From Marinomonas sp. UCMA 3892 (GTDB lineage Bacteria > Pseudomonadota > Gammaproteobacteria > Pseudomonadales > Marinomonadaceae): a DNA stretch of 64,000 nucleotides. Shown in pieces: positions 1-64,000 of this stretch. The first letter of the stretch is position 1, and the number at the start of each line of letters is the position of its first letter. A model generated the notes under the pieces. The model was not told where the DNA came from. It ran no database searches and saw nothing but the letters and a program-made list of their open reading frames with translations. The stretch lies in assembly GCF_012726345.1 (NCBI RefSeq), contig NZ_PTXN01000005.1, positions 62,001-126,000 on the forward strand. The letters run 5' to 3'. The position numbers and the translations under genes were made by a program.

Positions 1-30
1 CCGTTTGCAATCCACTTAATTTCAAATGGA

Positions 31-2181
31 TTAACGTTTAGCGTGAGCGGTAAACAGAACCGTTTCCCCCTCATCAAACTGGCATTGGTCACTGGCCGAG
101 ATCCCCCGAAGCAGCTGTCCGGCTGGAATGCCATGCTCCTTGGCGACTTGACGTAAGGTTTGAATCGTGACGCGAATACCATCGGCACTATGATCCACGT
201 CTGGGTAATCGCCATCGGTCAGTAAGATGGGCAAATCTTTCACAAAATTAACCATCTGTTGCCGCTGTGCGTGTTTGGGGTCTGTACTTGAGTTCGCATT
301 GGGCGCAATCGGCGTTTGCTTGCGCTCAGCTCTTGTGGCGAGCTCTTTTGCTTGGGCACTGGTTGTCTCAGTTCGACTCGGACGCTGTGAAGCCTCTTTG
401 TTCTGAATTGCTGCCACTGATTCTTCGTCTTGTTTGGAGATGTCTATCAGTGCAGTAAGCCCCTTAGAAATCGATACTTTCAGTAGTAACCCTTGCTCCT
501 GAACGCCATCCTTCGTAGTCACAGTTCTGGCCTTACGTGTCGGGTTTGCGGGATCTAGTTCAAGCCAATCTAATCGACTGAGTTCAGCAAGTAGTTTTCG
601 GGGGGCACACCAAGGTCTTACGGCATCGGGATAGCGGATCAGGGCTTGCTCACCAACCATAATCAACGCACTGCTGGCCTCTGGGAGCCACGCCAAAGAT
701 TCAGGGAGATTCAATGAATCTGCATCGTACTGGTTTACGTTATTTGAGATAGCGCCATCATATGAATTGTTAGGCTTTTCACATCCATCACCCGGAACGT
801 TTTCAGTTGCCTGGTGGTTATTAACATCACTAGCAAGACGAAGTTCATCATCTTGGTCGGACGGTTTTGTTGATGGCGACTGTGCCGAATTGCTATGTTC
901 GATTGATGATGACGCTTCAGGCAAGTCTGGATGCTCACTGGAACGACTCTGAGGTTCTGCTTGTGTTTGCTGTGTTGCTTCCCACTCAGATTTGCTAAAC
1001 AGTGTCACGCTACTTGGTACATTCGAGCTGAACAATAAATCGGCCTCAGATATATGCAGCATGGGTAACCAGATTGGCTTGTCGTCTTTGATCAGCACTT
1101 CAGGGGCAAGGCTTTCATATCGCTCATTTGAGGCTGATTTTGTGGCCAATCCCCGCTCAATGAGGATGTCCGCAAGGGTATCGGGATCTCTTGGAATGCC
1201 AGGTATCTTGTCTTTGGCCAATAGCTCAATGATGTCCTTAGCCGCGCTTTTCCAAACCAGGTAAAGATGGGTTGATTGATTGGATTTTTGTACCCAGACT
1301 CTGGCGTCTCGCTGATTAACTAACCACTGAGAACTGGCAAGCAATCGCCTCATGGCATCAAGTAGATAGCGTTCGACTGGGACACCAAGGGCGTTGTCGT
1401 CAACGGAAATTCGTTGAGCTTTCAGGTCTCGCTGGACACTGGTTTGGTCAGCTTCAATGACCAGTTTAGACAGGACATGCTCGGGATCGGTATTGCCAAT
1501 TGCTTCTAGCATGGCTTGCAAAATCTCTGGGCCCGGCTGGGTTAACCAGGCGAGCAACTCAGGTGTCATCACCCGGTTTAACACCAGAATTGAAAATTGC
1601 TCGTGCCGCTTGCACCGTCCGTCGCGCCAGCGAATAAAATAGCGTTCAATGCTGTTATTTGTGGTCCATTGAGATAAGGTTTCTAAAAAAGGGTTCCACT
1701 GATAGCGTCCATCTTCGTCAGTGATAGACAAGTCTGAAACGGGCTTACCAATATCATGGAACAAACCGCCTAATGCCGCCGCAACACGCCACCTTGGCTC
1801 TAGCTCTTTTTTCTCAACCGGTGTGCCACTGGCAACAAAGATGATCCCTTCAGCTGCTTGTGCCGCCCAGAAAGCAACTTCCAAAGAATGACGTAATAAA
1901 CCACCAGCGCCACTGTGATGATGATGCTCAGAAGCTGGCAACAAATGAACATAAGCAGCCAGATGATCAATGCAGGGCTGAATCAGCTTTTGAAAATCAC
2001 GCTGGTTGAAGCCAAGTACCTGGCGCAGTTTGGCAATTAGCTCGTCTTGTGTGGACTGCAATTCCTCGGGTGACGCAGCAGGCAACCCCTTCAGAAATGG
2101 CGGATAGCGTGGAATGTCTGCATCCAGTTGAGATGACAGCTCTGGTATTGCTTTGGCTTGAAAAAATAGTTTTTTGAACAT
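31..2181 (-). CDS. traI: MobH-family conjugative relaxase TraI (SXT/R391 type)
   Basis: Relaxase that nicks oriT and pilots the single strand during ICE transfer. The 716-residue protein has the MobH signature near the N-terminus: a four-histidine run at residues 86-89, H98, and an HD pair at H142-D143. This is the HD-hydrolase-like fold of the TraI_2 domain. A long low-complexity, Ser/Gln-rich linker (about residues 400-480) precedes the C-terminal TraI_2_C-like domain. The length matches my recollection of SXT TraI (716 aa). The ATG at 2181 has a strong GGAGG six bases upstream. The coupling-protein gene traD would be expected immediately to the left, outside the window. The CBASS operon upstream on the same strand ends 117 bases before the start. 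Seen: motifs, size, context. Inferred: activity on the oriT region near 21.1-21.4 kb. Confidence 0.93.
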   Translation of the reverse strand: MFKKLFFQAKAIPELSSQLDADIPRYPPFLKGLPAASPEELQSTQDELIAKLRQVLGFNQRDFQKLIQPCIDHLAAYVHLLPASEHHHHSGAGGLLRHSLEVAFWAAQAAEGIIFVASGTPVEKKELEPRWRVAAALGGLFHDIGKPVSDLSITDEDGRYQWNPFLETLSQWTTNNSIERYFIRWRDGRCKRHEQFSILVLNRVMTPELLAWLTQPGPEILQAMLEAIGNTDPEHVLSKLVIEADQTSVQRDLKAQRISVDDNALGVPVERYLLDAMRRLLASSQWLVNQRDARVWVQKSNQSTHLYLVWKSAAKDIIELLAKDKIPGIPRDPDTLADILIERGLATKSASNERYESLAPEVLIKDDKPIWLPMLHISEADLLFSSNVPSSVTLFSKSEWEATQQTQAEPQSRSSEHPDLPEASSSIEHSNSAQSPSTKPSDQDDELRLASDVNNHQATENVPGDGCEKPNNSYDGAISNNVNQYDADSLNLPESLAWLPEASSALIMVGEQALIRYPDAVRPWCAPRKLLAELSRLDWLELDPANPTRKARTVTTKDGVQEQGLLLKVSISKGLTALIDISKQDEESVAAIQNKEASQRPSRTETTSAQAKELATRAERKQTPIAPNANSSTDPKHAQRQQMVNFVKDLPILLTDGDYPDVDHSADGIRVTIQTLRQVAKEHGIPAGQLLRGISASDQCQFDEGETVLFTAHAKR

Positions 2182-2298
2182 GATGAACCTCCGACACGAT
2201 AGTGTGAAGGTTCAATCTGCTGTTGCCGGTTCATTAGACTCAAAAATCCGATATGTATTAACACATATGCCATAAAATGCCCGAGAGAGCTTATCAAG

Positions 2299-3012
2299 CT
2301 AAGGCGTATTTCTACTTGGCCTTTTAGTTTTTTTTCCAACTCTCCTTTTGGGTTTTTCAATCGGTGTAAAAGCTTCTTGTAGGTGATCGCGAAACCATCG
2401 GCGTCGCTCAACTTGGCGAAACTCGTTCAAGACAAACCGATAGTCACACGAGCCAAGACGATCACCACAACCACATGGACACGGTAATTTATTTGCCTCA
2501 CGCTTGCGCAAACCTAACGCTTTCAGTGCCCGTAGAACTGATGCTTTACCATTGACATTGAACAACTGAGAATAATCATCAATCAGGCCTTTCTCACCAT
2601 GGTCCAGTTCGCCATAGGGAAAGTTGCCAAATTCAACCCTATGGGACACCGAATAAAGAAACCTGACAACAATCTTTTCGAAAAAGGTTGTCAATGACGA
2701 GTCGGTTTTCAAAATTGACTTAATTTTCAGGTCTGAGCCAAGACAAAATGATCCATCAGAGTAAGTATGGAAGTCCTGATTACGAGGAAAGTAACCAGCG
2801 GTATCAAACACCACTGGTAAAGCCCTAGGATAATTACTTGGGCATATAATCCTTAGAGAAAATGTTCGCTCTATAAACCGACTTCCAGCTAGCTGTGCTT
2901 TTAACAGATACTCTCCCTGCAACTCAACCTTATCTGCATGGACATCTACCAATCTAATGTTCGGATAGGCCGAGAGAAAAGCCTCTAGGCCTACAGCCTT
3001 CCAGTGCTTCAT
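2299..3012 (-). CDS. E2-like (ubiquitin-conjugating-fold) CBASS protein
   Basis: Prokaryotic E2-superfamily protein of 237 residues. The core (about residues 30-125) has the E2 pattern of a Y-P proline, H82 and the presumed catalytic cysteine C90 in the sequence DGSFCLG, comparable to the His-Pro-Asn and G-x-I-C-L segment of eukaryotic E2s. A C-terminal cluster, C178-C180-C182-C189, looks like a small zinc-binding knuckle, followed by a very basic tail. It starts directly after the CD-NTase stop (TAG-ATG), so it is translationally coupled. No E1 or JAB peptidase gene is nearby, which makes this the E2-only, short type II arrangement of CBASS. In such systems E2 is reported to modify and prime the CD-NTase; that role here is inferred from family and position. 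Confidence 0.85.
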   Translation of the reverse strand: MKHWKAVGLEAFLSAYPNIRLVDVHADKVELQGEYLLKAQLAGSRFIERTFSLRIICPSNYPRALPVVFDTAGYFPRNQDFHTYSDGSFCLGSDLKIKSILKTDSSLTTFFEKIVVRFLYSVSHRVEFGNFPYGELDHGEKGLIDDYSQLFNVNGKASVLRALKALGLRKREANKLPCPCGCGDRLGSCDYRFVLNEFRQVERRRWFRDHLQEAFTPIEKPKRRVGKKTKRPSRNTP

Positions 3013-4203
3013 CTATTGCTTAAACCATGGCTTTGGATCAGATGATTGAATTGCGAAAGTTGGTTTTGCTGTCACCGCAGGAATCCCCAAGAGACGTGCT
3101 ACCGAACTTGAATCAAGCTTCAGATCCAAACCATTTTGCGCCGCATTTACTATTCGTTGCGTATCATCACTTGAGCAAAGAGCACTAAAATCAGCTCTAG
3201 CTTGATACAGCCATTTATAAAAGTTTTCTTGTAATCGGTATTGAGCAGATTTTTCGTCATACCACTTGTCTGCAAAATCTTCGGCTGGGTTAACTGGGTT
3301 CGGAATCATTGGCGCTTGTGCAGAAATATGGTCATCCATCTCGGAGAGCACCGTATTCAACGCTGAAGCCAAATCACTTTCACCTTTATATGATTTAGCT
3401 GCCAATGTAGTGATGATTACCGATATTGGCTTACTATCCTCATTGTTTTTGAACATAGTGTCACGATGACGCTTCAATAATTGGATCACCTGTTGTAAGG
3501 GTGTCTTCCATTGATAATATGGCAGACTATCTATACTGGCTTTAAATCGCATTTCACGTTCGTTTATTACTAACCGTGCCGTCTTCATGCGCGTTTCAAA
3601 CCATCGAGCATATCCTTCAGGATTGCTGATACGCCAATTTTCATCCACAACTGCATAAGTGGAATCTGTGTTGTCGGTAATCGAAACTGCAAGCTGAGAC
3701 ACGTTTTGAGCCAAGTTTTCATCAAACTTAGAGTTTTCGACCATCCGCTTTTTCAACAGTCCTCTTCCTGTATCACTCTCTGGCACACACGGAACTATGT
3801 CCATGTGAAAGCTAAGCCCATCGGCATACTCTAAGCGCCAACAACGTTTCTTCTCGGCTAGCTCTTCCTTAATGCCTCTGGCGTTTCGATAAAGCTCTAA
3901 TTCATGACCGACTAGGTGCTTTAGTTGCTTTTGAGTGATAGACGTTTTATCCAGGCCACGCCGAAGATTGCACCCCATATCTAGGTCATACTGTTCTTCT
4001 GAATCGGGCCTAATCGCCGTACCTAGACGAAAGGAACCTTGAGAAAACACGTGGGGATCAAAATTCACGCATGTTGACTCTGGGCGATGTAACCAATCAC
4101 CTAGATCCTTATAGCGTTTTTCAGCCTTTTCATAAGCACTGTCTGGTAGCTCAATTTTTTCCAGAATTGTGTTTAGAACGTCGTTACTTTTAGTATTACT
4201 CAT
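3013..4203 (-). CDS. CD-NTase (cyclic oligonucleotide synthase) of CBASS
   Basis: Cyclic GMP-AMP synthase-like nucleotidyltransferase, 396 residues. On phage infection, members of this family make a cyclic di- or trinucleotide that activates an effector. The catalytic set is complete: G-S-x-x-L-G-T at residues 56-62, D73-x-D75 in YDLDMG, and a third acidic residue D135 in HMDIVP. The ATG at 4203 overlaps the effector gene's last eight bases (ATGAGTAA), and the E2-like gene follows without a gap, so the three are one coupled unit. The C-terminus is Pro-Trp-Phe-Lys-Gln and does not end in glycine. The product nucleotide and the clade cannot be assigned by eye. Confidence 0.9.
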   Translation of the reverse strand: MSNTKSNDVLNTILEKIELPDSAYEKAEKRYKDLGDWLHRPESTCVNFDPHVFSQGSFRLGTAIRPDSEEQYDLDMGCNLRRGLDKTSITQKQLKHLVGHELELYRNARGIKEELAEKKRCWRLEYADGLSFHMDIVPCVPESDTGRGLLKKRMVENSKFDENLAQNVSQLAVSITDNTDSTYAVVDENWRISNPEGYARWFETRMKTARLVINEREMRFKASIDSLPYYQWKTPLQQVIQLLKRHRDTMFKNNEDSKPISVIITTLAAKSYKGESDLASALNTVLSEMDDHISAQAPMIPNPVNPAEDFADKWYDEKSAQYRLQENFYKWLYQARADFSALCSSDDTQRIVNAAQNGLDLKLDSSSVARLLGIPAVTAKPTFAIQSSDPKPWFKQ

Positions 4204-5350
4204 GTAGATCTCCTCGAAGCTCGACTGCCATTACGAATTGTTGTGTTTTTATGTCGTGGTCATAAATAAGCCATGGCATATCAGCCTTAGGCATTCTGGC
4301 CCGTCCTAATTCGACGGCACACGATACTGGCATCACAGGAAAAATTTGCAGTGGCGTGGCAGCCCCGTGTGTATTTTTGATTTCAACAATCAGCTTTCTT
4401 ATGCACTTTCTGAACAAGGAGAGCTGCTGCTTTGACTGCATGAAATCATTATGAGGCTGCTTGATAGTCACTTCCCAAATCGATGTATCTGGCCCTAGAA
4501 CCCCAGTAATTCGCTCATGCGACACATGGTCACTCAAAGAAAGTAGCAGGGCTGGCTTTCCCTCCATATTTTGAGGTCTGTTGATGATGTACTCAAAATC
4601 ATCTGAACAGTCTTGCCAAAACCAGCCTTTAGGCTCTCGATGCAGCTGATAAGTCTCAACCTCAATTTTGTCGGTAAGCAAAGCGCCAAGTTTTATTAAC
4701 AATGGTTGAGGAGCTAACGCGAACAATGAAAAATGCTTACAAGAATCTTCTTCGATGATCGATGAAATTTTACTTTGAAAACGCTTCGTTAGGTGTTGCG
4801 ACTCTGCTTGCCAATATTGTTCAGAGTGATCCTTCAGCTCTGATACCATGGATAGGGTCACTGGCTTTTCAGTTGCCGGATACCAATTCGGAAACATTGC
4901 CTCAACACAACCGTGATAATTAATCGGTGATCTTTCAGTTCCAATATTGGCACCATATAAAACAACATTTGATTTGCGATCAGGAGCAATGCCTGTGAGG
5001 ATTTCTATACGTTGCTCATGCTGCATTTTCCAACTAATCAAGAGGTCGGCTGGATACCTATCTTCGCTGCCTTTCTGGTCAATTTTTTTGTGACAGTCAT
5101 AGCACAGCAACATGAGGTTGCTGACGTCATTCAAACTGGTTGGCTTAGTTTTAAAGAGTCCCCAACCACGAGGCCCATTCTCAGAAAATGCGTAAATATG
5201 AGCATTTTGAGAGACATTGACCGATTCCTGAGTCACCGCTGATTTGTATAGCAATTTATTACACCCGCTAAACTGACAACGAGCAGCGGCACGAGCCCAA
5301 AGTTCTCGCTCAACTTTACGGTCTATGGGTCTTGTGACTTTAGCGACCAT
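4196..5350 (-). CDS. cap5: HNH-SAVED effector nuclease (Cap5-like)
   Basis: CBASS effector that degrades double-stranded DNA when a SAVED domain binds the cyclic nucleotide made by the neighbouring CD-NTase. The N-terminal HNH/zinc domain shows C25-C30, the A-H51-I catalytic histidine, N78, and C83-x2-C86-H87. Residues about 150-384 form the SAVED region, recognised mainly by the SLSDH and Ile/Val-rich strand pattern plus context. The start at 5350 has GGAG seven bases upstream. Length (384) is normal for Cap5. The 3' end overlaps the CD-NTase gene. The domain call is from motifs and synteny; nucleotide specificity is unknown. Confidence 0.88.
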   Translation of the reverse strand: MVAKVTRPIDRKVERELWARAAARCQFSGCNKLLYKSAVTQESVNVSQNAHIYAFSENGPRGWGLFKTKPTSLNDVSNLMLLCYDCHKKIDQKGSEDRYPADLLISWKMQHEQRIEILTGIAPDRKSNVVLYGANIGTERSPINYHGCVEAMFPNWYPATEKPVTLSMVSELKDHSEQYWQAESQHLTKRFQSKISSIIEEDSCKHFSLFALAPQPLLIKLGALLTDKIEVETYQLHREPKGWFWQDCSDDFEYIINRPQNMEGKPALLLSLSDHVSHERITGVLGPDTSIWEVTIKQPHNDFMQSKQQLSLFRKCIRKLIVEIKNTHGAATPLQIFPVMPVSCAVELGRARMPKADMPWLIYDHDIKTQQFVMAVELRGDLHE

Positions 5351-5359
5351 TCAAAACTC

Positions 5360-5728
5360 CTATAGTTTGCCAATTAAAGGAAGTGAGCGCGGTGTTGTCG
5401 CATCACAGAGCAAATGGCTGACATAAGCACATCCAGCGATTAGCCCAAGCCCGCGAAGACACTTATCAATTGCCTCTTCCGGTTGCCACTCATACAAATG
5501 TTTGAGACCAACACCTAGTGCAGTTAACACCAATAGACTGTGGCAAAACTGGCGATGGTGAGGGTTACCCAAAGAGGGTTCCAGAATATCTGGAAGCTTG
5601 CCAAATAGAGAGCCAACCGTAATGGCAGTTACAGGATGGTGACTGACAGCTTGTTTTTTGTTGTCCGCTAGGGCAACGGTTAAACCAACCGCAGCCCCGA
5701 CGACCAAATGGGTTTTACCATTAGCCAA
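5360..5728 (-). CDS. YdjM-like membrane metal-dependent hydrolase in the CBASS operon
   Basis: A 122-residue protein resembling the LexA-binding, inner-membrane putative hydrolase family (YdjM/DUF457-like). Visible conserved metal-ligand-like positions are H7, the segment PDILEP, the NPHHRQFCHS block, and the late SHLLCDATTP segment ending LPLIGKL. Two or three hydrophobic stretches suggest membrane association. The start is a TTG at 5728, supported by AAGGAG about eight bases upstream; the preceding small gene ends one base earlier. It stops 9 bases before the HNH-SAVED gene, so it is clearly co-transcribed with CBASS. Its role in signalling or defence is unknown to me; a regulator, accessory effector or membrane anchor are all possible. 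Confidence 0.75.
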   Translation of the reverse strand: MANGKTHLVVGAAVGLTVALADNKKQAVSHHPVTAITVGSLFGKLPDILEPSLGNPHHRQFCHSLLVLTALGVGLKHLYEWQPEEAIDKCLRGLGLIAGCAYVSHLLCDATTPRSLPLIGKL

Positions 5729-5729
5729 A

Positions 5730-5903
5730 CTATTTCTCCTTCCTGACGCCTTTAAAAGGCGTTTTGTCAGATGTCTTTACATCCATGAATCGACCAGTAT
5801 CAGCATCTCGCTTTACCCAATGTCCGCTTGGCGTCTGAGTCTGAGATCTACCTTTAACGGCACCGTTTCTGTGTCCGTCACCTGATGGGGGATTTGTAGC
5901 CAT
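5730..5903 (-). CDS. Small basic protein heading the CBASS operon
   Basis: Predicted 57-residue protein rich in Gly, Lys, Arg and Thr. It has the recognisable phrase NWVKRDADTGRF-like (here HWVKRDADTGRFMDVK) typical of small uncharacterised proteins with a toxin/antitoxin or phage flavour. I prefer the ATG at 5903 over a longer form starting at 5933 because GGAGG lies five bases before it. The stop lies one base ahead of the TTG of the next gene. No transmembrane segment or known catalytic motif is visible, and the lack of hydrophobic core suggests a disordered or nucleic-acid-binding peptide. No function is assigned. Confidence 0.65.
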   Translation of the reverse strand: MATNPPSGDGHRNGAVKGRSQTQTPSGHWVKRDADTGRFMDVKTSDKTPFKGVRKEK

Positions 5904-5950
5904 AAAGCCTCCTATTCTGCTTAACTTAATCACATTTATCAGATATTAAT

Positions 5951-5971
5951 AAAAAAGATCCAAAGGATCTG
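5951..5971 (-). terminator. Rho-independent terminator after the restriction/STAS operon
   Basis: On the minus strand AGATCC-ttt-GGATCT is followed by six T residues. It lies between the STAS-like gene (ends 6032) and the CBASS operon (starts 5903). This suggests the two defence modules are separate transcripts and that a CBASS promoter lies in the short interval 5904-5950. Confidence 0.75.
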
Positions 5972-6031
5972 ATCAAATAATAAACTTATATTCTGATTAA
6001 CGCAAGCAGATTAACCAGAAAACCAAAAAAA

Positions 6032-6583
6032 CTACACAATTGATCGGTAGACAAATTCCAGTCCACCTGACTCTGCCACTTCTTTTTGACCTAACACAAG
6101 ACCTGTAGCATGAAGCTTCTTTAATCGACCACTGGCATTCTGTGCTGAAATGTCAAAGTGCTTAGATACATGTGACGAAGTCACTGTCTTTTTTGCAATA
6201 ACAAAATCTAGAAGCTCTTTGACAGTCGCACTGAGTTTTACACCAAGCACTTCGTAACCGCTATCGCTCTTGACTAGAAGAGGTTGATCCTTGGCTGTAG
6301 CGCCATAAGACCAATTATCCAGAAGGTCACGACTCGGTACATTAGAAAGGTAAAAACCTTTTTCTCCTTTCAATGCTTTAGCCAACGAGATTACACTTTC
6401 ACGAGGAAAAGAAGCATCAGTGAATCGAATGCCTTCCAAGCTGATAGCAAAAATATCGCATGATGGGTGACCATCAACGATCTTTTTAATCTTCACATAG
6501 GCTTCACTACCTTCATCGTTACCAAAGGCATGGTCAGAACCTACGACTTCTGAAAGAAGAATTTTATGAGTTAACTGTTTCAT
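6032..6583 (-). CDS. STAS-like (DUF4325-type) protein with C-terminal winged helix
   Basis: 183 residues in two parts. Residues about 25-105 resemble the STAS-like DUF4325 domain (pattern [17 protein letters not shown] followed by a Leu-Ala helix), a fold shared with anti-sigma-factor antagonists. Residues about 118-168 form a winged helix-turn-helix ([20 protein letters not shown], then a hinge and wing), suggesting DNA binding. It follows the GHKL ATPase gene by 22 bases on the same strand and is the last gene before a terminator. By analogy with SpoIIAB/SpoIIAA-like partner switches, the ATPase may control or phosphorylate this protein; that is inference. Its start has only a weak ribosome-binding site, consistent with coupled translation. 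Confidence 0.7.
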
Positions 6584-6605
6584 CTGCTTAAGTTGACACT
6601 ATTTA

Positions 6606-7691
6606 TCAGAAATTGTCAACATAGAAGTCAAAACAGATGTGGGTTCCTGTGATAGGGACCAACCCTCGATCTTCAGAAACATTGATAAGTTGTCCCTTCG
6701 AGTATTCCAAAGCCAATGAGAAAGTTAGCTGCCTAATAACAATGATAACTTTCTCTTTGCTAGCGTGCTCTCGACTACTCTTAAAGCCTAGCCCCCGGCC
6801 TTTACCAAAGCGACTAACCTCACCAGATGTAAATGCTTTTTGAACGAGCGCAATGTCATTCTCAACACTTTCCGCTGAAAACTGTGCGTACAACTTCGGA
6901 TGTTCACTTTGTAACGTTGTTCTCAAGGTAGCGGCAATACCTAAACCAGAGTCGGATATGACTGTTTGAATATGCTTTGGTTTATTATACGGTCGATACA
7001 CTTGCAGACCTGCTAGTCCAGGTATTTTGGATTCACTGTGATCAGTAACGTTGCCTACAAGCTCTGAAAAAACAGTCTTAGCCGCTAAGAAATAGCTAAC
7101 TGAAGAATGCTCTACAAACCTGTCGCCCAAACGAATTACAAGCTCCTTGTTTTGGGTTGGCTGTGCAATTTCTCCTAGTTCGACCAAGGTATCGCTATTA
7201 TCCCGATAAGTTTTAGCAGCTGACAAAACGGGCCTTTCAGGAAGACAAGTGACACTTTGATTAAGATAATCAAAGAAGCCATTTCTGCTGAAAAAACTGT
7301 GAGTATTAGGACATGCTGTAGTATCCATCACCACATCTTTACCATTCGCAGTAAGCTGATTCGCGAGAGCAAGAAAACGGGCCAATGCTATCAGCAAAAA
7401 CTTACAATCGATGCCGAATCTAAATGTTATCTTGTTTGCATCTTTTTGATACGCAAGCTTACCGATAGCACTCTCAAAGGCTTTATCATCAATCCAACCT
7501 GTAGCGAAATCAATTTCCACATGCTGAGCCCGTATCAAGCACCATTCATGATTTGAATTTTTCACAAACGTATCCTGGTTTTTGTGAAGAAACGAGTTCA
7601 CTTGAGACTTATCCAGTCCCAGCTCCTTGGCAATTTGACGTCCTTTCAGGCCTGGTGACCCATTTAACAACTCTGAGACTGCCTTCAGCAA
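6606..7691 (-). CDS. GHKL-type ATPase with N-terminal HTH, downstream of hsdR
   Basis: 361 residues. Residues 1-45 form a small helix-turn-helix (GRQIAKELGLDKSQVNSFL). Residues about 85-150 look like a degenerate STAS-like segment. The C-terminal half is a GHKL/HATPase domain: N-box ELVGNVTDHS with E210 and N214, G1 box D247-S-G-L-G, and glycine-rich lid GKGRGLGF at 297-304. The start is TTG at 7691, chosen because AGGAG lies seven bases upstream; the nearby ATG is out of frame. It begins 22 bases after the hsdR stop, so it belongs to the restriction operon. No histidine-kinase phospho-acceptor domain is seen. It may act like an anti-sigma-type kinase with the next gene; function not established. 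Confidence 0.75.
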   Translation of the reverse strand: MLKAVSELLNGSPGLKGRQIAKELGLDKSQVNSFLHKNQDTFVKNSNHEWCLIRAQHVEIDFATGWIDDKAFESAIGKLAYQKDANKITFRFGIDCKFLLIALARFLALANQLTANGKDVVMDTTACPNTHSFFSRNGFFDYLNQSVTCLPERPVLSAAKTYRDNSDTLVELGEIAQPTQNKELVIRLGDRFVEHSSVSYFLAAKTVFSELVGNVTDHSESKIPGLAGLQVYRPYNKPKHIQTVISDSGLGIAATLRTTLQSEHPKLYAQFSAESVENDIALVQKAFTSGEVSRFGKGRGLGFKSSREHASKEKVIIVIRQLTFSLALEYSKGQLINVSEDRGLVPITGTHICFDFYVDNF

Positions 7692-7713
7692 ACCATCACT
7701 CCTTTCTTCCTAC

Positions 7714-10700
7714 CTACATACCTACCATTCGTTGCATACTTTGCGTCCACGACGCTTTAAATGCTGAATCTCCTGCGAACAACTTGTAGAGCTCAAGTTC
7801 ATCTTTACGGCGTTGCAGCATAATTTCCTTGAGCATTTTTTCGAAAGCCAAATCTCGATTATGAGGATCTGGGTTGTTTTTGTATTTAGATTCGAAATCT
7901 GGGTGATTGCGGATACTCTCAGCGATGTTCACAAACTTAACTTTTTGCTCTTCAGGTGTGGCACTCCAGCCCTGGAACCATCGCTCATTAAATGTGCGAA
8001 TGATTTCATCCAGCGGGTCAGTTTCTTTTTCACCGCCATGCGCCCCACGTGGGTTCGGATTTTGAGGATCAAGCTCCGCTTCTTGGTCACTAAGTTTAAT
8101 GCTGTGGTTAAGCTTCACACGTTGCAAACCGTATGAACTCAGATCGACAGAATCAAGAAGCTCATCAATAGCATCTGCATCAGGATCTTCCACTTTCAAT
8201 TTCGGTATTAAAAACTTCAGGAACCAAAACAGTTTTTCCCAGCTGACCATTTCATAAGGCATGATAGAAGCCATCTGCCCATAGATTTTAACGAACTGTT
8301 TGGCTTTAATCTTAAAGTCCACTTTAGCTTCAGCTTCAAGCTCCAGCTCATGGTCGAACCGGGCTGCTGCAACATCAATGATTGGGCTGAGTGTTTGGGC
8401 GTCTTCATTCTTGAAATAACGCGTCACAAAGTCTTCAACCTCATACCACTCGTACACACCGACATCGTCCATTTCATCTTTCAACTCGTGCAGTACGTTT
8501 ATATCTGTAGCTTGGGACAATGAAGTTGCTGTGTAGAAAGGATCGAATGCTGACTGAATATCTTCAACCGAGTTGAAAAAATCTAAAACAAACAAGTCTT
8601 CAGTTTTTTTACCCCATTTTGGCGCACTTCGATTGAGACGAGATAATGTCTGTACACACAAGACACTGGCGAGCTTCTTGTCCACATACATGGCGCAAAG
8701 CTTAGGCTGGTCAAAGCCTGTCAGATACTTGTTCGCAACCACTAAAAGTCGATACTCATCGGTATCAAACATATCTTTGGTATCTGACTCGGCAAAACCA
8801 TTAATATCCGCTTCGGTATATTCAATACCGTCAACTTCTTTGATTCCTGAGAAAGCAATGGCAACTTTAAACGGGTTTCCTTGCTCCTCAAGTATCCGCC
8901 TAATCGCTTTGTAGTATCGAATGGCCGTCTCAATATTTTGAGTGACCACCATTCCCTTACCTTTACCTTTGAGCTTTTTCGCATTCACGACATGTGGAAC
9001 AAAATGCTCCAGCATAATCTCTGCCTTGGTATCAATCGTTTGCTGGCTTCGCTCTACATAAGCTCTGAGTTTTTTCTGCGCCTTTTTGGTATCAAACTCA
9101 GGGTTATCAGCGATTGATTTCTCAATCTCATAATAACTTTTGTACGTCGTATAATTTGCCAGCACATCCAAGATGAAGCCTTCTTCAATGGCTTGTTTCA
9201 TCGAATACAAGTGAAACGGCTTGAAAGAGCCATCTTCTTGGCGTTGACCAAATTTCTCCAAAGTGCTGTTTTTTGGTGTCGCTGTAAATGCCAGATACGA
9301 TGCATTCCCGCGCATCTTGCGCGATTTCATCGCCTGAAGGATTTTATCCTGAGCATCTTCTGCCTCTTCGATTTCAGACTTGCCCATCGCTCGGTTCATA
9401 TTGTCATGCGCCGAACCAGACTGTGAGCTGTGTGCTTCATCGATGATCACCGCAAAGCGCTTGTCACTAAGATCGGCGATACCATCAATAATGAACGGGA
9501 ATTTCTGAATCGTCGTTATAATGATCTTTTTGCCATTCTCCAGCGCCTGCTTAAGCTCAGATGACTTGTTCGCCGGGGCAATAATGTTCTTTACTTCAGA
9601 AAACTCTTTAATGTTATCCCGCAGCTGCTTGTCCAATAGGCGTCTATCGGTGACCACAATCACAGAGTCAAACAACGGCTGCTCCAGGCTTTTTCCACCG
9701 GCCACATCAGACGATGCAGGATAGGTTTCAATTAACTGATAAGCAGCCCAGGTAATCGAATTAGACTTACCTGACCCGGCAGAGTGTTGAATTAAGTAAG
9801 TCTGACCGACACCGTGCTGGGCGGCATGGTCTACCAATTTTCTCACCACATCCAATTGGTGGTATCGAGGAAAGAATAAGGTTCGCTTTGGTAATGGATC
9901 TTTGCTTGACCCATCCAGACGCACAAAATGCTGAATAATATTCGCCAAGCTTTCTTTAGTGAATACTTCTTGCCATAGGTATGCCGTTTTATGGCCAGTT
10001 GGGTTAGGTGGATTACCCTGTCCAAGATTGTGTCCTTTATTGAACGGCAAGAAGAAGGTACTGCCACCTGATAACTTGGTGGTCATATACACTTCGTCGG
10101 TATCGACCGCCATATGCACTAGGCAGCGGCCAAAGGTCAGCAAGGCTTGCGTTGCATCTCGATCATCTCGATACTGCTTTTGGCCGTGATAACGTGCTGT
10201 TTGCCCCGTCCATGCGTTCTTCAACTCCAGCGTTATCAATGGTATTCCGTTGATAAACAATACCATGTCGATTTCTTGTAGGGGATTTGCCATGGAATAG
10301 CGCACTTGGCGAGTACAACTAAACACATTGTCTGCAAAGTTTTGCTTTACCTTCTCACTACTGCTCGCCAAAGGGGCTGGATAGAGCAAATTGAAATGAG
10401 CATCGTCTACGCTTAGCCCTTTCTTAAGTAAATGCAGAATGCCATGCTTCTTAATCAGTCGGTCAAATCGTTCAAGTAACTTACGCTGCCAATCTGAGGG
10501 GTTGTTCTTTTGCAGTTTGGCCAACTCTTCTTCTTGTGTCTTTTGCAGAAACTGCCAGAAAAAACGCTCATCAATGGCATATTGCATATTAAAGTCACTA
10601 GCAGCACCAATGAAGTATCCAGCACCCAGTGACTGCTGACTCAGCCCCTCTTTGAGCTCTTCAGTACTGATCCCAGCCAGACATTTCTCAATGGCCGACT

Positions 10701-10731
10701 CTAATGCTTGTTCATTGGTTTGACTGACCAT
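7714..10731 (-). CDS. hsdR: Type I restriction endonuclease subunit R
   Basis: Motor and nuclease subunit of a type I restriction-modification enzyme, 1005 residues, normal length. The N-terminal nuclease domain has the PD-(D/E)xK arrangement D155 ... E169-L-K171 (strand ITLELKN). The helicase motor follows with Walker A SAGSGKSNS at 317-325 and a DEAH box at 431-434 (IIDEAHSSQSG). A later LSRLNR segment fits motif VI. It translocates DNA and cleaves unmodified invading DNA together with HsdM and HsdS. The start has AAGGGA about nine bases upstream. It is separated from hsdS by the DUF4268 gene. All catalytic motifs look intact. Confidence 0.95.
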   Translation of the reverse strand: MVSQTNEQALESAIEKCLAGISTEELKEGLSQQSLGAGYFIGAASDFNMQYAIDERFFWQFLQKTQEEELAKLQKNNPSDWQRKLLERFDRLIKKHGILHLLKKGLSVDDAHFNLLYPAPLASSSEKVKQNFADNVFSCTRQVRYSMANPLQEIDMVLFINGIPLITLELKNAWTGQTARYHGQKQYRDDRDATQALLTFGRCLVHMAVDTDEVYMTTKLSGGSTFFLPFNKGHNLGQGNPPNPTGHKTAYLWQEVFTKESLANIIQHFVRLDGSSKDPLPKRTLFFPRYHQLDVVRKLVDHAAQHGVGQTYLIQHSAGSGKSNSITWAAYQLIETYPASSDVAGGKSLEQPLFDSVIVVTDRRLLDKQLRDNIKEFSEVKNIIAPANKSSELKQALENGKKIIITTIQKFPFIIDGIADLSDKRFAVIIDEAHSSQSGSAHDNMNRAMGKSEIEEAEDAQDKILQAMKSRKMRGNASYLAFTATPKNSTLEKFGQRQEDGSFKPFHLYSMKQAIEEGFILDVLANYTTYKSYYEIEKSIADNPEFDTKKAQKKLRAYVERSQQTIDTKAEIMLEHFVPHVVNAKKLKGKGKGMVVTQNIETAIRYYKAIRRILEEQGNPFKVAIAFSGIKEVDGIEYTEADINGFAESDTKDMFDTDEYRLLVVANKYLTGFDQPKLCAMYVDKKLASVLCVQTLSRLNRSAPKWGKKTEDLFVLDFFNSVEDIQSAFDPFYTATSLSQATDINVLHELKDEMDDVGVYEWYEVEDFVTRYFKNEDAQTLSPIIDVAAARFDHELELEAEAKVDFKIKAKQFVKIYGQMASIMPYEMVSWEKLFWFLKFLIPKLKVEDPDADAIDELLDSVDLSSYGLQRVKLNHSIKLSDQEAELDPQNPNPRGAHGGEKETDPLDEIIRTFNERWFQGWSATPEEQKVKFVNIAESIRNHPDFESKYKNNPDPHNRDLAFEKMLKEIMLQRRKDELELYKLFAGDSAFKASWTQSMQRMVGM

Positions 10732-10745
10732 AATTGTAAGTTCCC

Positions 10746-11909
10746 TTAATCAAAATTCTTCTGTTTCATTGCCTCAGCCGCTTTTTGCAGCGGTCCTTTC
10801 AAGGCTTTTTCTAACTTTGTCATCTGCTCTAAGTGCCACGCAACCGCTTGGGGCCAAGTCTCTTTGTTAAACCCATCAGCTTTGGTCGAAAACTGGATAC
10901 GGCAAGATTTCTTCTCATCCAGTCTCATCCACTCAAGTTCTGCACCAAAAGTATGCTCAATGTCTTGTTTGGACTGACTCAACAAATCAAAAAGGTATTT
11001 ATTCTCTTCGGTAACCCCACGGCTGATCCAAAGCTCTACTCGAAGCTCTTTTTGCAGAAATATCAGGTTATACGGACACCCACTTAGCCCTGAGCCTGCT
11101 GATAACCAATGATCTTTGCTTGGGCTAATATTGTTATAGAGTTGGCAAGAGCTTTTCTGAAACGCCTCTAAGGCACGCTCCCAGTACTCGCGACGCACGG
11201 TATGGCGGTTTTTTAGTACCACTTCGGTGGTTTTTTCTTCCGCTTCCTTAGCATTAATACCGATCATCAACTCTTTCGCTTCTGGCGTTGGGATGATCTG
11301 GTCAATATTAATCAGTAGCTGTTCACCCAGTGAATAAGGAGTGATTTTGAAGCAGGCAATGCTAATGCCTTGACCCAATAACCATAGCGCTGTGCTGGTC
11401 ACTTCCTTGCGAAAGTTTGCCGCAACCAACATAATGCGCTGGCTGTTACCCAGGTTGAGTTTTAACTCATCGAGATCGGGCGCATCCAAAAACTCACATA
11501 TTCTCGCCGAAGCACTTGAAGGGGTATTTAACAGGTCAACCTCTCCTGCTACAGGCTCATAGCGGTCTAAGTACTGCTGGTAAATTTCAACTATTTGCGC
11601 TTTGGTTAAACTTGCACAGTACGAGGCATATTTAAGCGCCTGCCACACCACATCTCGGCCACTGTCGTCCAGCTTGTTTTCAATAATGACCAAGTTGCCA
11701 TCTTTATCCAGTGCCAGTAAATCTAGGCGTTCACGGGTATCATCAAAGCCATCAAACTCCTTTTGAATAATCAGTAGCTCTTCACCCAGTGCGGAAGGCT
11801 CGTGTGCCAACCATTCCTGAAGATGCTTGCGCTCTGTAAAGCCCAACTCACTGAACTTCTTTGTCCTAACAGGACTGATTCTGTTGGTTTGATGATTTAC
11901 CGTGAACAT
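10746..11909 (-). CDS. PD-(D/E)XK nuclease-like protein with DUF4268 C-terminus
   Basis: 387 residues. The N-terminal half has a NucS/RecB-like nuclease core: D63 in RLDLLALD, then E77-N-K79 in LVIIENKLD, and Q90 in the following QALKYA helix. The C-terminal part (about 235-385) matches the DUF4268 pattern seen in proteins next to restriction systems (REYWERALEAF at its beginning and a late Trp-rich helix). It sits between hsdS (9 bases away) and hsdR (14 bases away) in the same operon. It is probably an accessory nuclease or substrate-selection factor of the type I system; the exact role is unknown. Start ATG at 11909 has AGGACG upstream. Confidence 0.8.
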   Translation of the reverse strand: MFTVNHQTNRISPVRTKKFSELGFTERKHLQEWLAHEPSALGEELLIIQKEFDGFDDTRERLDLLALDKDGNLVIIENKLDDSGRDVVWQALKYASYCASLTKAQIVEIYQQYLDRYEPVAGEVDLLNTPSSASARICEFLDAPDLDELKLNLGNSQRIMLVAANFRKEVTSTALWLLGQGISIACFKITPYSLGEQLLINIDQIIPTPEAKELMIGINAKEAEEKTTEVVLKNRHTVRREYWERALEAFQKSSCQLYNNISPSKDHWLSAGSGLSGCPYNLIFLQKELRVELWISRGVTEENKYLFDLLSQSKQDIEHTFGAELEWMRLDEKKSCRIQFSTKADGFNKETWPQAVAWHLEQMTKLEKALKGPLQKAAEAMKQKNFD

Positions 11910-11918
11910 AATCGCGTC

Positions 11919-13208
11919 CTATTGCTCAATCATTTCTGGGGTGATTTTTATTTTCCCTGTCACGGCGCTGTTGATCAGGGAGGTTTTGTATTCTTTGAGC
12001 TTTTCGATTTGTGCAAATAGCAACTCAATGCCTTCATCAGAAGACTTCATAAAAGCGCTGACGTAGTTAGCTATTTCTTTTTGCTCTTCAATGGGCGGAA
12101 TAAACAAGTCAACCTTTGAAAAGTTGTCAAAATTTAGGTCTTGACCATCTCTAATGAAACTTGCTGTCTGCTGCAAAGCTGCGATGTAAGAGGGTAGCTT
12201 TAATAAATACCCATAGAAAGAAGGATCAATTTCATCTAATGCTCTCAGGACTACATAGGAGGACCGGATACATCCTTGCGACCAGGCACGCTCTAAGCCG
12301 CCTTGGAAACTTCTCATGCTGATTACAAAGTCGTCCTTTTCGACGTGCTTTCTTTTATCTAAATGAAACTGAATTTTGACAACGCGTTTACCCGTTAACT
12401 CTTCATACTGGTCTTGCGGTATAACACCATAAGCTTGAGTTGCAGAAAGCTGTACGTCATCTTTCCAAGCCCGCTCTTTTCTTTGAGTAAATACAAACTT
12501 GCTACGACGGACTTCCCAATGCGCTGGAACCTTACCAATCCAATCCACACCGGAGTCTTTCATTGGCACATTGGGGTCAAGCCCTTGGGTCACCGCCTGT
12601 TGGATGATGATCTGCTTACGCTCTTTAAGCAGGCTAATTTGCTGTTCTTTGATAGCTATAGCTTCGTCTACTTGTGCTGTTTTCTTTTCGAGGTAGTTGG
12701 CAATAAGGGATTGTTCTTCTAGAGGTGGAAATACCAGCAAGCTATTCGCAATATGGTTAAAACTAATTGTTTGTCGTACCCCTGAACCCAATAGCTTCAT
12801 GTAAGCAACATCGTATCTGTGCAAAAGATATTTGAAATACTGCTTTTGCAGTTCTTCCTTTTCTTTAATGACGATATATCCTGCACTAACAACCACATCG
12901 ATTTCTGAAAGAGCAATTCTCAAACTAATCAAGTCGTAATTTAGATTTAACGGATTTATTAAAAACTCACCAGATAATACCTCCTGATAAGAGGCTTTAG
13001 TGCTCAGTAATATCTTTTCATCATCTTTTGTAACAACTTTTCCAAAACTAATAGCACCGCTATTCAAGCTCATATTTGGCCGATGCTTCTTTTCATAAAA
13101 GAGATGCTTTAACTTTCTAATATCCCAGTGTTCCGGTACATCACCAATCCAGCCCTCGGTAGAGTCCTTGTAAGTTTGATATTTAGGCATTTCAGCAATA
13201 TTTATCAT
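11919..13208 (-). CDS. hsdS: Type I restriction-modification specificity subunit S
   Basis: DNA-recognition subunit of 429 residues with two target-recognition domains. Each repeat begins with the familiar pattern W-I-G-x-V-P-x-H-W (DVPEHWDIRKLK near residue 23 and KVPAHWEVRRSK near 227). Each ends in a conserved helix (IANYLEKKTAQVDEAI near 172-188, and a second at the C-terminus). It recognises a bipartite sequence that cannot be predicted by eye. The ATG at 13208 has AGGGG about nine bases upstream; an internal ATG seven codons later is a less likely alternative. It follows hsdM by six bases. Confidence 0.94.
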   Translation of the reverse strand: MINIAEMPKYQTYKDSTEGWIGDVPEHWDIRKLKHLFYEKKHRPNMSLNSGAISFGKVVTKDDEKILLSTKASYQEVLSGEFLINPLNLNYDLISLRIALSEIDVVVSAGYIVIKEKEELQKQYFKYLLHRYDVAYMKLLGSGVRQTISFNHIANSLLVFPPLEEQSLIANYLEKKTAQVDEAIAIKEQQISLLKERKQIIIQQAVTQGLDPNVPMKDSGVDWIGKVPAHWEVRRSKFVFTQRKERAWKDDVQLSATQAYGVIPQDQYEELTGKRVVKIQFHLDKRKHVEKDDFVISMRSFQGGLERAWSQGCIRSSYVVLRALDEIDPSFYGYLLKLPSYIAALQQTASFIRDGQDLNFDNFSKVDLFIPPIEEQKEIANYVSAFMKSSDEGIELLFAQIEKLKEYKTSLINSAVTGKIKITPEMIEQ

Positions 13209-13214
13209 AACTGC

Positions 13215-15638
13215 TTACCCCTGAACCTTTTCTACTGCGACGCCCAATATCTGCGCAATAAGACCTTCGGCTTTTTGTTCTAGGTTGATAATATCGGTTG
13301 CGACCTCCTCTAAACTACGCAGCGGTTTATGACGGTAGAAATACTTATTGAAGCTGATTTCATAGCCAATTTTTACCGTATCTAGGTTTATCCATGCTTC
13401 ATCAACATGAGGCTTCACTTCGTCTAGGAAGTACAGGTAAATGCTTTGCTTCAGTGGGACAGATTCTGTGTCACGCAGGTCTGAGTTGGTCTCGTAAGTA
13501 ATGAACTCGCCTTTTTTGCCGCCTTCTGTTGTAGGAACGGGGTAATAACCAAAATCTGGCAGGTCAGCGACTTCACACTCATAGCGCTCCAGCAGGTCGT
13601 TTAATTTATCACCCGTTAATTTAACGATCTTTTTCACCACTTTCTTGGCGGTTTCGTCATACCAGCTCACCGCGTTCAGGATGGCATTTTTCTCAGGTGC
13701 TGAAAGCTTAATAGCATGGGCTTTTAGCGATTTATCAACTTGGGTTTTAAAACTATTGAAGTCATCAAATTCAATGCTACCGATGTCAGCCATCAGCGTT
13801 TCTGCCGTTTCAAGCAATGCTTTAAGCGCCAGCCAATGTTTCACATCGAGCAGTTTTGCTTTAGCTTTGGCATTGAGACTGATGTCGTTATCTTCACACC
13901 AAGAAAGAATGTCTTTCTCAATGGATTTCAAGAAGCTCTTTTTCTTTTCAGTACCATAGCCAGTTTTTTCGTAAACACGTTCGCCGTGCTCTGCGTACAC
14001 GTACTCCATCACTTCACTAAGCTGCTTATCAAAACGCAGTGGGGCTATTGCGTCTTGAGTGAACTTGGCTCTTCGGCGGTCTGGGCGCTCGATAGTGACT
14101 TTGTAATAGCCAAAGTCGTCATTGCTAAACACTTTGCTGGCTATGCCAACAGGATCATTGTTTGCATCAAGTGCTCTTTCAACGCCCACACACGCGAGGT
14201 AAGTATCGGTAATTTCCGTGATGTGCGCAGGCGCAAATTCGCAGTTTTTGTTACCTAAGTTCTTACGCAACTTACGGTATAGCAAGCTAGCATCAATCAG
14301 TTGCACCTTACCTTTACGTGCCTCGGGTTTATTGTTGTTCAACACCCAAATGTAAGTGGTAATGCCGGTGTTATAGAACAGGTTATTAGGTAACTGAACG
14401 ATGGCATCTAGCATGTCGTTTTCAATGATGAAGCGACGAATGTTACTTTCGCCACCGCCCGCATCACCGGTAAAGAGCGATGAGCCATTATGAACAGAAG
14501 CAATCCGGCTGCCTAATGGGCTTACGCTTGGATCTTTCATCTTGTTGACCATTTCCATTAAGAAGAGCAGCTGGCCATCACTTGAACGTGGCGTGGCATC
14601 CACCACTTCGAGATTTCCCCAATAGTCTTTCAGGCTAACCTTAAAACGCGGGTCAATCACATCACTGCCGTCTTTAATGTGCTTCTGTTCAGACGCCCAA
14701 CTCTTACCATATGGCGGGTTAGACAACATAAAGTCAAAGCGTGAAGCCGCGAACTCATCGGTAGACAAGGTTGAGCCTACTTTGATGTTCTCAGGGTTGT
14801 TGCCTTTGATCATCATGTCCGATTTACAAATCGCGTAGGTCTCGTCGTTGATCTCTTTGCCGTAAAGGTAAACATCACGGCTGTCGTTAGGGTATTTCTC
14901 TTCAATGAAGTTTTGAGATTCAGTCAACATACCACCACTACCACACGCAGGATCATATACTGTCATGGTAAGCGGCAACTGGTCTTTCACAGGGTCAAAC
15001 ACCAGGTGCGTCATCAGTTCAATAACTTCACGTGGCGTAAAGTGTTCGCCTGCTTCTTCATTGTTTTCTTCGTTGAACTTGCGGATCAACTCTTCGAACA
15101 CATAACCCATACCCAGGTTAGTAAGGGCTGGCATCTTGTTGCCATCCGGGTCTTCGACCGTTTCATGAGTTAAATTGATGTAAGGGGAAACAAACTTTTC
15201 GACGACATCAAGAAGGACTTGCTTTGAGGCCATGTGACGAATTTGCGATTTAAGGTTAAAGCATTCAATGATCTCTTTAACATTATCGCTAAAGCCAAGC
15301 AGGTACTCTTCAAAGTTGGCGAGTAATATCTGTTGGTTATTTGTTGCGGTGTTGAATAGGGATTTCAGCGTCCATTTAGATGTATTGTAAAAGACATAGC
15401 CACTGGCCGCCTTCAATGGTTCATCATCAAGCTCCGTGGCTTGCATCTCTTCTTTTTGGAACTTTACCTCTTCAAGCACCGCTTCTTTGGTGGGTTCAAG
15501 TAACGTATCTAAACGTCGTAATACCACCATAGGTAAAATCACATCACGGTACTTACCGCGAACGTACACATCCCGTAAACAGTCGTCGGCAATATTCCAA
15601 ATAAATGAGATGAGCTTGTTATGTACACTATGATCCAT
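13215..15638 (-). CDS. hsdM: Type I restriction-modification methyltransferase subunit M
   Basis: N6-adenine methyltransferase subunit, 807 residues. The N-terminal HsdM helical domain is followed by SAM motif I DPACGSGG (229-236) and catalytic motif NPPY (307-310). The protein is longer than the common about 500-residue HsdM because of a C-terminal extension (about 540-807) with a helical linker and a tail rich in Leu/Glu, as in the larger N6_Mtase subfamily. The start at 15638 has AGGAAAAG upstream. It is the first structural gene of the operon, 113 bases downstream of the WYL regulator. A short perfect palindrome, GTTGC-t-GCAAC, lies in that gap near 15674-15684. Confidence 0.95.
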   Translation of the reverse strand: MDHSVHNKLISFIWNIADDCLRDVYVRGKYRDVILPMVVLRRLDTLLEPTKEAVLEEVKFQKEEMQATELDDEPLKAASGYVFYNTSKWTLKSLFNTATNNQQILLANFEEYLLGFSDNVKEIIECFNLKSQIRHMASKQVLLDVVEKFVSPYINLTHETVEDPDGNKMPALTNLGMGYVFEELIRKFNEENNEEAGEHFTPREVIELMTHLVFDPVKDQLPLTMTVYDPACGSGGMLTESQNFIEEKYPNDSRDVYLYGKEINDETYAICKSDMMIKGNNPENIKVGSTLSTDEFAASRFDFMLSNPPYGKSWASEQKHIKDGSDVIDPRFKVSLKDYWGNLEVVDATPRSSDGQLLFLMEMVNKMKDPSVSPLGSRIASVHNGSSLFTGDAGGGESNIRRFIIENDMLDAIVQLPNNLFYNTGITTYIWVLNNNKPEARKGKVQLIDASLLYRKLRKNLGNKNCEFAPAHITEITDTYLACVGVERALDANNDPVGIASKVFSNDDFGYYKVTIERPDRRRAKFTQDAIAPLRFDKQLSEVMEYVYAEHGERVYEKTGYGTEKKKSFLKSIEKDILSWCEDNDISLNAKAKAKLLDVKHWLALKALLETAETLMADIGSIEFDDFNSFKTQVDKSLKAHAIKLSAPEKNAILNAVSWYDETAKKVVKKIVKLTGDKLNDLLERYECEVADLPDFGYYPVPTTEGGKKGEFITYETNSDLRDTESVPLKQSIYLYFLDEVKPHVDEAWINLDTVKIGYEISFNKYFYRHKPLRSLEEVATDIINLEQKAEGLIAQILGVAVEKVQG

Positions 15639-15751
15639 TTTCTTTTCCTGTTCAGTGTTGGTTGCACCCCACTAGGTTGCTGCAACGGCTTCACTATAAA
15701 TTTAAAATTCTGTTCTTTATGTAACGTCTCAATGGTCGCTACATCGTTCGA

Positions 15752-16675
15752 TTAACTTGTTCTACCCGGCGCAATACTTAAGTTTGTGACACCATAAAGA
15801 GCCTGGCTGTTACGCAACCAAAGCTGATACTCAAAGCCCATTAATGAGTGTTCCGTAGAACAATCCACATGCCATTGGCGTAGCAAATAGCCAGCGGTTG
15901 CTGCTCTAATCTCAACCTTTAGAACGCCACCCGTCATGCCATAGTCCAGCTCTATCGCTTCGCTGTGCTCAATACGTGGGTGTGGCACTAACTCAAGCTC
16001 TACAAATCTGTTCCATTGCCGGTCTTGGGTTTCGAGCTCCGTTTCAGACAAAGTGGAATCTTCAAGCACAACCGCAGCTTTAATGCGGGTCAATACAAAG
16101 TCACGGAACTCACCATGCTTGCGGTCAAAACCACGAACATGCCAACGCAGGCCATTGTCCACCAGCGTATGCGGTACAATTTCACGCGTTGTTTCACCGC
16201 TCGATAACGACACATAGGTGATGCTCAAGGCTTTGCCTTTGTTTATGGCCTCGGTGACTTTCGCCACTATCGATAAACTCGGCTTGTTGAGGTGATAAGG
16301 CGCTTCACAAGCAAGGGGTGGTTTTACCTTGCCAGTGAAGCCATCACCGTACCCTTGGCTAATGGTTGCCAGTGTTCTCACAACGTCGTACTCGAACAAT
16401 GGGGCAAAAGCTTCACCACGCTTATGCAATTTGAGCTTTTGGTCATACTCAATGTTGCCTGGTGCAAGCTCTCGGTACATTGTGAAGTCTTTCGTTGCTT
16501 GTGCAGCGGCTATGCTGAAGCGATCGACTAAATCCGCCCGTACCGCTTCTCCCTTAAACAATAAGGTGAAATCGATGTGGGCAATGCGATCCCTGGTTGC
16601 TTGTGGCAACTGCGCTATCTGCGAAAGCCTATCTGACTTCGCCACTACCGTTTGTTTCAGACCATCATTTGTCAT
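15752..16675 (-). CDS. WYL-domain transcriptional regulator (BrxR/CapW-like)
   Basis: 307-residue regulator of the family that controls BREX, CBASS and restriction loci. Residues about 25-95 form a winged HTH (RIAHIDFTLLFKGEAVRADLVDRF). Residues about 125-215 form the WYL ligand-sensing domain (ALSITYVSLSSGETTREIVPHTLVDNGLRWHVRGFD). The C-terminal about 80 residues are the WCX-like dimerisation part. It stands at the head of the hsd operon on the same strand and has inverted repeats upstream (see 16749-16770 and 16807-16853). Probably a repressor released on infection; whether it also controls the CBASS operon is unknown. Confidence 0.85.
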   Translation of the reverse strand: MTNDGLKQTVVAKSDRLSQIAQLPQATRDRIAHIDFTLLFKGEAVRADLVDRFSIAAAQATKDFTMYRELAPGNIEYDQKLKLHKRGEAFAPLFEYDVVRTLATISQGYGDGFTGKVKPPLACEAPYHLNKPSLSIVAKVTEAINKGKALSITYVSLSSGETTREIVPHTLVDNGLRWHVRGFDRKHGEFRDFVLTRIKAAVVLEDSTLSETELETQDRQWNRFVELELVPHPRIEHSEAIELDYGMTGGVLKVEIRAATAGYLLRQWHVDCSTEHSLMGFEYQLWLRNSQALYGVTNLSIAPGRTS

Positions 16676-16996
16676 GCGTCTTGTTTATCCAATTCAACCA
16701 GATTCTTAATACTCTGCTTATAAAGTAAGGACCGTCATGGCGTAATCACATTGAATAGTGTCACTCAATGCTGCTCTTAATCCGCAATGACTTAGCAATC
16801 TCTAACGGTTGAAGCTGGACAGATGGTCATAAAACACTGAATAGGCTTCAACCTAATTAATTTTATTAGGTATCATCCTATCACAAATTATTTTGTAGGG
16901 AAGACTAAGCGGCAACTTTTTGATCTGGATTGCAATTGCCGCTCAGGTATGGGCGTGAAGACCTTGTTTGGTGCCATCGATGATAGTTGCTATCAA
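16676..16996. promoter_or_regulatory. Regulatory gap upstream of the WYL gene with two inverted repeats
   Basis: 321 bases without a credible gene. It holds CATTGA-N10-TCAATG (16749-16770) and GGTTGAAGC-N29-GCTTCAACC (16807-16853), the second followed by an AT-rich stretch. BrxR-type regulators bind inverted repeats in their own promoter, so these are candidate operators. No strong sigma70 promoter could be fixed by eye. Confidence 0.5.
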
Positions 16997-17296
16997 TCAA
17001 TGCGCTACCCGAACCAGTGACACCACGATGTTACCGCGCTGAGATCCCCCTTTGTCCGACTCTGTAGACATCAGGACTCGTTGCTCACTCTCTCGAACGC
17101 GCCTGGCAACTTCTGCCTGGGCAGGCAGCAATGGCAGCATCCCTTCAGCAATCGCGTCTGGTGCAGACTCTTGGCCACAAGACATCAAGTGCTTCCATGG
17201 ATCTTTAAGAAAGCGCTCGAACGTGATGCCAAATTCAATGATGCGGGCAGAGACGAAGATTTCGCCCCAGTATTCAATGTAGGTGTCTTGGTACAT
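16997..17296 (-). CDS. Conserved ICE backbone protein (SXT s026-like position), unknown function
   Basis: 99-residue protein with no recognised domain. It begins MYQDTYIEYWGEIFVSARI and has an Arg/Glu-rich middle. AGAGGAA lies before the ATG at 17296. It sits between the DnaQ-like gene and the variable region, which in SXT/R391 elements is where the small s025/s026 backbone genes lie, so it marks the boundary of the inserted defence cargo. Codon usage looks similar to its neighbours. The assignment rests on position. Confidence 0.65.
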   Translation of the reverse strand: MYQDTYIEYWGEIFVSARIIEFGITFERFLKDPWKHLMSCGQESAPDAIAEGMLPLLPAQAEVARRVRESEQRVLMSTESDKGGSQRGNIVVSLVRVAH

Positions 17297-17383
17297 GGAA
17301 AGATTCCTCTTGTTGGTTAAACCATGAGTTCACTTTCCATTTTCCAGAGGTTTTCAAATATGCAAGGCTTACCTTGTAGAGAG

Positions 17384-18289
17384 CTACAAAGCTTTAAATC
17401 GATTACGGGCATCTTTGTAGTCATAGTGGGCATGTTCTGAGCCACGATGATACAAATCATCCAGGTAAGTTTGTTCCTGCGGCAACTCGTCTTCGCTGAT
17501 TTCGCGCCACCAATGTTTGTTGGCACCTTTAACACCGTCATGCCAGCGGTAACCACGCTCTTTCAAATAGTCCTTTACGTCAAACGGCGCACCAAACGCA
17601 CGAACTAACACAGTTCGCCTGTCTGCTTCAGACAACAAGTTTGCAACGGACTCGGGCAACAAATGGAACAACCAGGCCATCGCGAAACAATCAGTTGCAG
17701 CTCGGTGTCCTTCATAAAACCAACCTAAGCGAAGCAGCAGGTACTCAAGCTTTCGACTTTCAAAACCCAGCGCCTTCCAATCTATGCCACTGGCTGAACA
17801 GGCCCAAGATAGATGTCCTAATGCAGCAAACCGCTTTTCAAAGAAAGGACGATCAAACTGCGCATTGTGTGCAACCACCAGCGGATCATCGGATAACCAA
17901 CTCGCTACCAGTGAATCATCAATGTGCTGGCCTTGAACCATATCATCGGTAATACCGGTTAACTCGGTAATCAGCTCGGGGATTGGCTTGCCGGGATCTT
18001 CATACAGGCTGATCACATCAACAATCGACACAATCCGCTTAGCAGAGGGGCTGTAAAGCACCTTAACCATACCAAGCTCAATAATGGACTCGTCATCGGC
18101 AGACAGTCCGGTTGTCTCTGTATCGAGCAGCACCATTGGCCGTTCATCACCGACCACAGGAGAAAGTTCAAGTGGCCAAGTCTGCGGCTCACGCGTTAAT
18201 GGAATACGCTCCAGCAATCTAAAATCTTCTGGTCTTTCTGGGATATCCGCGAGGCGCTCTAGCGGAAATGGCGCAGGGGCTCTTGTCAT
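17384..18289 (-). CDS. DnaQ-like DEDDh 3'-5' exonuclease (SXT s024-like backbone)
   Basis: 301-residue exonuclease-fold protein. The DEDDh set is visible: D56-T-E58 in LLDTETTGL, the aspartate in VAHNAQFDRPF, and the late H-R-A-A-T-D segment. A C-terminal extension of about 90 residues contains a GYRWHDGVKGANKHWWREI block, often found in 3'-5' exonucleases of mobile elements. The ATG at 18289 has GAGGA upstream. It belongs to the conserved SXT/R391 backbone next to rumAB. Role in the ICE life cycle is not known to me; DNA-end processing in transfer or repair is plausible. Confidence 0.85.
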   Translation of the reverse strand: MTRAPAPFPLERLADIPERPEDFRLLERIPLTREPQTWPLELSPVVGDERPMVLLDTETTGLSADDESIIELGMVKVLYSPSAKRIVSIVDVISLYEDPGKPIPELITELTGITDDMVQGQHIDDSLVASWLSDDPLVVAHNAQFDRPFFEKRFAALGHLSWACSASGIDWKALGFESRKLEYLLLRLGWFYEGHRAATDCFAMAWLFHLLPESVANLLSEADRRTVLVRAFGAPFDVKDYLKERGYRWHDGVKGANKHWWREISEDELPQEQTYLDDLYHRGSEHAHYDYKDARNRFKAL

Positions 18290-18618
18290 TGATGGTTCCT
18301 CTTCAATTCTATTGTTCGCTTTGGGTTATTTAACTGTGCCACAGGTTGTACAAAATGCACCTTGGATACCTCAGCGTTTTTTTAATCTTTCTACTGGGTG
18401 AACCTATGTATGAAGGCTTTGACTAAGCCTTTCAGAAAGCCTTAGCTAAACCGTTTAGGTAACCCTTACCGATACCCTTTACGTATGGCTTAGCCAACCC
18501 CTTTTCAAACGGTTGAAAAAGGCTTTAACTGAGTTCGACTGAGCATTTTAATGATGCTCCTGACTTCGCTTTAAGCCAGTAAATTCAATACGAAGCAGAA
18601 TTTTACTAACTGTTTTTA

Positions 18619-18636
18619 AACCCTTTGCAAAGGGTT
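18619..18636. repeat. Perfect 18-base palindrome
   Basis: AACCCTTTGCAAAGGGTT reads identically on both strands, with no loop. It is not followed by a T run on either strand, so it is more like a protein-binding site than a terminator. Confidence 0.7.
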
Positions 18637-18884
18637 CAACAAGCCTTGTTTGACGGTTACTTGACCCATGCGTTAACCAGTAGCAGTAACAGGATCAGTA
18701 ACAGAAACAAGAGCAGTAGGCAGAAGCAGTATTGTCCAAGCCTTGCAGGCTTTGGCGAGCGCGAGCAATCCCCACATCTAGTTTTTCATCACAAAAAAGA
18801 AATCACCCACGACACAACGTCTTACTCGAACAACTACAGTTTTACCTACAATTTTACTTGTAGAAATCAGCATAGCATTAGATA

Positions 18885-18900
18885 CTGTATAAACAAACAG
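18885..18900 (+). promoter_or_regulatory. LexA (SOS) box of rumAB
   Basis: CTGTATAAACAAACAG fits the CTG-N10-CAG consensus, with TA on both flanks making a 20-base near-palindrome. It lies 29 bases before rumA, the normal place for repression by host LexA, so the polymerase operon should be DNA-damage inducible. Confidence 0.88.
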
Positions 18901-18928
18901 TACTAATTGTGATTTTTCGAGGTTCGTC

Positions 18929-19378
18929 ATGAGTGTCTCGCTGATAGGCCGTAGCGGCGCACTTGCCTTCATCAAAGCCAAGCGCCTTCGTATTCCATTG
19001 TTTATGGAACGTGTTTCTGCTGGTTTTCCCTCACCAGCGCAGGATTATGTTGAGCAAACGCTCGACCTTAACGAGCTGTGCATCAAGCGACCGGCTGCAA
19101 CGTTCTTTGTGCGTGTTGAAGGTGATTCAATGATTGATGCCGGGATTCACCCAGATGATATTTTGGTGGTTGATCGCTCTGTCCAAGCCGAACACGGTGA
19201 CATTGTCATCGCGGGTATCCATGGTGAACTCACGGTAAAGGAGCTTCAACTAAGGCCGTGCGTCAAGTTGATCCCAAGAAACCAAGCGTATGAGCCCATC
19301 CATATTCCTGAAGGGACAGAGTTAGAGATATTTGGCGTGGTTACCAATGTGGTGCGAAACATGCGCCGCAAGTCGTGA
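18929..19378 (+). CDS. rumA: UmuD-like mutagenesis protease RumA
   Basis: Self-cleaving S24-family protein, 149 residues, that becomes the accessory subunit of a Pol V-type polymerase. The cleavage site A31-G32 (SAGFPSP), nucleophile S67 (EGDSM) and general base K104 (LTVKEL) are all present. It is the first gene of a two-gene SOS operon; rumB begins seven bases after its stop. Conserved in R391/SXT elements between the DnaQ-like gene and mobI. Start ATG at 18929 has GAGG about seven bases upstream. Confidence 0.93.
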   Translation: MSVSLIGRSGALAFIKAKRLRIPLFMERVSAGFPSPAQDYVEQTLDLNELCIKRPAATFFVRVEGDSMIDAGIHPDDILVVDRSVQAEHGDIVIAGIHGELTVKELQLRPCVKLIPRNQAYEPIHIPEGTELEIFGVVTNVVRNMRRKS

Positions 19379-19385
19379 CTAGCCC

Positions 19386-20654
19386 ATGCCTGTATTTGCC
19401 TTGGTGGACTGCAACAACTTTTACGCCAGTTGTGAGAAGCTGTTTCGTCCTGATTTAAAAGATACGCCGGTTGTGATGCTGTCCAACAATGACGGCTGCG
19501 TGGTTGCACGCTCGCGTGAAGCTAAGTTACTCGGTATTAAAATGGGCGTACCCGTTTTTCAAATAAAAGCTGAAATGCAGCGCAATGGTATTTTGGCATT
19601 CTCGTCCAACTATGCGCTGTATGCAGATTTAAGTAGTCGAGTGATGCGCACTTTGGAAGAGATGGCACCACGAGTAGAGGTTTACTCCATTGACGAAGCG
19701 TTTTTGGACTTAACCGGTATTGAGTCTGCCATATCTCTTGTCGAGTTCGGACAACAAGTGCGAGAGCGCATAGGCCACTGGATTGGGATCACCGTCTGTG
19801 TAGGGATTGCACCGACTAAAACACTCGCCAAACTGGCAAACCATGCCGCTAAAAAGTATCCAGCCACTCAGGGCGTTGTAGACCTGACCAATCCAGAACG
19901 GCAACGTCGATTGCTCGCATTAGTTCCGGTTGATGATGTTTGGGGCGTTGGTAGACGGCTTTCTAAGCGTTTAAATACGTTGGGTATCACCACAGCCTTA
20001 GACCTCGCCAATGCCTCTCCTAGAGCCATCAGAGACCAGTTTTCGGTGGTTTTAGAAAGAACCGTCAGAGAGCTCAATGGTGAGTCGTGCATTGAACTTG
20101 AAGAGATCCCGCCAACTAAGAAGCAAATCGTCTGTAGCCGTTCATTTGGCGCAAAAGTAACGCAATTTGAATTGTTACGTGAGGCCGTATGCGAATACGC
20201 AACCCGCGCCACGGAGAAGCTACGCAAAGAACAGCAGCAAGCCAAAGTGATGACCGTGTTCATACGAACCAGCCCCTTTAAGGACAACGAGCCGCAGTAC
20301 AGCAATTCCGCATCCGGTGAGTTACTGATCCCCAGTTGCGATACGCGGGATTTTATCGAGCTGGCCAATCACTTACTCAAGCGAATTTGGAAGGATGGTT
20401 TTCGTTATGCCAAAGCGGGCGTCATGCTGTCTGACTTTTACGATCCTAGCATGTTTCAACCAGGACTATTCGATGACGTATCGACCCGCTCTAATAGCCA
20501 ACAGTTAATGTCTGTATTGGACACCATTAACCAAAGCGGTGCCGGAAAGGTTTTCTTTGCTGGACAAGGTACGAAGAAAGATTGGTCGATGAAGCGAGAG
20601 CATTTGTCTCCCGCCTACACAACACGCTGGGACCAGTTGCCGAGAGTGAAGTAG
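19386..20654 (+). CDS. rumB: UmuC-like translesion DNA polymerase RumB
   Basis: Y-family polymerase catalytic subunit, 422 residues, full length. Catalytic acidic residues are D8 (FALVDCNNFYAS) and D103-E104 (YSIDEAFLDL); helix-hairpin-helix and little-finger regions follow, and the C-terminal DUF4113-like tail (FAGQGTKKDWSMKREHLSPAYTTRW) is intact. In SXT itself this gene is interrupted, here it is whole, as in R391. It ends ten bases before the convergent mobI stop. Likely role: error-prone bypass synthesis on damaged or transferring DNA. Confidence 0.94.
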   Translation: MPVFALVDCNNFYASCEKLFRPDLKDTPVVMLSNNDGCVVARSREAKLLGIKMGVPVFQIKAEMQRNGILAFSSNYALYADLSSRVMRTLEEMAPRVEVYSIDEAFLDLTGIESAISLVEFGQQVRERIGHWIGITVCVGIAPTKTLAKLANHAAKKYPATQGVVDLTNPERQRRLLALVPVDDVWGVGRRLSKRLNTLGITTALDLANASPRAIRDQFSVVLERTVRELNGESCIELEEIPPTKKQIVCSRSFGAKVTQFELLREAVCEYATRATEKLRKEQQQAKVMTVFIRTSPFKDNEPQYSNSASGELLIPSCDTRDFIELANHLLKRIWKDGFRYAKAGVMLSDFYDPSMFQPGLFDDVSTRSNSQQLMSVLDTINQSGAGKVFFAGQGTKKDWSMKREHLSPAYTTRWDQLPRVK

Positions 20655-20664
20655 CGCAGTTAAC

Positions 20665-21108
20665 TCAATAGGCATTCACTCTGCGACGCAGCATGTTGAG
20701 CTTATCTACTTGGCGTCGAACATCACTGAAGAATTCTTCTTTCTCCATGGCCAGCGCTAACTCCCATTCTTTGGCTAGACCTTGGCAGTCCAAAAATGCG
20801 TATCTCAGCTTCGTCTTTGAAATACGCAGTCCCTTACTAAAGACCACGCGCTTGCCTCGTTGACCGTGAAAACTGTTGATGTACCACTCTATGCCAAAGC
20901 CATACTTAAAGTCTCTGATACGGACACCAAGCAGGCCCCAATCTTTAAAGGGCTCATTCTCTCGAACCTTGTAATGGGTAACCCAAAAGTCATCAACTTC
21001 AGCTCTTGCCAGTGCTTTTAGCCTGTCCGTTTCTTGCTGAAGTAAATCTGATACCTCTGCTTTCCATTGTTCATTGACGATTTCTACCAAACCAATTTCC
21101 TCACCCAA
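20665..21108 (-). CDS. mobI: Mobilization protein MobI
   Basis: 147-residue protein located between rumB and the oriT/srpM region, the place of mobI in SXT/R391 elements, where it is needed for oriT recognition. The sequence is charged and helical at both ends (NEQWKAEVSDLLQQETDRLKALAR; MEKEEFFSDVRRQVDKLNMLRRR), with a central beta-rich part (RDFKYGFGIEWYINSFHGQRGK). No catalytic motif is visible. The start appears to be TTG at 21108 with only a weak G-rich site upstream; it sits within the oriT region. The identification rests on position, size and family recollection. Confidence 0.8.
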   Translation of the reverse strand: MGEEIGLVEIVNEQWKAEVSDLLQQETDRLKALARAEVDDFWVTHYKVRENEPFKDWGLLGVRIRDFKYGFGIEWYINSFHGQRGKRVVFSKGLRISKTKLRYAFLDCQGLAKEWELALAMEKEEFFSDVRRQVDKLNMLRRRVNAY

Positions 21109-21400
21109 TTAACCCCAAAAGCCAAAACCACTATCCGTTTGGCTTTTGGATCGAAACGCCAAACGTAAAACTACCGTCACAATCACTGTTTGGCGTCTCG
21201 ATATAAATCAACTCGCGCAATCCCATACCTGACAAGGGATACAGCCCGATTTCACTTAAAAACGCCTAAAAAGACGTATCGTCATGAAGATACAAACCGT
21301 TTGGCGAGTTCAGGCCAGAATGCAAACGACGTTTGGCGTCTCGATTTTTTTGGCTCAGTCATCCGCCGCCAAACAGCGCCTATTCTCATACTTTTGCGAA
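21109..21400. other. Putative oriT with inverted and direct repeats
   Basis: The gap between mobI and srpM carries a 12-base perfect stem (CCAAAAGCCAAA at 21115-21126 with TTTGGCTTTTGG at 21138-21149, 11-base loop). An overlapping pair CGTTTGGC/GCCAAACG lies at 21136-21143 and 21158-21165. GTTTGGCGTCTCGAT occurs twice in direct orientation, near 21188 and 21330, and further GTTTGGC half-sites follow. SXT/R391 oriT is known to lie in this interval. The exact nick site cannot be read from the sequence. Confidence 0.75.
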
Positions 21401-21476
21401 AATGCAATAGGCAGATAGATGAAAGGATTTGTCACCTTTCTGCCCACCGCCAATGCACCGAATCCTGATAATGACA

Positions 21477-21558
21477 TTTGAGTGAACCGCCAGAGCACTT
21501 GGAAATGCCCAAGCGTGGCCAGTGCGGTTGATTGAAAACCGTTAGAGCACTTTGAGTG
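21477..21558 (+). repeat. Duplicated motifs upstream of srpM (candidate srpC centromere)
   Basis: TTTGAGTG occurs at 21477-21484 and 21551-21558. AGAGCACTT occurs at 21492-21500 and 21544-21552. In SXT/R391 elements the partition locus srpMRC has its centromere-like site srpC near these genes, so this may be where SrpR binds. With only two copies the evidence is modest. Confidence 0.45.
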
Positions 21559-21572
21559 CACAGGAGATAAGT

Positions 21573-22547
21573 ATGTTTGTACTAGGCGTAGATATCGGTT
21601 ACTCAAACCTGAAGCTGGCAATTGGCCAATCAGGCAGTGAACCGAAAACCATTATTCTGCCTGCGGGTGCCGGTCCTGCGGATCGTATGCCAGAGCGTAT
21701 CGGTGGAGGCGATGATGAAACTTGTTTGTATGTATCTGTCGATAATGAGCGTTGGGCCGCTGGTGTGCCTGCTGGACGCCTTCAAGGCTGGGAACGAGAG
21801 CTTCACCCGGAATATCCGACCACAAAAACCTATAAGGCGCTTTTTCATGCCGCCTTGTTAATGGCTGAAACTGAGTCCATCGATTTGGTTGTCACTGGAT
21901 TACCGGTTTCCCAGTTTCATGAACCACAACGTAAGTCTGACCTTGTGCAGCGTTTAAAAGGTGTCCATCAAGTAACGCCTAAGCGCAGCATCACAGTTCA
22001 TGATGTCAAAGTGCTGCCGCAGCCTGCCGGTGCCTATATGGATCTGGTTCAAACAGGTGGTGATTTGGGCTTGATTGAAGAAGGTCGCGTCGTCGTCATA
22101 GATCCCGGCTTCTTCTCTGTTGACTGGGTTGCCCTTGAGGCCGGAGAAATTCGCTACAGCTCATCAGGAACCAGTCTTCAGGCAATGTCCGTGCTACTGG
22201 AAACGATTGATAAGCTGATTTCAGAAGATCATGGTGCCAAAGTCGGAATGGATCGACTTGAAAAAGCCATGAGAACCGGCGACTTGCAGGTCCTGCTATT
22301 TGGAGAAAAAGTCGATATTTCACCTTATCTGAATGCTGCCACGAAAAAGGTAGCGCCTATTGCTCTCACAGCCATGCGCCAATCTATGCGCGACGAAAGC
22401 ATTAATGCGGACTTGGTATTGATCGCTGGGGGTGGAGCCTTGGCTTATAAGGAAGCGGCCAAGGAGATTTTTTCACGAAGCAAGATCATCGTGCCGGAAC
22501 AGTCTGTTTTGGCGAACGTCCGAGGCTTCTGGTTTTATGGGGCCTGA
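21573..22547 (+). CDS. srpM: ParM/StbA-like actin ATPase SrpM
   Basis: Actin-fold partition ATPase, 324 residues. Phosphate-binding loop 1 is in FVLGVDIGYSNLKLAIG at the N-terminus; phosphate loop 2 is VVVIDPGFFSVDW; the adenosine motif is DLVLIAGGGA. I prefer the ATG at 21573, which has AGGAG six bases upstream, over an upstream TTG. srpR follows two bases after the stop and int after that, so this is one operon. SrpM with SrpR stabilises the excised, replicating circular ICE; that role is taken from the family. Confidence 0.88.
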   Translation: MFVLGVDIGYSNLKLAIGQSGSEPKTIILPAGAGPADRMPERIGGGDDETCLYVSVDNERWAAGVPAGRLQGWERELHPEYPTTKTYKALFHAALLMAETESIDLVVTGLPVSQFHEPQRKSDLVQRLKGVHQVTPKRSITVHDVKVLPQPAGAYMDLVQTGGDLGLIEEGRVVVIDPGFFSVDWVALEAGEIRYSSSGTSLQAMSVLLETIDKLISEDHGAKVGMDRLEKAMRTGDLQVLLFGEKVDISPYLNAATKKVAPIALTAMRQSMRDESINADLVLIAGGGALAYKEAAKEIFSRSKIIVPEQSVLANVRGFWFYGA

Positions 22548-22549
22548 TC

Positions 22550-22819
22550 ATGAGAGTTGTCGTCAACATTCCCCCAGGGAGCCACCCTGAACTGCTCAAA
22601 GAATTAGAAAAGACGCCGCCACGGGAACGCGCTGAGCGTCTGCGGATGCTGGCCACCTTTGGGTTAATTCACATGAGCCAACCCAATCTATCCACGATAT
22701 CTGTACCGGTGGATGGCATTGCACCAGATGGTGAAGTTACTTCTATGAGTACAGCGCCAGAACCCAAAGAAGAATCACGTAAACAATCATTAAAATCCAA
22801 ACTAGGGCTGGGCTTATAA
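22550..22819 (+). CDS. srpR: SrpR-like small partition protein
   Basis: 89-residue protein between srpM and int (s002 position in SXT). The N-terminal half begins MRVVVNIPPGSHPELLKELEKTPPRERAERLRMLATFGL, suggesting a ribbon-helix-helix or short helical DNA-binding segment, and the C-terminal tail is Pro/Glu/Lys-rich and ends LKSKLGLGL. By position it is the adaptor that links centromere DNA to SrpM. No conserved catalytic residues. One base separates its stop from the int start. Confidence 0.72.
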   Translation: MRVVVNIPPGSHPELLKELEKTPPRERAERLRMLATFGLIHMSQPNLSTISVPVDGIAPDGEVTSMSTAPEPKEESRKQSLKSKLGLGL

Positions 22820-22820
22820 C

Positions 22821-24062
22821 ATGGCGTTATCAGTTAGCTGGCTCGATGCCAGGTTAAATAAAGAAGCAAAAGAAACCGTAGTAAAAGCCGACCGTGATGG
22901 GCTAAGTGCTCGGGTATCGCCCAAGGGCAAAATTGTTTTTCAGTTTCGTTATCGTTTCGATGGCAAGCAACAGCGGGTAGACATTGGTACTTACCCACTT
23001 ATGAAGCTTGCTGAAGCTAGGAATGAGCTGGATAGGTTAAGGGCGGTACTCGACCAGGGCAGAAACCCCAAGCTCTACCTACAGCAGGAACGGGCCAAGT
23101 ATTCTGCCAATCAAAGCTTCGAATCGATTTTTCGAGACTGGATAGACTCTGCCGGTAAGCAAGGGCTAAAGGAGAAAACGTGGCACTACCAAAAACGCAG
23201 CAGTGAAATATATTTGCTGCCCCGACTTGGCAAGTACCCATTAACTGACATCAATGAATTGTCCTTGCGAAACTGTCTTCGTGAGGTTTCGGAGTCGTCC
23301 CCTTCAAACACAGAACGTCTGGTGTCTGTGCTGCACAAGTTTTATGACTGGCTGATTGATGAACAAATTTTGGAAATTAACGCTGCCGCTGGGATCACAG
23401 CAAAAAAGGTTGGCGGTAAAAAAGGCAAACGAACTCGGGTGCTAAATGACAACGAGATCAGGATACTTTGGCGCTATTTGCACGAGTCAAAAATCACTGA
23501 GAAGAATCGCATCTACATAAAACTGCTTCTCTTATTGGGCGGTCGCAAGGGCGAACTCATTCAAGCTGAAAAGCATCACTTTGACTTGCAATCTGCAATG
23601 TGGACAGTGCCCATAGAGATCCGCAAACAAGGTGAGAAAATTGGAGCGCCGATCATGCGGCCATTGATAAGGCCTGCTATTGAGCTGATTGAACTAGCGA
23701 TGCAGATGAGCAAATCAACTTACTTGTTTCCCGCGAACGGACAAGAAGAGCTTGCCACAAATGGCTTTGATACCACTATTCCTAACAATGTGAAAATCTG
23801 GGCTCGCAGGTCGCTTGGTATTGAGATGGAACACTGGTCTATGCATGATCTTCGCAGAACGATGCGAACGCGAATGTCTGCCATCACGACGCAAGAAGTT
23901 GCCGAGTTGATGATTGGCCACAGCAAAAAAGGGTTGGATGCTATCTACAACCAATATCAGTACCTGGATGAAATGCGTCATGCTTACGACGTTTGGTATC
24001 AACAGCTAGAAACCATCATCGAGCCGACAGGCTTTCCATTCAACTGGCGTTTCGGACAGTAA
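22821..24062 (+). CDS. int: Site-specific tyrosine integrase (SXT Int)
   Basis: 413-residue integrase, the size I recall for SXT Int, which recombines attP with the 5' end of prfC. The N-terminal DUF4102-like arm domain (residues 1-95) precedes the SAM-like core-binding domain. The catalytic domain shows R242 (GGRKGEL), a lysine near 269, H342-x2-R345 (MHDLRRT), H367 (GHSKKG) and the likely nucleophile Y376 (DAIYNQY). It is last in the srpM-srpR-int operon and convergent with xis. The insertion target is confirmed by the prfC fragment at 24712-24804. Confidence 0.95.
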   Translation: MALSVSWLDARLNKEAKETVVKADRDGLSARVSPKGKIVFQFRYRFDGKQQRVDIGTYPLMKLAEARNELDRLRAVLDQGRNPKLYLQQERAKYSANQSFESIFRDWIDSAGKQGLKEKTWHYQKRSSEIYLLPRLGKYPLTDINELSLRNCLREVSESSPSNTERLVSVLHKFYDWLIDEQILEINAAAGITAKKVGGKKGKRTRVLNDNEIRILWRYLHESKITEKNRIYIKLLLLLGGRKGELIQAEKHHFDLQSAMWTVPIEIRKQGEKIGAPIMRPLIRPAIELIELAMQMSKSTYLFPANGQEELATNGFDTTIPNNVKIWARRSLGIEMEHWSMHDLRRTMRTRMSAITTQEVAELMIGHSKKGLDAIYNQYQYLDEMRHAYDVWYQQLETIIEPTGFPFNWRFGQ

Positions 24063-24067
24063 AATAA

Positions 24068-24093
24068 AAGAAAGAGGCTCAGTCCTCTTTCTT
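24068..24093. terminator. Bidirectional stem between int and xis
   Basis: AAGAAAGAGG-ctcagt-CCTCTTTCTT is a perfect 10-base stem with A residues on the left and T residues on the right, so it can stop transcription from both directions. It overlaps the 3' end of xis. Confidence 0.7.
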
Positions 24094-24273
24094 CTCATAC
24101 TCCTCCAAGTCTTCAATGTGCCAAAGCTTGTTTCGTGTATTTCGGTTGATACGAGGTTGCGGCAAGCTGCCATCTTTTATTCTTCGCCAGAGCGTCGTAT
24201 AGCTAATGTGGTAACGAGCCATCACTTCGTAAGACGTTAGAAAAGGGGTTACCTGGTGCGCTACTGCTGTCAT
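24079..24273 (-). CDS. xis: Excisionase Xis
   Basis: 64-residue recombination directionality factor that shifts Int towards excision. A winged-helix DNA-binding domain is evident (LTSYEVMARYHISYTTLWRRIKDGSLPQPRI), typical of AlpA/MerR-like excisionases. I chose the ATG at 24273 because AGGAG lies seven bases upstream; the longer reading from 24294 has none. It is convergent with int, the SXT/R391 arrangement, and lies about 460 bases inside the attL end. Its transcription is normally activated by SetCD, encoded at the far ICE end outside the window. Confidence 0.88.
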   Translation of the reverse strand: MTAVAHQVTPFLTSYEVMARYHISYTTLWRRIKDGSLPQPRINRNTRNKLWHIEDLEEYEKKED

Positions 24274-24711
24274 CTGCATTCTCCTGAAAATCAATGTAAA
24301 GCTATCATCGCCTGATTAATCACTTGTTGATGGTCAGAAAGATGCATGATTTGTTCAGAAGATCAGGTCCATACAAATGAACTTTTAGGACAGCAGGAAA
24401 GCAACCGTTAACCAATTCGACCGGCAAACAATTAGAGATAATCGCGAACGTCTTACCATCATTTCTCGATTTTTAGCAGGAAAAATATAGGTAAGTTTTG
24501 GCCAAAACCCAGTCGCTACAAGGCCTACAGCTAGGGCTGTGTCATGGAATTTCGCTAAAAACGGTAAATATGGCGATTTGTACTCAAGTTTGTACACACT
24601 TTCCGAGGTTACGCTTGAACATCATTGAAAAGCAAAGAAACGAGAAAAAGACAAAAAGCCTTTAAATTCAGTACGTAGAGATGTGATAGTGGTGTGCAAT
24701 GAAAGGTGGTT
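24274..24711. other. ICE left-end non-coding sequence
   Basis: About 440 bases between xis and attL with no supported gene. It should hold the xis promoter and Int/Xis arm sites. Visible features are two close copies of TCAGAA(A)GAT near 24335-24365, and a core-like sequence at about 24434-24446 (GAGATAATCGCGA) that resembles the attL core with a two-base deletion. Confidence 0.5.
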
Positions 24712-24804
24712 TTAAGCGTTGAAAGGCTGGGCGGCATCAGGGTGAGAAATAATCGCAAAGGTACGTCTATCGCTTACTTCATTAAGAAAATTCTGGTCTG
24801 CCAT
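24712..24804 (-). pseudogene. prfC: Truncated 5' end of prfC (release factor RF3), cut by the ICE
   Basis: From ATG at 24804 the minus strand reads MADQNFLNEVSDRRTFAII then SHPDA, which matches the start of the RF3 GTPase, whose P-loop continues SHPDAGKTT. Here the glycine and the rest of the P-loop are replaced by ICE-derived residues (AQPFNA) and a stop. The native prfC promoter therefore drives only a 30-residue peptide. As in other SXT/R391 insertions, the rest of prfC should be restored at attR with an ICE-supplied start, outside the window. Confidence 0.9.
24734..24755. other. attL junction of the SXT/R391-type ICE
   Basis: The match to chromosomal prfC runs up to about 24734 and then stops inside the codons for the RF3 P-loop. 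The known recombination core of this family lies in this segment of prfC (about 17 bases), so the crossover must be within these bases. The exact core borders need attR or an empty site for comparison. Confidence 0.8.
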
Positions 24805-25126
24805 TAAAGTGTTCTTTTAGGTTATACGCGAGTTCTATAAGCACTCGACATAAAAGCCAGCGCTCAACCCCGTTATGTTAATCGTGATTTCGTTGGCGAC
24901 TATTTTCGCTGATCTCGGCTTTATAAACAATCAATGCCTATGGAATTAATTACTATTTAAACATTCAGTTACTAAAAGCATAATAAAACCAACACTTACA
25001 AATGATTTGCATTACCATTACTAATAACAATAAAATAACCACCCAAATAAATTCTAGTGCAAATCCTCCAGTGCTGTTTTTTTAAGCACATGCAAGTTTC
25101 GATTTAAAGATAATAGAGCCTTAAGA
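24805..25126. promoter_or_regulatory. Divergent prfC/fhuC promoter region with a possible Fur site
   Basis: 322 AT-rich bases between the native prfC start and fhuC. AATGAT-TTGCAT-TACCAT at 25001-25018 resembles the repeated hexamer form of a Fur box and sits upstream of an iron-uptake operon. The match is imperfect. No other element is recognised. Confidence 0.4.
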
Positions 25127-25891
25127 ATGATAGAGTCTAAAGAACTGCAATTTAGTATCGGTGACCGTTCACTATTAACAAACTTTTCAATGACATTTGA
25201 GCCTGGGAAAATTTACGCCCTGGTAGGTCACAATGGATCGGGCAAATCCACCCTTTTAAAGTTACTTGCTCAGCAACAAAAACCCACTGCAGGCAATATT
25301 TTATTAAACAGTAAAAGGATTACTTCATGGTCTCAAAAAAAGTTCGCTCAGCAAGTGGCGTATCTGCCTCAACAAACACCTTCTACAGATAGCCTTTCTG
25401 GAAAAGACTTAGTCAGCTTTGGTCGCTACCCTTGGCATGGGTTACTTGGACGATTAAACCAAGATGATGAACGATATATTAACGAAGCAATGACGCTGAC
25501 AGATACGCAAAGCTATAGAAATAGACTGGTCGACACTTTATCTGGAGGCGAGCGTCAACGCTTATGGCTAGCCATGTTACTAGCTCAACGGACACAATAT
25601 TTACTTCTTGATGAACCACTTTCTGCCTTAGATATTGCCCATCAGATAGACATGCTCGATCTCATAAGAAAACTCAGTAAAAAACTCCACTTAGGAGTCA
25701 TTATCGTTATCCATGATATCAATATGGCGGCACGCTTTTGCGATCACATAGTGGCTCTTCATAGCGGTAAAATGATTGCCTCAGGCTCTGTGGAAAGTAT
25801 TTTCAATCAAGATCAATTACAAAAGATCTACGGTATCAAAATGCATATTTCAGATCATCCCGCTGGCTATCCTATTGCTATGCCCTACTAA
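25127..25891 (+). CDS. fhuC: Iron-siderophore ABC transporter ATPase (FhuC-like)
   Basis: 254-residue cytoplasmic ATPase energising siderophore import. Walker A GHNGSGKST (about residue 34), signature LSGGERQRLWLAMLL, Walker B YLLLDEPLSALD and the switch histidine in VIHDINMAARF are all present. It is the first gene of fhuC-fhuD-fhuB; the stop overlaps the next start (TAATG). The fused permease downstream indicates the hydroxamate (ferrichrome) subtype rather than FecE or BtuD. Confidence 0.88.
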   Translation: MIESKELQFSIGDRSLLTNFSMTFEPGKIYALVGHNGSGKSTLLKLLAQQQKPTAGNILLNSKRITSWSQKKFAQQVAYLPQQTPSTDSLSGKDLVSFGRYPWHGLLGRLNQDDERYINEAMTLTDTQSYRNRLVDTLSGGERQRLWLAMLLAQRTQYLLLDEPLSALDIAHQIDMLDLIRKLSKKLHLGVIIVIHDINMAARFCDHIVALHSGKMIASGSVESIFNQDQLQKIYGIKMHISDHPAGYPIAMPY

Positions 25892-26778
25892 TGAAAAAAG
25901 TCTTCATGAAAACAAAGCCATTTACTTTTTTGACTCTATTTTTTGCTTGTTGCACCGCCAACATTCTTCACGCGGAACAAGATAAACCGCTTAAGATTAT
26001 GTCAATTGACTGGACCCAAACGGAAACACTTATTGCCCTTGGCGTACAGCCAATTGCCATGGCCCAACAATCAGGCTACGACACTTGGGTTAAAGAACCT
26101 GCCATACCAAGCTCAACGGCTGATGTGGGGTTAAGAACCCAACCAAATCTAGAAAGGCTATCAGAACTCAAGCCAGATAAAATTTTCATTTCACCTATGT
26201 TTACTTCACTTGTTCCTAAGCTTTCCCATATCGCCCCTGTTACTAACTTCACCCTTTATAAACAAGGTAACATCTCATGGGATGGTTTTAAGGACTTCAC
26301 TCGTAGGCTTGCCAATGAGACCAATACGCAAGCAGAAGCGGAAACTCTGATTACCTCCTCAGAAAAAAAACTCGCAAATCTAGCAGATCAAAACACCAAA
26401 GATACACCACCATTACTGATGATCCAATTTATGGACAGTCGCCATGTCCGAGTTTTTGGGGACAACAGTATGTACAAGGTTGCGGCGAATAAAATTGGCC
26501 TAGAAACCGCGTGGAAAGAAGAAACCAATGCTTGGGGATTTTCGCTTGTGGGCCTAGACAAGCTGATGAACACCAAAAGCCAAATCATCATAATTAAACC
26601 AATACCAGTTGGTGTTAAAGAAAACTTACAGCAAGATCTTTTTTGGCAATATCTAGTAAAACAATCAGGCCAACCCGCTTTAATAGTCGAACCTGCATGG
26701 AGTTTTGGTGCTATCCCTTCCACCGTTCGCTTTGCTGAATTACTCACCAATACTTTAAGCCATAAAGAGAAACAATAA
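25891..26778 (+). CDS. fhuD: Siderophore-binding periplasmic protein (FhuD-like)
   Basis: 295 residues with a signal peptide (basic start, hydrophobic [10 protein letters not shown], then the cut near HAEQD). The mature part is a class III helical-backbone binding fold: [25 protein letters not shown] at the start, and [15 protein letters not shown], a standard phrase of this family. Two ATGs five codons apart are possible; the first is coupled to the fhuC stop. It overlaps fhuB by TAATG. Likely delivers ferric hydroxamates to FhuB. Confidence 0.86.
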
Positions 26779-28754
26779 TGCGAGTTTTCCCTATTAGCTT
26801 TATCCTAATACTCACCATAGGTGTTGCATTACTGGCGGGTTGGCAGCTATCACTCAATGACTCATTCACCAATAACCTAGCAAGCTTACTGCGACCGAAT
26901 TGGCTGTCAGACAACTCAATCAAACTTCATTTGACTTGGTGGCCACGACTCTTTAGCACTTTAATTTGCGGTGCTGCATTGGCAATAGCAGGCCTATTAA
27001 TGCAACAGGTATTAAGAAACCCTCTAGCCTCACCAACCACACTTGGTGTAGCAAGTGGCGCTAGCTTTAGCCTAATGATGGCAACACTCTACGCTCCATG
27101 GTTGATTGAACTATCCTACAGTTTAGTTGCTATGGCAGGCGGCTTAATTGCCATGGGGATTGTTTTTACTCTTTCTTGGCGCCGTGCACTCTCGCCGACT
27201 ATTGTGGTTATTTCAGGGTTGATCCTTAACCTCTACTTTGGCGCTTTCAGCTCAGTTTTACTTATTATGAACCAAGAAAAATTAGCAGGGCTGATGATCT
27301 GGGGGGTTGGCTCGTTAGTGCAAACAGGTTGGGATAATGTTTTCTATTTGACTCCTAGAATTTTTGTTCTCATTCTTATTGCGTTTCTTTTCGTCAAACC
27401 TTTAACACTCTTACAACTGTCTGAGTCTGGTGCAAAAAGTTTAGGCGTATCGCTCGCTAAACTTAGAGTCATCTGTCTAGGCCTTGCCGTATTATTAACC
27501 TCTTTGGTTGTTGCCACCGTTGGTATAATAGGCTTCATTGGGCTGGCTGCACCAGCCATTACTCGCCTTATTGGTATTCATAGGTTGCTGCCAAAATTTC
27601 TCGTTTCCATGTTCATCGGCGCGCTATTACTTACCCTAACAGATTTAACAATACAGCACTTACCTGGACTTATGTCTATCATGTTACCGACAGGCGCCGC
27701 TACTGCTGCTTTAGGTGCTCCTCTCATGCTTTGGTTGCTTCCCAAATTAGCAATGCGCAATCAAACCCACACAGAAACCGTTCTAACTCGTCACAGCGAG
27801 CAAGGACGATACCTTAGCAAATACACCATATGGATTGTTCTTAGCAGCCTTGTCATTGGCTTATTTCTTTTCTCAAGCCTATCTATTGGAAACCATGGCT
27901 GGAGCTGGATATTTACAACACAAGATTGGTCTGTATTAGACTGGCGACTCCCTCGCCTACTGGCAGCCATTTTGGCAGGCACCATGCTTGCAACCGCAGG
28001 AACCATAATTCAACGCCTAAGCGGCAACCCAATGGCTAGCCCTGAAGTTATTGGCATAAGCTCAGGAACTGCGCTAGGTGTTATTGCGGCACTATTTTCA
28101 GGCCTAAGTACAAACTTACTAGGAATGTATATTGGTGGTCTAATTGGCGCACTCTGCGCTGTTAGTTTAATAATATTGCTCAATCGAAAATCTGGCTTCC
28201 AACCAGAAAAGGTCTTGTTAACTGGTGTTGCCATAACAGCATTAATGGGAGCAGTGCAAACAATCGTTTTAGCTGGCGGCGACCCGAGAAGCTATCAGTT
28301 ACTTGCCTGGTTGGCTGGCACGACATACTACGTCACGGCAGATGCCCTCATCCCACTATTCTCGGTGACATTCATTTTGCTCACTATTACTTTTATTTGT
28401 CATCGCTGGCTAGACATTTTGCCTTTGGGTGAAGCCAGCGCTCGCGCTTTAGGAATGAACGTCTCTCGCTCAAGAATGCTGCTATTGCTGCTCGTTTCAG
28501 GACTAACTGTCAGCGCAACATTAGTTGTCGGTCCTCTCAGCTTCATCGGTTTAATGGCCCCACACCTAGCTCGTTTATTAGGTTTCAGCCGAGCTAAAGA
28601 ACACCTTATCGCTTCTATTTTAGTTGGCAGCACACTTATGCTCTTTTCTGATTGGCTTGGAAGGCAGGTTCTTTATCCCCAAGACATTCCAACCGGCATG
28701 GTTGCTTCTATTATCGGCGGACTCTATTTGATGTGGGGACTACGCCGACTCTAA
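26778..28754 (+). CDS. fhuB: Fused FecCD-type permease (FhuB-like)
   Basis: 658 residues made of two tandem FecCD permease halves (about 1-325 and 330-658), each with about ten hydrophobic segments. Both halves carry the conserved phrases of the family: [17 protein letters not shown] in the first and [19 protein letters not shown] in the second, plus the coupling loops [14 protein letters not shown] and [15 protein letters not shown] fused permease is characteristic of ferrichrome FhuB. The inner-membrane channel works with FhuC and FhuD. Confidence 0.92.
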
Positions 28755-28840
28755 AAGGTGTCGTTTCTAAACCAGAGGTAGAGTAAAAATCAAATGAGAA
28801 TAATAACACAAATCAAAAATATTAATTTAAAGAAGGCGCT

Positions 28841-30496
28841 ATGAATTTACTTCGACAGCTAGCCAATAACCAATTAAAGGCTCTCTCTCTTGTCGTATTA
28901 CTTAGTATTGCAAGTGCATTACTTACCTTAGGCGTCATTGCCTTTATCCAACACAAACTATTAAATACAAACAATCTAACATCGACTGTTATGTGGCAGT
29001 TCTTATTGTTATTAGTAGCGTTACTAACCATAGCGACATGGGCTCAAGTTGCTCTGCATAAATTAGGACATCAATTTGTCTACTTAAAACGTTGTCAACT
29101 CATCAAGCAATTGATTAACACCGACATTGAACAAGTCGACAATATTGGTAGCGCTCGTCTTCTAGCATCATTAAGTACTGATATTCGTAATGTCACTGTG
29201 GGGTTCGTCCATCTACCTCAGCTCATTTATGGTATTGTGCTATCCATAGCAGCAATGACCTACCTTGCATTTTTATCATTTCCGCTATTTGCTATCAGCT
29301 TAATCATACTTTCTCTTACAGGCTTAATTGGCTTTGGCCTCGTCGGTAAAATCACTTTTCATATCAGACAAGTACGTGAATATGACGATAGGTTATATAA
29401 GGATTATCAAGCGATTATTGATGGTCGAAAAGAGCTTGCTCTCAACCCAAGCAAAGCAAAGCGCTACTTCGAAGAAGAGTTTGATCCGAATGCACAGCAT
29501 TATCGAAATCAGATAACGCAAGCAGATACCTATAATGGCTTTGCCGCTAATATGGCAAACACCTTAATCTTAGCCCTTGTTGGCATGAACTATTACGCCG
29601 CGCTAGGTTTGCACTGGGCAAGTTTAGAAGTTGCCTCTGCTTTTGCTCTCGTTATCCTCTTTATGCGCGCCCCCTTGATGACGGCAATAGCTTCTCTCCC
29701 CACCTTGGTCACAGCAAACATTTCAATCAAAAAGCTTGAATCTTTGTCTCTTAATAAAAAAGCTGAGTTCATTCCGCAACAAACAAAACATCATCCGTTC
29801 AAGACACTTAGCCTGAAGCAAGTTACTTATCAATACAAGGCACACTCAGCAGATAAACCCTTTCAAGTTGGTCCAATTGATTTCTCGGTCCAACAAGGAG
29901 AAATTCTCTTTATTGTCGGTGGTAATGGCAGTGGAAAGTCTACTTTTGCACGTTTATTAACTGGCCTTTACCGCCCTCATTCAGGAGAAATCATTCTCAA
30001 CAGTGAAACGGTTAAAGCAGAACAATGGCCAATATACAGACTGCAATTCTCTGCTGTTTTTAGCGATTACTACCTTTTTCATCAGATTGCCGATAGCTAT
30101 GGCAACAACATCGACGATGACATCATTGATGAGTGGTTAACCTACCTAGAAATGATTCATAAAGTCTCACATCAAAATGGCCATCTATCAGACACTCGCT
30201 ACTCCCAAGGGCAGCGCAAACGACTCGCATTACTTATGGCTGTGATGGAACAGCGTGGCTGCATCCTACTTGATGAATGGGCAGCTGACCAAGACCCAAG
30301 ATTTCGAAAATTTTTCTACCGAAAATTACTGCCTCGGCTAAAAGAACGTGGCGTGACCGTTATCGCGATTACTCATGATGATAAATACTTCGATACTGCT
30401 GATCGGGTTTTCAAAATGGATATGGGCAAACTAAATGAACTAAACATTTCAGAACCGCAACAAAACCACTCTATTTTTTCTCACATCATTTCTTAG
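28841..30496 (+). CDS. PvdE/SyrD/YojI-like peptide or siderophore ABC exporter
   Basis: 551-residue half-transporter with an N-terminal membrane domain (six hydrophobic segments, residues 1-300) and a C-terminal ATPase. Walker A is GGNGSGKST; the signature is YSQGQRKRLALLMA; the Walker B region CILLDEWAADQDPRFR is the hallmark of the cyclic-peptide exporter subfamily that includes PvdE (pyoverdine precursor export) and SyrD. It lies between fhuB and the TonB receptor on the same strand. A possible Fur-like site lies at 28793-28812. It may secrete a siderophore or its precursor; the substrate is unknown. Confidence 0.85.
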   Translation: MNLLRQLANNQLKALSLVVLLSIASALLTLGVIAFIQHKLLNTNNLTSTVMWQFLLLLVALLTIATWAQVALHKLGHQFVYLKRCQLIKQLINTDIEQVDNIGSARLLASLSTDIRNVTVGFVHLPQLIYGIVLSIAAMTYLAFLSFPLFAISLIILSLTGLIGFGLVGKITFHIRQVREYDDRLYKDYQAIIDGRKELALNPSKAKRYFEEEFDPNAQHYRNQITQADTYNGFAANMANTLILALVGMNYYAALGLHWASLEVASAFALVILFMRAPLMTAIASLPTLVTANISIKKLESLSLNKKAEFIPQQTKHHPFKTLSLKQVTYQYKAHSADKPFQVGPIDFSVQQGEILFIVGGNGSGKSTFARLLTGLYRPHSGEIILNSETVKAEQWPIYRLQFSAVFSDYYLFHQIADSYGNNIDDDIIDEWLTYLEMIHKVSHQNGHLSDTRYSQGQRKRLALLMAVMEQRGCILLDEWAADQDPRFRKFFYRKLLPRLKERGVTVIAITHDDKYFDTADRVFKMDMGKLNELNISEPQQNHSIFSHIIS

Positions 30497-30532
30497 AAAT
30501 GTAAACCAACAACCTACAAGAAAGGAAAGGAC

Positions 30533-32761
30533 ATGAAACCACGCTTTACACTGACCCCGCTGTCATTTGCTATTGCTTTGGCACTATCAACAAACATTGC
30601 CCATGCGGAAGAGATGGGAACACTTGTAGTAGAAGGTGATACAGAACAAAGTTCAACATCGAATAACTTTAACTATGTCAGTAAAGTTGCTCAAACAGCG
30701 ACAAAAACAGACGAACAAATCACTAAGATTCCTCGCGCCGTTTCTGTGGTTACTAGAGAACAAATGGATGATCGAGCGCCGATCAGCATCTCTGACGCAC
30801 TACAATATACGCCAAGCATCCAAACCAACTTTTATGGTGAAGACAACAAACAAGATTGGTTTGTAATTCGTGGCTTTAAACAAGCTAACAACGGTCTATA
30901 CCAAGACGGCACTCGCCTATATTCTTCCAGCTTTTATAGCTGGCAAATCGACCCTTTCATGCTAGAGCGTATCGAAGTATTACGAGGCCCTGCATCAACA
31001 CTAAATGGCCAAACACCACCAGGCGGCGTCATTAATGTCATCAGTAAACGCGCTCAGCTTGAAGAAGATTTTGGCTCTGTTACAGGCACCATAGGTTCTA
31101 ATGACCGCAAAGAAATTAACCTTGATGTCAATAAAGTCATCAATGACAAATTAGCTTTTCGCATGGTAGCAATCACCCGTGAAAATGGTACCAAGGTCGA
31201 TGAAGTTGAAGCAAACCGAACACTACTTGCTCCTTCTTTTGCATGGAAAATAAGTGATGATACCAAATTGACTGTGCTAGCCAGCTACCAAAAAGACGAC
31301 TCTGATCCCTATCTGCAATTTTTACCGATAGAAGGCACTTTAACATCTAACCCAAATGGTAAAATTGGCTATGATACAGCCTTAGGAAATGCTGATTGGG
31401 AAACCTTCCAACGTGAGCAAACCTCTGTAGGCTACGAGTTAGAACACGCCTTCAATGACAGCTTAAGCTTCCAGCAGTCTGCGCGTTTTAGCCATATGGA
31501 TATTAATCTACGCCAAGCATATTTTGGACGATATTCAGCCGATGCTCCCAGCGTAGGCGCGCTTCTTGATCCTACTGGATCAAGAAGCGACATTATCAGA
31601 GCCGCCACCACCGCTGATGGTGATTCCGACGCATTTAATATTGATAACCGCTTTATTTATACATTTAACTCAGGCAGTACAAAACACACCTTGCTAGCAG
31701 GTATCGATTATCAAAGTATCGACGTTAACAATAAAGACTATGCAGCAGACCCTATCATTGCTGATGGAAACAATCCTATAGCTGGGCTAGGGCTTACAGG
31801 TAACCCAAACTTTAATATTTACAACCCAAGCTACAGCAACAATATCGTTTTACTCAACTCCAGCACATTCGCCCCCCTCACTGATGCCGATCTGCAAACT
31901 ACAAAGACTAAAAACCGCCAGTTAGGTTTCTACCTTCAAGATAAAGCCAATATCACAGACAAATTCACCGTGATGGCTGGCGTTCGTTATGATGATACCA
32001 GTAACGAAACCAACAACACGTCGACCAATAGCAAAACAGACATAGACCTTCACGAGTGGACAGGGAACTTAGGCGCTTCCTATCAGCTCGATAACGGTCT
32101 GGTGCCTTATGTTAATTACGCTCAATCCTTCACCCCTATTCTTGCTCTAGATGCGAACAACAATCCAGCAAAACCGGAAAAAGCAGACAGTTACGAACTG
32201 GGTGTAAAATTCAAACCACAAAGCTTTGATGGGCAATTTGGTATCGCGGCATATCAAGTCACTAAAGAAAATCTAAGCAGCGGATCCAGTGGTACAGCTA
32301 ACTTCCGTCAGTTAGGAGAAGTACGTAATCGAGGCATTGAATTTGAAGCTGTTGCCAATCTAAACAAAGCGGTCACTTTAGTCGGCACATTGAGCTATGT
32401 AGATTCCGAAATAACCAAAGACACTAATAGTTCTAATGTAGGAAAAACACCGGCCCAAATCGCTAACAAACTAGCTTCTGTATGGGGTAACTACCGCTTT
32501 ATTGACGGTATACTCGATGGTTTAAAAGTCGGTGCTGGTGTACGTTATATCGGTGAGACCTATGCGGATAACACTGAAACAAACAAAGTACCGTCTTACG
32601 CCCTTGTTGATGCCATGGCAAGCTATCAAGTTGATAATTACAAGTTCCAATTAGTGGCAAAGAACTTATTTGATAAAGAATACGTCGCTACTTGTGGTGA
32701 TGGTTTCTGTTACTATGGTGACAGCCGTAACATCATGGCCAGCGTGACTTACGACTGGTAA
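30533..32761 (+). CDS. TonB-dependent ferric siderophore receptor (FhuA/FpvA-like)
   Basis: 742-residue outer-membrane receptor. The signal peptide ends at NIAHA; a TonB-box-like GTLVVEG follows. The plug domain (about 60-185) reads KIPRAVSVVTREQMDDRAPISISDALQYTP and ends ERIEVLRGPASTLNGQTPPGGVINVISKR. The rest is a beta barrel with the C-terminal NIMASVTYDW strand; the final aromatic is Trp rather than Phe. The family is that of hydroxamate siderophore receptors. AAGGAAAGG lies before the ATG. It ends before a strong terminator. Confidence 0.93.
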   Translation: MKPRFTLTPLSFAIALALSTNIAHAEEMGTLVVEGDTEQSSTSNNFNYVSKVAQTATKTDEQITKIPRAVSVVTREQMDDRAPISISDALQYTPSIQTNFYGEDNKQDWFVIRGFKQANNGLYQDGTRLYSSSFYSWQIDPFMLERIEVLRGPASTLNGQTPPGGVINVISKRAQLEEDFGSVTGTIGSNDRKEINLDVNKVINDKLAFRMVAITRENGTKVDEVEANRTLLAPSFAWKISDDTKLTVLASYQKDDSDPYLQFLPIEGTLTSNPNGKIGYDTALGNADWETFQREQTSVGYELEHAFNDSLSFQQSARFSHMDINLRQAYFGRYSADAPSVGALLDPTGSRSDIIRAATTADGDSDAFNIDNRFIYTFNSGSTKHTLLAGIDYQSIDVNNKDYAADPIIADGNNPIAGLGLTGNPNFNIYNPSYSNNIVLLNSSTFAPLTDADLQTTKTKNRQLGFYLQDKANITDKFTVMAGVRYDDTSNETNNTSTNSKTDIDLHEWTGNLGASYQLDNGLVPYVNYAQSFTPILALDANNNPAKPEKADSYELGVKFKPQSFDGQFGIAAYQVTKENLSSGSSGTANFRQLGEVRNRGIEFEAVANLNKAVTLVGTLSYVDSEITKDTNSSNVGKTPAQIANKLASVWGNYRFIDGILDGLKVGAGVRYIGETYADNTETNKVPSYALVDAMASYQVDNYKFQLVAKNLFDKEYVATCGDGFCYYGDSRNIMASVTYDW

Positions 32762-32780
32762 GCGTTCTAATTGAAAGGCT

Positions 32781-32820
32781 CTTCTAACTTTAAGAGCGCT
32801 TCTAACTTTAAAAGCGGTTC
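32781..32820 (+). repeat. Tandem small hairpins after the receptor gene
   Basis: CTTCTAACTTTAA occurs twice in direct order, each within a small stem (GCTCTT-ctaacttt-AAGAGC and GCTT-ctaacttt-AAAAGC). They precede the main terminator. Confidence 0.55.
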
Positions 32821-32826
32821 AAATCT

Positions 32827-32863
32827 AAGGGCCTCGAATAATAATGTTCGAGGCCCTTTTTTT
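32827..32863. terminator. Strong terminator between the receptor and PPTase genes
   Basis: AAGGGCCTCGAA and TTCGAGGCCCTT form a 12-base perfect stem with an eight-base loop, followed by a seven-T run on the plus strand. On the other strand only a short T stretch follows, so it mainly ends the fhu/receptor transcript. Confidence 0.9.
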
Positions 32864-32873
32864 GATGAATTAA

Positions 32874-33584
32874 CTAAATGCAAAAAGCCTCAGATACAGG
32901 CACTCCAGAAGCCCAATCATCGAGTCGAATATCCGACACCAATAGATCTGCAGACCACACAACTGCAATCACCCCCCACTCAAAAGAAAAGCTTTTCAGG
33001 CAATATTGTTTGCCCTGCCAATGCAATGAATAAGACTGGTCACTCAATAAACTTTGTCGGCAATTGATACGATCCAAGTCATCTATCAAACCACTTCCAC
33101 AGGCTTTTAGCAGTGCTTCTTTCGCAGTCCAAAGCTTAAAGAAACCTTTGCTTCGATCATCACATATATCAAGTTGCTGCTTCTCGTCAGGATGACAGAC
33201 CATCTCAATCATTGACTCAAGATCATCCATTTCCCGAAAACACTCAATATCCACACCAACAGCACTTTTATCAGTAGATTCGACAAGAGCAATCGCAACG
33301 GAGCTGGAACTGTGACTAAGATTAAAGGCAATGTCTTCTTTTATATAAGGCTTACCAGATGATGTTTGGGCAAAATACCATTCAGATGCTTTTCTAAATG
33401 GAAAGTAATGACTCAAAATCCGTCGTTTAAAAGCATGCGCAAAAATATATTGCTCACGTAGGTGTTCAAATCGAAACATTGAGGCACGCTTTTTTTCACT
33501 GTCATCAAGAGTGCAATCTATAGGAAAAGCTTTTTTACTAAATGCGATCGTCAATACCACGCTACTTCCAAGGTTGTAATCCAT
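32874..33584 (-). CDS. 4'-phosphopantetheinyl transferase (Sfp/EntD superfamily)
   Basis: Activates carrier proteins by transferring phosphopantetheine from CoA. Motifs are GVDIE (metal ligands D and E) and the helix KLWTAKEALLKACG, with an F-N-L-S-H-S motif before them. Length about 236 residues, Sfp-like. I favour the ATG at 33584, which overlaps the nitroreductase gene; an upstream TTG would add eleven residues. It lies next to a siderophore uptake and export block, so a siderophore NRPS is an expected client, but none is in the window. Fatty-acid or other carrier proteins could be the target instead. Confidence 0.87.
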   Translation of the reverse strand: MDYNLGSSVVLTIAFSKKAFPIDCTLDDSEKKRASMFRFEHLREQYIFAHAFKRRILSHYFPFRKASEWYFAQTSSGKPYIKEDIAFNLSHSSSSVAIALVESTDKSAVGVDIECFREMDDLESMIEMVCHPDEKQQLDICDDRSKGFFKLWTAKEALLKACGSGLIDDLDRINCRQSLLSDQSYSLHWQGKQYCLKSFSFEWGVIAVVWSADLLVSDIRLDDWASGVPVSEAFCI

Positions 33585-34137
33585 CCTCTTGATTCCATTC
33601 AAAAGTATAATCCACAAAGGATTTTCGTTTAGCCAGAGAGGTACGTTTTGGCGTACCTAGGGATATAACCCCAAGCACTTGATCTTCTTCACCCATTTGC
33701 AACATTTGACGCAAAGCATCATCCGTTTCTTGGCTATGCCAAATCCCACCAAACCCCATTGCGTGAGCAGCCAGCAATATGTGTTCGCAGGCGGCGGCTC
33801 CTGCCAACTGTTGATCCAATACCGAAACACTCGTGTCTTGATTTATAGCGGAATAGACACAAATCATCATTGGCGTATTAATGATCTCTTCAATAAAACG
33901 CTGGAAATATTCTTCATTTTCCACTTCGCCATCGTAAATAGTACGGAGCAAGCCCTCCAGATCTTTCATACCTTGTCCCTGAATCACCACGAATCGCCAA
34001 GGTTTTAAATTACCATGATCAGGAACAGTCATCGCAGCCTGTAAAATTTGCGCTAATTCAGCTCTGTTTGGTGCTGGTTGTAAAAGACTGCCTCGTGAAT
34101 AAGAACGACGCGTCATCAATGCATCAATAGCATCCAT
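33562..34137 (-). CDS. Nitroreductase-family FMN protein (YdjA-like)
   Basis: 191-residue NADH/FMN oxidoreductase-fold protein. The N-terminal DALMTRRSYSRGS, the NLKPWRF FMN-binding segment, the central ACEHILLAAHAMGFGGIWHS and the late GVISLGTPK match the YdjA/RutE subgroup. It overlaps the PPTase gene and is divergent from the sensor kinase. Substrate unknown; flavin-dependent reduction of quinones or nitro compounds is typical. Confidence 0.85.
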   Translation of the reverse strand: MDAIDALMTRRSYSRGSLLQPAPNRAELAQILQAAMTVPDHGNLKPWRFVVIQGQGMKDLEGLLRTIYDGEVENEEYFQRFIEEIINTPMMICVYSAINQDTSVSVLDQQLAGAAACEHILLAAHAMGFGGIWHSQETDDALRQMLQMGEEDQVLGVISLGTPKRTSLAKRKSFVDYTFEWNQEDGLQPWK

Positions 34138-34386
34138 TTTCTATTTGTTCCTTCTATAAAGCATATCAAGCCATGCAAGGTTAGATGTCATAAAACACGT
34201 TAATAATAACACGCAAAGATGAGATTGATTCCTAAAAACTTAAGATGGTAACAAAAGATAGTAAAAGCTTGTGATGGGACATTTTTGTCCTCAATATAGG
34301 CCAAAACCTAGCGATTCTAAGGCCTTAAAGTTGGCATTAATCTTTCATTAGGTTATTCAATTATAAAAATAATAGGATATAAATTA
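34138..34386. promoter_or_regulatory. Divergent region with possible sigma54 promoter for the kinase gene
   Basis: TGGCAT-N5-TTTCA at 34332-34347 is a weaker -24/-12 type match before the sensor kinase gene, which could mean autoregulation. GGACA-tttt-TGTCC near 34277 is a small inverted repeat and may bind the response regulator. Confidence 0.4.
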
Positions 34387-36279
34387 ATGGGCATTCCTAC
34401 GCTTTTTTGGCTTCGCAATATTGGTATTGGCGGCAGGCTGTTTTTAGCCTTTGTGTTGATATCTTCTATCACGATTGTTGCTAGCGGTTTGGCGACAAAC
34501 ACATACCTACAGCTAAGCGATCGACTTCTTTTACTGAAGTATCAGGACATCCCAGGGCTAGATGCTGCGGCTCGATTAAACGATAAAAGCCGTCAAATCG
34601 TTGCTACGGCACCTATGCTCGTGACCAGTGATGCATCCATTTCTAGAGAAAAAACCATGAATGAACTGAGTGCCGCCATCAGTGATATGGATTCTCTCAT
34701 GCGCAACCTGCCGGACTACAACCGTTATTTTCTTGAGCTAATTACGCAAATTCAAAACAGCCTAACACTCTTAAATCAAAGTGTTGAACGCCGTGAGGTC
34801 ATAAGGCGCGAACTGGCCGCACAGTCATTACTAATTTTTCCTTTATTTCAGGATCTCATTTTTCAAGTGGATCAATTGGAGCGCTCAGCAGAATTAGAGC
34901 AAGTTATTAGTCGGCTGTATTACTTCTCAGGTTTAATAGAAAAAGTCAGTAATGATGCTTCTTTTAATGAGCTAGATTACACATTTTTGCGGCTTGAAAA
35001 GTTAGGCTATGAGATTGCCCAATACCTCACCTTATTGCCACAGGTGCCACTGCCATTACGTCAATCCTTGCTCGATTTACTCACCATGAGCTCTCGGCAA
35101 GGCGAGCTATTTCAACTCAAAAACGAAGAGCTGGACTTGCTCTACCAACAAAGTTTTCTGTTAGAAAACAGCCAGCAGCACATTCAACAGTTAGCGGCAC
35201 AAATCAATCAATATACGAATTATACCAATACCAGTATTCGCAGCTCTCTCGAAGGTGCCATCAAATCCATCAATAATAGTATTCGTAACATTCTATTGCT
35301 GTCTCTTATAAGCTTAAGCGTCGCTTGTGCTATTTCTTGGTTTTACGTACGTCGCAATGTATTACAACGCATCATTGAACTGCAAAAAAACATGCGTGCC
35401 ATTGCTAGCTCTCAATTGGATACCAAAATACGCATTGTTGGTCATGATGAAGTCTCTAGCATGGCCAGAGACTTACAATACTTCCAACAAACGGCGATAG
35501 AAGTAGAGAAAACCAATCAAGCTCTCGCCGCTGAAATAGAAGAAAGAGTCGCTGCCGAAGCGCAACTAAAAGCCGCACAAAATGAATTAGTCCAAGCAGG
35601 AAAACTCGCTGCATTAGGTCAACTTGGCGTGGGAATCACCCATGAAATAAACCAACCTTTGACCGCTATCGCCAGCCATTTGCATACGGCTGGGCGACAT
35701 ATGGAAAAAGGCCAAGTGGACAAGGCTCAAAATAGCTTAGATAAAATTGGCCTGTTACTCACAAAAATAGCGCGAATTACCAAGCACCTTAAAGCCTTCG
35801 CTCGCGTTGCCGGCACGGAACTTACACCTGTTTGTCTAGATGCCGTCATCCAAGATGCTATCGAGCTAATGTCCAGCCAGATTACCGACCAACATTGCAC
35901 ACTTAATTATAAAGCAAGCTCAGCGTCATTTTATGTACTCGCCGAACCAATTCGCCTAGAACAAGTCATGGTGAACTTAATTAGCAACGCTGTTGATGCC
36001 TTATCAAGTGCGTCGGTGAAACAGCTATCAATCAGGGTTTATGAACAAGACGACAAGATAATGATTGACGTACATGACACTGGAATAGGTATTGAGGAAG
36101 GTCAATTAGAACAAATTTTCGATCCGTTTTTTACTCAAAAAGAAGTTGGTCAAGGCCTCGGTCTAGGCTTATCAATAAGCTACAACATAGTTCAAGATTT
36201 TGGCGGCCAAATTAGAGTGTCATCAACACCAGAAGCAGGCAGCCGCTTTACCTTAGAATTAAAAAAGGCAGAAAAATAA
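34387..36279 (+). CDS. Sensor histidine kinase (DctB-like)
   Basis: 630-residue membrane kinase. Transmembrane segments lie near 14-36 and 300-322, flanking a large helical periplasmic sensor region; a HAMP-like segment and short coiled coil follow. The H-box is AALGQLGVGITHEINQPLTAIA with H419, and the ATPase domain has N-box NLISNAVDAL, D-x-G-x-G in DVHDTGIGI and the final GLGLGLSIS glycine box. The response regulator starts on the base after its stop. Target signal is unknown; the adjacent transporter suggests phosphonate- or phosphite-type ligand sensing. Confidence 0.9.
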   Translation: MGIPTLFWLRNIGIGGRLFLAFVLISSITIVASGLATNTYLQLSDRLLLLKYQDIPGLDAAARLNDKSRQIVATAPMLVTSDASISREKTMNELSAAISDMDSLMRNLPDYNRYFLELITQIQNSLTLLNQSVERREVIRRELAAQSLLIFPLFQDLIFQVDQLERSAELEQVISRLYYFSGLIEKVSNDASFNELDYTFLRLEKLGYEIAQYLTLLPQVPLPLRQSLLDLLTMSSRQGELFQLKNEELDLLYQQSFLLENSQQHIQQLAAQINQYTNYTNTSIRSSLEGAIKSINNSIRNILLLSLISLSVACAISWFYVRRNVLQRIIELQKNMRAIASSQLDTKIRIVGHDEVSSMARDLQYFQQTAIEVEKTNQALAAEIEERVAAEAQLKAAQNELVQAGKLAALGQLGVGITHEINQPLTAIASHLHTAGRHMEKGQVDKAQNSLDKIGLLLTKIARITKHLKAFARVAGTELTPVCLDAVIQDAIELMSSQITDQHCTLNYKASSASFYVLAEPIRLEQVMVNLISNAVDALSSASVKQLSIRVYEQDDKIMIDVHDTGIGIEEGQLEQIFDPFFTQKEVGQGLGLGLSISYNIVQDFGGQIRVSSTPEAGSRFTLELKKAEK

Positions 36280-37647
36280 ATGCTTAATACAATAAAAATA
36301 ATCATTATCGACGATGATCAAACCATCATTGAAGCATTGACCGAAATGCTTGAACTCGAAGGTTTTCAAATAGAAAGTCATAGCAGAGCAGACAAAGCCA
36401 TTGCTTTACTCGATAAAAATAGTGCGGCGGTGATACTTAGCGATGTCAGAATGCCCAAAATGGATGGAATGAATTTACTGGCTCGCCTGCAACAATTAGA
36501 CAATGAATTGCCTGTCATCTTAATGAGCGGCCATGGCGATATTCCTATGGCTATCGAAGCGATGAAAGAAGGCGCATACGACTTCCTAGAAAAACCCTTA
36601 CAACCTGCTCAACTGATTAATCAGTTACAACGCGCCGCTGAAAAAAGACAACTGGTTCTAGAAAACCGAAAACTAAAGCAAAACCTAGCCCAACAAACAG
36701 GCTTAGAAGCCTTTATAATTGGCGAATCGGCTGCCATAAAGAATATACGCCAACACATCTCCTCTTTGGCACAAGCTAACGTCGACACCATTATTTATGG
36801 CGAAACAGGCAGTGGCAAAGACGTGGTTGCCAGAGCTTTGCATCAATTCAGCCTACGCAATAAAGGCCGATTCATTGCAATTAACTGTGGCGGCATTAGC
36901 GAAAGCTTGATTGAAAGTGAACTTTTTGGCCATGAAGCAGGCTCCTTTACTGGCGCCAATAAACGTCATATTGGCAAGATTGAAGCGGCCAATGGCGGCA
37001 CGCTATTTTTAGATGAAATAGAAACCATGCCACTGCCGGTACAAATAAAACTATTGCGCGTGCTACAAGACAGAACCATTGAACGAGTTGGCAGCACCAT
37101 GCCAATTCCCGTCGAGCTCACAGTTATTGCCGCCAGTAAAGACAACCTTGCACAACTAGGTGATGAAGGAAAATTCCGTAAAGACTTATTCTATCGGCTC
37201 AACGTTGCCAGCCTGACCATTCCCCCACTTAGAGATCGACCAGAAGATATTCTGCCACTATTCCATCATTATGCACGAAAAGCCGCTGAGCATTTTTCTA
37301 GAGAATTACCCAGCATCACGCCTTCATATTTAGATTATTTGATCCAGCATCAATGGCCAGGCAACGTTCGAGAGCTAAAAAATTCAGCGGATCGATTTGT
37401 ACTTGGCATTAGCGAAAATTCCCTCGCGTCGATTAAGCGCGAAGACGACATAAATGGCAGCTATGAAGAGCGCATGGATCAATTCGAACGTCACATCATT
37501 GAAGAAGGACTAAGAGCCACAAATGGCCTATTAAATGAAGCTGCAGAGCTACTTGATATGTCGCGCAAGACGCTGTATCGGAAGATGAAAAAGCACCATC
37601 TAGACAAAGAGCAATTTAAAACACCAGAAGACGAAGGACAAGAATGA
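36280..37647 (+). CDS. Sigma54-dependent response regulator (DctD/NtrC family)
   Basis: 455 residues. The receiver domain carries the acidic pair at residues 11-13 and phosphorylation site D55 (ILSDVRMPKMDG). The AAA+ domain has Walker A GETGSGKD and the sigma54 contact loop as GSFTGAN (Ser replacing Ala in the usual GAFTGA). A Fis-type HTH is at the C-terminus (LLNEAAELLDMSRKTLYRKM). It is coupled to the kinase gene and faces a perfect -24/-12 promoter about 100 bases downstream, before phnD. Confidence 0.93.
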   Translation: MLNTIKIIIIDDDQTIIEALTEMLELEGFQIESHSRADKAIALLDKNSAAVILSDVRMPKMDGMNLLARLQQLDNELPVILMSGHGDIPMAIEAMKEGAYDFLEKPLQPAQLINQLQRAAEKRQLVLENRKLKQNLAQQTGLEAFIIGESAAIKNIRQHISSLAQANVDTIIYGETGSGKDVVARALHQFSLRNKGRFIAINCGGISESLIESELFGHEAGSFTGANKRHIGKIEAANGGTLFLDEIETMPLPVQIKLLRVLQDRTIERVGSTMPIPVELTVIAASKDNLAQLGDEGKFRKDLFYRLNVASLTIPPLRDRPEDILPLFHHYARKAAEHFSRELPSITPSYLDYLIQHQWPGNVRELKNSADRFVLGISENSLASIKREDDINGSYEERMDQFERHIIEEGLRATNGLLNEAAELLDMSRKTLYRKMKKHHLDKEQFKTPEDEGQE

Positions 37648-37747
37648 CCCATTACCTAGTTTAACATGAGACTAAATCGTCCCAAAAAATATGGCCATTT
37701 TATAAAGAGTAATATTAAGCATTTGTTTTTAAAGGATTTATTAACAT

Positions 37748-37763
37748 TGGCATCAGCCTTGCT
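37748..37763 (+). promoter_or_regulatory. Sigma54 (-24/-12) promoter of the Phn-type transporter
   Basis: TGGCAT-cagcc-TTGCT matches the TGGCAC-N5-TTGCA consensus at all the essential GG and GC positions with exact spacing. It lies about 100 bases before phnD and just after the regulator gene, so the transporter is probably the regulon of this two-component system. Confidence 0.85.
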
Positions 37764-37865
37764 CTAGATGAGTCAATCCTTCTCCTATGTAGGATTGAAC
37801 CATCTCCGACAACGGAACCTCCCGACCGGTGATAACAATAAAAATACATCACGAGGAAAATAATA

Positions 37866-38909
37866 ATGCCTATTAAATTATTAACGGGTTTAGTGCTCTC
37901 AAGTTCATTGCTATTCGGTGCAAGCGCCGCTCTAGCCGATGATTGCAGCTATCGTGGCGTTCTGGACGATAAGTTCTGTGACGAAAACTACGACCTTGTT
38001 GCCGACCTACCAAAAGACCCAAGCCAATGGCGCGACCCAAGCACTCTAGTCTTCACTTACACACCGGTAGAAGACCCTGCGGTTTATAAAGACGCATTCA
38101 GTGATTTCCAAAAATACCTCAGTGAAGTGACTGGCAAAAAAGTGGTGTATTACACAGTCCACTCAAATGCGGCAGAAGTCGAAGCATTGCGTTCTGGTCG
38201 ATTGCACATTGCTGGCTTCTCTACTGGCCCAACGGGCTATGCTGTTAACCTAGGCGGTTTAGTTCCAATCGCCGTAAAGGGTACAGAAGAAGAATTTCAA
38301 GGTTACAACCTAATTACCATAGTTCGCAAAGACAGCAGCATTACTAAAATGGCAGACTTAAAAGGCAAAGTAGTTGCTCATACATCTGCGTCATCAAACT
38401 CAGGCAACTTAGCACCTCGCGCTATTTTTCCGGCATTGGGTTTAACGCCTGATAAAGACTATGAAGTAAAATACTCAGGTAAGCACGATCAATCGGTCAT
38501 GGGGGTTCTATCTGGTGACTATGATGCAGCACCAGTTGCCTCAGATGTTTTCAAACGCATGGTTGATGCGAAACGCGTGAGCAAAGATGATTTCCGTATC
38601 ATCTATACTAGCCCTCGCTTCCCAACCTCGTCCTTTGGCTACGCTTATGACCTCAATCCAGAGCTAGTTGAGAAAATCAAAAAAGCCTTTTTCACTTTCC
38701 GTTTCCCACCAGAAATGCAAAAAACTTTCGGTGGTGCTGATCGTTTCTTCCCAGTGACATATAAAGAAGATTGGCAAGTTATTCGCGATATCGCCCACTC
38801 ATCAGGTACCGCTTACACCAAAGCTGGACTTAAACAGCTAGCGGAAGCTGACGCTGCTAAAGCCGCTGCAGACAAGCGTAAAAAAGAAGCTGCTAGTAAA
38901 AGCCAATAA
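37866..38909 (+). CDS. phnD: Phosphonate/phosphite-type periplasmic binding protein (PhnD-like)
   Basis: 347 residues with a Sec signal ending ASAALADD. The mature fold is the PhnD/PtxB family: LVFTYTPVEDPAVYKDAFSDFQKYLSEVTGKKV, then LRSGRLHIAGFSTGPTGYAVN, and MADLKGKVVAHTSASSNSGNLAPRA in the ligand cleft. The C-terminal tail is Ala/Lys-rich and probably unstructured. It is the first gene of a four-gene operon. No C-P lyase, phosphonatase or phosphite dehydrogenase is in the window, so the ligand may be a phosphonate, phosphite or something else. Confidence 0.88.
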   Translation: MPIKLLTGLVLSSSLLFGASAALADDCSYRGVLDDKFCDENYDLVADLPKDPSQWRDPSTLVFTYTPVEDPAVYKDAFSDFQKYLSEVTGKKVVYYTVHSNAAEVEALRSGRLHIAGFSTGPTGYAVNLGGLVPIAVKGTEEEFQGYNLITIVRKDSSITKMADLKGKVVAHTSASSNSGNLAPRAIFPALGLTPDKDYEVKYSGKHDQSVMGVLSGDYDAAPVASDVFKRMVDAKRVSKDDFRIIYTSPRFPTSSFGYAYDLNPELVEKIKKAFFTFRFPPEMQKTFGGADRFFPVTYKEDWQVIRDIAHSSGTAYTKAGLKQLAEADAAKAAADKRKKEAASKSQ

Positions 38910-38961
38910 GCAGTTATTTCTAATCGTCTAATTCGTTTAAAAAGACTTATTTTTAAAAATA

Positions 38962-38989
38962 CCAACAGCCTGAGCCATCAGGTTGTTGG
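38962..38989 (+). repeat. Stem-loop between phnD and phnC
   Basis: CCAACAGCCTGA-gcca-TCAGGTTGTTGG forms a 12-base stem with one G-U pair and no T run after it. Such structures after a binding-protein gene usually stabilise its mRNA and lower downstream expression. Confidence 0.7.
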
Positions 38990-39014
38990 ACCTCTTCGCC
39001 TGTAGGAAATCATC

Positions 39015-39800
39015 ATGTCTGTCACTCAAAACACAGCAGAGCATTCAAACTTTCTAGAAATTCGAAATTTAAAAAAAGAATACACAGCAGGAAATCCCAT
39101 TTTAAAAGGGATAGATATTAACATCACAGAGCCCGGCATCGTCGCCATTATAGGACCCTCAGGGACAGGTAAAAGTACCCTACTGCGTTGTATTAACCGC
39201 TTAATTGATCCTACAGATGGGCAAATTTTATTTGATGATGCTGACCTTTGCTTAGCCAAAGGAGCTCAACTGCGCAAGCTACGCCGACAAGTTGGCATGG
39301 TGTTCCAAGAATACAACCTTGTTGAACGCTTAACCGTTATTGAAAACGTCTTAACAGGCCGTCTAGGTTACATGTCTGCATGGCAAGCTTGGCGCAGAAA
39401 GTTCAGCCAAGAAGACATTAATACTGCATTTGAATTATTAGACGCTGTGGGCTTAACCGAACATGCAAAAAAACGCGCCGATAGCCTTTCTGGTGGCCAA
39501 CGCCAGCGTGTGGGCATCGCTAGAGCTGTAATGCAAAACCCACGCATTCTATTGGCTGACGAACCAACCTCTTCTCTCGACCCAAAAACCGCGGTGGAAA
39601 TCATGGAGCTACTTGAACGCTTCTCTGCAGAAAAGAACATTCCAGCCTTGGTCAATATTCATGACGTAAAACTGGCCAGTCGTTTTGCTAAACGTATGAT
39701 CGGCATGAGCAATGGCGTTGTGGTTTACGACGGCCCACCAGAAGGCATTACCGACGAGCACCTAAAACAAATTTATGGAGGTGAATCATGGCTGGTATAA
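39015..39800 (+). CDS. phnC: Phosphonate-type ABC transporter ATPase (PhnC-like)
   Basis: 261-residue ATPase. Walker A is GPSGTGKST; the Q-loop is [23 protein letters not shown], a phrase typical of PhnC; signature [15 protein letters not shown] and Walker [14 protein letters not shown] follow. Its 3' end overlaps the first permease gene by 13 bases. It couples ATP hydrolysis to import by the two PhnE-type permeases. Confidence 0.92.
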
Positions 39801-40582
39801 ATTCTTCACAAAATAGAGAAAATCCATTCAAGCAGAACTGGTTTGTTACTGCAATTTGGCTGCTAGTCATCTGTTATGTGGTTTATTCTTTTAATGCGAT
39901 GGGTCTAAGTTGGGAACGTTTTAACGAAGGCTTAGGCCACGCCAGTAACCTACTAGGTCGCATGGTTCCGCCTAACTTTAGTCGCTGGTCTTTGCTAATG
40001 AGCGGACTGATTGAAAGCCTTGAAATTGCAGTTATTTCAAGTATTTGCGGAATTTTTATTTCATTGTTTCTAGGGTTATTTGCTGCTCGTAATATGATGC
40101 CAAGCTGGATCAGTACACCAGTGAGAACACTTATCGCACTTTGCCGTACTTTTCATCCTGTGATCATTGCGATCTTGTTTGTTAAGAGTGTGGGATTTGG
40201 CGCTTTGGCAGGGATTTTAACTCTGGTTGTCGCATCGGTTGGCTTTATCGCCAAACTCTTTGCTGAAGCCATAGAAGAAATTTCTCTTAAGCAAGTCGAA
40301 GCAATCCGCGCCACTGGCGCTGGCTTTACTAGCATCATTTTATTTTCCGTTATGCCACAGGTGTTTTCTCGCTTTATTGGCTTCTCCACATATCAGCTCG
40401 ACTCTAACTTGCGTAACTCCACCATGGTGGGGATTGTCGGCGCGGGCGGTTTAGGCGGTACATTATTCTCTGCGTTCCAGCGCTTTGATTACGATTTTGT
40501 CGCGGCCATCCTAATCATCATTATCGCTCTAATCATGTTTGGTGAGTTTCTATCAAACATCGTTCGAAGCATTTTTCGCTAG
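39788..40582 (+). CDS. phnE: Phosphonate-type ABC permease (PhnE-like, first copy)
   Basis: 264-residue inner-membrane permease with about six hydrophobic segments. The EAA loop that contacts the ATPase is [20 protein letters not shown], and the late [18 protein letters not shown] is characteristic of PhnE. GGAGGTG precedes the ATG inside phnC. It pairs with the next permease, since PhnCDE systems often carry two PhnE proteins. Confidence 0.9.
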
Positions 40583-40604
40583 TTTGACCTAGGAGCCTAT
40601 TTTT

Positions 40605-41402
40605 ATGAACACAATAGACCATCACTGGCAGCGTTTTACGCTAAAACAAAAGCTATCTCGTTATGCTGTTTATCTTGTTCTCGTTATAGCGTTTGTACAA
40701 TCCATTCAATCCGTCGAAGTCATCCCTGAGTTCTTACTGGATGCACCAGAACAAATGGCAGACATGTTCTCCCGTATGTGGCCCATTGATTTCGCGTACT
40801 ATCCGATTGCAGTACACGACGCTATGATTGAAACACTAAATATCGCTACGTTAGGTACGCTCATTACATTAATTTTTGCGATTCCTTTAGCTTTAATGAA
40901 TGCCAGCAACATTGTTAATTCGGTTTGGTGTCATTGGATATCTCGATTTTTCCTAGTGTCTTCTCGCTCGGTAAACTCACTGGTTTGGGCATTACTTTTT
41001 GTCTCTATCTTTGGCCCAGGCGTGATCGCTGGTGTCTTAGCAATTGCCTTCCGCTCTATCGGCTTTGTCGGCAAACTACTTGGCGAGGCAATCGAAGAAG
41101 TAAATATGGGGTCTATTGAAGCACTTAAAGCCACTGGCGCGTCTTGGATGTCTATTTTGCTGAAAGGCTATTGGCCTCAGGTACTACCTGCTTTCTTTAG
41201 TATCGTATTGTTTCGTTGGGACATTAATGTCCGAGAATCTGCTGTGCTAGGTTTGGTAGGAGCTGGCGGTATCGGCGTAGTGCTTGATGATTCGATGAAT
41301 CTATTCCAATGGGATCGGGTTGCTATGTCCCTATTAGCTATTTTTATCATCGTTATTTTGGCTGAAATAGTCGTAATAAATATTCGTAAACGCTTAATCT
41401 AA
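40605..41402 (+). CDS. phnE: Phosphonate-type ABC permease (PhnE-like, second copy)
   Basis: 265-residue permease, a paralogue of the preceding gene. EAA loop EAIEEVNMGSIEALKATGAS and late DINVRESAVLGLVGAGGIG match PhnE. It has AGGAG before its start, is 22 bases after the first copy and is the last gene of the operon. The two probably form a heterodimeric channel. Confidence 0.9.
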   Translation: MNTIDHHWQRFTLKQKLSRYAVYLVLVIAFVQSIQSVEVIPEFLLDAPEQMADMFSRMWPIDFAYYPIAVHDAMIETLNIATLGTLITLIFAIPLALMNASNIVNSVWCHWISRFFLVSSRSVNSLVWALLFVSIFGPGVIAGVLAIAFRSIGFVGKLLGEAIEEVNMGSIEALKATGASWMSILLKGYWPQVLPAFFSIVLFRWDINVRESAVLGLVGAGGIGVVLDDSMNLFQWDRVAMSLLAIFIIVILAEIVVINIRKRLI

Positions 41403-41445
41403 ACTCACTATCTAGTATCATTATTTAATCTAAGTATTTCATCAT

Positions 41446-41475
41446 AAAAAAGGAGCCGAAATTGGCTCCTTTTTC
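41446..41475. terminator. Bidirectional terminator between phnE and the RND gene
   Basis: GGAGCC-gaaatt-GGCTCC with five A residues on the left and five T residues on the right; works for both convergent operons. Confidence 0.88.
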
Positions 41476-41494
41476 ATTCATCCCCTTTTACGAA

Positions 41495-44400
41495 TCACTC
41501 AGTGTTTTCGTTACTAGATAAAGCCTCAGGACGTTTTGGGAAAATACGACGGACGACTACAAAGAATAAAGGTACGAAGAAAACCGCCAATACCGTAGCG
41601 GTTAATGTACCGCCCACGATACCAGAACCAATCGAGATTCGGCTGTTCGCACCAGCACCGGAAGAAAGTGCCAATGGTAACGTACCCACCATGAACGCCA
41701 TAGACGTCATGATGATAGGTCGTAAACGCAGACGTGCAGCTTGAGCTGCAGCATCCCAGACATTCAAACCTCGGCGATAAGCAGCCTCAGCAAACTCAAC
41801 AATCAAGATAGCATTTTTCGACGAAAGACCAATGGTTGTCAATAAGGCAACTTGGAAGTAAACGTCGTTTTCTAGACCGCGTAAATGCGCCGCCGCCGCC
41901 GAACCAATTACCCCAAGAGGAATAACCAAGATAACAGAAAATGGCACTGTCCAGCTTTCATATAAGGCAGCCAAACATAAGAACACCACCAAAATAGAAA
42001 TTGCATAAAGGATCTGTGTTTGACCACTTGATAGGCGTTCTTGATACGACAAACCACTCCAAGAGCCAGTAACACCGCCTGGCAAAGCATCAGCTATATT
42101 TTGTAATTCATCCATGGCAGCCCCAGAACTTACACCTGGGGCACCAGAACCCTGAATCTCATAAGAAGCCAAGCCATTAAAACGAGTTAAGCTTTTCGGT
42201 CCATACGTCCATTCACTCTTAGCAAAAGCAGAAAATGGCGTCATCGTATTATCATTACCGCGCACATACCAATGTTGTAGATCTTCAGGAGAAGAGCGAT
42301 ATTGAGCTTCGCCTTGCATATAAACCGTTTTAACGCGGCCACGGTCGATGAAGTCATTAATATAAGATCCTGCCCAAGCACTGCTCAAAGTCGAGCTGAT
42401 ATCTGACATAGACAAGCCCAAAGCTGATGCTTTTTCTTGGTCTATATCGATATGTAATTGTGGAGCTTCTGAATCCGAGCCTAAACGAACCCCAGTTAGC
42501 AACTGACTTGTATTGGCATTTTGCAGCAAGGCATTACGCATTTCGAGTAACGTTGCACGATCTGTATTCCCTGATGCTTGAAGCTGGAAAGTAAAGCCAT
42601 TACTCTGACCCAGACCTTGAATAGATGGCGGTATCAAAGAAAAAATTCTTGCATCACGAATTCCCGCAAAAGCACCATATGAACGACCAACAATCGCACT
42701 CGCACTATTAGCAGGACCAACACGCTTACTCCAGTCTTTTAAGGCAACAAACGCCATACCAGCATTTTGCCCGCTACCCATGAAGTTAAAACCTGAAATG
42801 GTAAAAATATCTTCAACATTATCTTTTTCTTGATTCATGAAGTAACTTTCTACGTCACGCATTACCTTATCTGTGCGTGACATAGCAGCACCTTCAGGCA
42901 GAGACACCATAACCATCACTCGGCCTTGGTCTTCTGTTGGCAAGAATCCTGACGGCAATGTCACCATCAAACCAGCTAGACCAGCAACAATAACACCATA
43001 GCCTAGCATCCAACGAACCGGTTTCTTAATAATGCTACTAACACTACCAAAATATTTATCCGTAGCGCGATCGAAATTACGATTAAACCAACCACCCAAG
43101 CCTTTATTATTACCACCATGATTCGCTTTTAGCAGAGTCGCACAAAGCGCTGGCGTTAATGTCAATGCAACGATTACAGACAAAGTCATAGACGCTACGA
43201 TGGTAATAGAAAATTGACGGTAAATAACACCTGTTGAACCACTGAAGAAAGCCATTGGTAAAAACACCGCTGACAAAACAACCGCAATACCCACTAAGGC
43301 GCTGGTAATTTCTTTCATGGATTTGATTGTTGCCTCTTTTGGAGACAACTTATCTTCTTCCATAACCCGCTCTACGTTTTCCACCACTACGATGGCATCA
43401 TCAACTAGCAGACCAATGGACAACACAACACCAAACATGGTTAAGGTATTTATCGAGAAACCAAATATCTCCAATACACCAAACGTACCTAAAAGCACAA
43501 CAGGAACAGCAATCGCAGGAATTAACGTTGCGCGCCAATTCTGCAAAAAGATGAACATGACGATAACAACCAAGACGATGGCTTCAAAAAGGGTTTTCAC
43601 TACCTCTTCAATTGATATGCGTATAAAAGCGGTATTATCTACAGGAAAGGAGAGTTTATAGCCATCAGGTAGGGTTGAAGATAGTCCATTCAATACTTTC
43701 TTAACGGCTTCAGATGTTGATAGCGCATTAGCTCCAGGAGCTAGCATAACAGCCATGCCTGAGGCTGGGTGACCATTCAAACGTGGAATGTACCCGTAAG
43801 ACTCACTACCCAACTCAACCTTCGCCACATCGCTCAAACGAACCGTCGCGCCGCTGTCATCGTATGCCAAGATAATGTCTCTAAACTGCTCTGCTGTCTG
43901 TAATTTAGACTGAGCAGTTACCGTCACATTCAACTCTTGACCCTTTATTATTGGGTAAGCACCTAAGCTACCAGCTGCCACTTGGGTATTTTGAGCATTG
44001 ATAGCAGAAGATACGTTAGAAGGCATTAATTTATATGACGCAAGCTTCAATGGATCTAACCATATACGCATAGCGTACTCTGCGCCAAACACCTGAATAC
44101 TACCTACCCCATCAACGCGAGAAACAGGGTCTTGCACACTAGAAACGAGAAAGTCGGAAATATCGTTTGCAGTATCCGTATCCGTTTCATCATAAATAGC
44201 CGCAACCATTAAGAAATCAGAATTCGACTTTCTAACAGTCACGCCATTTCTCTGTACTGATTCAGGTAAATTAGAGGTAATTTGTTGAATCTTATTTTGA
44301 ACCTGCACTTGCGCAATATCAGCATCCGTACCCTGTTCGAAGGTTACATTGATGCTGGTACGACCACTTGAACTACTTGATGATGAGAAATACAACAAGC

Positions 44401-44623
44401 CGTCTAAACCAGTCAGTTGTTGCTCTAATATTTGCGTAACGCTGTTCTCAACCGTTTCAGCAGAAGCACCAGAATACGTAGCAGAAATACTGATAGTAGG
44501 CGGCGCCACATTAGGGTATTGGGATATTGGCAAATTCAATATCGATGCCAAACCAGCTAGCATGATGGCGATAGAAATCACCCACGCAAAAACCGGACGA
44601 TTTATAAAAAAATGAGCTAGCAT
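41495..44623 (-). CDS. RND multidrug efflux inner-membrane pump (MexB/AcrB-like)
   Basis: 1042-residue proton-driven transporter of the HAE1 class. The N-terminus MLAHFFINRPVFAWVISIAIML is typical; the TM4 motif GLLVDDAIVVVENVERVM contains the two aspartates of proton relay; porter domain repeats and C-terminal twelve-TM layout are complete. A poly-serine stretch replaces the usual SSTSDSSG near residue 81. It follows the adaptor gene by three bases. No outer-membrane TolC/OprM partner lies in the operon, so a TolC elsewhere must serve. Confidence 0.93.
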   Translation of the reverse strand: MLAHFFINRPVFAWVISIAIMLAGLASILNLPISQYPNVAPPTISISATYSGASAETVENSVTQILEQQLTGLDGLLYFSSSSSSSGRTSINVTFEQGTDADIAQVQVQNKIQQITSNLPESVQRNGVTVRKSNSDFLMVAAIYDETDTDTANDISDFLVSSVQDPVSRVDGVGSIQVFGAEYAMRIWLDPLKLASYKLMPSNVSSAINAQNTQVAAGSLGAYPIIKGQELNVTVTAQSKLQTAEQFRDIILAYDDSGATVRLSDVAKVELGSESYGYIPRLNGHPASGMAVMLAPGANALSTSEAVKKVLNGLSSTLPDGYKLSFPVDNTAFIRISIEEVVKTLFEAIVLVVIVMFIFLQNWRATLIPAIAVPVVLLGTFGVLEIFGFSINTLTMFGVVLSIGLLVDDAIVVVENVERVMEEDKLSPKEATIKSMKEITSALVGIAVVLSAVFLPMAFFSGSTGVIYRQFSITIVASMTLSVIVALTLTPALCATLLKANHGGNNKGLGGWFNRNFDRATDKYFGSVSSIIKKPVRWMLGYGVIVAGLAGLMVTLPSGFLPTEDQGRVMVMVSLPEGAAMSRTDKVMRDVESYFMNQEKDNVEDIFTISGFNFMGSGQNAGMAFVALKDWSKRVGPANSASAIVGRSYGAFAGIRDARIFSLIPPSIQGLGQSNGFTFQLQASGNTDRATLLEMRNALLQNANTSQLLTGVRLGSDSEAPQLHIDIDQEKASALGLSMSDISSTLSSAWAGSYINDFIDRGRVKTVYMQGEAQYRSSPEDLQHWYVRGNDNTMTPFSAFAKSEWTYGPKSLTRFNGLASYEIQGSGAPGVSSGAAMDELQNIADALPGGVTGSWSGLSYQERLSSGQTQILYAISILVVFLCLAALYESWTVPFSVILVIPLGVIGSAAAAHLRGLENDVYFQVALLTTIGLSSKNAILIVEFAEAAYRRGLNVWDAAAQAARLRLRPIIMTSMAFMVGTLPLALSSGAGANSRISIGSGIVGGTLTATVLAVFFVPLFFVVVRRIFPKRPEALSSNENTE

Positions 44624-44626
44624 AAA

Positions 44627-45820
44627 TTAATTCCCTTGAGCCGAAGATGCATTAGCATTCTTTGCAACAATAGCGCCGCTTTCAGGGTCTCTTGTCATCT
44701 CAACTGGCACCACCTCAGCCCCCGCTTTCACTTTCAAGGAACCTTCAACAATCACTTTTTCACCAGCTTTAACACCTGAAAGCACCAACCACTGATTACC
44801 AATAGCACGTTCAACTGTTAAAATGCGGCTTTCAATTACATTATTTTGATTAACAACTAAAGCGATAGGATTACCTTTCACGTCGCGAGAAACACCCTGC
44901 TGTGGTACTAAAAGAGCCGCATTATGAGTTAACTCATGAATCAAACCACGTACAAACATACCTGGTAGCAAAAGATTATCTGGATTCGGAAATTCTGCGC
45001 GTAAAGTCACACTGCCAGTAGATTCATTAACACTAACTTCTCGCGCTTTTAAGTTACCTTCATATTGGTATTTAGTGCCGTCCTCAAGTATCAAAGACAC
45101 TTTATTAGAACCTTTTACAACATCATCTTGAGATAAGAAATTTCGTTGCTTAAGCTGATCTAAACTGGTTTGTGCTAAATCGACAAAGATAGGATCTAAA
45201 GAGCGAACTGTTGTCATCACTGTTGCTTGACTACCTGTCACCAATGCCCCCACCGTAACTTGAGAAATACCAATTCGACCATCTATCGGTGATTTAATCT
45301 TGGTATAACCTAGATTAATTTTGGTGTTTTCCAACGCAGCTTCAGAACCTTTTTGCTTAGCAATTGCTTCTAAATAAGCAACATGCGCGTCATCAAGATC
45401 TTGCTGAGAAACGTTATTCTGTTTACGCAATTGAGTGTAACGTTCATTTTTCAGTTGCGCAGACTTAAGGCTAGCATTCGCAGACTCTAAATCAGCTTGC
45501 GCTTGTTTATAAGAAGAAACATAAGTTGAATCATCCAATTCATAAAGTAAATCGCCAGTTTTTACATCCTGACCCTCCTCAAAAAAGCGCTTCTTAACTA
45601 TTCCGCCAACTTGAGGACGAATTTCAGCGACCAAACTAGAAGTAGTTCGACCTGGCAGCTCAGTCATCAAGTCTGTTTTTTGAGGCTCAATAATTACAAC
45701 GCCCACTTGCACTTTAGGAGGGGCTGATGGTGCAACCGCTGACTTAGGGGCCTCCTCCTGACAGCCAACCAGCAACAAAACAAGTAACATACTTGAAGCA
45801 TATTTAAATTTAGACAACAT
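44627..45820 (-). CDS. RND periplasmic adaptor lipoprotein (MexA/AcrA-like)
   Basis: 397-residue membrane-fusion protein. A lipoprotein signal ends LLLVGC, giving a lipid-anchored Cys near residue 20. The lipoyl half-motifs flank a coiled-coil hairpin (about 90-170) rich in Gln/Lys/Glu, followed by the beta-barrel and membrane-proximal domains (IKSPIDGRIGISQVTVGALV). It bridges the RND pump and an outer-membrane channel. First gene of the operon, under the palindromic site at 45848-45859. Confidence 0.92.
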   Translation of the reverse strand: MLSKFKYASSMLLVLLLVGCQEEAPKSAVAPSAPPKVQVGVVIIEPQKTDLMTELPGRTTSSLVAEIRPQVGGIVKKRFFEEGQDVKTGDLLYELDDSTYVSSYKQAQADLESANASLKSAQLKNERYTQLRKQNNVSQQDLDDAHVAYLEAIAKQKGSEAALENTKINLGYTKIKSPIDGRIGISQVTVGALVTGSQATVMTTVRSLDPIFVDLAQTSLDQLKQRNFLSQDDVVKGSNKVSLILEDGTKYQYEGNLKAREVSVNESTGSVTLRAEFPNPDNLLLPGMFVRGLIHELTHNAALLVPQQGVSRDVKGNPIALVVNQNNVIESRILTVERAIGNQWLVLSGVKAGEKVIVEGSLKVKAGAEVVPVEMTRDPESGAIVAKNANASSAQGN

Positions 45821-45847
45821 TGAGGAGACTTCCTTTCGACATATTGA

Positions 45848-45859
45848 GAATGATCATTC
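45848..45859. promoter_or_regulatory. Palindromic operator between adaptor and TetR genes
   Basis: GAATGATCATTC is a perfect 12-base palindrome in the 94-base divergent region, the expected place for the TetR repressor to bind and control both directions. Confidence 0.65.
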
Positions 45860-45914
45860 ACAAGCACTATAATATAAGCAATCTCTCTAAATATATGACA
45901 AAACGTGCAAATAA

Positions 45915-46493
45915 ATGAGAACTATTAAATTACCATGTAAAAGTGATCTACGAAAACAATGCATTATTGATGCCACAGAACAACACGTTCTGACTAAAGG
46001 CTTCCATAAAGCAAGCATGAGTGAGATTGCAAAAACGGCAGGATTGAGTGTCGGCCAAATTTACCGTTACTATGCCCATAAAGATGACATTATTTGTGCA
46101 TTAGTTGAACAGCTTACACAAAAAAGATTACAGTTTATGGCGTCTTTTTTAGATAAAAAAGACTGGCTAGAGCGACACTTTTCTGAAGAAAATCAAGAAA
46201 CTCATAATATGAGAATAATGCATACTGAGATTCAAGCGGAGGCAACACGTAATCCAGTTATCTCCAAAATCTACAAAGAATCTCATACTCGTTTACAAAA
46301 TCGCGCAGTCGTTATTTTAATGTCACGCTATCCGACTATTACAGAAAGAGAGGCCATTGCTCGTATTGAAATGCTGGTCACTTTAACAGAAGGGTTACTC
46401 GTTCGCTGGGATTTTCAAACGAGGCCCTTTACTAAAGAAATGCATCAAATTTATCGACAAACATTAGATACTATTTTGCCAGATGTAATTTAA
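45915..46493 (+). CDS. TetR-family repressor of the RND operon
   Basis: 192 residues. The N-terminal HTH reads FHKASMSEIAKTAGLSVGQIYRYYAHKDDII, a standard TetR/AcrR element. The ligand-binding C-terminal part is helical and divergent. Divergent from the efflux operon and 94 bases from it, so local regulation of efflux is the likely job. Its stop abuts the convergent EamA gene end. Confidence 0.9.
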   Translation: MRTIKLPCKSDLRKQCIIDATEQHVLTKGFHKASMSEIAKTAGLSVGQIYRYYAHKDDIICALVEQLTQKRLQFMASFLDKKDWLERHFSEENQETHNMRIMHTEIQAEATRNPVISKIYKESHTRLQNRAVVILMSRYPTITEREAIARIEMLVTLTEGLLVRWDFQTRPFTKEMHQIYRQTLDTILPDVI

Positions 46494-47384
46494 TTAAAAA
46501 GATTTAACTGGTTTGAAAATCGCTCTAATTTGAGACCAGCGGCTCACTAACATAGCAATAAAAATCAAAAAGCAGCCAAAGACTTGACCTGAAGCCATGG
46601 TCTCACTAAACCAAAAAACAGCAAAAATAGCCGTCCAAACGGGTTCCAGGTTCATAATCACTGCGGCATGACTCACTGGAGTCATACTCATCCCATAGGT
46701 CTGTAATAGAAAACGTAAACTACTTGCCACCAAAGTACTAACTAAAAACCACCCTGCCACTGGAATACTAATACTGTGCGGAAGCGTTTCTGTTAACAGG
46801 GAAAGGAAAAGTAAAAAACACCCAGCTACACTTAATTGAATGGCTGTTAACACTAGAGCATGCATGCGCATTGAAAAGCGAGACAATAAGTTTAACTGAA
46901 ATGCTGAGCCTAAAGCGGCCCCCAAAAAATACAAGTGCGAAAACTCAAAATTCAACCCATCGTTCAACGCTAAAAAGCCCAAACCAACAACCGCAATAGG
47001 TAAAGCAATCCAAATACTTAACGGCGGTCTAGCACCAAATAGAAAACGAGCAACCACTGGAACGAGTACAACACCAAGACTAGTGATAAAAGCTCCCACT
47101 CCTAAGTTTGAGCCTTGATCCAATCCAGTTACCCAAAACATCATAGTGATGCCCATTACCAAACCAACCAAACTCGCTTGCTTAACGTTTTGCCAATCTA
47201 AACCGCGAAAATACTTTTGCCCTGCAAGAAACAATACAAAGCCAGCAACAATAAAACGCACCCCCATAAAAAAAAGTGGAGGTAATCCTGCGAGCGCTTC
47301 TTTTGAAAATATCCAACCGAAGCCAGCCAAAATAGTAACAAATACCAGTATCAATTCGGCCTTTAAATGTGATCCTTGTTTCAA
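46494..47384 (-). CDS. EamA/DMT-family exporter
   Basis: 296-residue drug/metabolite transporter with ten hydrophobic segments in two EamA repeats. The first repeat contains GFGWIFSKEALAGLPPLFFMGVRFIVAG, the second MNLEPVWTAIFAVFWFSETM, both typical. The start is TTG at 47384, supported by AAGGA six bases upstream; no ATG is in frame nearby. Substrate unknown; amino acids or their analogues are common. Confidence 0.88.
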   Translation of the reverse strand: MKQGSHLKAELILVFVTILAGFGWIFSKEALAGLPPLFFMGVRFIVAGFVLFLAGQKYFRGLDWQNVKQASLVGLVMGITMMFWVTGLDQGSNLGVGAFITSLGVVLVPVVARFLFGARPPLSIWIALPIAVVGLGFLALNDGLNFEFSHLYFLGAALGSAFQLNLLSRFSMRMHALVLTAIQLSVAGCFLLFLSLLTETLPHSISIPVAGWFLVSTLVASSLRFLLQTYGMSMTPVSHAAVIMNLEPVWTAIFAVFWFSETMASGQVFGCFLIFIAMLVSRWSQIRAIFKPVKSF

Positions 47385-47443
47385 GAATAGTCCTTAATAA
47401 AAAAAGCTTACTAAATAAAGTTTACAACGTTAAACCAGAAAGC

Positions 47444-47493
47444 AAAAAAAGCCCGCGCCCTTCGTGATAAACAACTTAGAGTGCGAGCTTTCC
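47444..47493 (-). terminator. Terminator after the NhaC-type gene
   Basis: On the minus strand GAAAGCTCGCAC pairs with a GCGCGGGCTTT arm, with one mismatch and wobble pairs, and a seven-T run follows. Confidence 0.75.
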
Positions 47494-47519
47494 TATCAAT
47501 AATTTGCTTTTGTTAAGAC

Positions 47520-48833
47520 CTACCTCGCGCCTTTTGGCCAAGCAATAAAAATAGAAATCAAAGCCGCAACAGCTAACAACCAGCTATATTGGACATATCC
47601 AACAAGCTCTAATGGCGATACTTTAGCCAAAGAAGATGCTAATAATATTTGCGCGCCATACGGCAATACACCCTGTACCACACATGAAAAAATATCTAAC
47701 AAGCTGGCACTGCGTTTAGGGTCTACATTGTAGCGTTCAGCAATGTTTTTTGCGACTGAGCCATTAATTAAAATAGACACAGTGTTGTTAGCTGTACATA
47801 GGTTAGTTAATGCTACTGCAGCGCTGATACTCAACTCACCCGCGCGCGTTGAACCTGCTTTTGCACCCAAAGCTTTACTCATACGTTCGATAGCACCAAC
47901 TAACCACTCCAGACCACCTTGAGATTTCATTAGTGCAGCAAGACCACCAATCAACAAAGAAAGAATCAAAATCTCCTGCATCCCAGTATAGCCAGCGTAG
48001 ATATCAGAGGACCAAGACGCCACCGAATAATCAGGCTGCATGGTCAAACCAATCACACCAGCCAAAATAATGCCGCTAAACAACACTAACATTACGTTAA
48101 CACCAGCGACTGCCAAGCCCAAAACCACAACATAAGGCAAAACGCGAATCAGCTCATAGTCTTTAATATCTGTAATGTGCGCATCACTACTCTGGAAAAA
48201 CAACCAAACTAAAGTAACCAAGGCCGCAGGCAAAGCAATTTTGAAGTTCATGCGGAATTTATCACGCATGTCACAACCCTGAGTTCGTGTCGCGGCAATT
48301 GTGGTGTCAGAAATAATCGATAAATTATCGCCAAACATAGCACCACCAATAACGGTACCAACAGTCAACAACAAGGATAAATCTGCAGCTTCCGCAACGC
48401 CAATAGCTATTGGAGCAATGGCCGCAATCGTTCCCATCGACGTTCCCATGGAAGTTGCAACGAACGCTGTAATCACAAATAAACCAGGCAATAAAAGCGA
48501 AGCAGGCACCACGCTCAGACCAAAGTTAACGGTCGCATCAACACCACCAACACTTTTAGCCACACTAGCAAACGCACCGGCCAACAAGTAAATCAACACC
48601 ATAGTGACAATAGTGTTATCACCCACTCCCTCAATAAAGGTTTCGATGCGTTGATTAAAATGTCCTTTGCCTAATAAAATTGCCAAGGCAATAGCAGGCA
48701 AAATAGCGACAGGGGCAGAGATCTGATAGAAGGCAAAGTCCACACCTTCGGACTGATACCAAAGGCCACTGCCAACAAAAAGAACGAGGAAAAGTAACAA
48801 TGGCAACAATGCCAAAGGAGATTTAGAAGTCAT
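47520..48833 (-). CDS. NhaC-family sodium/proton antiporter
   Basis: 437-residue membrane protein with about eleven hydrophobic segments. The segments TAFVATSMGTSMGTIAAIAPIAIGVAEAA, GGAMFGDNLSIISDTTIAATRTQGC and LTNLCTANNTVSILINGSVAK are hallmarks of the NhaC/YuiF-type antiporters. A sodium-motive role suits a marine organism. Lysine or malate-lactate antiport are alternatives in the wider family. Monocistronic: a terminator follows. The start has a weak ribosome-binding site. Confidence 0.85.
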   Translation of the reverse strand: MTSKSPLALLPLLLFLVLFVGSGLWYQSEGVDFAFYQISAPVAILPAIALAILLGKGHFNQRIETFIEGVGDNTIVTMVLIYLLAGAFASVAKSVGGVDATVNFGLSVVPASLLLPGLFVITAFVATSMGTSMGTIAAIAPIAIGVAEAADLSLLLTVGTVIGGAMFGDNLSIISDTTIAATRTQGCDMRDKFRMNFKIALPAALVTLVWLFFQSSDAHITDIKDYELIRVLPYVVVLGLAVAGVNVMLVLFSGIILAGVIGLTMQPDYSVASWSSDIYAGYTGMQEILILSLLIGGLAALMKSQGGLEWLVGAIERMSKALGAKAGSTRAGELSISAAVALTNLCTANNTVSILINGSVAKNIAERYNVDPKRSASLLDIFSCVVQGVLPYGAQILLASSLAKVSPLELVGYVQYSWLLAVAALISIFIAWPKGAR

Positions 48834-49144
48834 ATCGTCTGAGGGTTCCAGATTAAGTTAGCCCCGCGACTTGTGGTCTTAGGGAAGAAAGGCCCGAATA
48901 ATAGTAAAAAGTAATGCATGAGACCAATAATAAATCGCGATGTCGTTGTCACAAAACGTTATAACCAAAAATACAAATAAAATAACTAATTATTCAAAAT
49001 GGATATATAGGATATTGAAGCAATAAAAAGCCCAGTAATTAAAGCTGCCACTATTTCTAGCAACTTCAATACTGAGCTTGTTGTAACTTATAAAGACCGC
49101 TTCTCTATAAAACGACTAATCGATATAAAGAAAGCCCTAAAAAG
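48834..49144. other. Non-coding region with a terminator
   Basis: 311 bases. The right-hand part carries the terminator of the dehydrogenase gene (49025-49079). The left-hand part should hold the antiporter promoter and leader; no known riboswitch is recognised there. Confidence 0.5.
49025..49079 (-). terminator. Terminator after the PQQ dehydrogenase gene
   Basis: On the minus strand AAGCTCAGTA and TACTGGGCTT pair with a single wobble and the second arm continues into five T residues. The 32-base loop is long. Confidence 0.6.
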
Positions 49145-51484
49145 CTACTTTTTAAGTTTATAAGCAACCACATAATCACCAATGGTTGTACCAATGGAAC
49201 CATGACCACCAGCTACCTGAACGACCATTTGCTCACCTTTGCTGTTTAAGTAAGTCATTGGTGTAGCTTGACCACCCGCAGGTAAACGGCCTTTCCACAA
49301 CTCTTCACCAGTAGACATGTCATAAGCTCGCAAATAGTTATCAACTGACGCTGCCATGAAAACAACACCGCCATCTGTAATCACTGGGCCACCAATGCCA
49401 GGCATGCCCATTTCTATTGGCAACTTAAGAGGTGTCATGTCTTCGATGGTGCCATTTTTATGCTTCCAAGCGGTCTTGCCCGTTTTAAGATCCACACCAG
49501 CCACATAACCCCATGGTGGTTGCTGACAAGGCACACCTAATGGCGATAAGAAAGGTTTCAATTCAACGGCAAAATCTGCACCTTCATTTGAGTTTAACCC
49601 TTGCTCACCTTTATTCGCTCCCCCTAAATCAACACCTTCTTTTGGCACCAAGGTAGAAGTAAAAGCGAGATACAAAGGCATGCCAAACATTTGTTGACGT
49701 TTTGGGTCGACAGCAATACTTCCCCAATTAAATACCCCAAAGTTCCCAGGGTAAACAATAGAGCCTTGCTCTGATGGTGGCGTGTAGCGCCCTTCATAGC
49801 GTAATTGCTTAAATTGAATACGACACATTAGTTGGTCCAATGGTGTCGCGCCCCACATATCTGCTTCCATTAACTTAGCAGGCTTAAAGGATAAAGCCGA
49901 AGTAGGTTGAGTTTTCGCCGCATAGTCACCAGGAATTGTCCCCTGTGGTGCTGGCTCCTCAGTAATAGGAAAAATAGGTTCACCCGTTTTCCTATTCAAC
50001 ACGTACACATCACCTTGTTTGGTTGGTACCACCAAAGCAGGCTGTTTACCCGTTGGTGTATCTAAATCCAACAAAGCAGGTTGAGCTGGCGTATCCATAT
50101 CCCATAGATCATGGTGAACAAACTGCTGAACCCAAGCGACCTGACCAGTTTCGAGGCTCAAAGCCACAACCGAAGTCGCATACTTTTCTTCCGCTGGAGT
50201 ACGATACATACCTAGCTGATCCGGAGTGCGATTCCCCATGGGGAAATAGGCCAAACCAAGCTTTTCATCCGCACTGGCAACAGACCAGCTATTTGGCGAG
50301 CTTGTCGCATAAGTTTCATCTGGGCCTATAGGCGTTGTATCGTCTGGGTGACCAGAATCCCAGTTCCATTTCAACTCACCCGTTTTCACATCGTAAGCGC
50401 GAATCACACCTGATGGAGAATTCACATCATAGTTATCATTCACTGACCCAGAGACAATCACCACACCACCAGCCACTAATGGCGGCGACGTAGAATAATA
50501 GTAACCCGACTGCTTAAACGGCATATTGTGCATCAAATCTAGTTCGCCATTATCCGCAAAATTAGCGCAACGCGCCCCCGTTGTAGGATCAACAGCCACT
50601 AAACGTGCATCAGATGTAGGTAAGAACAACTGTGCATCACACTGCATACTTTCTAAACTTTCAGCAGGTACAGATGATTTTTGAATAGGTGGGAGTTTTA
50701 CAGAATTAGTGGGCGGTAAATAAGATACGCCACGACAAGTCTGATGCTGACGCTGACTTTCTGCGGGCACTTTCGCATCATAGACCCACTGCTCTTCACC
50801 CGTATCCGCATCTAATGCCACAATCCAGTTATGCGGTGTACAAACATAAAGAGCATTTCCGAGTTTTAGAGGGGTCGCTTCGTAGGTAGTTTCACCCACA
50901 TCTTTAGGACCTTTTTTATCACCTGTTTGATATTGCCAAGCAAGTTGCAGCTGATCAGCGTTATCAGGTGTAATTTGACCTAATGGCGAGAATCGCTGAC
51001 CTAAATTACTACGTCCGTATGCATTCCACTCCCCCTGATTAACATCACCAGTATCCGCGTCAGACATGGTAACTGACCGCGTCATTGTGCCTTCAACCGT
51101 CGTTGGTGACGTCATGAACAAAGGAGAAATAGTAACTAAAGCTGTTGCTAACCAAACTGGCAATAACACACGTCCACCACTGCGTCGCTTAAAGAAAGCC
51201 AGTAAGAGAAGAGGAACGGCGAGGATTAAGAAAAGCCCCATTCGAGATGCTAAAGGCCACCAACTCAAACCAGATTCCATAATCGACCAGATTAAGGTTC
51301 CTACTAGTAGCAAGGCGTAAATTAGATTCGCTATTTTATTACGCTTTCTTAACAACAAAGCAACGGCGATAAAAGCAATGCCAGCAACAACATAATAGAG
51401 ACTGCCATCAAGTGACACAAGCCAGCCACCACCCAATAGCAAAGCCAAACCAATGACTAAAAACAGTACCGAGAGAACAATCAT
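49145..51484 (-). CDS. Membrane-bound PQQ-dependent dehydrogenase (glucose/quinate/shikimate family)
   Basis: 779-residue quinoprotein. Five hydrophobic segments at residues 1-130 anchor it; the rest is an eight-bladed propeller facing the periplasm. Family signatures: EWNAYGRSNLGQRFSPL, DADTGEEQWVYDAKV, FVHHDLWDMDTPAQPALLDL (with the likely active-site aspartate), and W-motifs such as GGVVFMAASVDNYLRAYDMSTGEELW. The ATG at 51484 is preferred over an upstream TTG because AAGGGA lies about ten bases away. It delivers electrons to ubiquinone; glucose, quinate or another polyol cannot be separated by eye. No pqq biosynthesis genes are in the window. Confidence 0.9.
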   Translation of the reverse strand: MIVLSVLFLVIGLALLLGGGWLVSLDGSLYYVVAGIAFIAVALLLRKRNKIANLIYALLLVGTLIWSIMESGLSWWPLASRMGLFLILAVPLLLLAFFKRRSGGRVLLPVWLATALVTISPLFMTSPTTVEGTMTRSVTMSDADTGDVNQGEWNAYGRSNLGQRFSPLGQITPDNADQLQLAWQYQTGDKKGPKDVGETTYEATPLKLGNALYVCTPHNWIVALDADTGEEQWVYDAKVPAESQRQHQTCRGVSYLPPTNSVKLPPIQKSSVPAESLESMQCDAQLFLPTSDARLVAVDPTTGARCANFADNGELDLMHNMPFKQSGYYYSTSPPLVAGGVVIVSGSVNDNYDVNSPSGVIRAYDVKTGELKWNWDSGHPDDTTPIGPDETYATSSPNSWSVASADEKLGLAYFPMGNRTPDQLGMYRTPAEEKYATSVVALSLETGQVAWVQQFVHHDLWDMDTPAQPALLDLDTPTGKQPALVVPTKQGDVYVLNRKTGEPIFPITEEPAPQGTIPGDYAAKTQPTSALSFKPAKLMEADMWGATPLDQLMCRIQFKQLRYEGRYTPPSEQGSIVYPGNFGVFNWGSIAVDPKRQQMFGMPLYLAFTSTLVPKEGVDLGGANKGEQGLNSNEGADFAVELKPFLSPLGVPCQQPPWGYVAGVDLKTGKTAWKHKNGTIEDMTPLKLPIEMGMPGIGGPVITDGGVVFMAASVDNYLRAYDMSTGEELWKGRLPAGGQATPMTYLNSKGEQMVVQVAGGHGSIGTTIGDYVVAYKLKK

Positions 51485-51675
51485 ATGACACAATCCCTTC
51501 GAGTTTAATTCGTGCGTTTATTAATTCAGGAAAAAGTAGCAAAACGACCGCAGAGCAGCCATCGCACCACCTATTCACCATAGATGATTACAACTCAAAG
51601 AAAAAGTGTAGAATATAAAATGACAAAATAGACTTTTTTCTTACATATTTATAAAGCAATAACCCGCGATAATGC

Positions 51676-52869
51676 TCAATTCTTAGTCACATCATGACCA
51701 TATACGAAATCTAATTTAGATTGAATAACATCAGGAACAAACCGTCCGGCAGCTTGAAGCGCTTTTAATTTCATTATGCCCAGTACACCTCCGTGCATAT
51801 GATATAAGCCAACATTGGCTTTAGACATTTGCTGAATTTTAGTCGCTCGGGGTTTACGAGATTGCTCGTATTTCAGCAAAGCATCGCCCAAAGCATAATT
51901 AGACAAACACTTAGCTAAAACATATCCATCTTCAATCGCCATTGCGGCGCCTTGCGCCATAAAAGGCAGCATGGGATGACAAGCATCACCCAACAAAACC
52001 ACTCGACCTTTGTGCCAGGTAGGCAGTTCATCGCGGCCATTTAATGCCCATAAAAACGTACTGCTCGCAGCTTTTATCAACTCCCTCACTTCAGGATGCC
52101 AATCTGCAAACACGCGCTTTAATTCGTCAACATCACCTTCTTCGCGCCATGATTCAGACCGCCAATCACTGCGTTCTTCTACAGCAACAAAGTTGACATA
52201 GTCTCCACCACGTAAATAGTAGGTCACAAAATGACGGCCTGGCCCTACCCAAACACACGCATCAGGTTTGACATCAACAGTCAGATCACTAACAGGAATA
52301 ACGCCGCGCCATGCTACTTGCCCCATAAAAGTTGGACGCTCTTGTCCTAACATTTGCTCGCGTACTTTTGAGCGAATACCGTCCGCACCGATCAACAAAT
52401 CTGCACTAAATTCACGACCATCTTCGAGCAACAAATAGACTTGCTCGAGCTCAGTATTTTCACGATAGCCCGCAACCGTCGCATTTAGCACCATTTTAAC
52501 ACCAACTTGTGCACAAGCTTCTGCTAAAACCTGATGTAAATCAGCACGATGCAAATGCCAGTAAGACGCACCATAACGTGCTTCAGCTTGCTTACCTAAA
52601 GGCGATTTGAGGTAATATTCGCCGGTTTTATAATCGCGAATAGCAGCATATTGAGGTTTAAAAACAAACTGACTTAACTCAGATTCTAAACCAAGTTCTC
52701 GTAGCACCCTCATAGCATTAGGGCTTATTTGCAGGCCTGCACCAACTTCTCCAAGACTTGCAGCTTGCTCACATACTGTTACCTGAATACCTTGCTTGGC
52801 CAATGCCAATGCTGCACATAATCCGCCAATACCAGCACCAGCAATCACAACACAATCAACCTGACCCAC
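51676..52869 (-). CDS. FAD-dependent aromatic monooxygenase (salicylate hydroxylase-like)
   Basis: 397-residue group A flavoprotein. The FAD Rossmann motif GAGIGG lies at residues 11-16; the DG motif LLIGADGIRSKVRE comes mid-protein; and the GD motif VVLLGDACHPMLPFMAQGAAMAIEDG is present. It resembles salicylate 1-monooxygenase or 6-hydroxynicotinate 3-monooxygenase. The start is GTG at 52869 with AGGAAAG upstream. No pathway partner is adjacent, so the substrate is unknown. Separated by its own promoter region from the dehydrogenase. Confidence 0.87.
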   Translation of the reverse strand: MGQVDCVVIAGAGIGGLCAALALAKQGIQVTVCEQAASLGEVGAGLQISPNAMRVLRELGLESELSQFVFKPQYAAIRDYKTGEYYLKSPLGKQAEARYGASYWHLHRADLHQVLAEACAQVGVKMVLNATVAGYRENTELEQVYLLLEDGREFSADLLIGADGIRSKVREQMLGQERPTFMGQVAWRGVIPVSDLTVDVKPDACVWVGPGRHFVTYYLRGGDYVNFVAVEERSDWRSESWREEGDVDELKRVFADWHPEVRELIKAASSTFLWALNGRDELPTWHKGRVVLLGDACHPMLPFMAQGAAMAIEDGYVLAKCLSNYALGDALLKYEQSRKPRATKIQQMSKANVGLYHMHGGVLGIMKLKALQAAGRFVPDVIQSKLDFVYGHDVTKN

Positions 52870-53201
52870 TCATCTTTCCTCTTTGTTAATGATGCTTTTG
52901 CAAGAATTAAAGGCGCCATAGTAGCGAATTCCCACCTAAATAAAACCGATCTATATCACTTATGATGGAACAAAAAATGTGAAAATACTTTTCAAATACT
53001 ATGGCTCGATCCTTGCTTTATTCTTTCAGTAGTGCGAAAACATTACTGGCAGCCTAGTAAATCAAGGTAATGATATCGCTAGGTTTAACCTTACAAAGTA
53101 AAGAAGTCTCCCCAATGTGGGGCGGATGCACAAAAAAAGCCCACAAACGTGTGCAAGTTTAAGGCACCCACCTCCGGCTTGATAAAGAGAACGAGGTATA
53201 C
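52870..53201. promoter_or_regulatory. Structured leader of the ATP-grasp operon
   Basis: 332 bases without a gene. Between 53053 and 53185 several stems can form: CCTAG/CTAGG, CCCC-aatgt-GGGG (53110-53122), GGGC with GCCC (53120-53123 and 53139-53142), and TGCACA with TGTGCA (53127-53132 and 53150-53155). The last two interleave, which would make an H-type pseudoknot. No known riboswitch class is recognised. The left part carries the promoter of the monooxygenase gene. Confidence 0.4.
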
Positions 53202-54656
53202 ATGGAAAAACTAACCAGCCATTATCAGTCATCTGATTTTTTTGACGAGTTAATAGATGACAAAGGCGCCCCAAGATCTCCTGCAAAACAACTCTTGGGA
53301 TATTTAGATAGTCTCTCAGAAGACGAACTAGAAAAGAGGCGTCTCACCGCAGAAGCAACGATACAAGAAATGGGCATCAGCTTCACGGTCTACACAGAAG
53401 AAGGCAATATAGACAGAGCATGGCCCTTCGATATCGTCCCTAGAACTATAAAAGCTTCAGACTGGAAAATAGCTGAAGCAGGATTAAAACAACGTCTTAC
53501 CGCTCTTAACCTTTTCATCAACGACCTCTACCACGACCAAAACGTCATCAAAGACGGCATCATCCCAGAACACATCATCAAAGATTCCAAAAATTTTAGA
53601 CCAGAATGCGTTGGCGTTTCACCAGCCTACGGCGTATGGGCGCATATTTGTGGTACCGATCTAGTACGAGATGAAAATGGCGACTTCTTTGTTTTAGAAG
53701 ATAACTTACGCGTACCCTCTGGTGTGTCTTACATGTTGGAAAACCGCGCCATTACTAAGCGCGTCTTGCCAGAACTGTTTGAAAACGAATCCATCTTGCC
53801 GATCGATTCTTATACCTCGCAATTATTTGACACCTTAGCCTCTTTGTCACCAAGAGACATAGAAAACCCTGAGATCGTGGTATTAACACCAGGGATTTAT
53901 AACTCCGCCTACTTTGAACACGCTTTCTTGGCACAACAAATGGGTGCCGAACTCGTTGAAGGCAGCGACCTATTTGTCGACAACGACGACTGCGTTTACA
54001 TGAAAACTATTGATGGTCCAGAGCGCGTAGATGTTATTTATCGTCGTATTGACGACTTATTCATCGACCCAGAAGCCTTTGACCCTGAATCTGTCCTAGG
54101 TGTTGCTGGTCTAATGCGCGCATGGCGAGCAGGTAATGTCGCACTAGCAAACGCGCCGGGTGCTGGTGTTGCCGATGACAAAGTGGTTTACGCTTATGTC
54201 CCAGACATCATTCGTTATTACTTGAACGAAGAGCCGATTCTTAACAACGTCGAGACCTTCTTGTGCGATGACCCAGAGCAGCGTGCCTATGTTCTCGCCA
54301 ACCTAGACAAACTGGTTGTTAAACCGGCCAACGAATCTGGCGGTTACGGTATGCTAGTCGGGCCTCATTCAACGAAGAAAGAACAAGCACTGTTTGCCGA
54401 GTTAATTACTAAAAATCCGCGTAATTACATTGCTCAACCAACGTTGAAATTATCCACCGCACCAACGCTTATATCCAAAGGTGTCTTAGAACCTCGTCAC
54501 TTAGACCTTCGTCCATTTATCTTGCAAGCTAAGGAAACCTACGTCACCACTGGCGGCCTAACTCGCGTCGCTATGAAAAAAGGTTCCTTGGTCGTTAATT
54601 CGTCACAAGGTGGTGGTAGTAAAGACACTTGGATTGTTGAAACAAAGGGGCAGTAA
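53202..54656 (+). CDS. Circularly permuted ATP-grasp protein (type 2)
   Basis: 484-residue protein of the DUF404/DUF407 type, first gene of a five-gene operon. Family phrases: DLVRDENGDFFVLEDNLRVPSGVSYMLENR, LTPGIYNSAYFEHAFLAQQMGAELVEGSDL, and the ATP-binding KPANESGGYGMLVG. The C-terminus SSQGGGSKDTWIV is typical. These enzymes are thought to join amino acids or tag peptides. GAGG lies seven bases before the start. It is three bases from the alpha-E gene. Product not known. Confidence 0.9.
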   Translation: MEKLTSHYQSSDFFDELIDDKGAPRSPAKQLLGYLDSLSEDELEKRRLTAEATIQEMGISFTVYTEEGNIDRAWPFDIVPRTIKASDWKIAEAGLKQRLTALNLFINDLYHDQNVIKDGIIPEHIIKDSKNFRPECVGVSPAYGVWAHICGTDLVRDENGDFFVLEDNLRVPSGVSYMLENRAITKRVLPELFENESILPIDSYTSQLFDTLASLSPRDIENPEIVVLTPGIYNSAYFEHAFLAQQMGAELVEGSDLFVDNDDCVYMKTIDGPERVDVIYRRIDDLFIDPEAFDPESVLGVAGLMRAWRAGNVALANAPGAGVADDKVVYAYVPDIIRYYLNEEPILNNVETFLCDDPEQRAYVLANLDKLVVKPANESGGYGMLVGPHSTKKEQALFAELITKNPRNYIAQPTLKLSTAPTLISKGVLEPRHLDLRPFILQAKETYVTTGGLTRVAMKKGSLVVNSSQGGGSKDTWIVETKGQ

Positions 54657-54658
54657 TC

Positions 54659-55603
54659 ATGTTATCTAGAGTCGCAGAACGCTTATATTGGAGCGCACGG
54701 TATTTGGAACGCGTTGAAAACACAGCCCGCTTGGTCAGTGTTTATGACGACCTATTATTCGACCTTCCAAAAAACATTGAAGTATCTTGGTATAACTTAA
54801 TCGAGATACTCAGTGGTGAAGAAATTTTCGAACAACGTTATAAAGTAAAAGACGAACGTAACGTAGTGAAGTTTCTTTTAGCCGATGACACAAACTCAAG
54901 CTCTATGCTGTCATCATTAAAAATGGTCCGAGAAAACATCCGCACCACACGTGATGCGGTTCCTAAAGAAACATGGGAACTAATAAACGAACTAGATCTA
55001 TACGCACAACAGAATATCAAGCAAGGGATTAATCGTTCAGAACGTCACCTTTTCTTGAATACCATTATTGAAGGCTGCCAAAAAATCATCGGCCTCTTTG
55101 CTGGAGCAATGAGTCGTGATTCCGGCTGGCATTTCCTCATTATGGGACGCTATTTAGAACGTGCTGACATGGGAACACGTATTCTCGATGCGGCCGTGTC
55201 TTTAATGTTGAAATCTGAGCCCGAAGCAAGAATTCAACTTGGACAAGTGACTTGGTCAAAAGTATTAAAGTCTCAAAGTGCGTATTTGGATTATCGCCGC
55301 ACTGTTAGAACGTCTATCAACGGAGCAAAGGCCACTACATTCTTGATGAATGACCCTTGTTTCCCACGATCCTTAGCTTACTGCTTAGGTCAAATAGGTG
55401 AAGCGGCGACAAAATTACCACGCGCTGGTTTGATTACCGCTAAGGTAGATAAACTTTTAGAATTTGATTACCCAATCAATAGTTCAGAAGATTTGGATGA
55501 AGACTTCCATAATCATCTCAATGATATACAGATTGCCATTATCGAAATAAATCACCAGATCACCGAAAACTGGTTTCATTTTCGGCAAGGAGACGCTGCA
55601 TGA
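54659..55603 (+). CDS. Alpha-E domain protein
   Basis: 314-residue mostly helical protein. The signature opening MLSRVAERLYWSARYLERVENTARLVSVYDDLL, with repeated R-x-x-E pairs, is diagnostic of the alpha-E (DUF403) family that partners permuted ATP-grasp enzymes. A second similar segment (MGRYLERADMGTRILDAAV) lies mid-protein. It overlaps the next gene by ATGA. No catalytic mechanism is established. Confidence 0.88.
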   Translation: MLSRVAERLYWSARYLERVENTARLVSVYDDLLFDLPKNIEVSWYNLIEILSGEEIFEQRYKVKDERNVVKFLLADDTNSSSMLSSLKMVRENIRTTRDAVPKETWELINELDLYAQQNIKQGINRSERHLFLNTIIEGCQKIIGLFAGAMSRDSGWHFLIMGRYLERADMGTRILDAAVSLMLKSEPEARIQLGQVTWSKVLKSQSAYLDYRRTVRTSINGAKATTFLMNDPCFPRSLAYCLGQIGEAATKLPRAGLITAKVDKLLEFDYPINSSEDLDEDFHNHLNDIQIAIIEINHQITENWFHFRQGDAA

Positions 55604-58600
55604 CCATTAGAGTCGCAATACAGCACAAGACTACCTACGAGTTTGATCGTTTTATCAACGTGGCTCCCCACGTACTAAGACTACAACCGGCGGCGCACTC
55701 ACGCACAAAAATTCATGCTTACTCGCTTAAAGTCTTGCCTGAAACACATTTTATCAATGTGCAACAAGATCCGTTTGGCAACTTCCAAACTCGCTTAGTG
55801 TTTCCTGAAAAGACTAATAAGTTAGAGTTTTACGTGGAAGTTATCGCCGATATGACGGTAATCAACCCATTCGATTTCTTCGTTGAAAGCTACGCAGAAG
55901 AATATCCATTTGCCTACGACAAAGCGCTTAAAAAAGAGCTCGAGCCTTACTTACAAGTAACCGAATCTTGCCCGTTATTAGATAAATGGTTATCAACAGT
56001 TGATCGTAAAAATACGCCGATTAACGATTTTCTCGTGGCGATCAATAGTCGCTTAGCAGCGGATATTGGTTACGGAATTCGTTTAGAGCCAGGCGTTCAG
56101 ACCTGTGAAGAAACACTGACCCTGAAAAAAGGTTCTTGTCGTGACACATCATGGTTACTGGTTCAAATACTTCGTAGCCTTGGATTAGCTGCACGCTTTG
56201 CGTCAGGTTATTTAGTACAGCTCACTGCGGACGTAAAAGCTCTCGACGGTCCATCTGGCCCAGAAGAAGATTTCACCGACTTACACGCATGGTGTGAAGT
56301 GTTTTTACCAGGTGCAGGCTGGGTTGGCTTAGATCCTACTTCAGGCCTATTCGCTGGCGAAGGTCACATTCCTCTGGCTTGTACACCAGAACCAGCTTCG
56401 GCAGCCCCAATCACAGGTTTTGTTGACGAATGTGAATGTGAGTTTAGCTACAGCAACATTGTTACTCGTATCCATGAAGATCCGCGTGTGACCAAACCCT
56501 ATGCAGAAGGCGAATGGGACACTATCAAAGCTCTTGGCTTTGCGGTCGATAAGCAACTTGAAGACGGAGACGTTCGCCTAACCATGGGTGGCGAGCCGAC
56601 GTTTGTCTCAATCGACGACATGGATTCAGAACAATGGAATACTGGCGCATTGGGCGCAGAAAAATTAAAACTAGCCAAAGATTTGCTAATTAAAATGAAG
56701 CAAGAATTTGGTGCTAACGGCCTACTCCATTATGGGCAAGGCAAATGGTATCCGGGCGAAGAAGTACCACGCTGGGCGCTGGGTTGTTTCTGGCGCACTG
56801 ACGGCGAAGCCTTGTGGAATGATCCAAAATATTTAGCTCGTGTAGACAAAGACTACAAACACACCATCAAAGACGCCCAAGCGTTTGGTGAATTGTTGTG
56901 TGAAAAACTCGCCTTGGATAAGCAATACCTTCAAAGCACCTACGAAGACACGCTGTATTATTTATGGATGGAGCAATCGCTTCCTGCGGATGCAGATCCA
57001 ACCAAAGCCGATTTAAAAGATGATCTAGAACGCCGTCGTCTAGCAAAACTGCTTAGCCGTGGTTTAAGCACCACAACAGGTTTCGTTTTGCCGTTAGAAT
57101 TCGATACGGTAAACAATCGTTGGAATAGCTCCCTTTGGCCAATGCGCAGTGACGTTATCACCTTAATTCCGGGCGACAGCCCAATGGGTTATCGTTTACC
57201 ACTGAATTCTTTACCTGCTCAAGCTGAAGAAGATCGCATACCTGAGCGTGACCCGTTTGATCCTCGCCAACCTTTGGCGAACAAAAAAGACAACGCGGTA
57301 TTAGAAAGCGTTGCCAAGCAGCATTTCGCTAAAAAACCAGCAGCACCTGCCTTAGCGCCAGAAAAAACGTTGAAAAACGTAATTCGCACTACCTTGTGTA
57401 TCGAACCACGCGATGGCCGCTTGCATATATTTATGCCGCCAATGACACATCTTGAGCACTTTGTAGATGTTCTTGAGCAGCTTGAAGCGGTTGCGAAAAC
57501 CCTTGATAAACCAATCGTTGTCGAAGGTTATGAGCCTCCAAAAGATCCGCGCTTGCAAAAGTTCCTGATCACGCCAGATCCAGGTGTTATCGAAGTAAAT
57601 ATTCATCCTGCCGCGAGCTGGAAAGAACTGGTTCACAATACCGAAACCTTGTATCACCAAGCTTACCTTTCTCGCCTTGGCGCAGAAAAATTCATGCTAG
57701 ATGGTCGCCATACTGGCACAGGTGGAGGTAATCACGTAACGCTAGGTGGTCGCACACCAGCAGACAGTCCGCTGTTGCGCCGCCCTGAGTTGTTACAGAG
57801 TTTAGTGACCTTCTGGCAGCATCATCCAGGTTTGTCTTATCTTTTCTCTGGCATGTTCATTGGCCCAACTAGCCAAGCACCTCGCCCAGACGAAGGACGA
57901 GATGAAGCTCTGTATGAAATGGAAATTGCTTTCCAAAATATGCCTGAAGGCTTTGTTGAAGATCCTTGGTTAGTTGACCGCTTAATGCGTAACTTACTGG
58001 TTGATATCACAGGTAACACCCATCGTTCTGAGTTCTGCATAGATAAGCTTTACGCAGCTGGCAGCGCCAGCGGTAGACAAGGTTTATTGGAATTCCGTGG
58101 TTTTGAAATGCCACCGCATCCGCATATGTCGCTCGTACAAATGCTGCTGTTGCGCTGTCTCGTGGCCCGTTTCTGGAAAGAACCGTACAAAAAGCCTTTG
58201 GTGCGTTGGGGCACTAGTTTGCATGACAAATTCATGTTGCCGCATTTTGTGTGGCAGGACGTGAAAGAAGTGGTCGAAGATCTTCAGCGCCATGGTTTCC
58301 CATTCAAACTAGAATGGCTAGCGCCGTTTGAAGAGTTCCGTTTCCCGCATTATGGCCGTCAAAAAATCGATGACATGGAAATTGAACTTCGTTGGGCAAT
58401 TGAGCCTTGGCACGTTCTAGGTGAAGAAATCACCGGATCGGGTACTGCTCGCTACGTAGATTCTTCCGTAGAACGTTTGCAGGTAAAATTATCTGGCTTA
58501 ACCGATGGACGTTATGTACTTAGCTGTAATGGCCGTCGTGTGCCGATTCGTTCTACCGGTCGCAAAGGCGAATACGTGGGTGCAGTGCGTTACAAAGCCT

Positions 58601-58959
58601 GGGCACCACCATCTGCTCTGCACCCAACACTAGGGACAGACACGCCACTAATATTTGATTTAATCGATACCTGGAATGGCTTATCTGTGGGCGGTTGTAC
58701 TTATCATGTGTCTCACCCAGGTGGACGTACGTATGACAATGTACCGGTCAATAGCAACGAAGCGGAAGCTCGTCGTGTGAACCGTTTTTGGGATCACGGC
58801 TTCACTCAAGGCACGCTATCTCCACCGCCAGCCTTCAGTGCATTGCGCTCTTTTTACCCAAATGGAGACGAGCCTCGTGCCATGTCGCCACCAGCAGAAG
58901 AGCCAATGAATGAATATCCGCATACATTAGATCTAAGGAAGCAGTATAATGTTCTCTAA
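55600..58959 (+). CDS. Transglutaminase-like protein with DUF2126 domain
   Basis: 1119-residue large protein. Residues about 1-105 are a transglutaminase N-terminal beta domain. The papain-like core (about 160-265) shows the catalytic Cys in KKGSCRDTSWLL, His in DLHAWCEVFLPG and Asp in GWVGLDPTSGLF. DUF2126 begins near 325 (RLTMGGEPTFVSIDDMDSEQWN) and fills the rest. The transglutaminase core may cut or cross-link the peptide made by the ATP-grasp proteins. Family known, mechanism inferred. Confidence 0.9.
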   Translation: MTIRVAIQHKTTYEFDRFINVAPHVLRLQPAAHSRTKIHAYSLKVLPETHFINVQQDPFGNFQTRLVFPEKTNKLEFYVEVIADMTVINPFDFFVESYAEEYPFAYDKALKKELEPYLQVTESCPLLDKWLSTVDRKNTPINDFLVAINSRLAADIGYGIRLEPGVQTCEETLTLKKGSCRDTSWLLVQILRSLGLAARFASGYLVQLTADVKALDGPSGPEEDFTDLHAWCEVFLPGAGWVGLDPTSGLFAGEGHIPLACTPEPASAAPITGFVDECECEFSYSNIVTRIHEDPRVTKPYAEGEWDTIKALGFAVDKQLEDGDVRLTMGGEPTFVSIDDMDSEQWNTGALGAEKLKLAKDLLIKMKQEFGANGLLHYGQGKWYPGEEVPRWALGCFWRTDGEALWNDPKYLARVDKDYKHTIKDAQAFGELLCEKLALDKQYLQSTYEDTLYYLWMEQSLPADADPTKADLKDDLERRRLAKLLSRGLSTTTGFVLPLEFDTVNNRWNSSLWPMRSDVITLIPGDSPMGYRLPLNSLPAQAEEDRIPERDPFDPRQPLANKKDNAVLESVAKQHFAKKPAAPALAPEKTLKNVIRTTLCIEPRDGRLHIFMPPMTHLEHFVDVLEQLEAVAKTLDKPIVVEGYEPPKDPRLQKFLITPDPGVIEVNIHPAASWKELVHNTETLYHQAYLSRLGAEKFMLDGRHTGTGGGNHVTLGGRTPADSPLLRRPELLQSLVTFWQHHPGLSYLFSGMFIGPTSQAPRPDEGRDEALYEMEIAFQNMPEGFVEDPWLVDRLMRNLLVDITGNTHRSEFCIDKLYAAGSASGRQGLLEFRGFEMPPHPHMSLVQMLLLRCLVARFWKEPYKKPLVRWGTSLHDKFMLPHFVWQDVKEVVEDLQRHGFPFKLEWLAPFEEFRFPHYGRQKIDDMEIELRWAIEPWHVLGEEITGSGTARYVDSSVERLQVKLSGLTDGRYVLSCNGRRVPIRSTGRKGEYVGAVRYKAWAPPSALHPTLGTDTPLIFDLIDTWNGLSVGGCTYHVSHPGGRTYDNVPVNSNEAEARRVNRFWDHGFTQGTLSPPPAFSALRSFYPNGDEPRAMSPPAEEPMNEYPHTLDLRKQYNVL

Positions 58960-58988
58960 TAATTAATTTTTTTAGGCTCAAGCACATT

Positions 58989-61568
58989 ATGCAACTTCAA
59001 ACAGGTACTTTTATAACGTCGGTGATAGATGAAAAACCGACGTTATCTTCCGCCTATGATAAACCGATAAATGCTTATGATGAGGCCTTCACGGAAGATC
59101 GCCAACCGCGCGCACATTGGGAAGCCCTGCTGCGTAACATAAGCAATCTTTCAGACGAGGAAATGCTCGACCGACAACGTCGTGCTCAGCGTATCCTTCG
59201 TGAAGACGGAGCTACCTATAATTTAACCAGCGACCCACTCACGCCAAGTGTTTGGTCGCTGGATCTTATTCCCAATATTATTCCGACCGATGAATGGCTT
59301 GAGATAGAGCAAGGTTTAGCTCAGCGCTCAAACTTATTCGATCTGATCTTAAAAGACCTCTATGGTCCGCAAGAACTACTGAAAAACGGCATTATTCCTT
59401 CTGAGATTATTTTTAGCCATCCAGGATTTTTACGTCAATGCCACGGTGTTATGGTTCCCGGTGCTCATCAATTATTGCATCATGCGGTAGATCTAGTCCG
59501 TGACCATGCGGGTCAATTCCAAGTCATTGGCGATCGTACCCAAGCTCCAAATGGCGCAGGCTACGCATTGGAAAACCGTACCGTTGTATCGCGCGTTATT
59601 CCGAACAGTTTCCGCGACAGCCAAGTGCGTCGTCTTGCAGGATTTTTCCAATCCTTCAAAAATATGCTGACGTCTCTTGCCAGTCAATGGACAGATACTC
59701 CACGTATCGTCATGCTGTCTCCCGGTGCTTACAGTAGCACCTATTTCGAACAAGCCTACTTATCAAACTATCTTGGCTTTCCATTAGTCCAAGGCAGTGA
59801 TTTAACCGTACGTAATGGTGCGGTATGGATGAAGTCTTTAAATGGATTGGCTCGTGTCGATGTTATTTTACGTCGTGTCGATGATGCCTACTGCGATCAA
59901 GCGGAGCTAAGAGCCGACTCTTTCCTAGGTGTTCCAGGTTTATTAGAAGTAGTTCGTGCAGGTAACGTCGTACTTGCTAACCCATTAGGTAGCGGCATTC
60001 TAGAAGCGCCAGCATTAGTAAAATTTTTGCCTGCCATCAGTGAGTTTTTGACAGGCGAACAACTTACCTTACCTTCTGTAGCAACTTGGTGGTGTGGTGA
60101 TAAAGACGATTTAAATTATGTTATCGCCAATCTTAGTAACCTAATTATCAAGCCTGCAATTCGTAGCCATAGCAGCAACAGTATTTATGGCCACACGCTA
60201 AGCGAAAAGCAAAAACTTAATACGATAGAAAAAATCAAAAAAGCCCCGCATCTATATGCAGCGCAAAGTTATGTTCCCGGCTCTATGTCGCCTATTTGGT
60301 TAAATGGAAAAATACAAGCTAGGCCAAGCCTATTGCGGGCTTTCACCGTTGCTAACCCAACCGGCTACACTGTCATGCCCGGCGGTTTATCTCGTGCTGG
60401 CGAATCAACAAAAGATTCCATTGTCACCAATATGTCTAGCTCAAAAAGTAAAGACACTTGGATCATTGCAGCAGAGCCGGAAGTACCAAGTAACTTGATC
60501 ACAGATCAAGTTATGCTGCAGGACGAAGCCTTACAATCAAATTTACCAAGCCGAGTGGTAGAAAATTTATTCTGGATGGGCCGTTATGCCGAACGCGCAG
60601 AAATCAGTATGCGTTTACTACGGACCATTTTTAAACAGATGAATGGCATTGATCCATTACCAGAAGAAAGCCGCCGTATGTTACTTGAAATGGCATCTAC
60701 GCAAACAGGCTGCTTGCCAGGCTTTATGGAAGCTGACGAAAAATTGCTCACCAACCCTGAAGCTGAACTCGTTTCTATCATCACGGATGGCAGCCGAGCG
60801 GGATCGGTCAAAGCCAACCTGCAAGCCATGTTAAGTTGTGGCGAGCAAGTGAAAGAAATGCTTTCTGCCGATACACGTATCATCATCAATGAGCTGCGCG
60901 ACCATATCCATGAGTTAGATCGCGCTTATACCAATGGCTTGCCTTCTGCACCGGAAGAATCGTTAGACAGTCTTGTTACCTCTTTGTTGGCGCTGTCCGG
61001 TTTGAACCATGAAAGCATGTTACGCGGTCTCGACTGGACGTTTCAGGAAATTGGTCGCCGTACCGAACGCGCATTGCAAACGGCAACCTTGTTACGCTCT
61101 GCGCTCACTACGCCACTATCATCCGGGCCTCAACAGCAAATTTTAGAATCCGTTTTATTAAGTGTAGAAGCCCTTATTTCCTTCCGTCGCCGTTACCGTA
61201 ATCGTGTACGCGTTGCATACGGATTAGATCTATTAATGATTGATGGTACGAATCCACGCTCTTTACTTTATCAAGTAGAACAGCTACGTAAATACATCAG
61301 AGAATTACCTAGAAATGAGACAACAACAGCTGGCCTAAGCCCTGAAAATAAAATCATTTTAAAATCGCTAAATGATATTCAGCTTGCCGATTTGGAAGAA
61401 CTTGCCAAGATTGATCCTGATAGCCAAAGCCGTCTAAAACTCGAGCAACTCATGACCGAGCTTTTAGCTCAACTTGAGCAATTCACCGTTCTCATTAGCG
61501 ATAAGTATTTTGACCATACCGCTGGCCCGCAGTCATTGACTGAAGCCATCAGAGGAACAAATGTATGA
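58989..61568 (+). CDS. Fused permuted ATP-grasp/alpha-E protein
   Basis: 859 residues. The first about 490 residues repeat the ATP-grasp plan (DLVRDHAGQFQVIGDRTQAPNGAGYALENR and the LSPGAYSSTYFEQAYLSNYLG block). The last 330 residues are an alpha-E domain, opening VVENLFWMGRYAERAEISMRLLRTIFKQM. In this ATP-grasp half the lysine/glycine-rich loop is altered (KPAIRSHSSNSIYG), so catalytic ability may differ from the first copy. It is the fourth gene and overlaps the last by ATGA. Confidence 0.9.
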   Translation: MQLQTGTFITSVIDEKPTLSSAYDKPINAYDEAFTEDRQPRAHWEALLRNISNLSDEEMLDRQRRAQRILREDGATYNLTSDPLTPSVWSLDLIPNIIPTDEWLEIEQGLAQRSNLFDLILKDLYGPQELLKNGIIPSEIIFSHPGFLRQCHGVMVPGAHQLLHHAVDLVRDHAGQFQVIGDRTQAPNGAGYALENRTVVSRVIPNSFRDSQVRRLAGFFQSFKNMLTSLASQWTDTPRIVMLSPGAYSSTYFEQAYLSNYLGFPLVQGSDLTVRNGAVWMKSLNGLARVDVILRRVDDAYCDQAELRADSFLGVPGLLEVVRAGNVVLANPLGSGILEAPALVKFLPAISEFLTGEQLTLPSVATWWCGDKDDLNYVIANLSNLIIKPAIRSHSSNSIYGHTLSEKQKLNTIEKIKKAPHLYAAQSYVPGSMSPIWLNGKIQARPSLLRAFTVANPTGYTVMPGGLSRAGESTKDSIVTNMSSSKSKDTWIIAAEPEVPSNLITDQVMLQDEALQSNLPSRVVENLFWMGRYAERAEISMRLLRTIFKQMNGIDPLPEESRRMLLEMASTQTGCLPGFMEADEKLLTNPEAELVSIITDGSRAGSVKANLQAMLSCGEQVKEMLSADTRIIINELRDHIHELDRAYTNGLPSAPEESLDSLVTSLLALSGLNHESMLRGLDWTFQEIGRRTERALQTATLLRSALTTPLSSGPQQQILESVLLSVEALISFRRRYRNRVRVAYGLDLLMIDGTNPRSLLYQVEQLRKYIRELPRNETTTAGLSPENKIILKSLNDIQLADLEELAKIDPDSQSRLKLEQLMTELLAQLEQFTVLISDKYFDHTAGPQSLTEAIRGTNV

Positions 61569-62446
61569 GATACCGCGTTCGCCATATAACGGAATACACT
61601 TATGGAGCGCCAGTGAGCTTATGCTACAACATGGCTCACCTTCTACCGCGAGATACGCGCAATCAGCGCTGCCTGAATCAAAAAATACAAATTAATCCGC
61701 CACCCGTTTATCAAAATGATGGCGAAGATTATTTCGGCAATCAAACATTTTATTTTTCGATTCAAGAAGCTCATAAAAAACTGGTAATTGATGTAACCAC
61801 TGACTTTGAAATTTCACCATTGGATGTACTGCAATGGCAAATGCAAAGCACGCTCACTTGTGGTCAATTACGCGCGCAACTAACTAATCCAAATACACCT
61901 GAACTGCGTATGGCAAAAGAGTACCTACTGGATTCTCCGCAAATACGTTGTTCAGAAGATTTAAAAGCCTACGCTCTAAGCACTTTTACAGATGACAAAC
62001 CTGTCTTGCAGGCAGCGCTGGCTTTTACTCATAAGATCTTCACCGAGTTCAAATTCGATCCGGCTAGCACAACCGTTGCCACGCCGCTTGAGCAAGTACT
62101 AAAACAGCGTAGCGGTGTATGTCAGGATTTTGCTCATTTAGCCATTGGCTGCTTGCGTTCAGTTGGCATTCCAGCTCGTTATATGAGTGGCTACCTAGAA
62201 ACCTTGCCTCCACCAGGACAAGAAAAATTGGTTGGTGCGGATGCATCCCACGCTTGGTTCGCGGTGTTTATCCCTGAATTAGGCTGGGTGGAATTTGATC
62301 CAACCAATGACCTCATGCCAAGCGATCAGCATATCGTCACTGCATGGGGTCGAGATTATGCCGACGTTACACCGCTGCAAGGCGTTATCTTTGAAGGCGG
62401 CGGCTCTCAGCAGCTTGCCGTTTCAGTGGATGTAAAACGAGTCTAA
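61565..62446 (+). CDS. Transglutaminase-like cysteine peptidase
   Basis: 293-residue protein with an N-terminal beta domain (HITEYTYGAPVSLCYNMAHLLPRD) and a papain-like core: Cys in RSGVCQDFAHLAIGCLRS, His in ADASHAWFAVFIP and Asp in GWVEFDPTNDLM. No signal peptide is visible, so it acts in the cytoplasm or is not exported by Sec. Last gene of the operon. The presence of two transglutaminase-like proteins with two ATP-grasp proteins suggests paired synthesis and processing steps. Confidence 0.88.
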   Translation: MRYRVRHITEYTYGAPVSLCYNMAHLLPRDTRNQRCLNQKIQINPPPVYQNDGEDYFGNQTFYFSIQEAHKKLVIDVTTDFEISPLDVLQWQMQSTLTCGQLRAQLTNPNTPELRMAKEYLLDSPQIRCSEDLKAYALSTFTDDKPVLQAALAFTHKIFTEFKFDPASTTVATPLEQVLKQRSGVCQDFAHLAIGCLRSVGIPARYMSGYLETLPPPGQEKLVGADASHAWFAVFIPELGWVEFDPTNDLMPSDQHIVTAWGRDYADVTPLQGVIFEGGGSQQLAVSVDVKRV

Positions 62447-62666
62447 ACAAAAAACTAGGGGAGATTCAAATAGTCTTTGCTCGACATGGTAAGCCGATGC
62501 AAGGACCCTTTTCCCTCGTTTTTAACTGCAATTTGAGCCATGGCAATTATCACACAAAGATCATACTACATAGCATGTAGAGCCGATATAAGGTAAGCTT
62601 CGCGAAATTCTTGCATAACCTGACCTTTCAGCTTTGCACCTGCCTTTATAAAACATGAGAACATCT

Positions 62667-64000
62667 ATGAGTTTCAACAAACTTGGGCTTTCTGCCCCCA
62701 TCCTAAAAGCCATTGAAGATCAAGGCTATACTGAGCCGTCTGCAATTCAAGCTCAGGCAATACCAGCCATTCTTGAAGGCCAAGATGTGATGGCCGCAGC
62801 CCAAACTGGGACAGGCAAAACAGCCGGTTTTACCTTACCCTTGCTTGAAATACTAAGTAAAGGCGAAAATGCACAAAGCAATCAAGTTCGCGCTTTGGTA
62901 TTAACACCAACTCGTGAATTAGCAGCACAAGTCGCAGAAAGCGTCAAAAATTACGGTCAGCATTTGTCTCTTAAATCAACAGTCGTATTTGGTGGCGTCA
63001 AAATCAATCCTCAAATGATGGCACTACGTCGCGGCGCGGATATTTTGATCGCAACGCCTGGCCGCATGATGGATTTATACAATCAAAAAGCTGTACGTTT
63101 CGACAAGCTAGAAGTCCTAGTGTTAGACGAAGCCGACCGCATGCTGGACATGGGCTTTATCCATGACATCAAAAAAATCCTCGCTATCCTGCCGAAAAAA
63201 CGTCAGAACTTATTGTTCTCTGCGACTTTCTCCCCAGAAATTCGCCAGCTAGCAAAAGGCTTAGTAAACAACCCAATCGAAATTTCCGTTACGCCACGCA
63301 ATGCGACGGCGGTCTCTGTAGAGCAGTGGCTGCATCCGGTGGATAAGAAGCGCAAAACCGAGCTATTAATTCAACTTATCGCTGACGGTCGTTGGGATCA
63401 AGCATTGGTCTTTTCTCGCACCAAACACGGCGCTAACAAGATCACCAAACAATTAGAAGACGCAGGCATTCGTGCTAGCGCCATTCACGGTAACAAAAGC
63501 CAAGGCGCACGTACTCGCGCTCTAGCTGACTTTAAAGAAGGCCGTATACGTATTCTTGTTGCGACAGATATCGCGGCCCGTGGATTGGACATTGAACAGC
63601 TACCTCATGTAGTCAACTTTGACTTACCAGATGTAGCAGAAGATTATGTTCACCGTATCGGCCGTACTGGTCGCGCTGGTGCAACTGGCAAAGCAATTTC
63701 CTTGGTGGCAGCAGACGAGCTAGATCAATTACGCGCCATCGAGCGTTTGACTCAGAAGCTAATTGAACGTCGTTACGAAGATGATTTCATGCCAACGCAC
63801 ATGTTACCTGATACCACTCTAGATACACGTCCAATTAAGCCTAACAAGCCCAAAAGACCACGTGAGCAAACCAATGGTCCAAGACAAGGCAATGGAGCGA
63901 AACAAGGTGGTAATCCAGCGAAACAAGGCAATGCGCCTAAGTCTGGCAACCGTCGCCCTAGCGCACCAAAAGCTGAAATGACACCAGGCCAAGGCCTTCG
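62667..64000 (+). CDS. rhlE: DEAD-box RNA helicase, RhlE type (3' end outside window)
   Basis: ATP-dependent RNA helicase, open to the window edge (444 codons present). All motifs are in order: Q motif region [17 protein letters not shown], motif [10 protein letters not shown], Ia [15 protein letters not shown] in [50 protein letters not shown] and [13 protein letters not shown] Lys/Gly/Gln-rich basic tail follows. RhlE works in ribosome assembly and RNA decay. Start ATG at 62667; an in-frame ATG at 62655 is an alternative. The preceding 220 bases (62447-62666) hold only a promoter region. Confidence 0.93.

Follow-up and report, generated by a model that had tools for sequence, protein, structure and literature searches.

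A CapK/CapS-type gene pair between exchangeable restriction genes and a CBASS operon in Marinomonas sp. UCMA 3892

CapK and CapS form a two-gene regulatory switch described by Chambers, Rani, Min, Villa and Corbett (EMBO J, June 2026; PMC13373217). There, CapK is a kinase activated by single-stranded DNA (ssDNA), and CapS is a repressor that CapK phosphorylates. Activation by ssDNA, phosphorylation, loss of the CapS dimer and de-repression were followed with a reporter and in vitro work for the E. roggenkampii pair. The phospho-acceptor of CapS is S54 in E. roggenkampii and S58 in V. cholerae; the active-site Asn and the ssDNA-stacking Trp of E. roggenkampii CapK are N218 and W68. Besides the V. 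cholerae CapS, the authors studied WP_001567865.1. CapS recognizes palindromes with a TTAA half-site at a spacing of 1 nt (“narrow”) or 10 nt (“wide”), and a narrow TTAAnTTAA sits between capK and capS in E. roggenkampii. The authors list 443 capK homologues, all with capS as the next gene, and 348 of these pairs lie ahead of a known or predicted immune operon (75 of the 443 ahead of CBASS, 231 ahead of Bub). Directly upstream, 88 of the 443 pairs have a restriction-modification (RM) system.

Several other regulators share parts of this design. Chambers et al. draw a parallel with anti-sigma factor kinases and the STAS proteins that antagonize them, i.e., with the logic of SpoIIAB/SpoIIAA, in which a GHKL kinase likewise phosphorylates a serine of a STAS protein; the output of SpoIIAB/SpoIIAA is a sigma factor, whereas that of CapKS is a DNA-bound repressor. 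The same paper describes VapK and VapS, CapK-like and CapS-like proteins of the VapKSC system, which is proposed to be DNA-damage responsive. VapS has a short C-terminal region and no winged helix, and vapK was sought via CapK homologues without a helix-turn-helix (HTH). WYL regulators of the CapW/BrxR type are also DNA-damage-linked repressors adjoining defence operons, as far as PMC13373217 and PMC9122601 describe them, but they consist of one protein, without a kinase.

Here, we describe a pair of this kind from Marinomonas sp. UCMA 3892, found in a stretch of 64,000 nt that we refer to as the window. An earlier note on this DNA had read the two genes as an ATPase and a STAS-like partner embedded in a type I restriction operon, had offered them as a possible immunity add-on to restriction, and knew of no defence role for such a pair. 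The pair is almost certainly CapK and CapS, a DNA damage switch that most probably represses, and on damage induces, the CBASS operon downstream. Both the pair with its mechanism and this setting between RM and CBASS genes are already reported in PMC13373217; the switch is a known one, not a novel type of immunity gene. What the present analysis adds is comparative evidence that the switch moves with its downstream operon, the adjoining RM genes being exchangeable; the remaining interest lies in a predicted operator and in a 57-aa gene.

The pair and its proposed mode of action

The features of the locus are collected in Table 1. The 22-base gap between hsdR and the ATPase gene given by the earlier note is confirmed by the ORF coordinates, and the gap between capK and capS also measures 22 bases. 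By contrast, the pair is not embedded in the restriction operon, but forms the junction between hsdR and a stretch encoding the 57-aa protein, YdjM and CBASS. The gene order is thus that of the published systems (capK, capS, immune operon). The window shares with these both proteins, the key residues, TTAA palindromes and the position behind RM and ahead of CBASS, as reported in PMC13373217.

Table 1. Features of the window discussed in the text (positions in nt)
Feature	Position	Strand	Basis
TraI/MobH relaxase of an integrative and conjugative element (ICE), island border	31..2181	-	NCBIfam MobH E 2.6e-124, Pfam TraI_2
CBASS E2-like protein	2299..3012	-	PADLOC E2 E 4.7e-99
CBASS CD-NTase (DncV-like)	3013..4203	-	family searches
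CBASS effector, HNH + SAVED	4196..5350	-	family searches
YdjM-family membrane protein, 122 aa	5360..5728	-	Pfam YdjM E 4.9e-15
57-aa ORF, PDC-S38	5730..5903	-	PADLOC PDLC05010 E 6.2e-33
Predicted CapS operator 3, just 5' of 57-aa ORF	5916..5943	-	1 mismatch
Predicted CapS operator 2, wide type, with TTAA-N10-TTAA palindrome at 5997-6014	5992..6019	-	0 mismatch
capS: STAS + winged-helix repressor, 183 aa, phospho-acceptor Ser58	6032..6583	-	PDB 9z72/9z73 match
Predicted CapS operator 1, capK/capS junction, TCTGATAAATAGTGTCAACTTAAGCAGA	6583..6610	-	1 mismatch
capK: HTH + STAS-like + GHKL kinase, 361 aa, TTG start	6606..7691	-	ORF list, HATPase_c
hsdR, upstream type I RM	7714..10731	-	family searches
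DUF4268 protein (PDC-S11) within RM operon	10746..11909	-	family searches
hsdS	11919..13208	-	family searches
hsdM	13215..15638	-	family searches
WYL regulator, BrxR family, ahead of hsdM	15752..16675	-	Pfam WYL; best PDB match 7qfz
Tyrosine integrase	22821-24062		

CapK matches Pfam HATPase_c over residues 205-312 (E 3.9e-4, under the curated cut-off). Its ATPase motifs are intact, as the earlier note had it: E210/N214, D247-S-G249 and R299-G300-x-G302, which we take to be the N, G1 and G2 boxes, are the same in all 10 aligned proteins, window included. W66 and N214, equivalent to the published W68 and N218 of E. roggenkampii, are invariant in all 10 aligned CapK proteins. One of these relatives, from Psychromonas (L010, 10001-10074), has an apparent frameshift near residue 27; the kinase part is open, and this open part was used in the residue alignments. 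CapK is 40.5% identical over 98% of its length to the IncHI2 plasmid CapK encoded beside WP_001567865.1. An AlphaFold model of CapK, built with eight close sequences, is of low quality (mean pLDDT 49.5), and the kinase domain did not fold in it; the model has helices and a beta wing at residues 1-52 (pLDDT of ~74-90 in ten-residue blocks over residues 1-60) and beta/alpha repeats at residues 57-123.

CapS is 45.3% identical to the IncHI2 plasmid CapS, WP_001567865.1. A sequence search of the PDB matches it to the engineered S58A variant of V. cholerae CapS (PDB 9z72/9z73), from which it differs, over 181 aligned residues (2-182), at residue 58 only. The DNA-contact residues N145, K151 and G169-G170 are all kept. 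The earlier description of this protein as a DUF4325-like STAS fold with a winged helix stands as to STAS but not as to DUF4325, which Pfam did not return at E<=0.1; the STAS assignment is made because of the solved structures of the same protein and the account in PMC13373217, not Pfam. For the winged helix, Pfam gives MarR_2 at residues 120-163 (E 1.7e-5, slightly under the cut-off). PADLOC matches to the pair proteins (the best being CARF3, E 8e-4, and DrmA, E 3.4e-3) and NCBIfam matches were weak and were set aside. The phospho-serine is present in seven of nine aligned CapS-like proteins, window included; the other two, lone homologues on Acinetobacter plasmids (L022, 12001-12567; L023, 11857-12447), have Cys. 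The genes next to them are annotated as encoding hypothetical proteins; both records are absent from the 40 CapK matches listed out of 41.

If the window copy works as the published CapKS does, which the analogy of residues and gene order suggests, CapS dimers would bind palindromic operators at the capK/capS junction and in the gap between capS and the next gene. Bound CapS would repress capS itself and the downstream operon, to which the 57-aa gene and YdjM would belong together with the genes for HNH-SAVED, CD-NTase and E2. ssDNA arising from DNA damage or repair, e.g., after restriction of phage DNA, would activate CapK, which would phosphorylate CapS at Ser58; the CapS dimer would dissociate, and the CBASS operon would be turned on. 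Restriction would thereby feed a signal to CapK, a link that PMC13373217 also suggests. The pair would be, in short, a known switch that arms CBASS upon DNA damage.

Exchange of the restriction genes and competing readings

The island appears to lie in a mobile element. The TraI/MobH relaxase, a pol V pair (UmuD/UmuC), the integrase and a prfC remnant fit an ICE of the SXT/R391 type. The prfC remnant, beyond the integrase, is a weak match of 22 residues with the prfC start (24727-24792, E 9e-4), and a full prfC is on another contig. Hotspot 5 of such ICEs is described in PMC11580459 as a site of phage-defence systems. It is bordered by s026, which carries COG2378. The best structural match of the WYL protein, 7qfz, is E. 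fergusonii BrxR (PMC9122601). From its place and domain, we infer that the WYL gene is the ICE core gene s026; the island between it and traI looks like hotspot 5. The island thus carries two regulators of the DNA-damage type, WYL and CapKS.

The context of capK was compared across 13 loci that hold capK or part of it, i.e., the 14 loci returned by the search, less L014 and L015, plus a V. gigantis plasmid (L016). L014 and L015 are short Sulfurimonas matches (37-44%) with no other island gene and were left out of the context counts. The genes for YdjM, SAVED and CD-NTase follow the pair in 10 of the 13 loci. TraI follows the E2 gene within the available stretch in only 5 of the 13 (L003-L007); the island is therefore not confined to this ICE. 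One locus (L009) ends with its contig inside capS.

The upstream RM genes are of three kinds. Seven loci (L002, L004, L005, L007, L011, L012 and L016) have window-like genes, with HsdR 86-100% identical. In L003 and L006, HsdR is 29% identical over less than half of its length, and in L008, L009, L010 and L013 it is 22-23% identical. Pfam identifies HsdM, HsdS, AAA_13, RhuM and an EcoR124-type HsdR in L008; in L003, HsdR alone was scanned. For the two divergent kinds, DNA similarity to the window starts at position 7741 (L003, L006), 7694 (L008, L009, L013) or 7676 (L010), at the junction of hsdR and capK, and it returns on the far side, within the WYL gene, in L003, L006, L008 and L010. The BrxR-family WYL gene thus stays in place although the RM genes that separate it from capK change.

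Broken copies of capK occur behind hsdR. The capK match ends at about residue 97 in L012 (3815-4126) and about residue 103 in L013 (10001-10309); a third copy, broken at about residues 26 to 43, is in E. coli H81 (L035), where the stub adjoins insertion-sequence fragments.

Near-identical hsdR is also found apart from the intact pair. At 95-99% identity, hsdR matches 35 of 72,556 plasmid records, and each of the 35 matches covers at least 80% of the gene. The pair also matches 35 plasmid records, of which one covers it and 34 retain 79-131 nt of capK only; the organism tallies of the hsdR-matching and pair-matching records agree. Similarly, hsdR is matched in 58 of 5426 E. coli genomes, in 56 of them over at least 80%, and the pair region is matched in 58 genomes, in none over 80%; among the 20 matches listed, it is the first 153 bases that match. 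Several of the stub-bearing records look near-clonal, and these counts are not counts of independent losses.

More distant pairs lie in other settings. In six plasmid lineages, judged by an annotation that is incomplete for plasmids, RM genes are directly upstream in one (L016). The pair leads into multiubiquitin, E2 or ThiF genes in L017, L018, L020 and L021, with IS elements and two other genes intervening in L020. On a V. atlanticus plasmid (L019), a homologue of the 57-aa protein and genes of unknown function follow the pair, and a type I RM system lies ~4 kb further on, on the other strand. Searching 398 genomes, sampled evenly across the phylum, with a CapK alignment gave 13 CapK matches, source genome included, of which three others are strong: capKS ahead of a ThiF gene (L111), capKS ahead of CD-NTase and patatin genes (L113), and a CapK that lacks the HTH and has no CapS in the ORF call (L112). 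No HsdR match was found in the ~10 kb inspected around these three. A search of 369 genomes of the class with the single CapK sequence returned the source genome and three weak, partial matches, and the alignment found no CapK relative in the viral contigs scanned. Taken together, the swap of RM genes, the capK stubs and the distant contexts lead us to conclude that the pair travels with the genes downstream of it and not with RM.

These data bear most directly on the add-on reading of the earlier note, taken here to mean that the two genes work within the hsd operon to sense or modulate restriction, or to shield the host from its effects. The short gap, the shared strand and the lack of any promoter-like site between hsdR and capK speak in its favour, and transcription from the RM side may well run on into the pair. 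The 88 published pairs directly behind RM systems, as counted in PMC13373217, point the same way; however, linkage follows the downstream genes. Ahead of near-identical capKS stand three divergent kinds of RM operon, so that the constant association with one RM family expected of an RM subunit or accessory is not found. Near-identical hsdR persists with only a stub of capK in the plasmids and E. coli genomes counted above, and distant pairs lack RM in the stretches inspected, the V. atlanticus system being kilobases away in the opposite orientation. We therefore consider a role as an add-on to restriction very improbable.

Two further readings take the pair for another known system, and both were rejected on domain content; we assign either of them a negligible probability, lower than that of the restriction add-on. 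A classical partner switch, with the kinase as an anti-sigma factor and the STAS protein freeing a sigma factor, has the kinase/STAS logic in common with the pair, as the SpoIIAB/SpoIIAA comparison in PMC13373217 makes plain, but this STAS protein has its own winged helix, DNA binding by CapS is published in the same paper, and family searches of the five genes from the pair to traI and the four RM genes gave no sigma-factor match. The earlier idea of a partner-switch module fused to DNA-binding domains and acting in defence was nonetheless right in kind, PMC13373217 drawing the same likeness. A VapKSC-like toxin-antitoxin system, in which the STAS protein would directly restrain a toxin, would account for a GHKL kinase beside a STAS protein, VapK and VapS resembling CapK and CapS. 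VapS, as described in that paper, has no winged helix, however, whereas the window CapS has one and the window CapK has an HTH. There is also no vapC among the ten genes scanned, where the sole PIN match is at chance level (PIN_4, E 0.025, in hsdM). A CapK/CapS switch is the reading that we retain.

Predicted operators and transcription signals

Short TTAA patterns are not enriched in the whole window (4 seen and 2.65 expected; 3 seen and 2.48 expected), and they were rejected as evidence when taken alone. The 303-base gap after capS contains one wide and one narrow site, a combination found in 22 of 20,000 dinucleotide shuffles (wide alone in 385, narrow alone in 447). The narrow site, TTAAGTTAA (5921-5929), lies within predicted operator 3. 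Reading outward from operator 2, one of the three sites, gave an extended 28-bp motif, TCTGnTTAA-N10-TTAAnCAGA. With up to 2 mismatches, this motif occurs three times in the window, source site included, versus 0.03 expected, and at one other place in the 5.03-Mb genome; a reversed control pattern also occurs at one place.

When up to 2 mismatches are allowed, the motif is present at the start of capS in 13 of 15 capKS loci (the exceptions being L018 and L021) and downstream of capS in 13 (the exceptions being L020 and L021). A single close family accounts for ten of these loci, and by lineage the count is four of six in each place. Random pieces of seven of the loci, which can include real sites, matched in 24 of 2000 cases for pieces of 120 nt and in 35 of 2000 for pieces of 251 nt. 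The published wide site of E. roggenkampii has two mismatches to the motif. E. roggenkampii has a narrow TTAAnTTAA at the capS start, as given in PMC13373217, whereas the lineage of the window has there a wide-type 28-bp site with one mismatch; in addition, the window has two further sites ahead of the 57-aa ORF. Neither the window nor any of 10 close relatives has the narrow site in the capK-capS gap, and we do not regard that site as obligatory in all CapKS. The predicted 28-bp operator may be an addition to CapKS as published in PMC13373217. If it holds, CapS regulons would become searchable by sequence.

In a scan of positions 5600-7900, no sigma-70-like promoter was found in the intergenic gaps. 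The region contains two such sites, versus 3.9 in shuffles, and the sole one on the minus strand is inside capK (7226-7197). Between operators 2 and 3, the minus strand has a terminator-like hairpin and T run (5956-5970), which may be the end of the capKS transcript or an attenuator of the next one; the scanned region has four such hairpins, versus 2.0 in shuffles.

The 57-aa gene and its other contexts

The 57-aa gene appears to open the operon that CapS is predicted to control. Our literature search found no occurrence of the name “PDC-S38”, and its best-ranked papers on CBASS, WYL and phage defence made no mention of YdjM. Homologues of PDC-S38 are present in 66 plasmid records from several phyla and in 16 phage records, as well as in 15 of 369 genomes of the class (E<=1e-3) and 13 of 398 genomes of the phylum (E<=1e-8), i.e., 26 genomes in all, two being in both lists.

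The neighbours of PDC-S38 were compared in 20 of these loci and the window, leaving out five weak or partial cases (G226, G361, G250, G095 and G551). By profiles that were built partly from the same loci, and as counts without a matched control, a WYL gene is the neighbour in 9 of the 21, an HTH-M78 peptidase gene in 3 and CapKS in 1 (the window); the remaining 8 showed no regulator of these kinds. Among the genes scanned, Pfam supports WYL in six of the nine cases and HTH with M78 in one of the three. A YdjM-like gene lies close downstream of PDC-S38 in 7 of the 21 loci; Pfam confirms YdjM for three of these, the window being one, and does not do so for the L049/L078 case. A DUF1508 (YegP-like) gene is found there once.

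These contexts raise the possibility, which we put forward tentatively and hold to be rather doubtful, of a conserved damage-inducible cassette (PDC-S38, often YdjM, once a DUF1508/YegP-like gene) that is attached to unrelated damage regulators (CapKS, WYL/BrxR-type, HTH-M78) ahead of different defence genes. In the window, such a cassette would open the operon controlled by CapKS through the three predicted 28-bp operators, and the output shared by these regulators would be the cassette and not the effector. The WYL and CapKS regulators on one ICE might then act as a relay, with restriction first and CBASS second. A 57-aa gene beside otherwise unrelated regulators of the damage type is a concrete, unstudied target.

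Copies on plasmids and phages are more varied. Three plasmid copies lie opposite a WYL gene (L037, L039 and L040). No WYL, HTH-M78 or CapKS regulator was found by the Phocaeicola copy (L038, beside TIR/SIR2 genes) or the Hymenobacter copy (L041, beside arsenic genes). Of three phage copies, two show no regulator with the profiles, although the annotation places repressor genes in the vicinity; the third has a weak HTH-M78 match 1.3 kb off. The protein encoded in the window is 76% identical to the copy on the Phocaeicola plasmid and 84% identical to a copy in a Microcystis phage.
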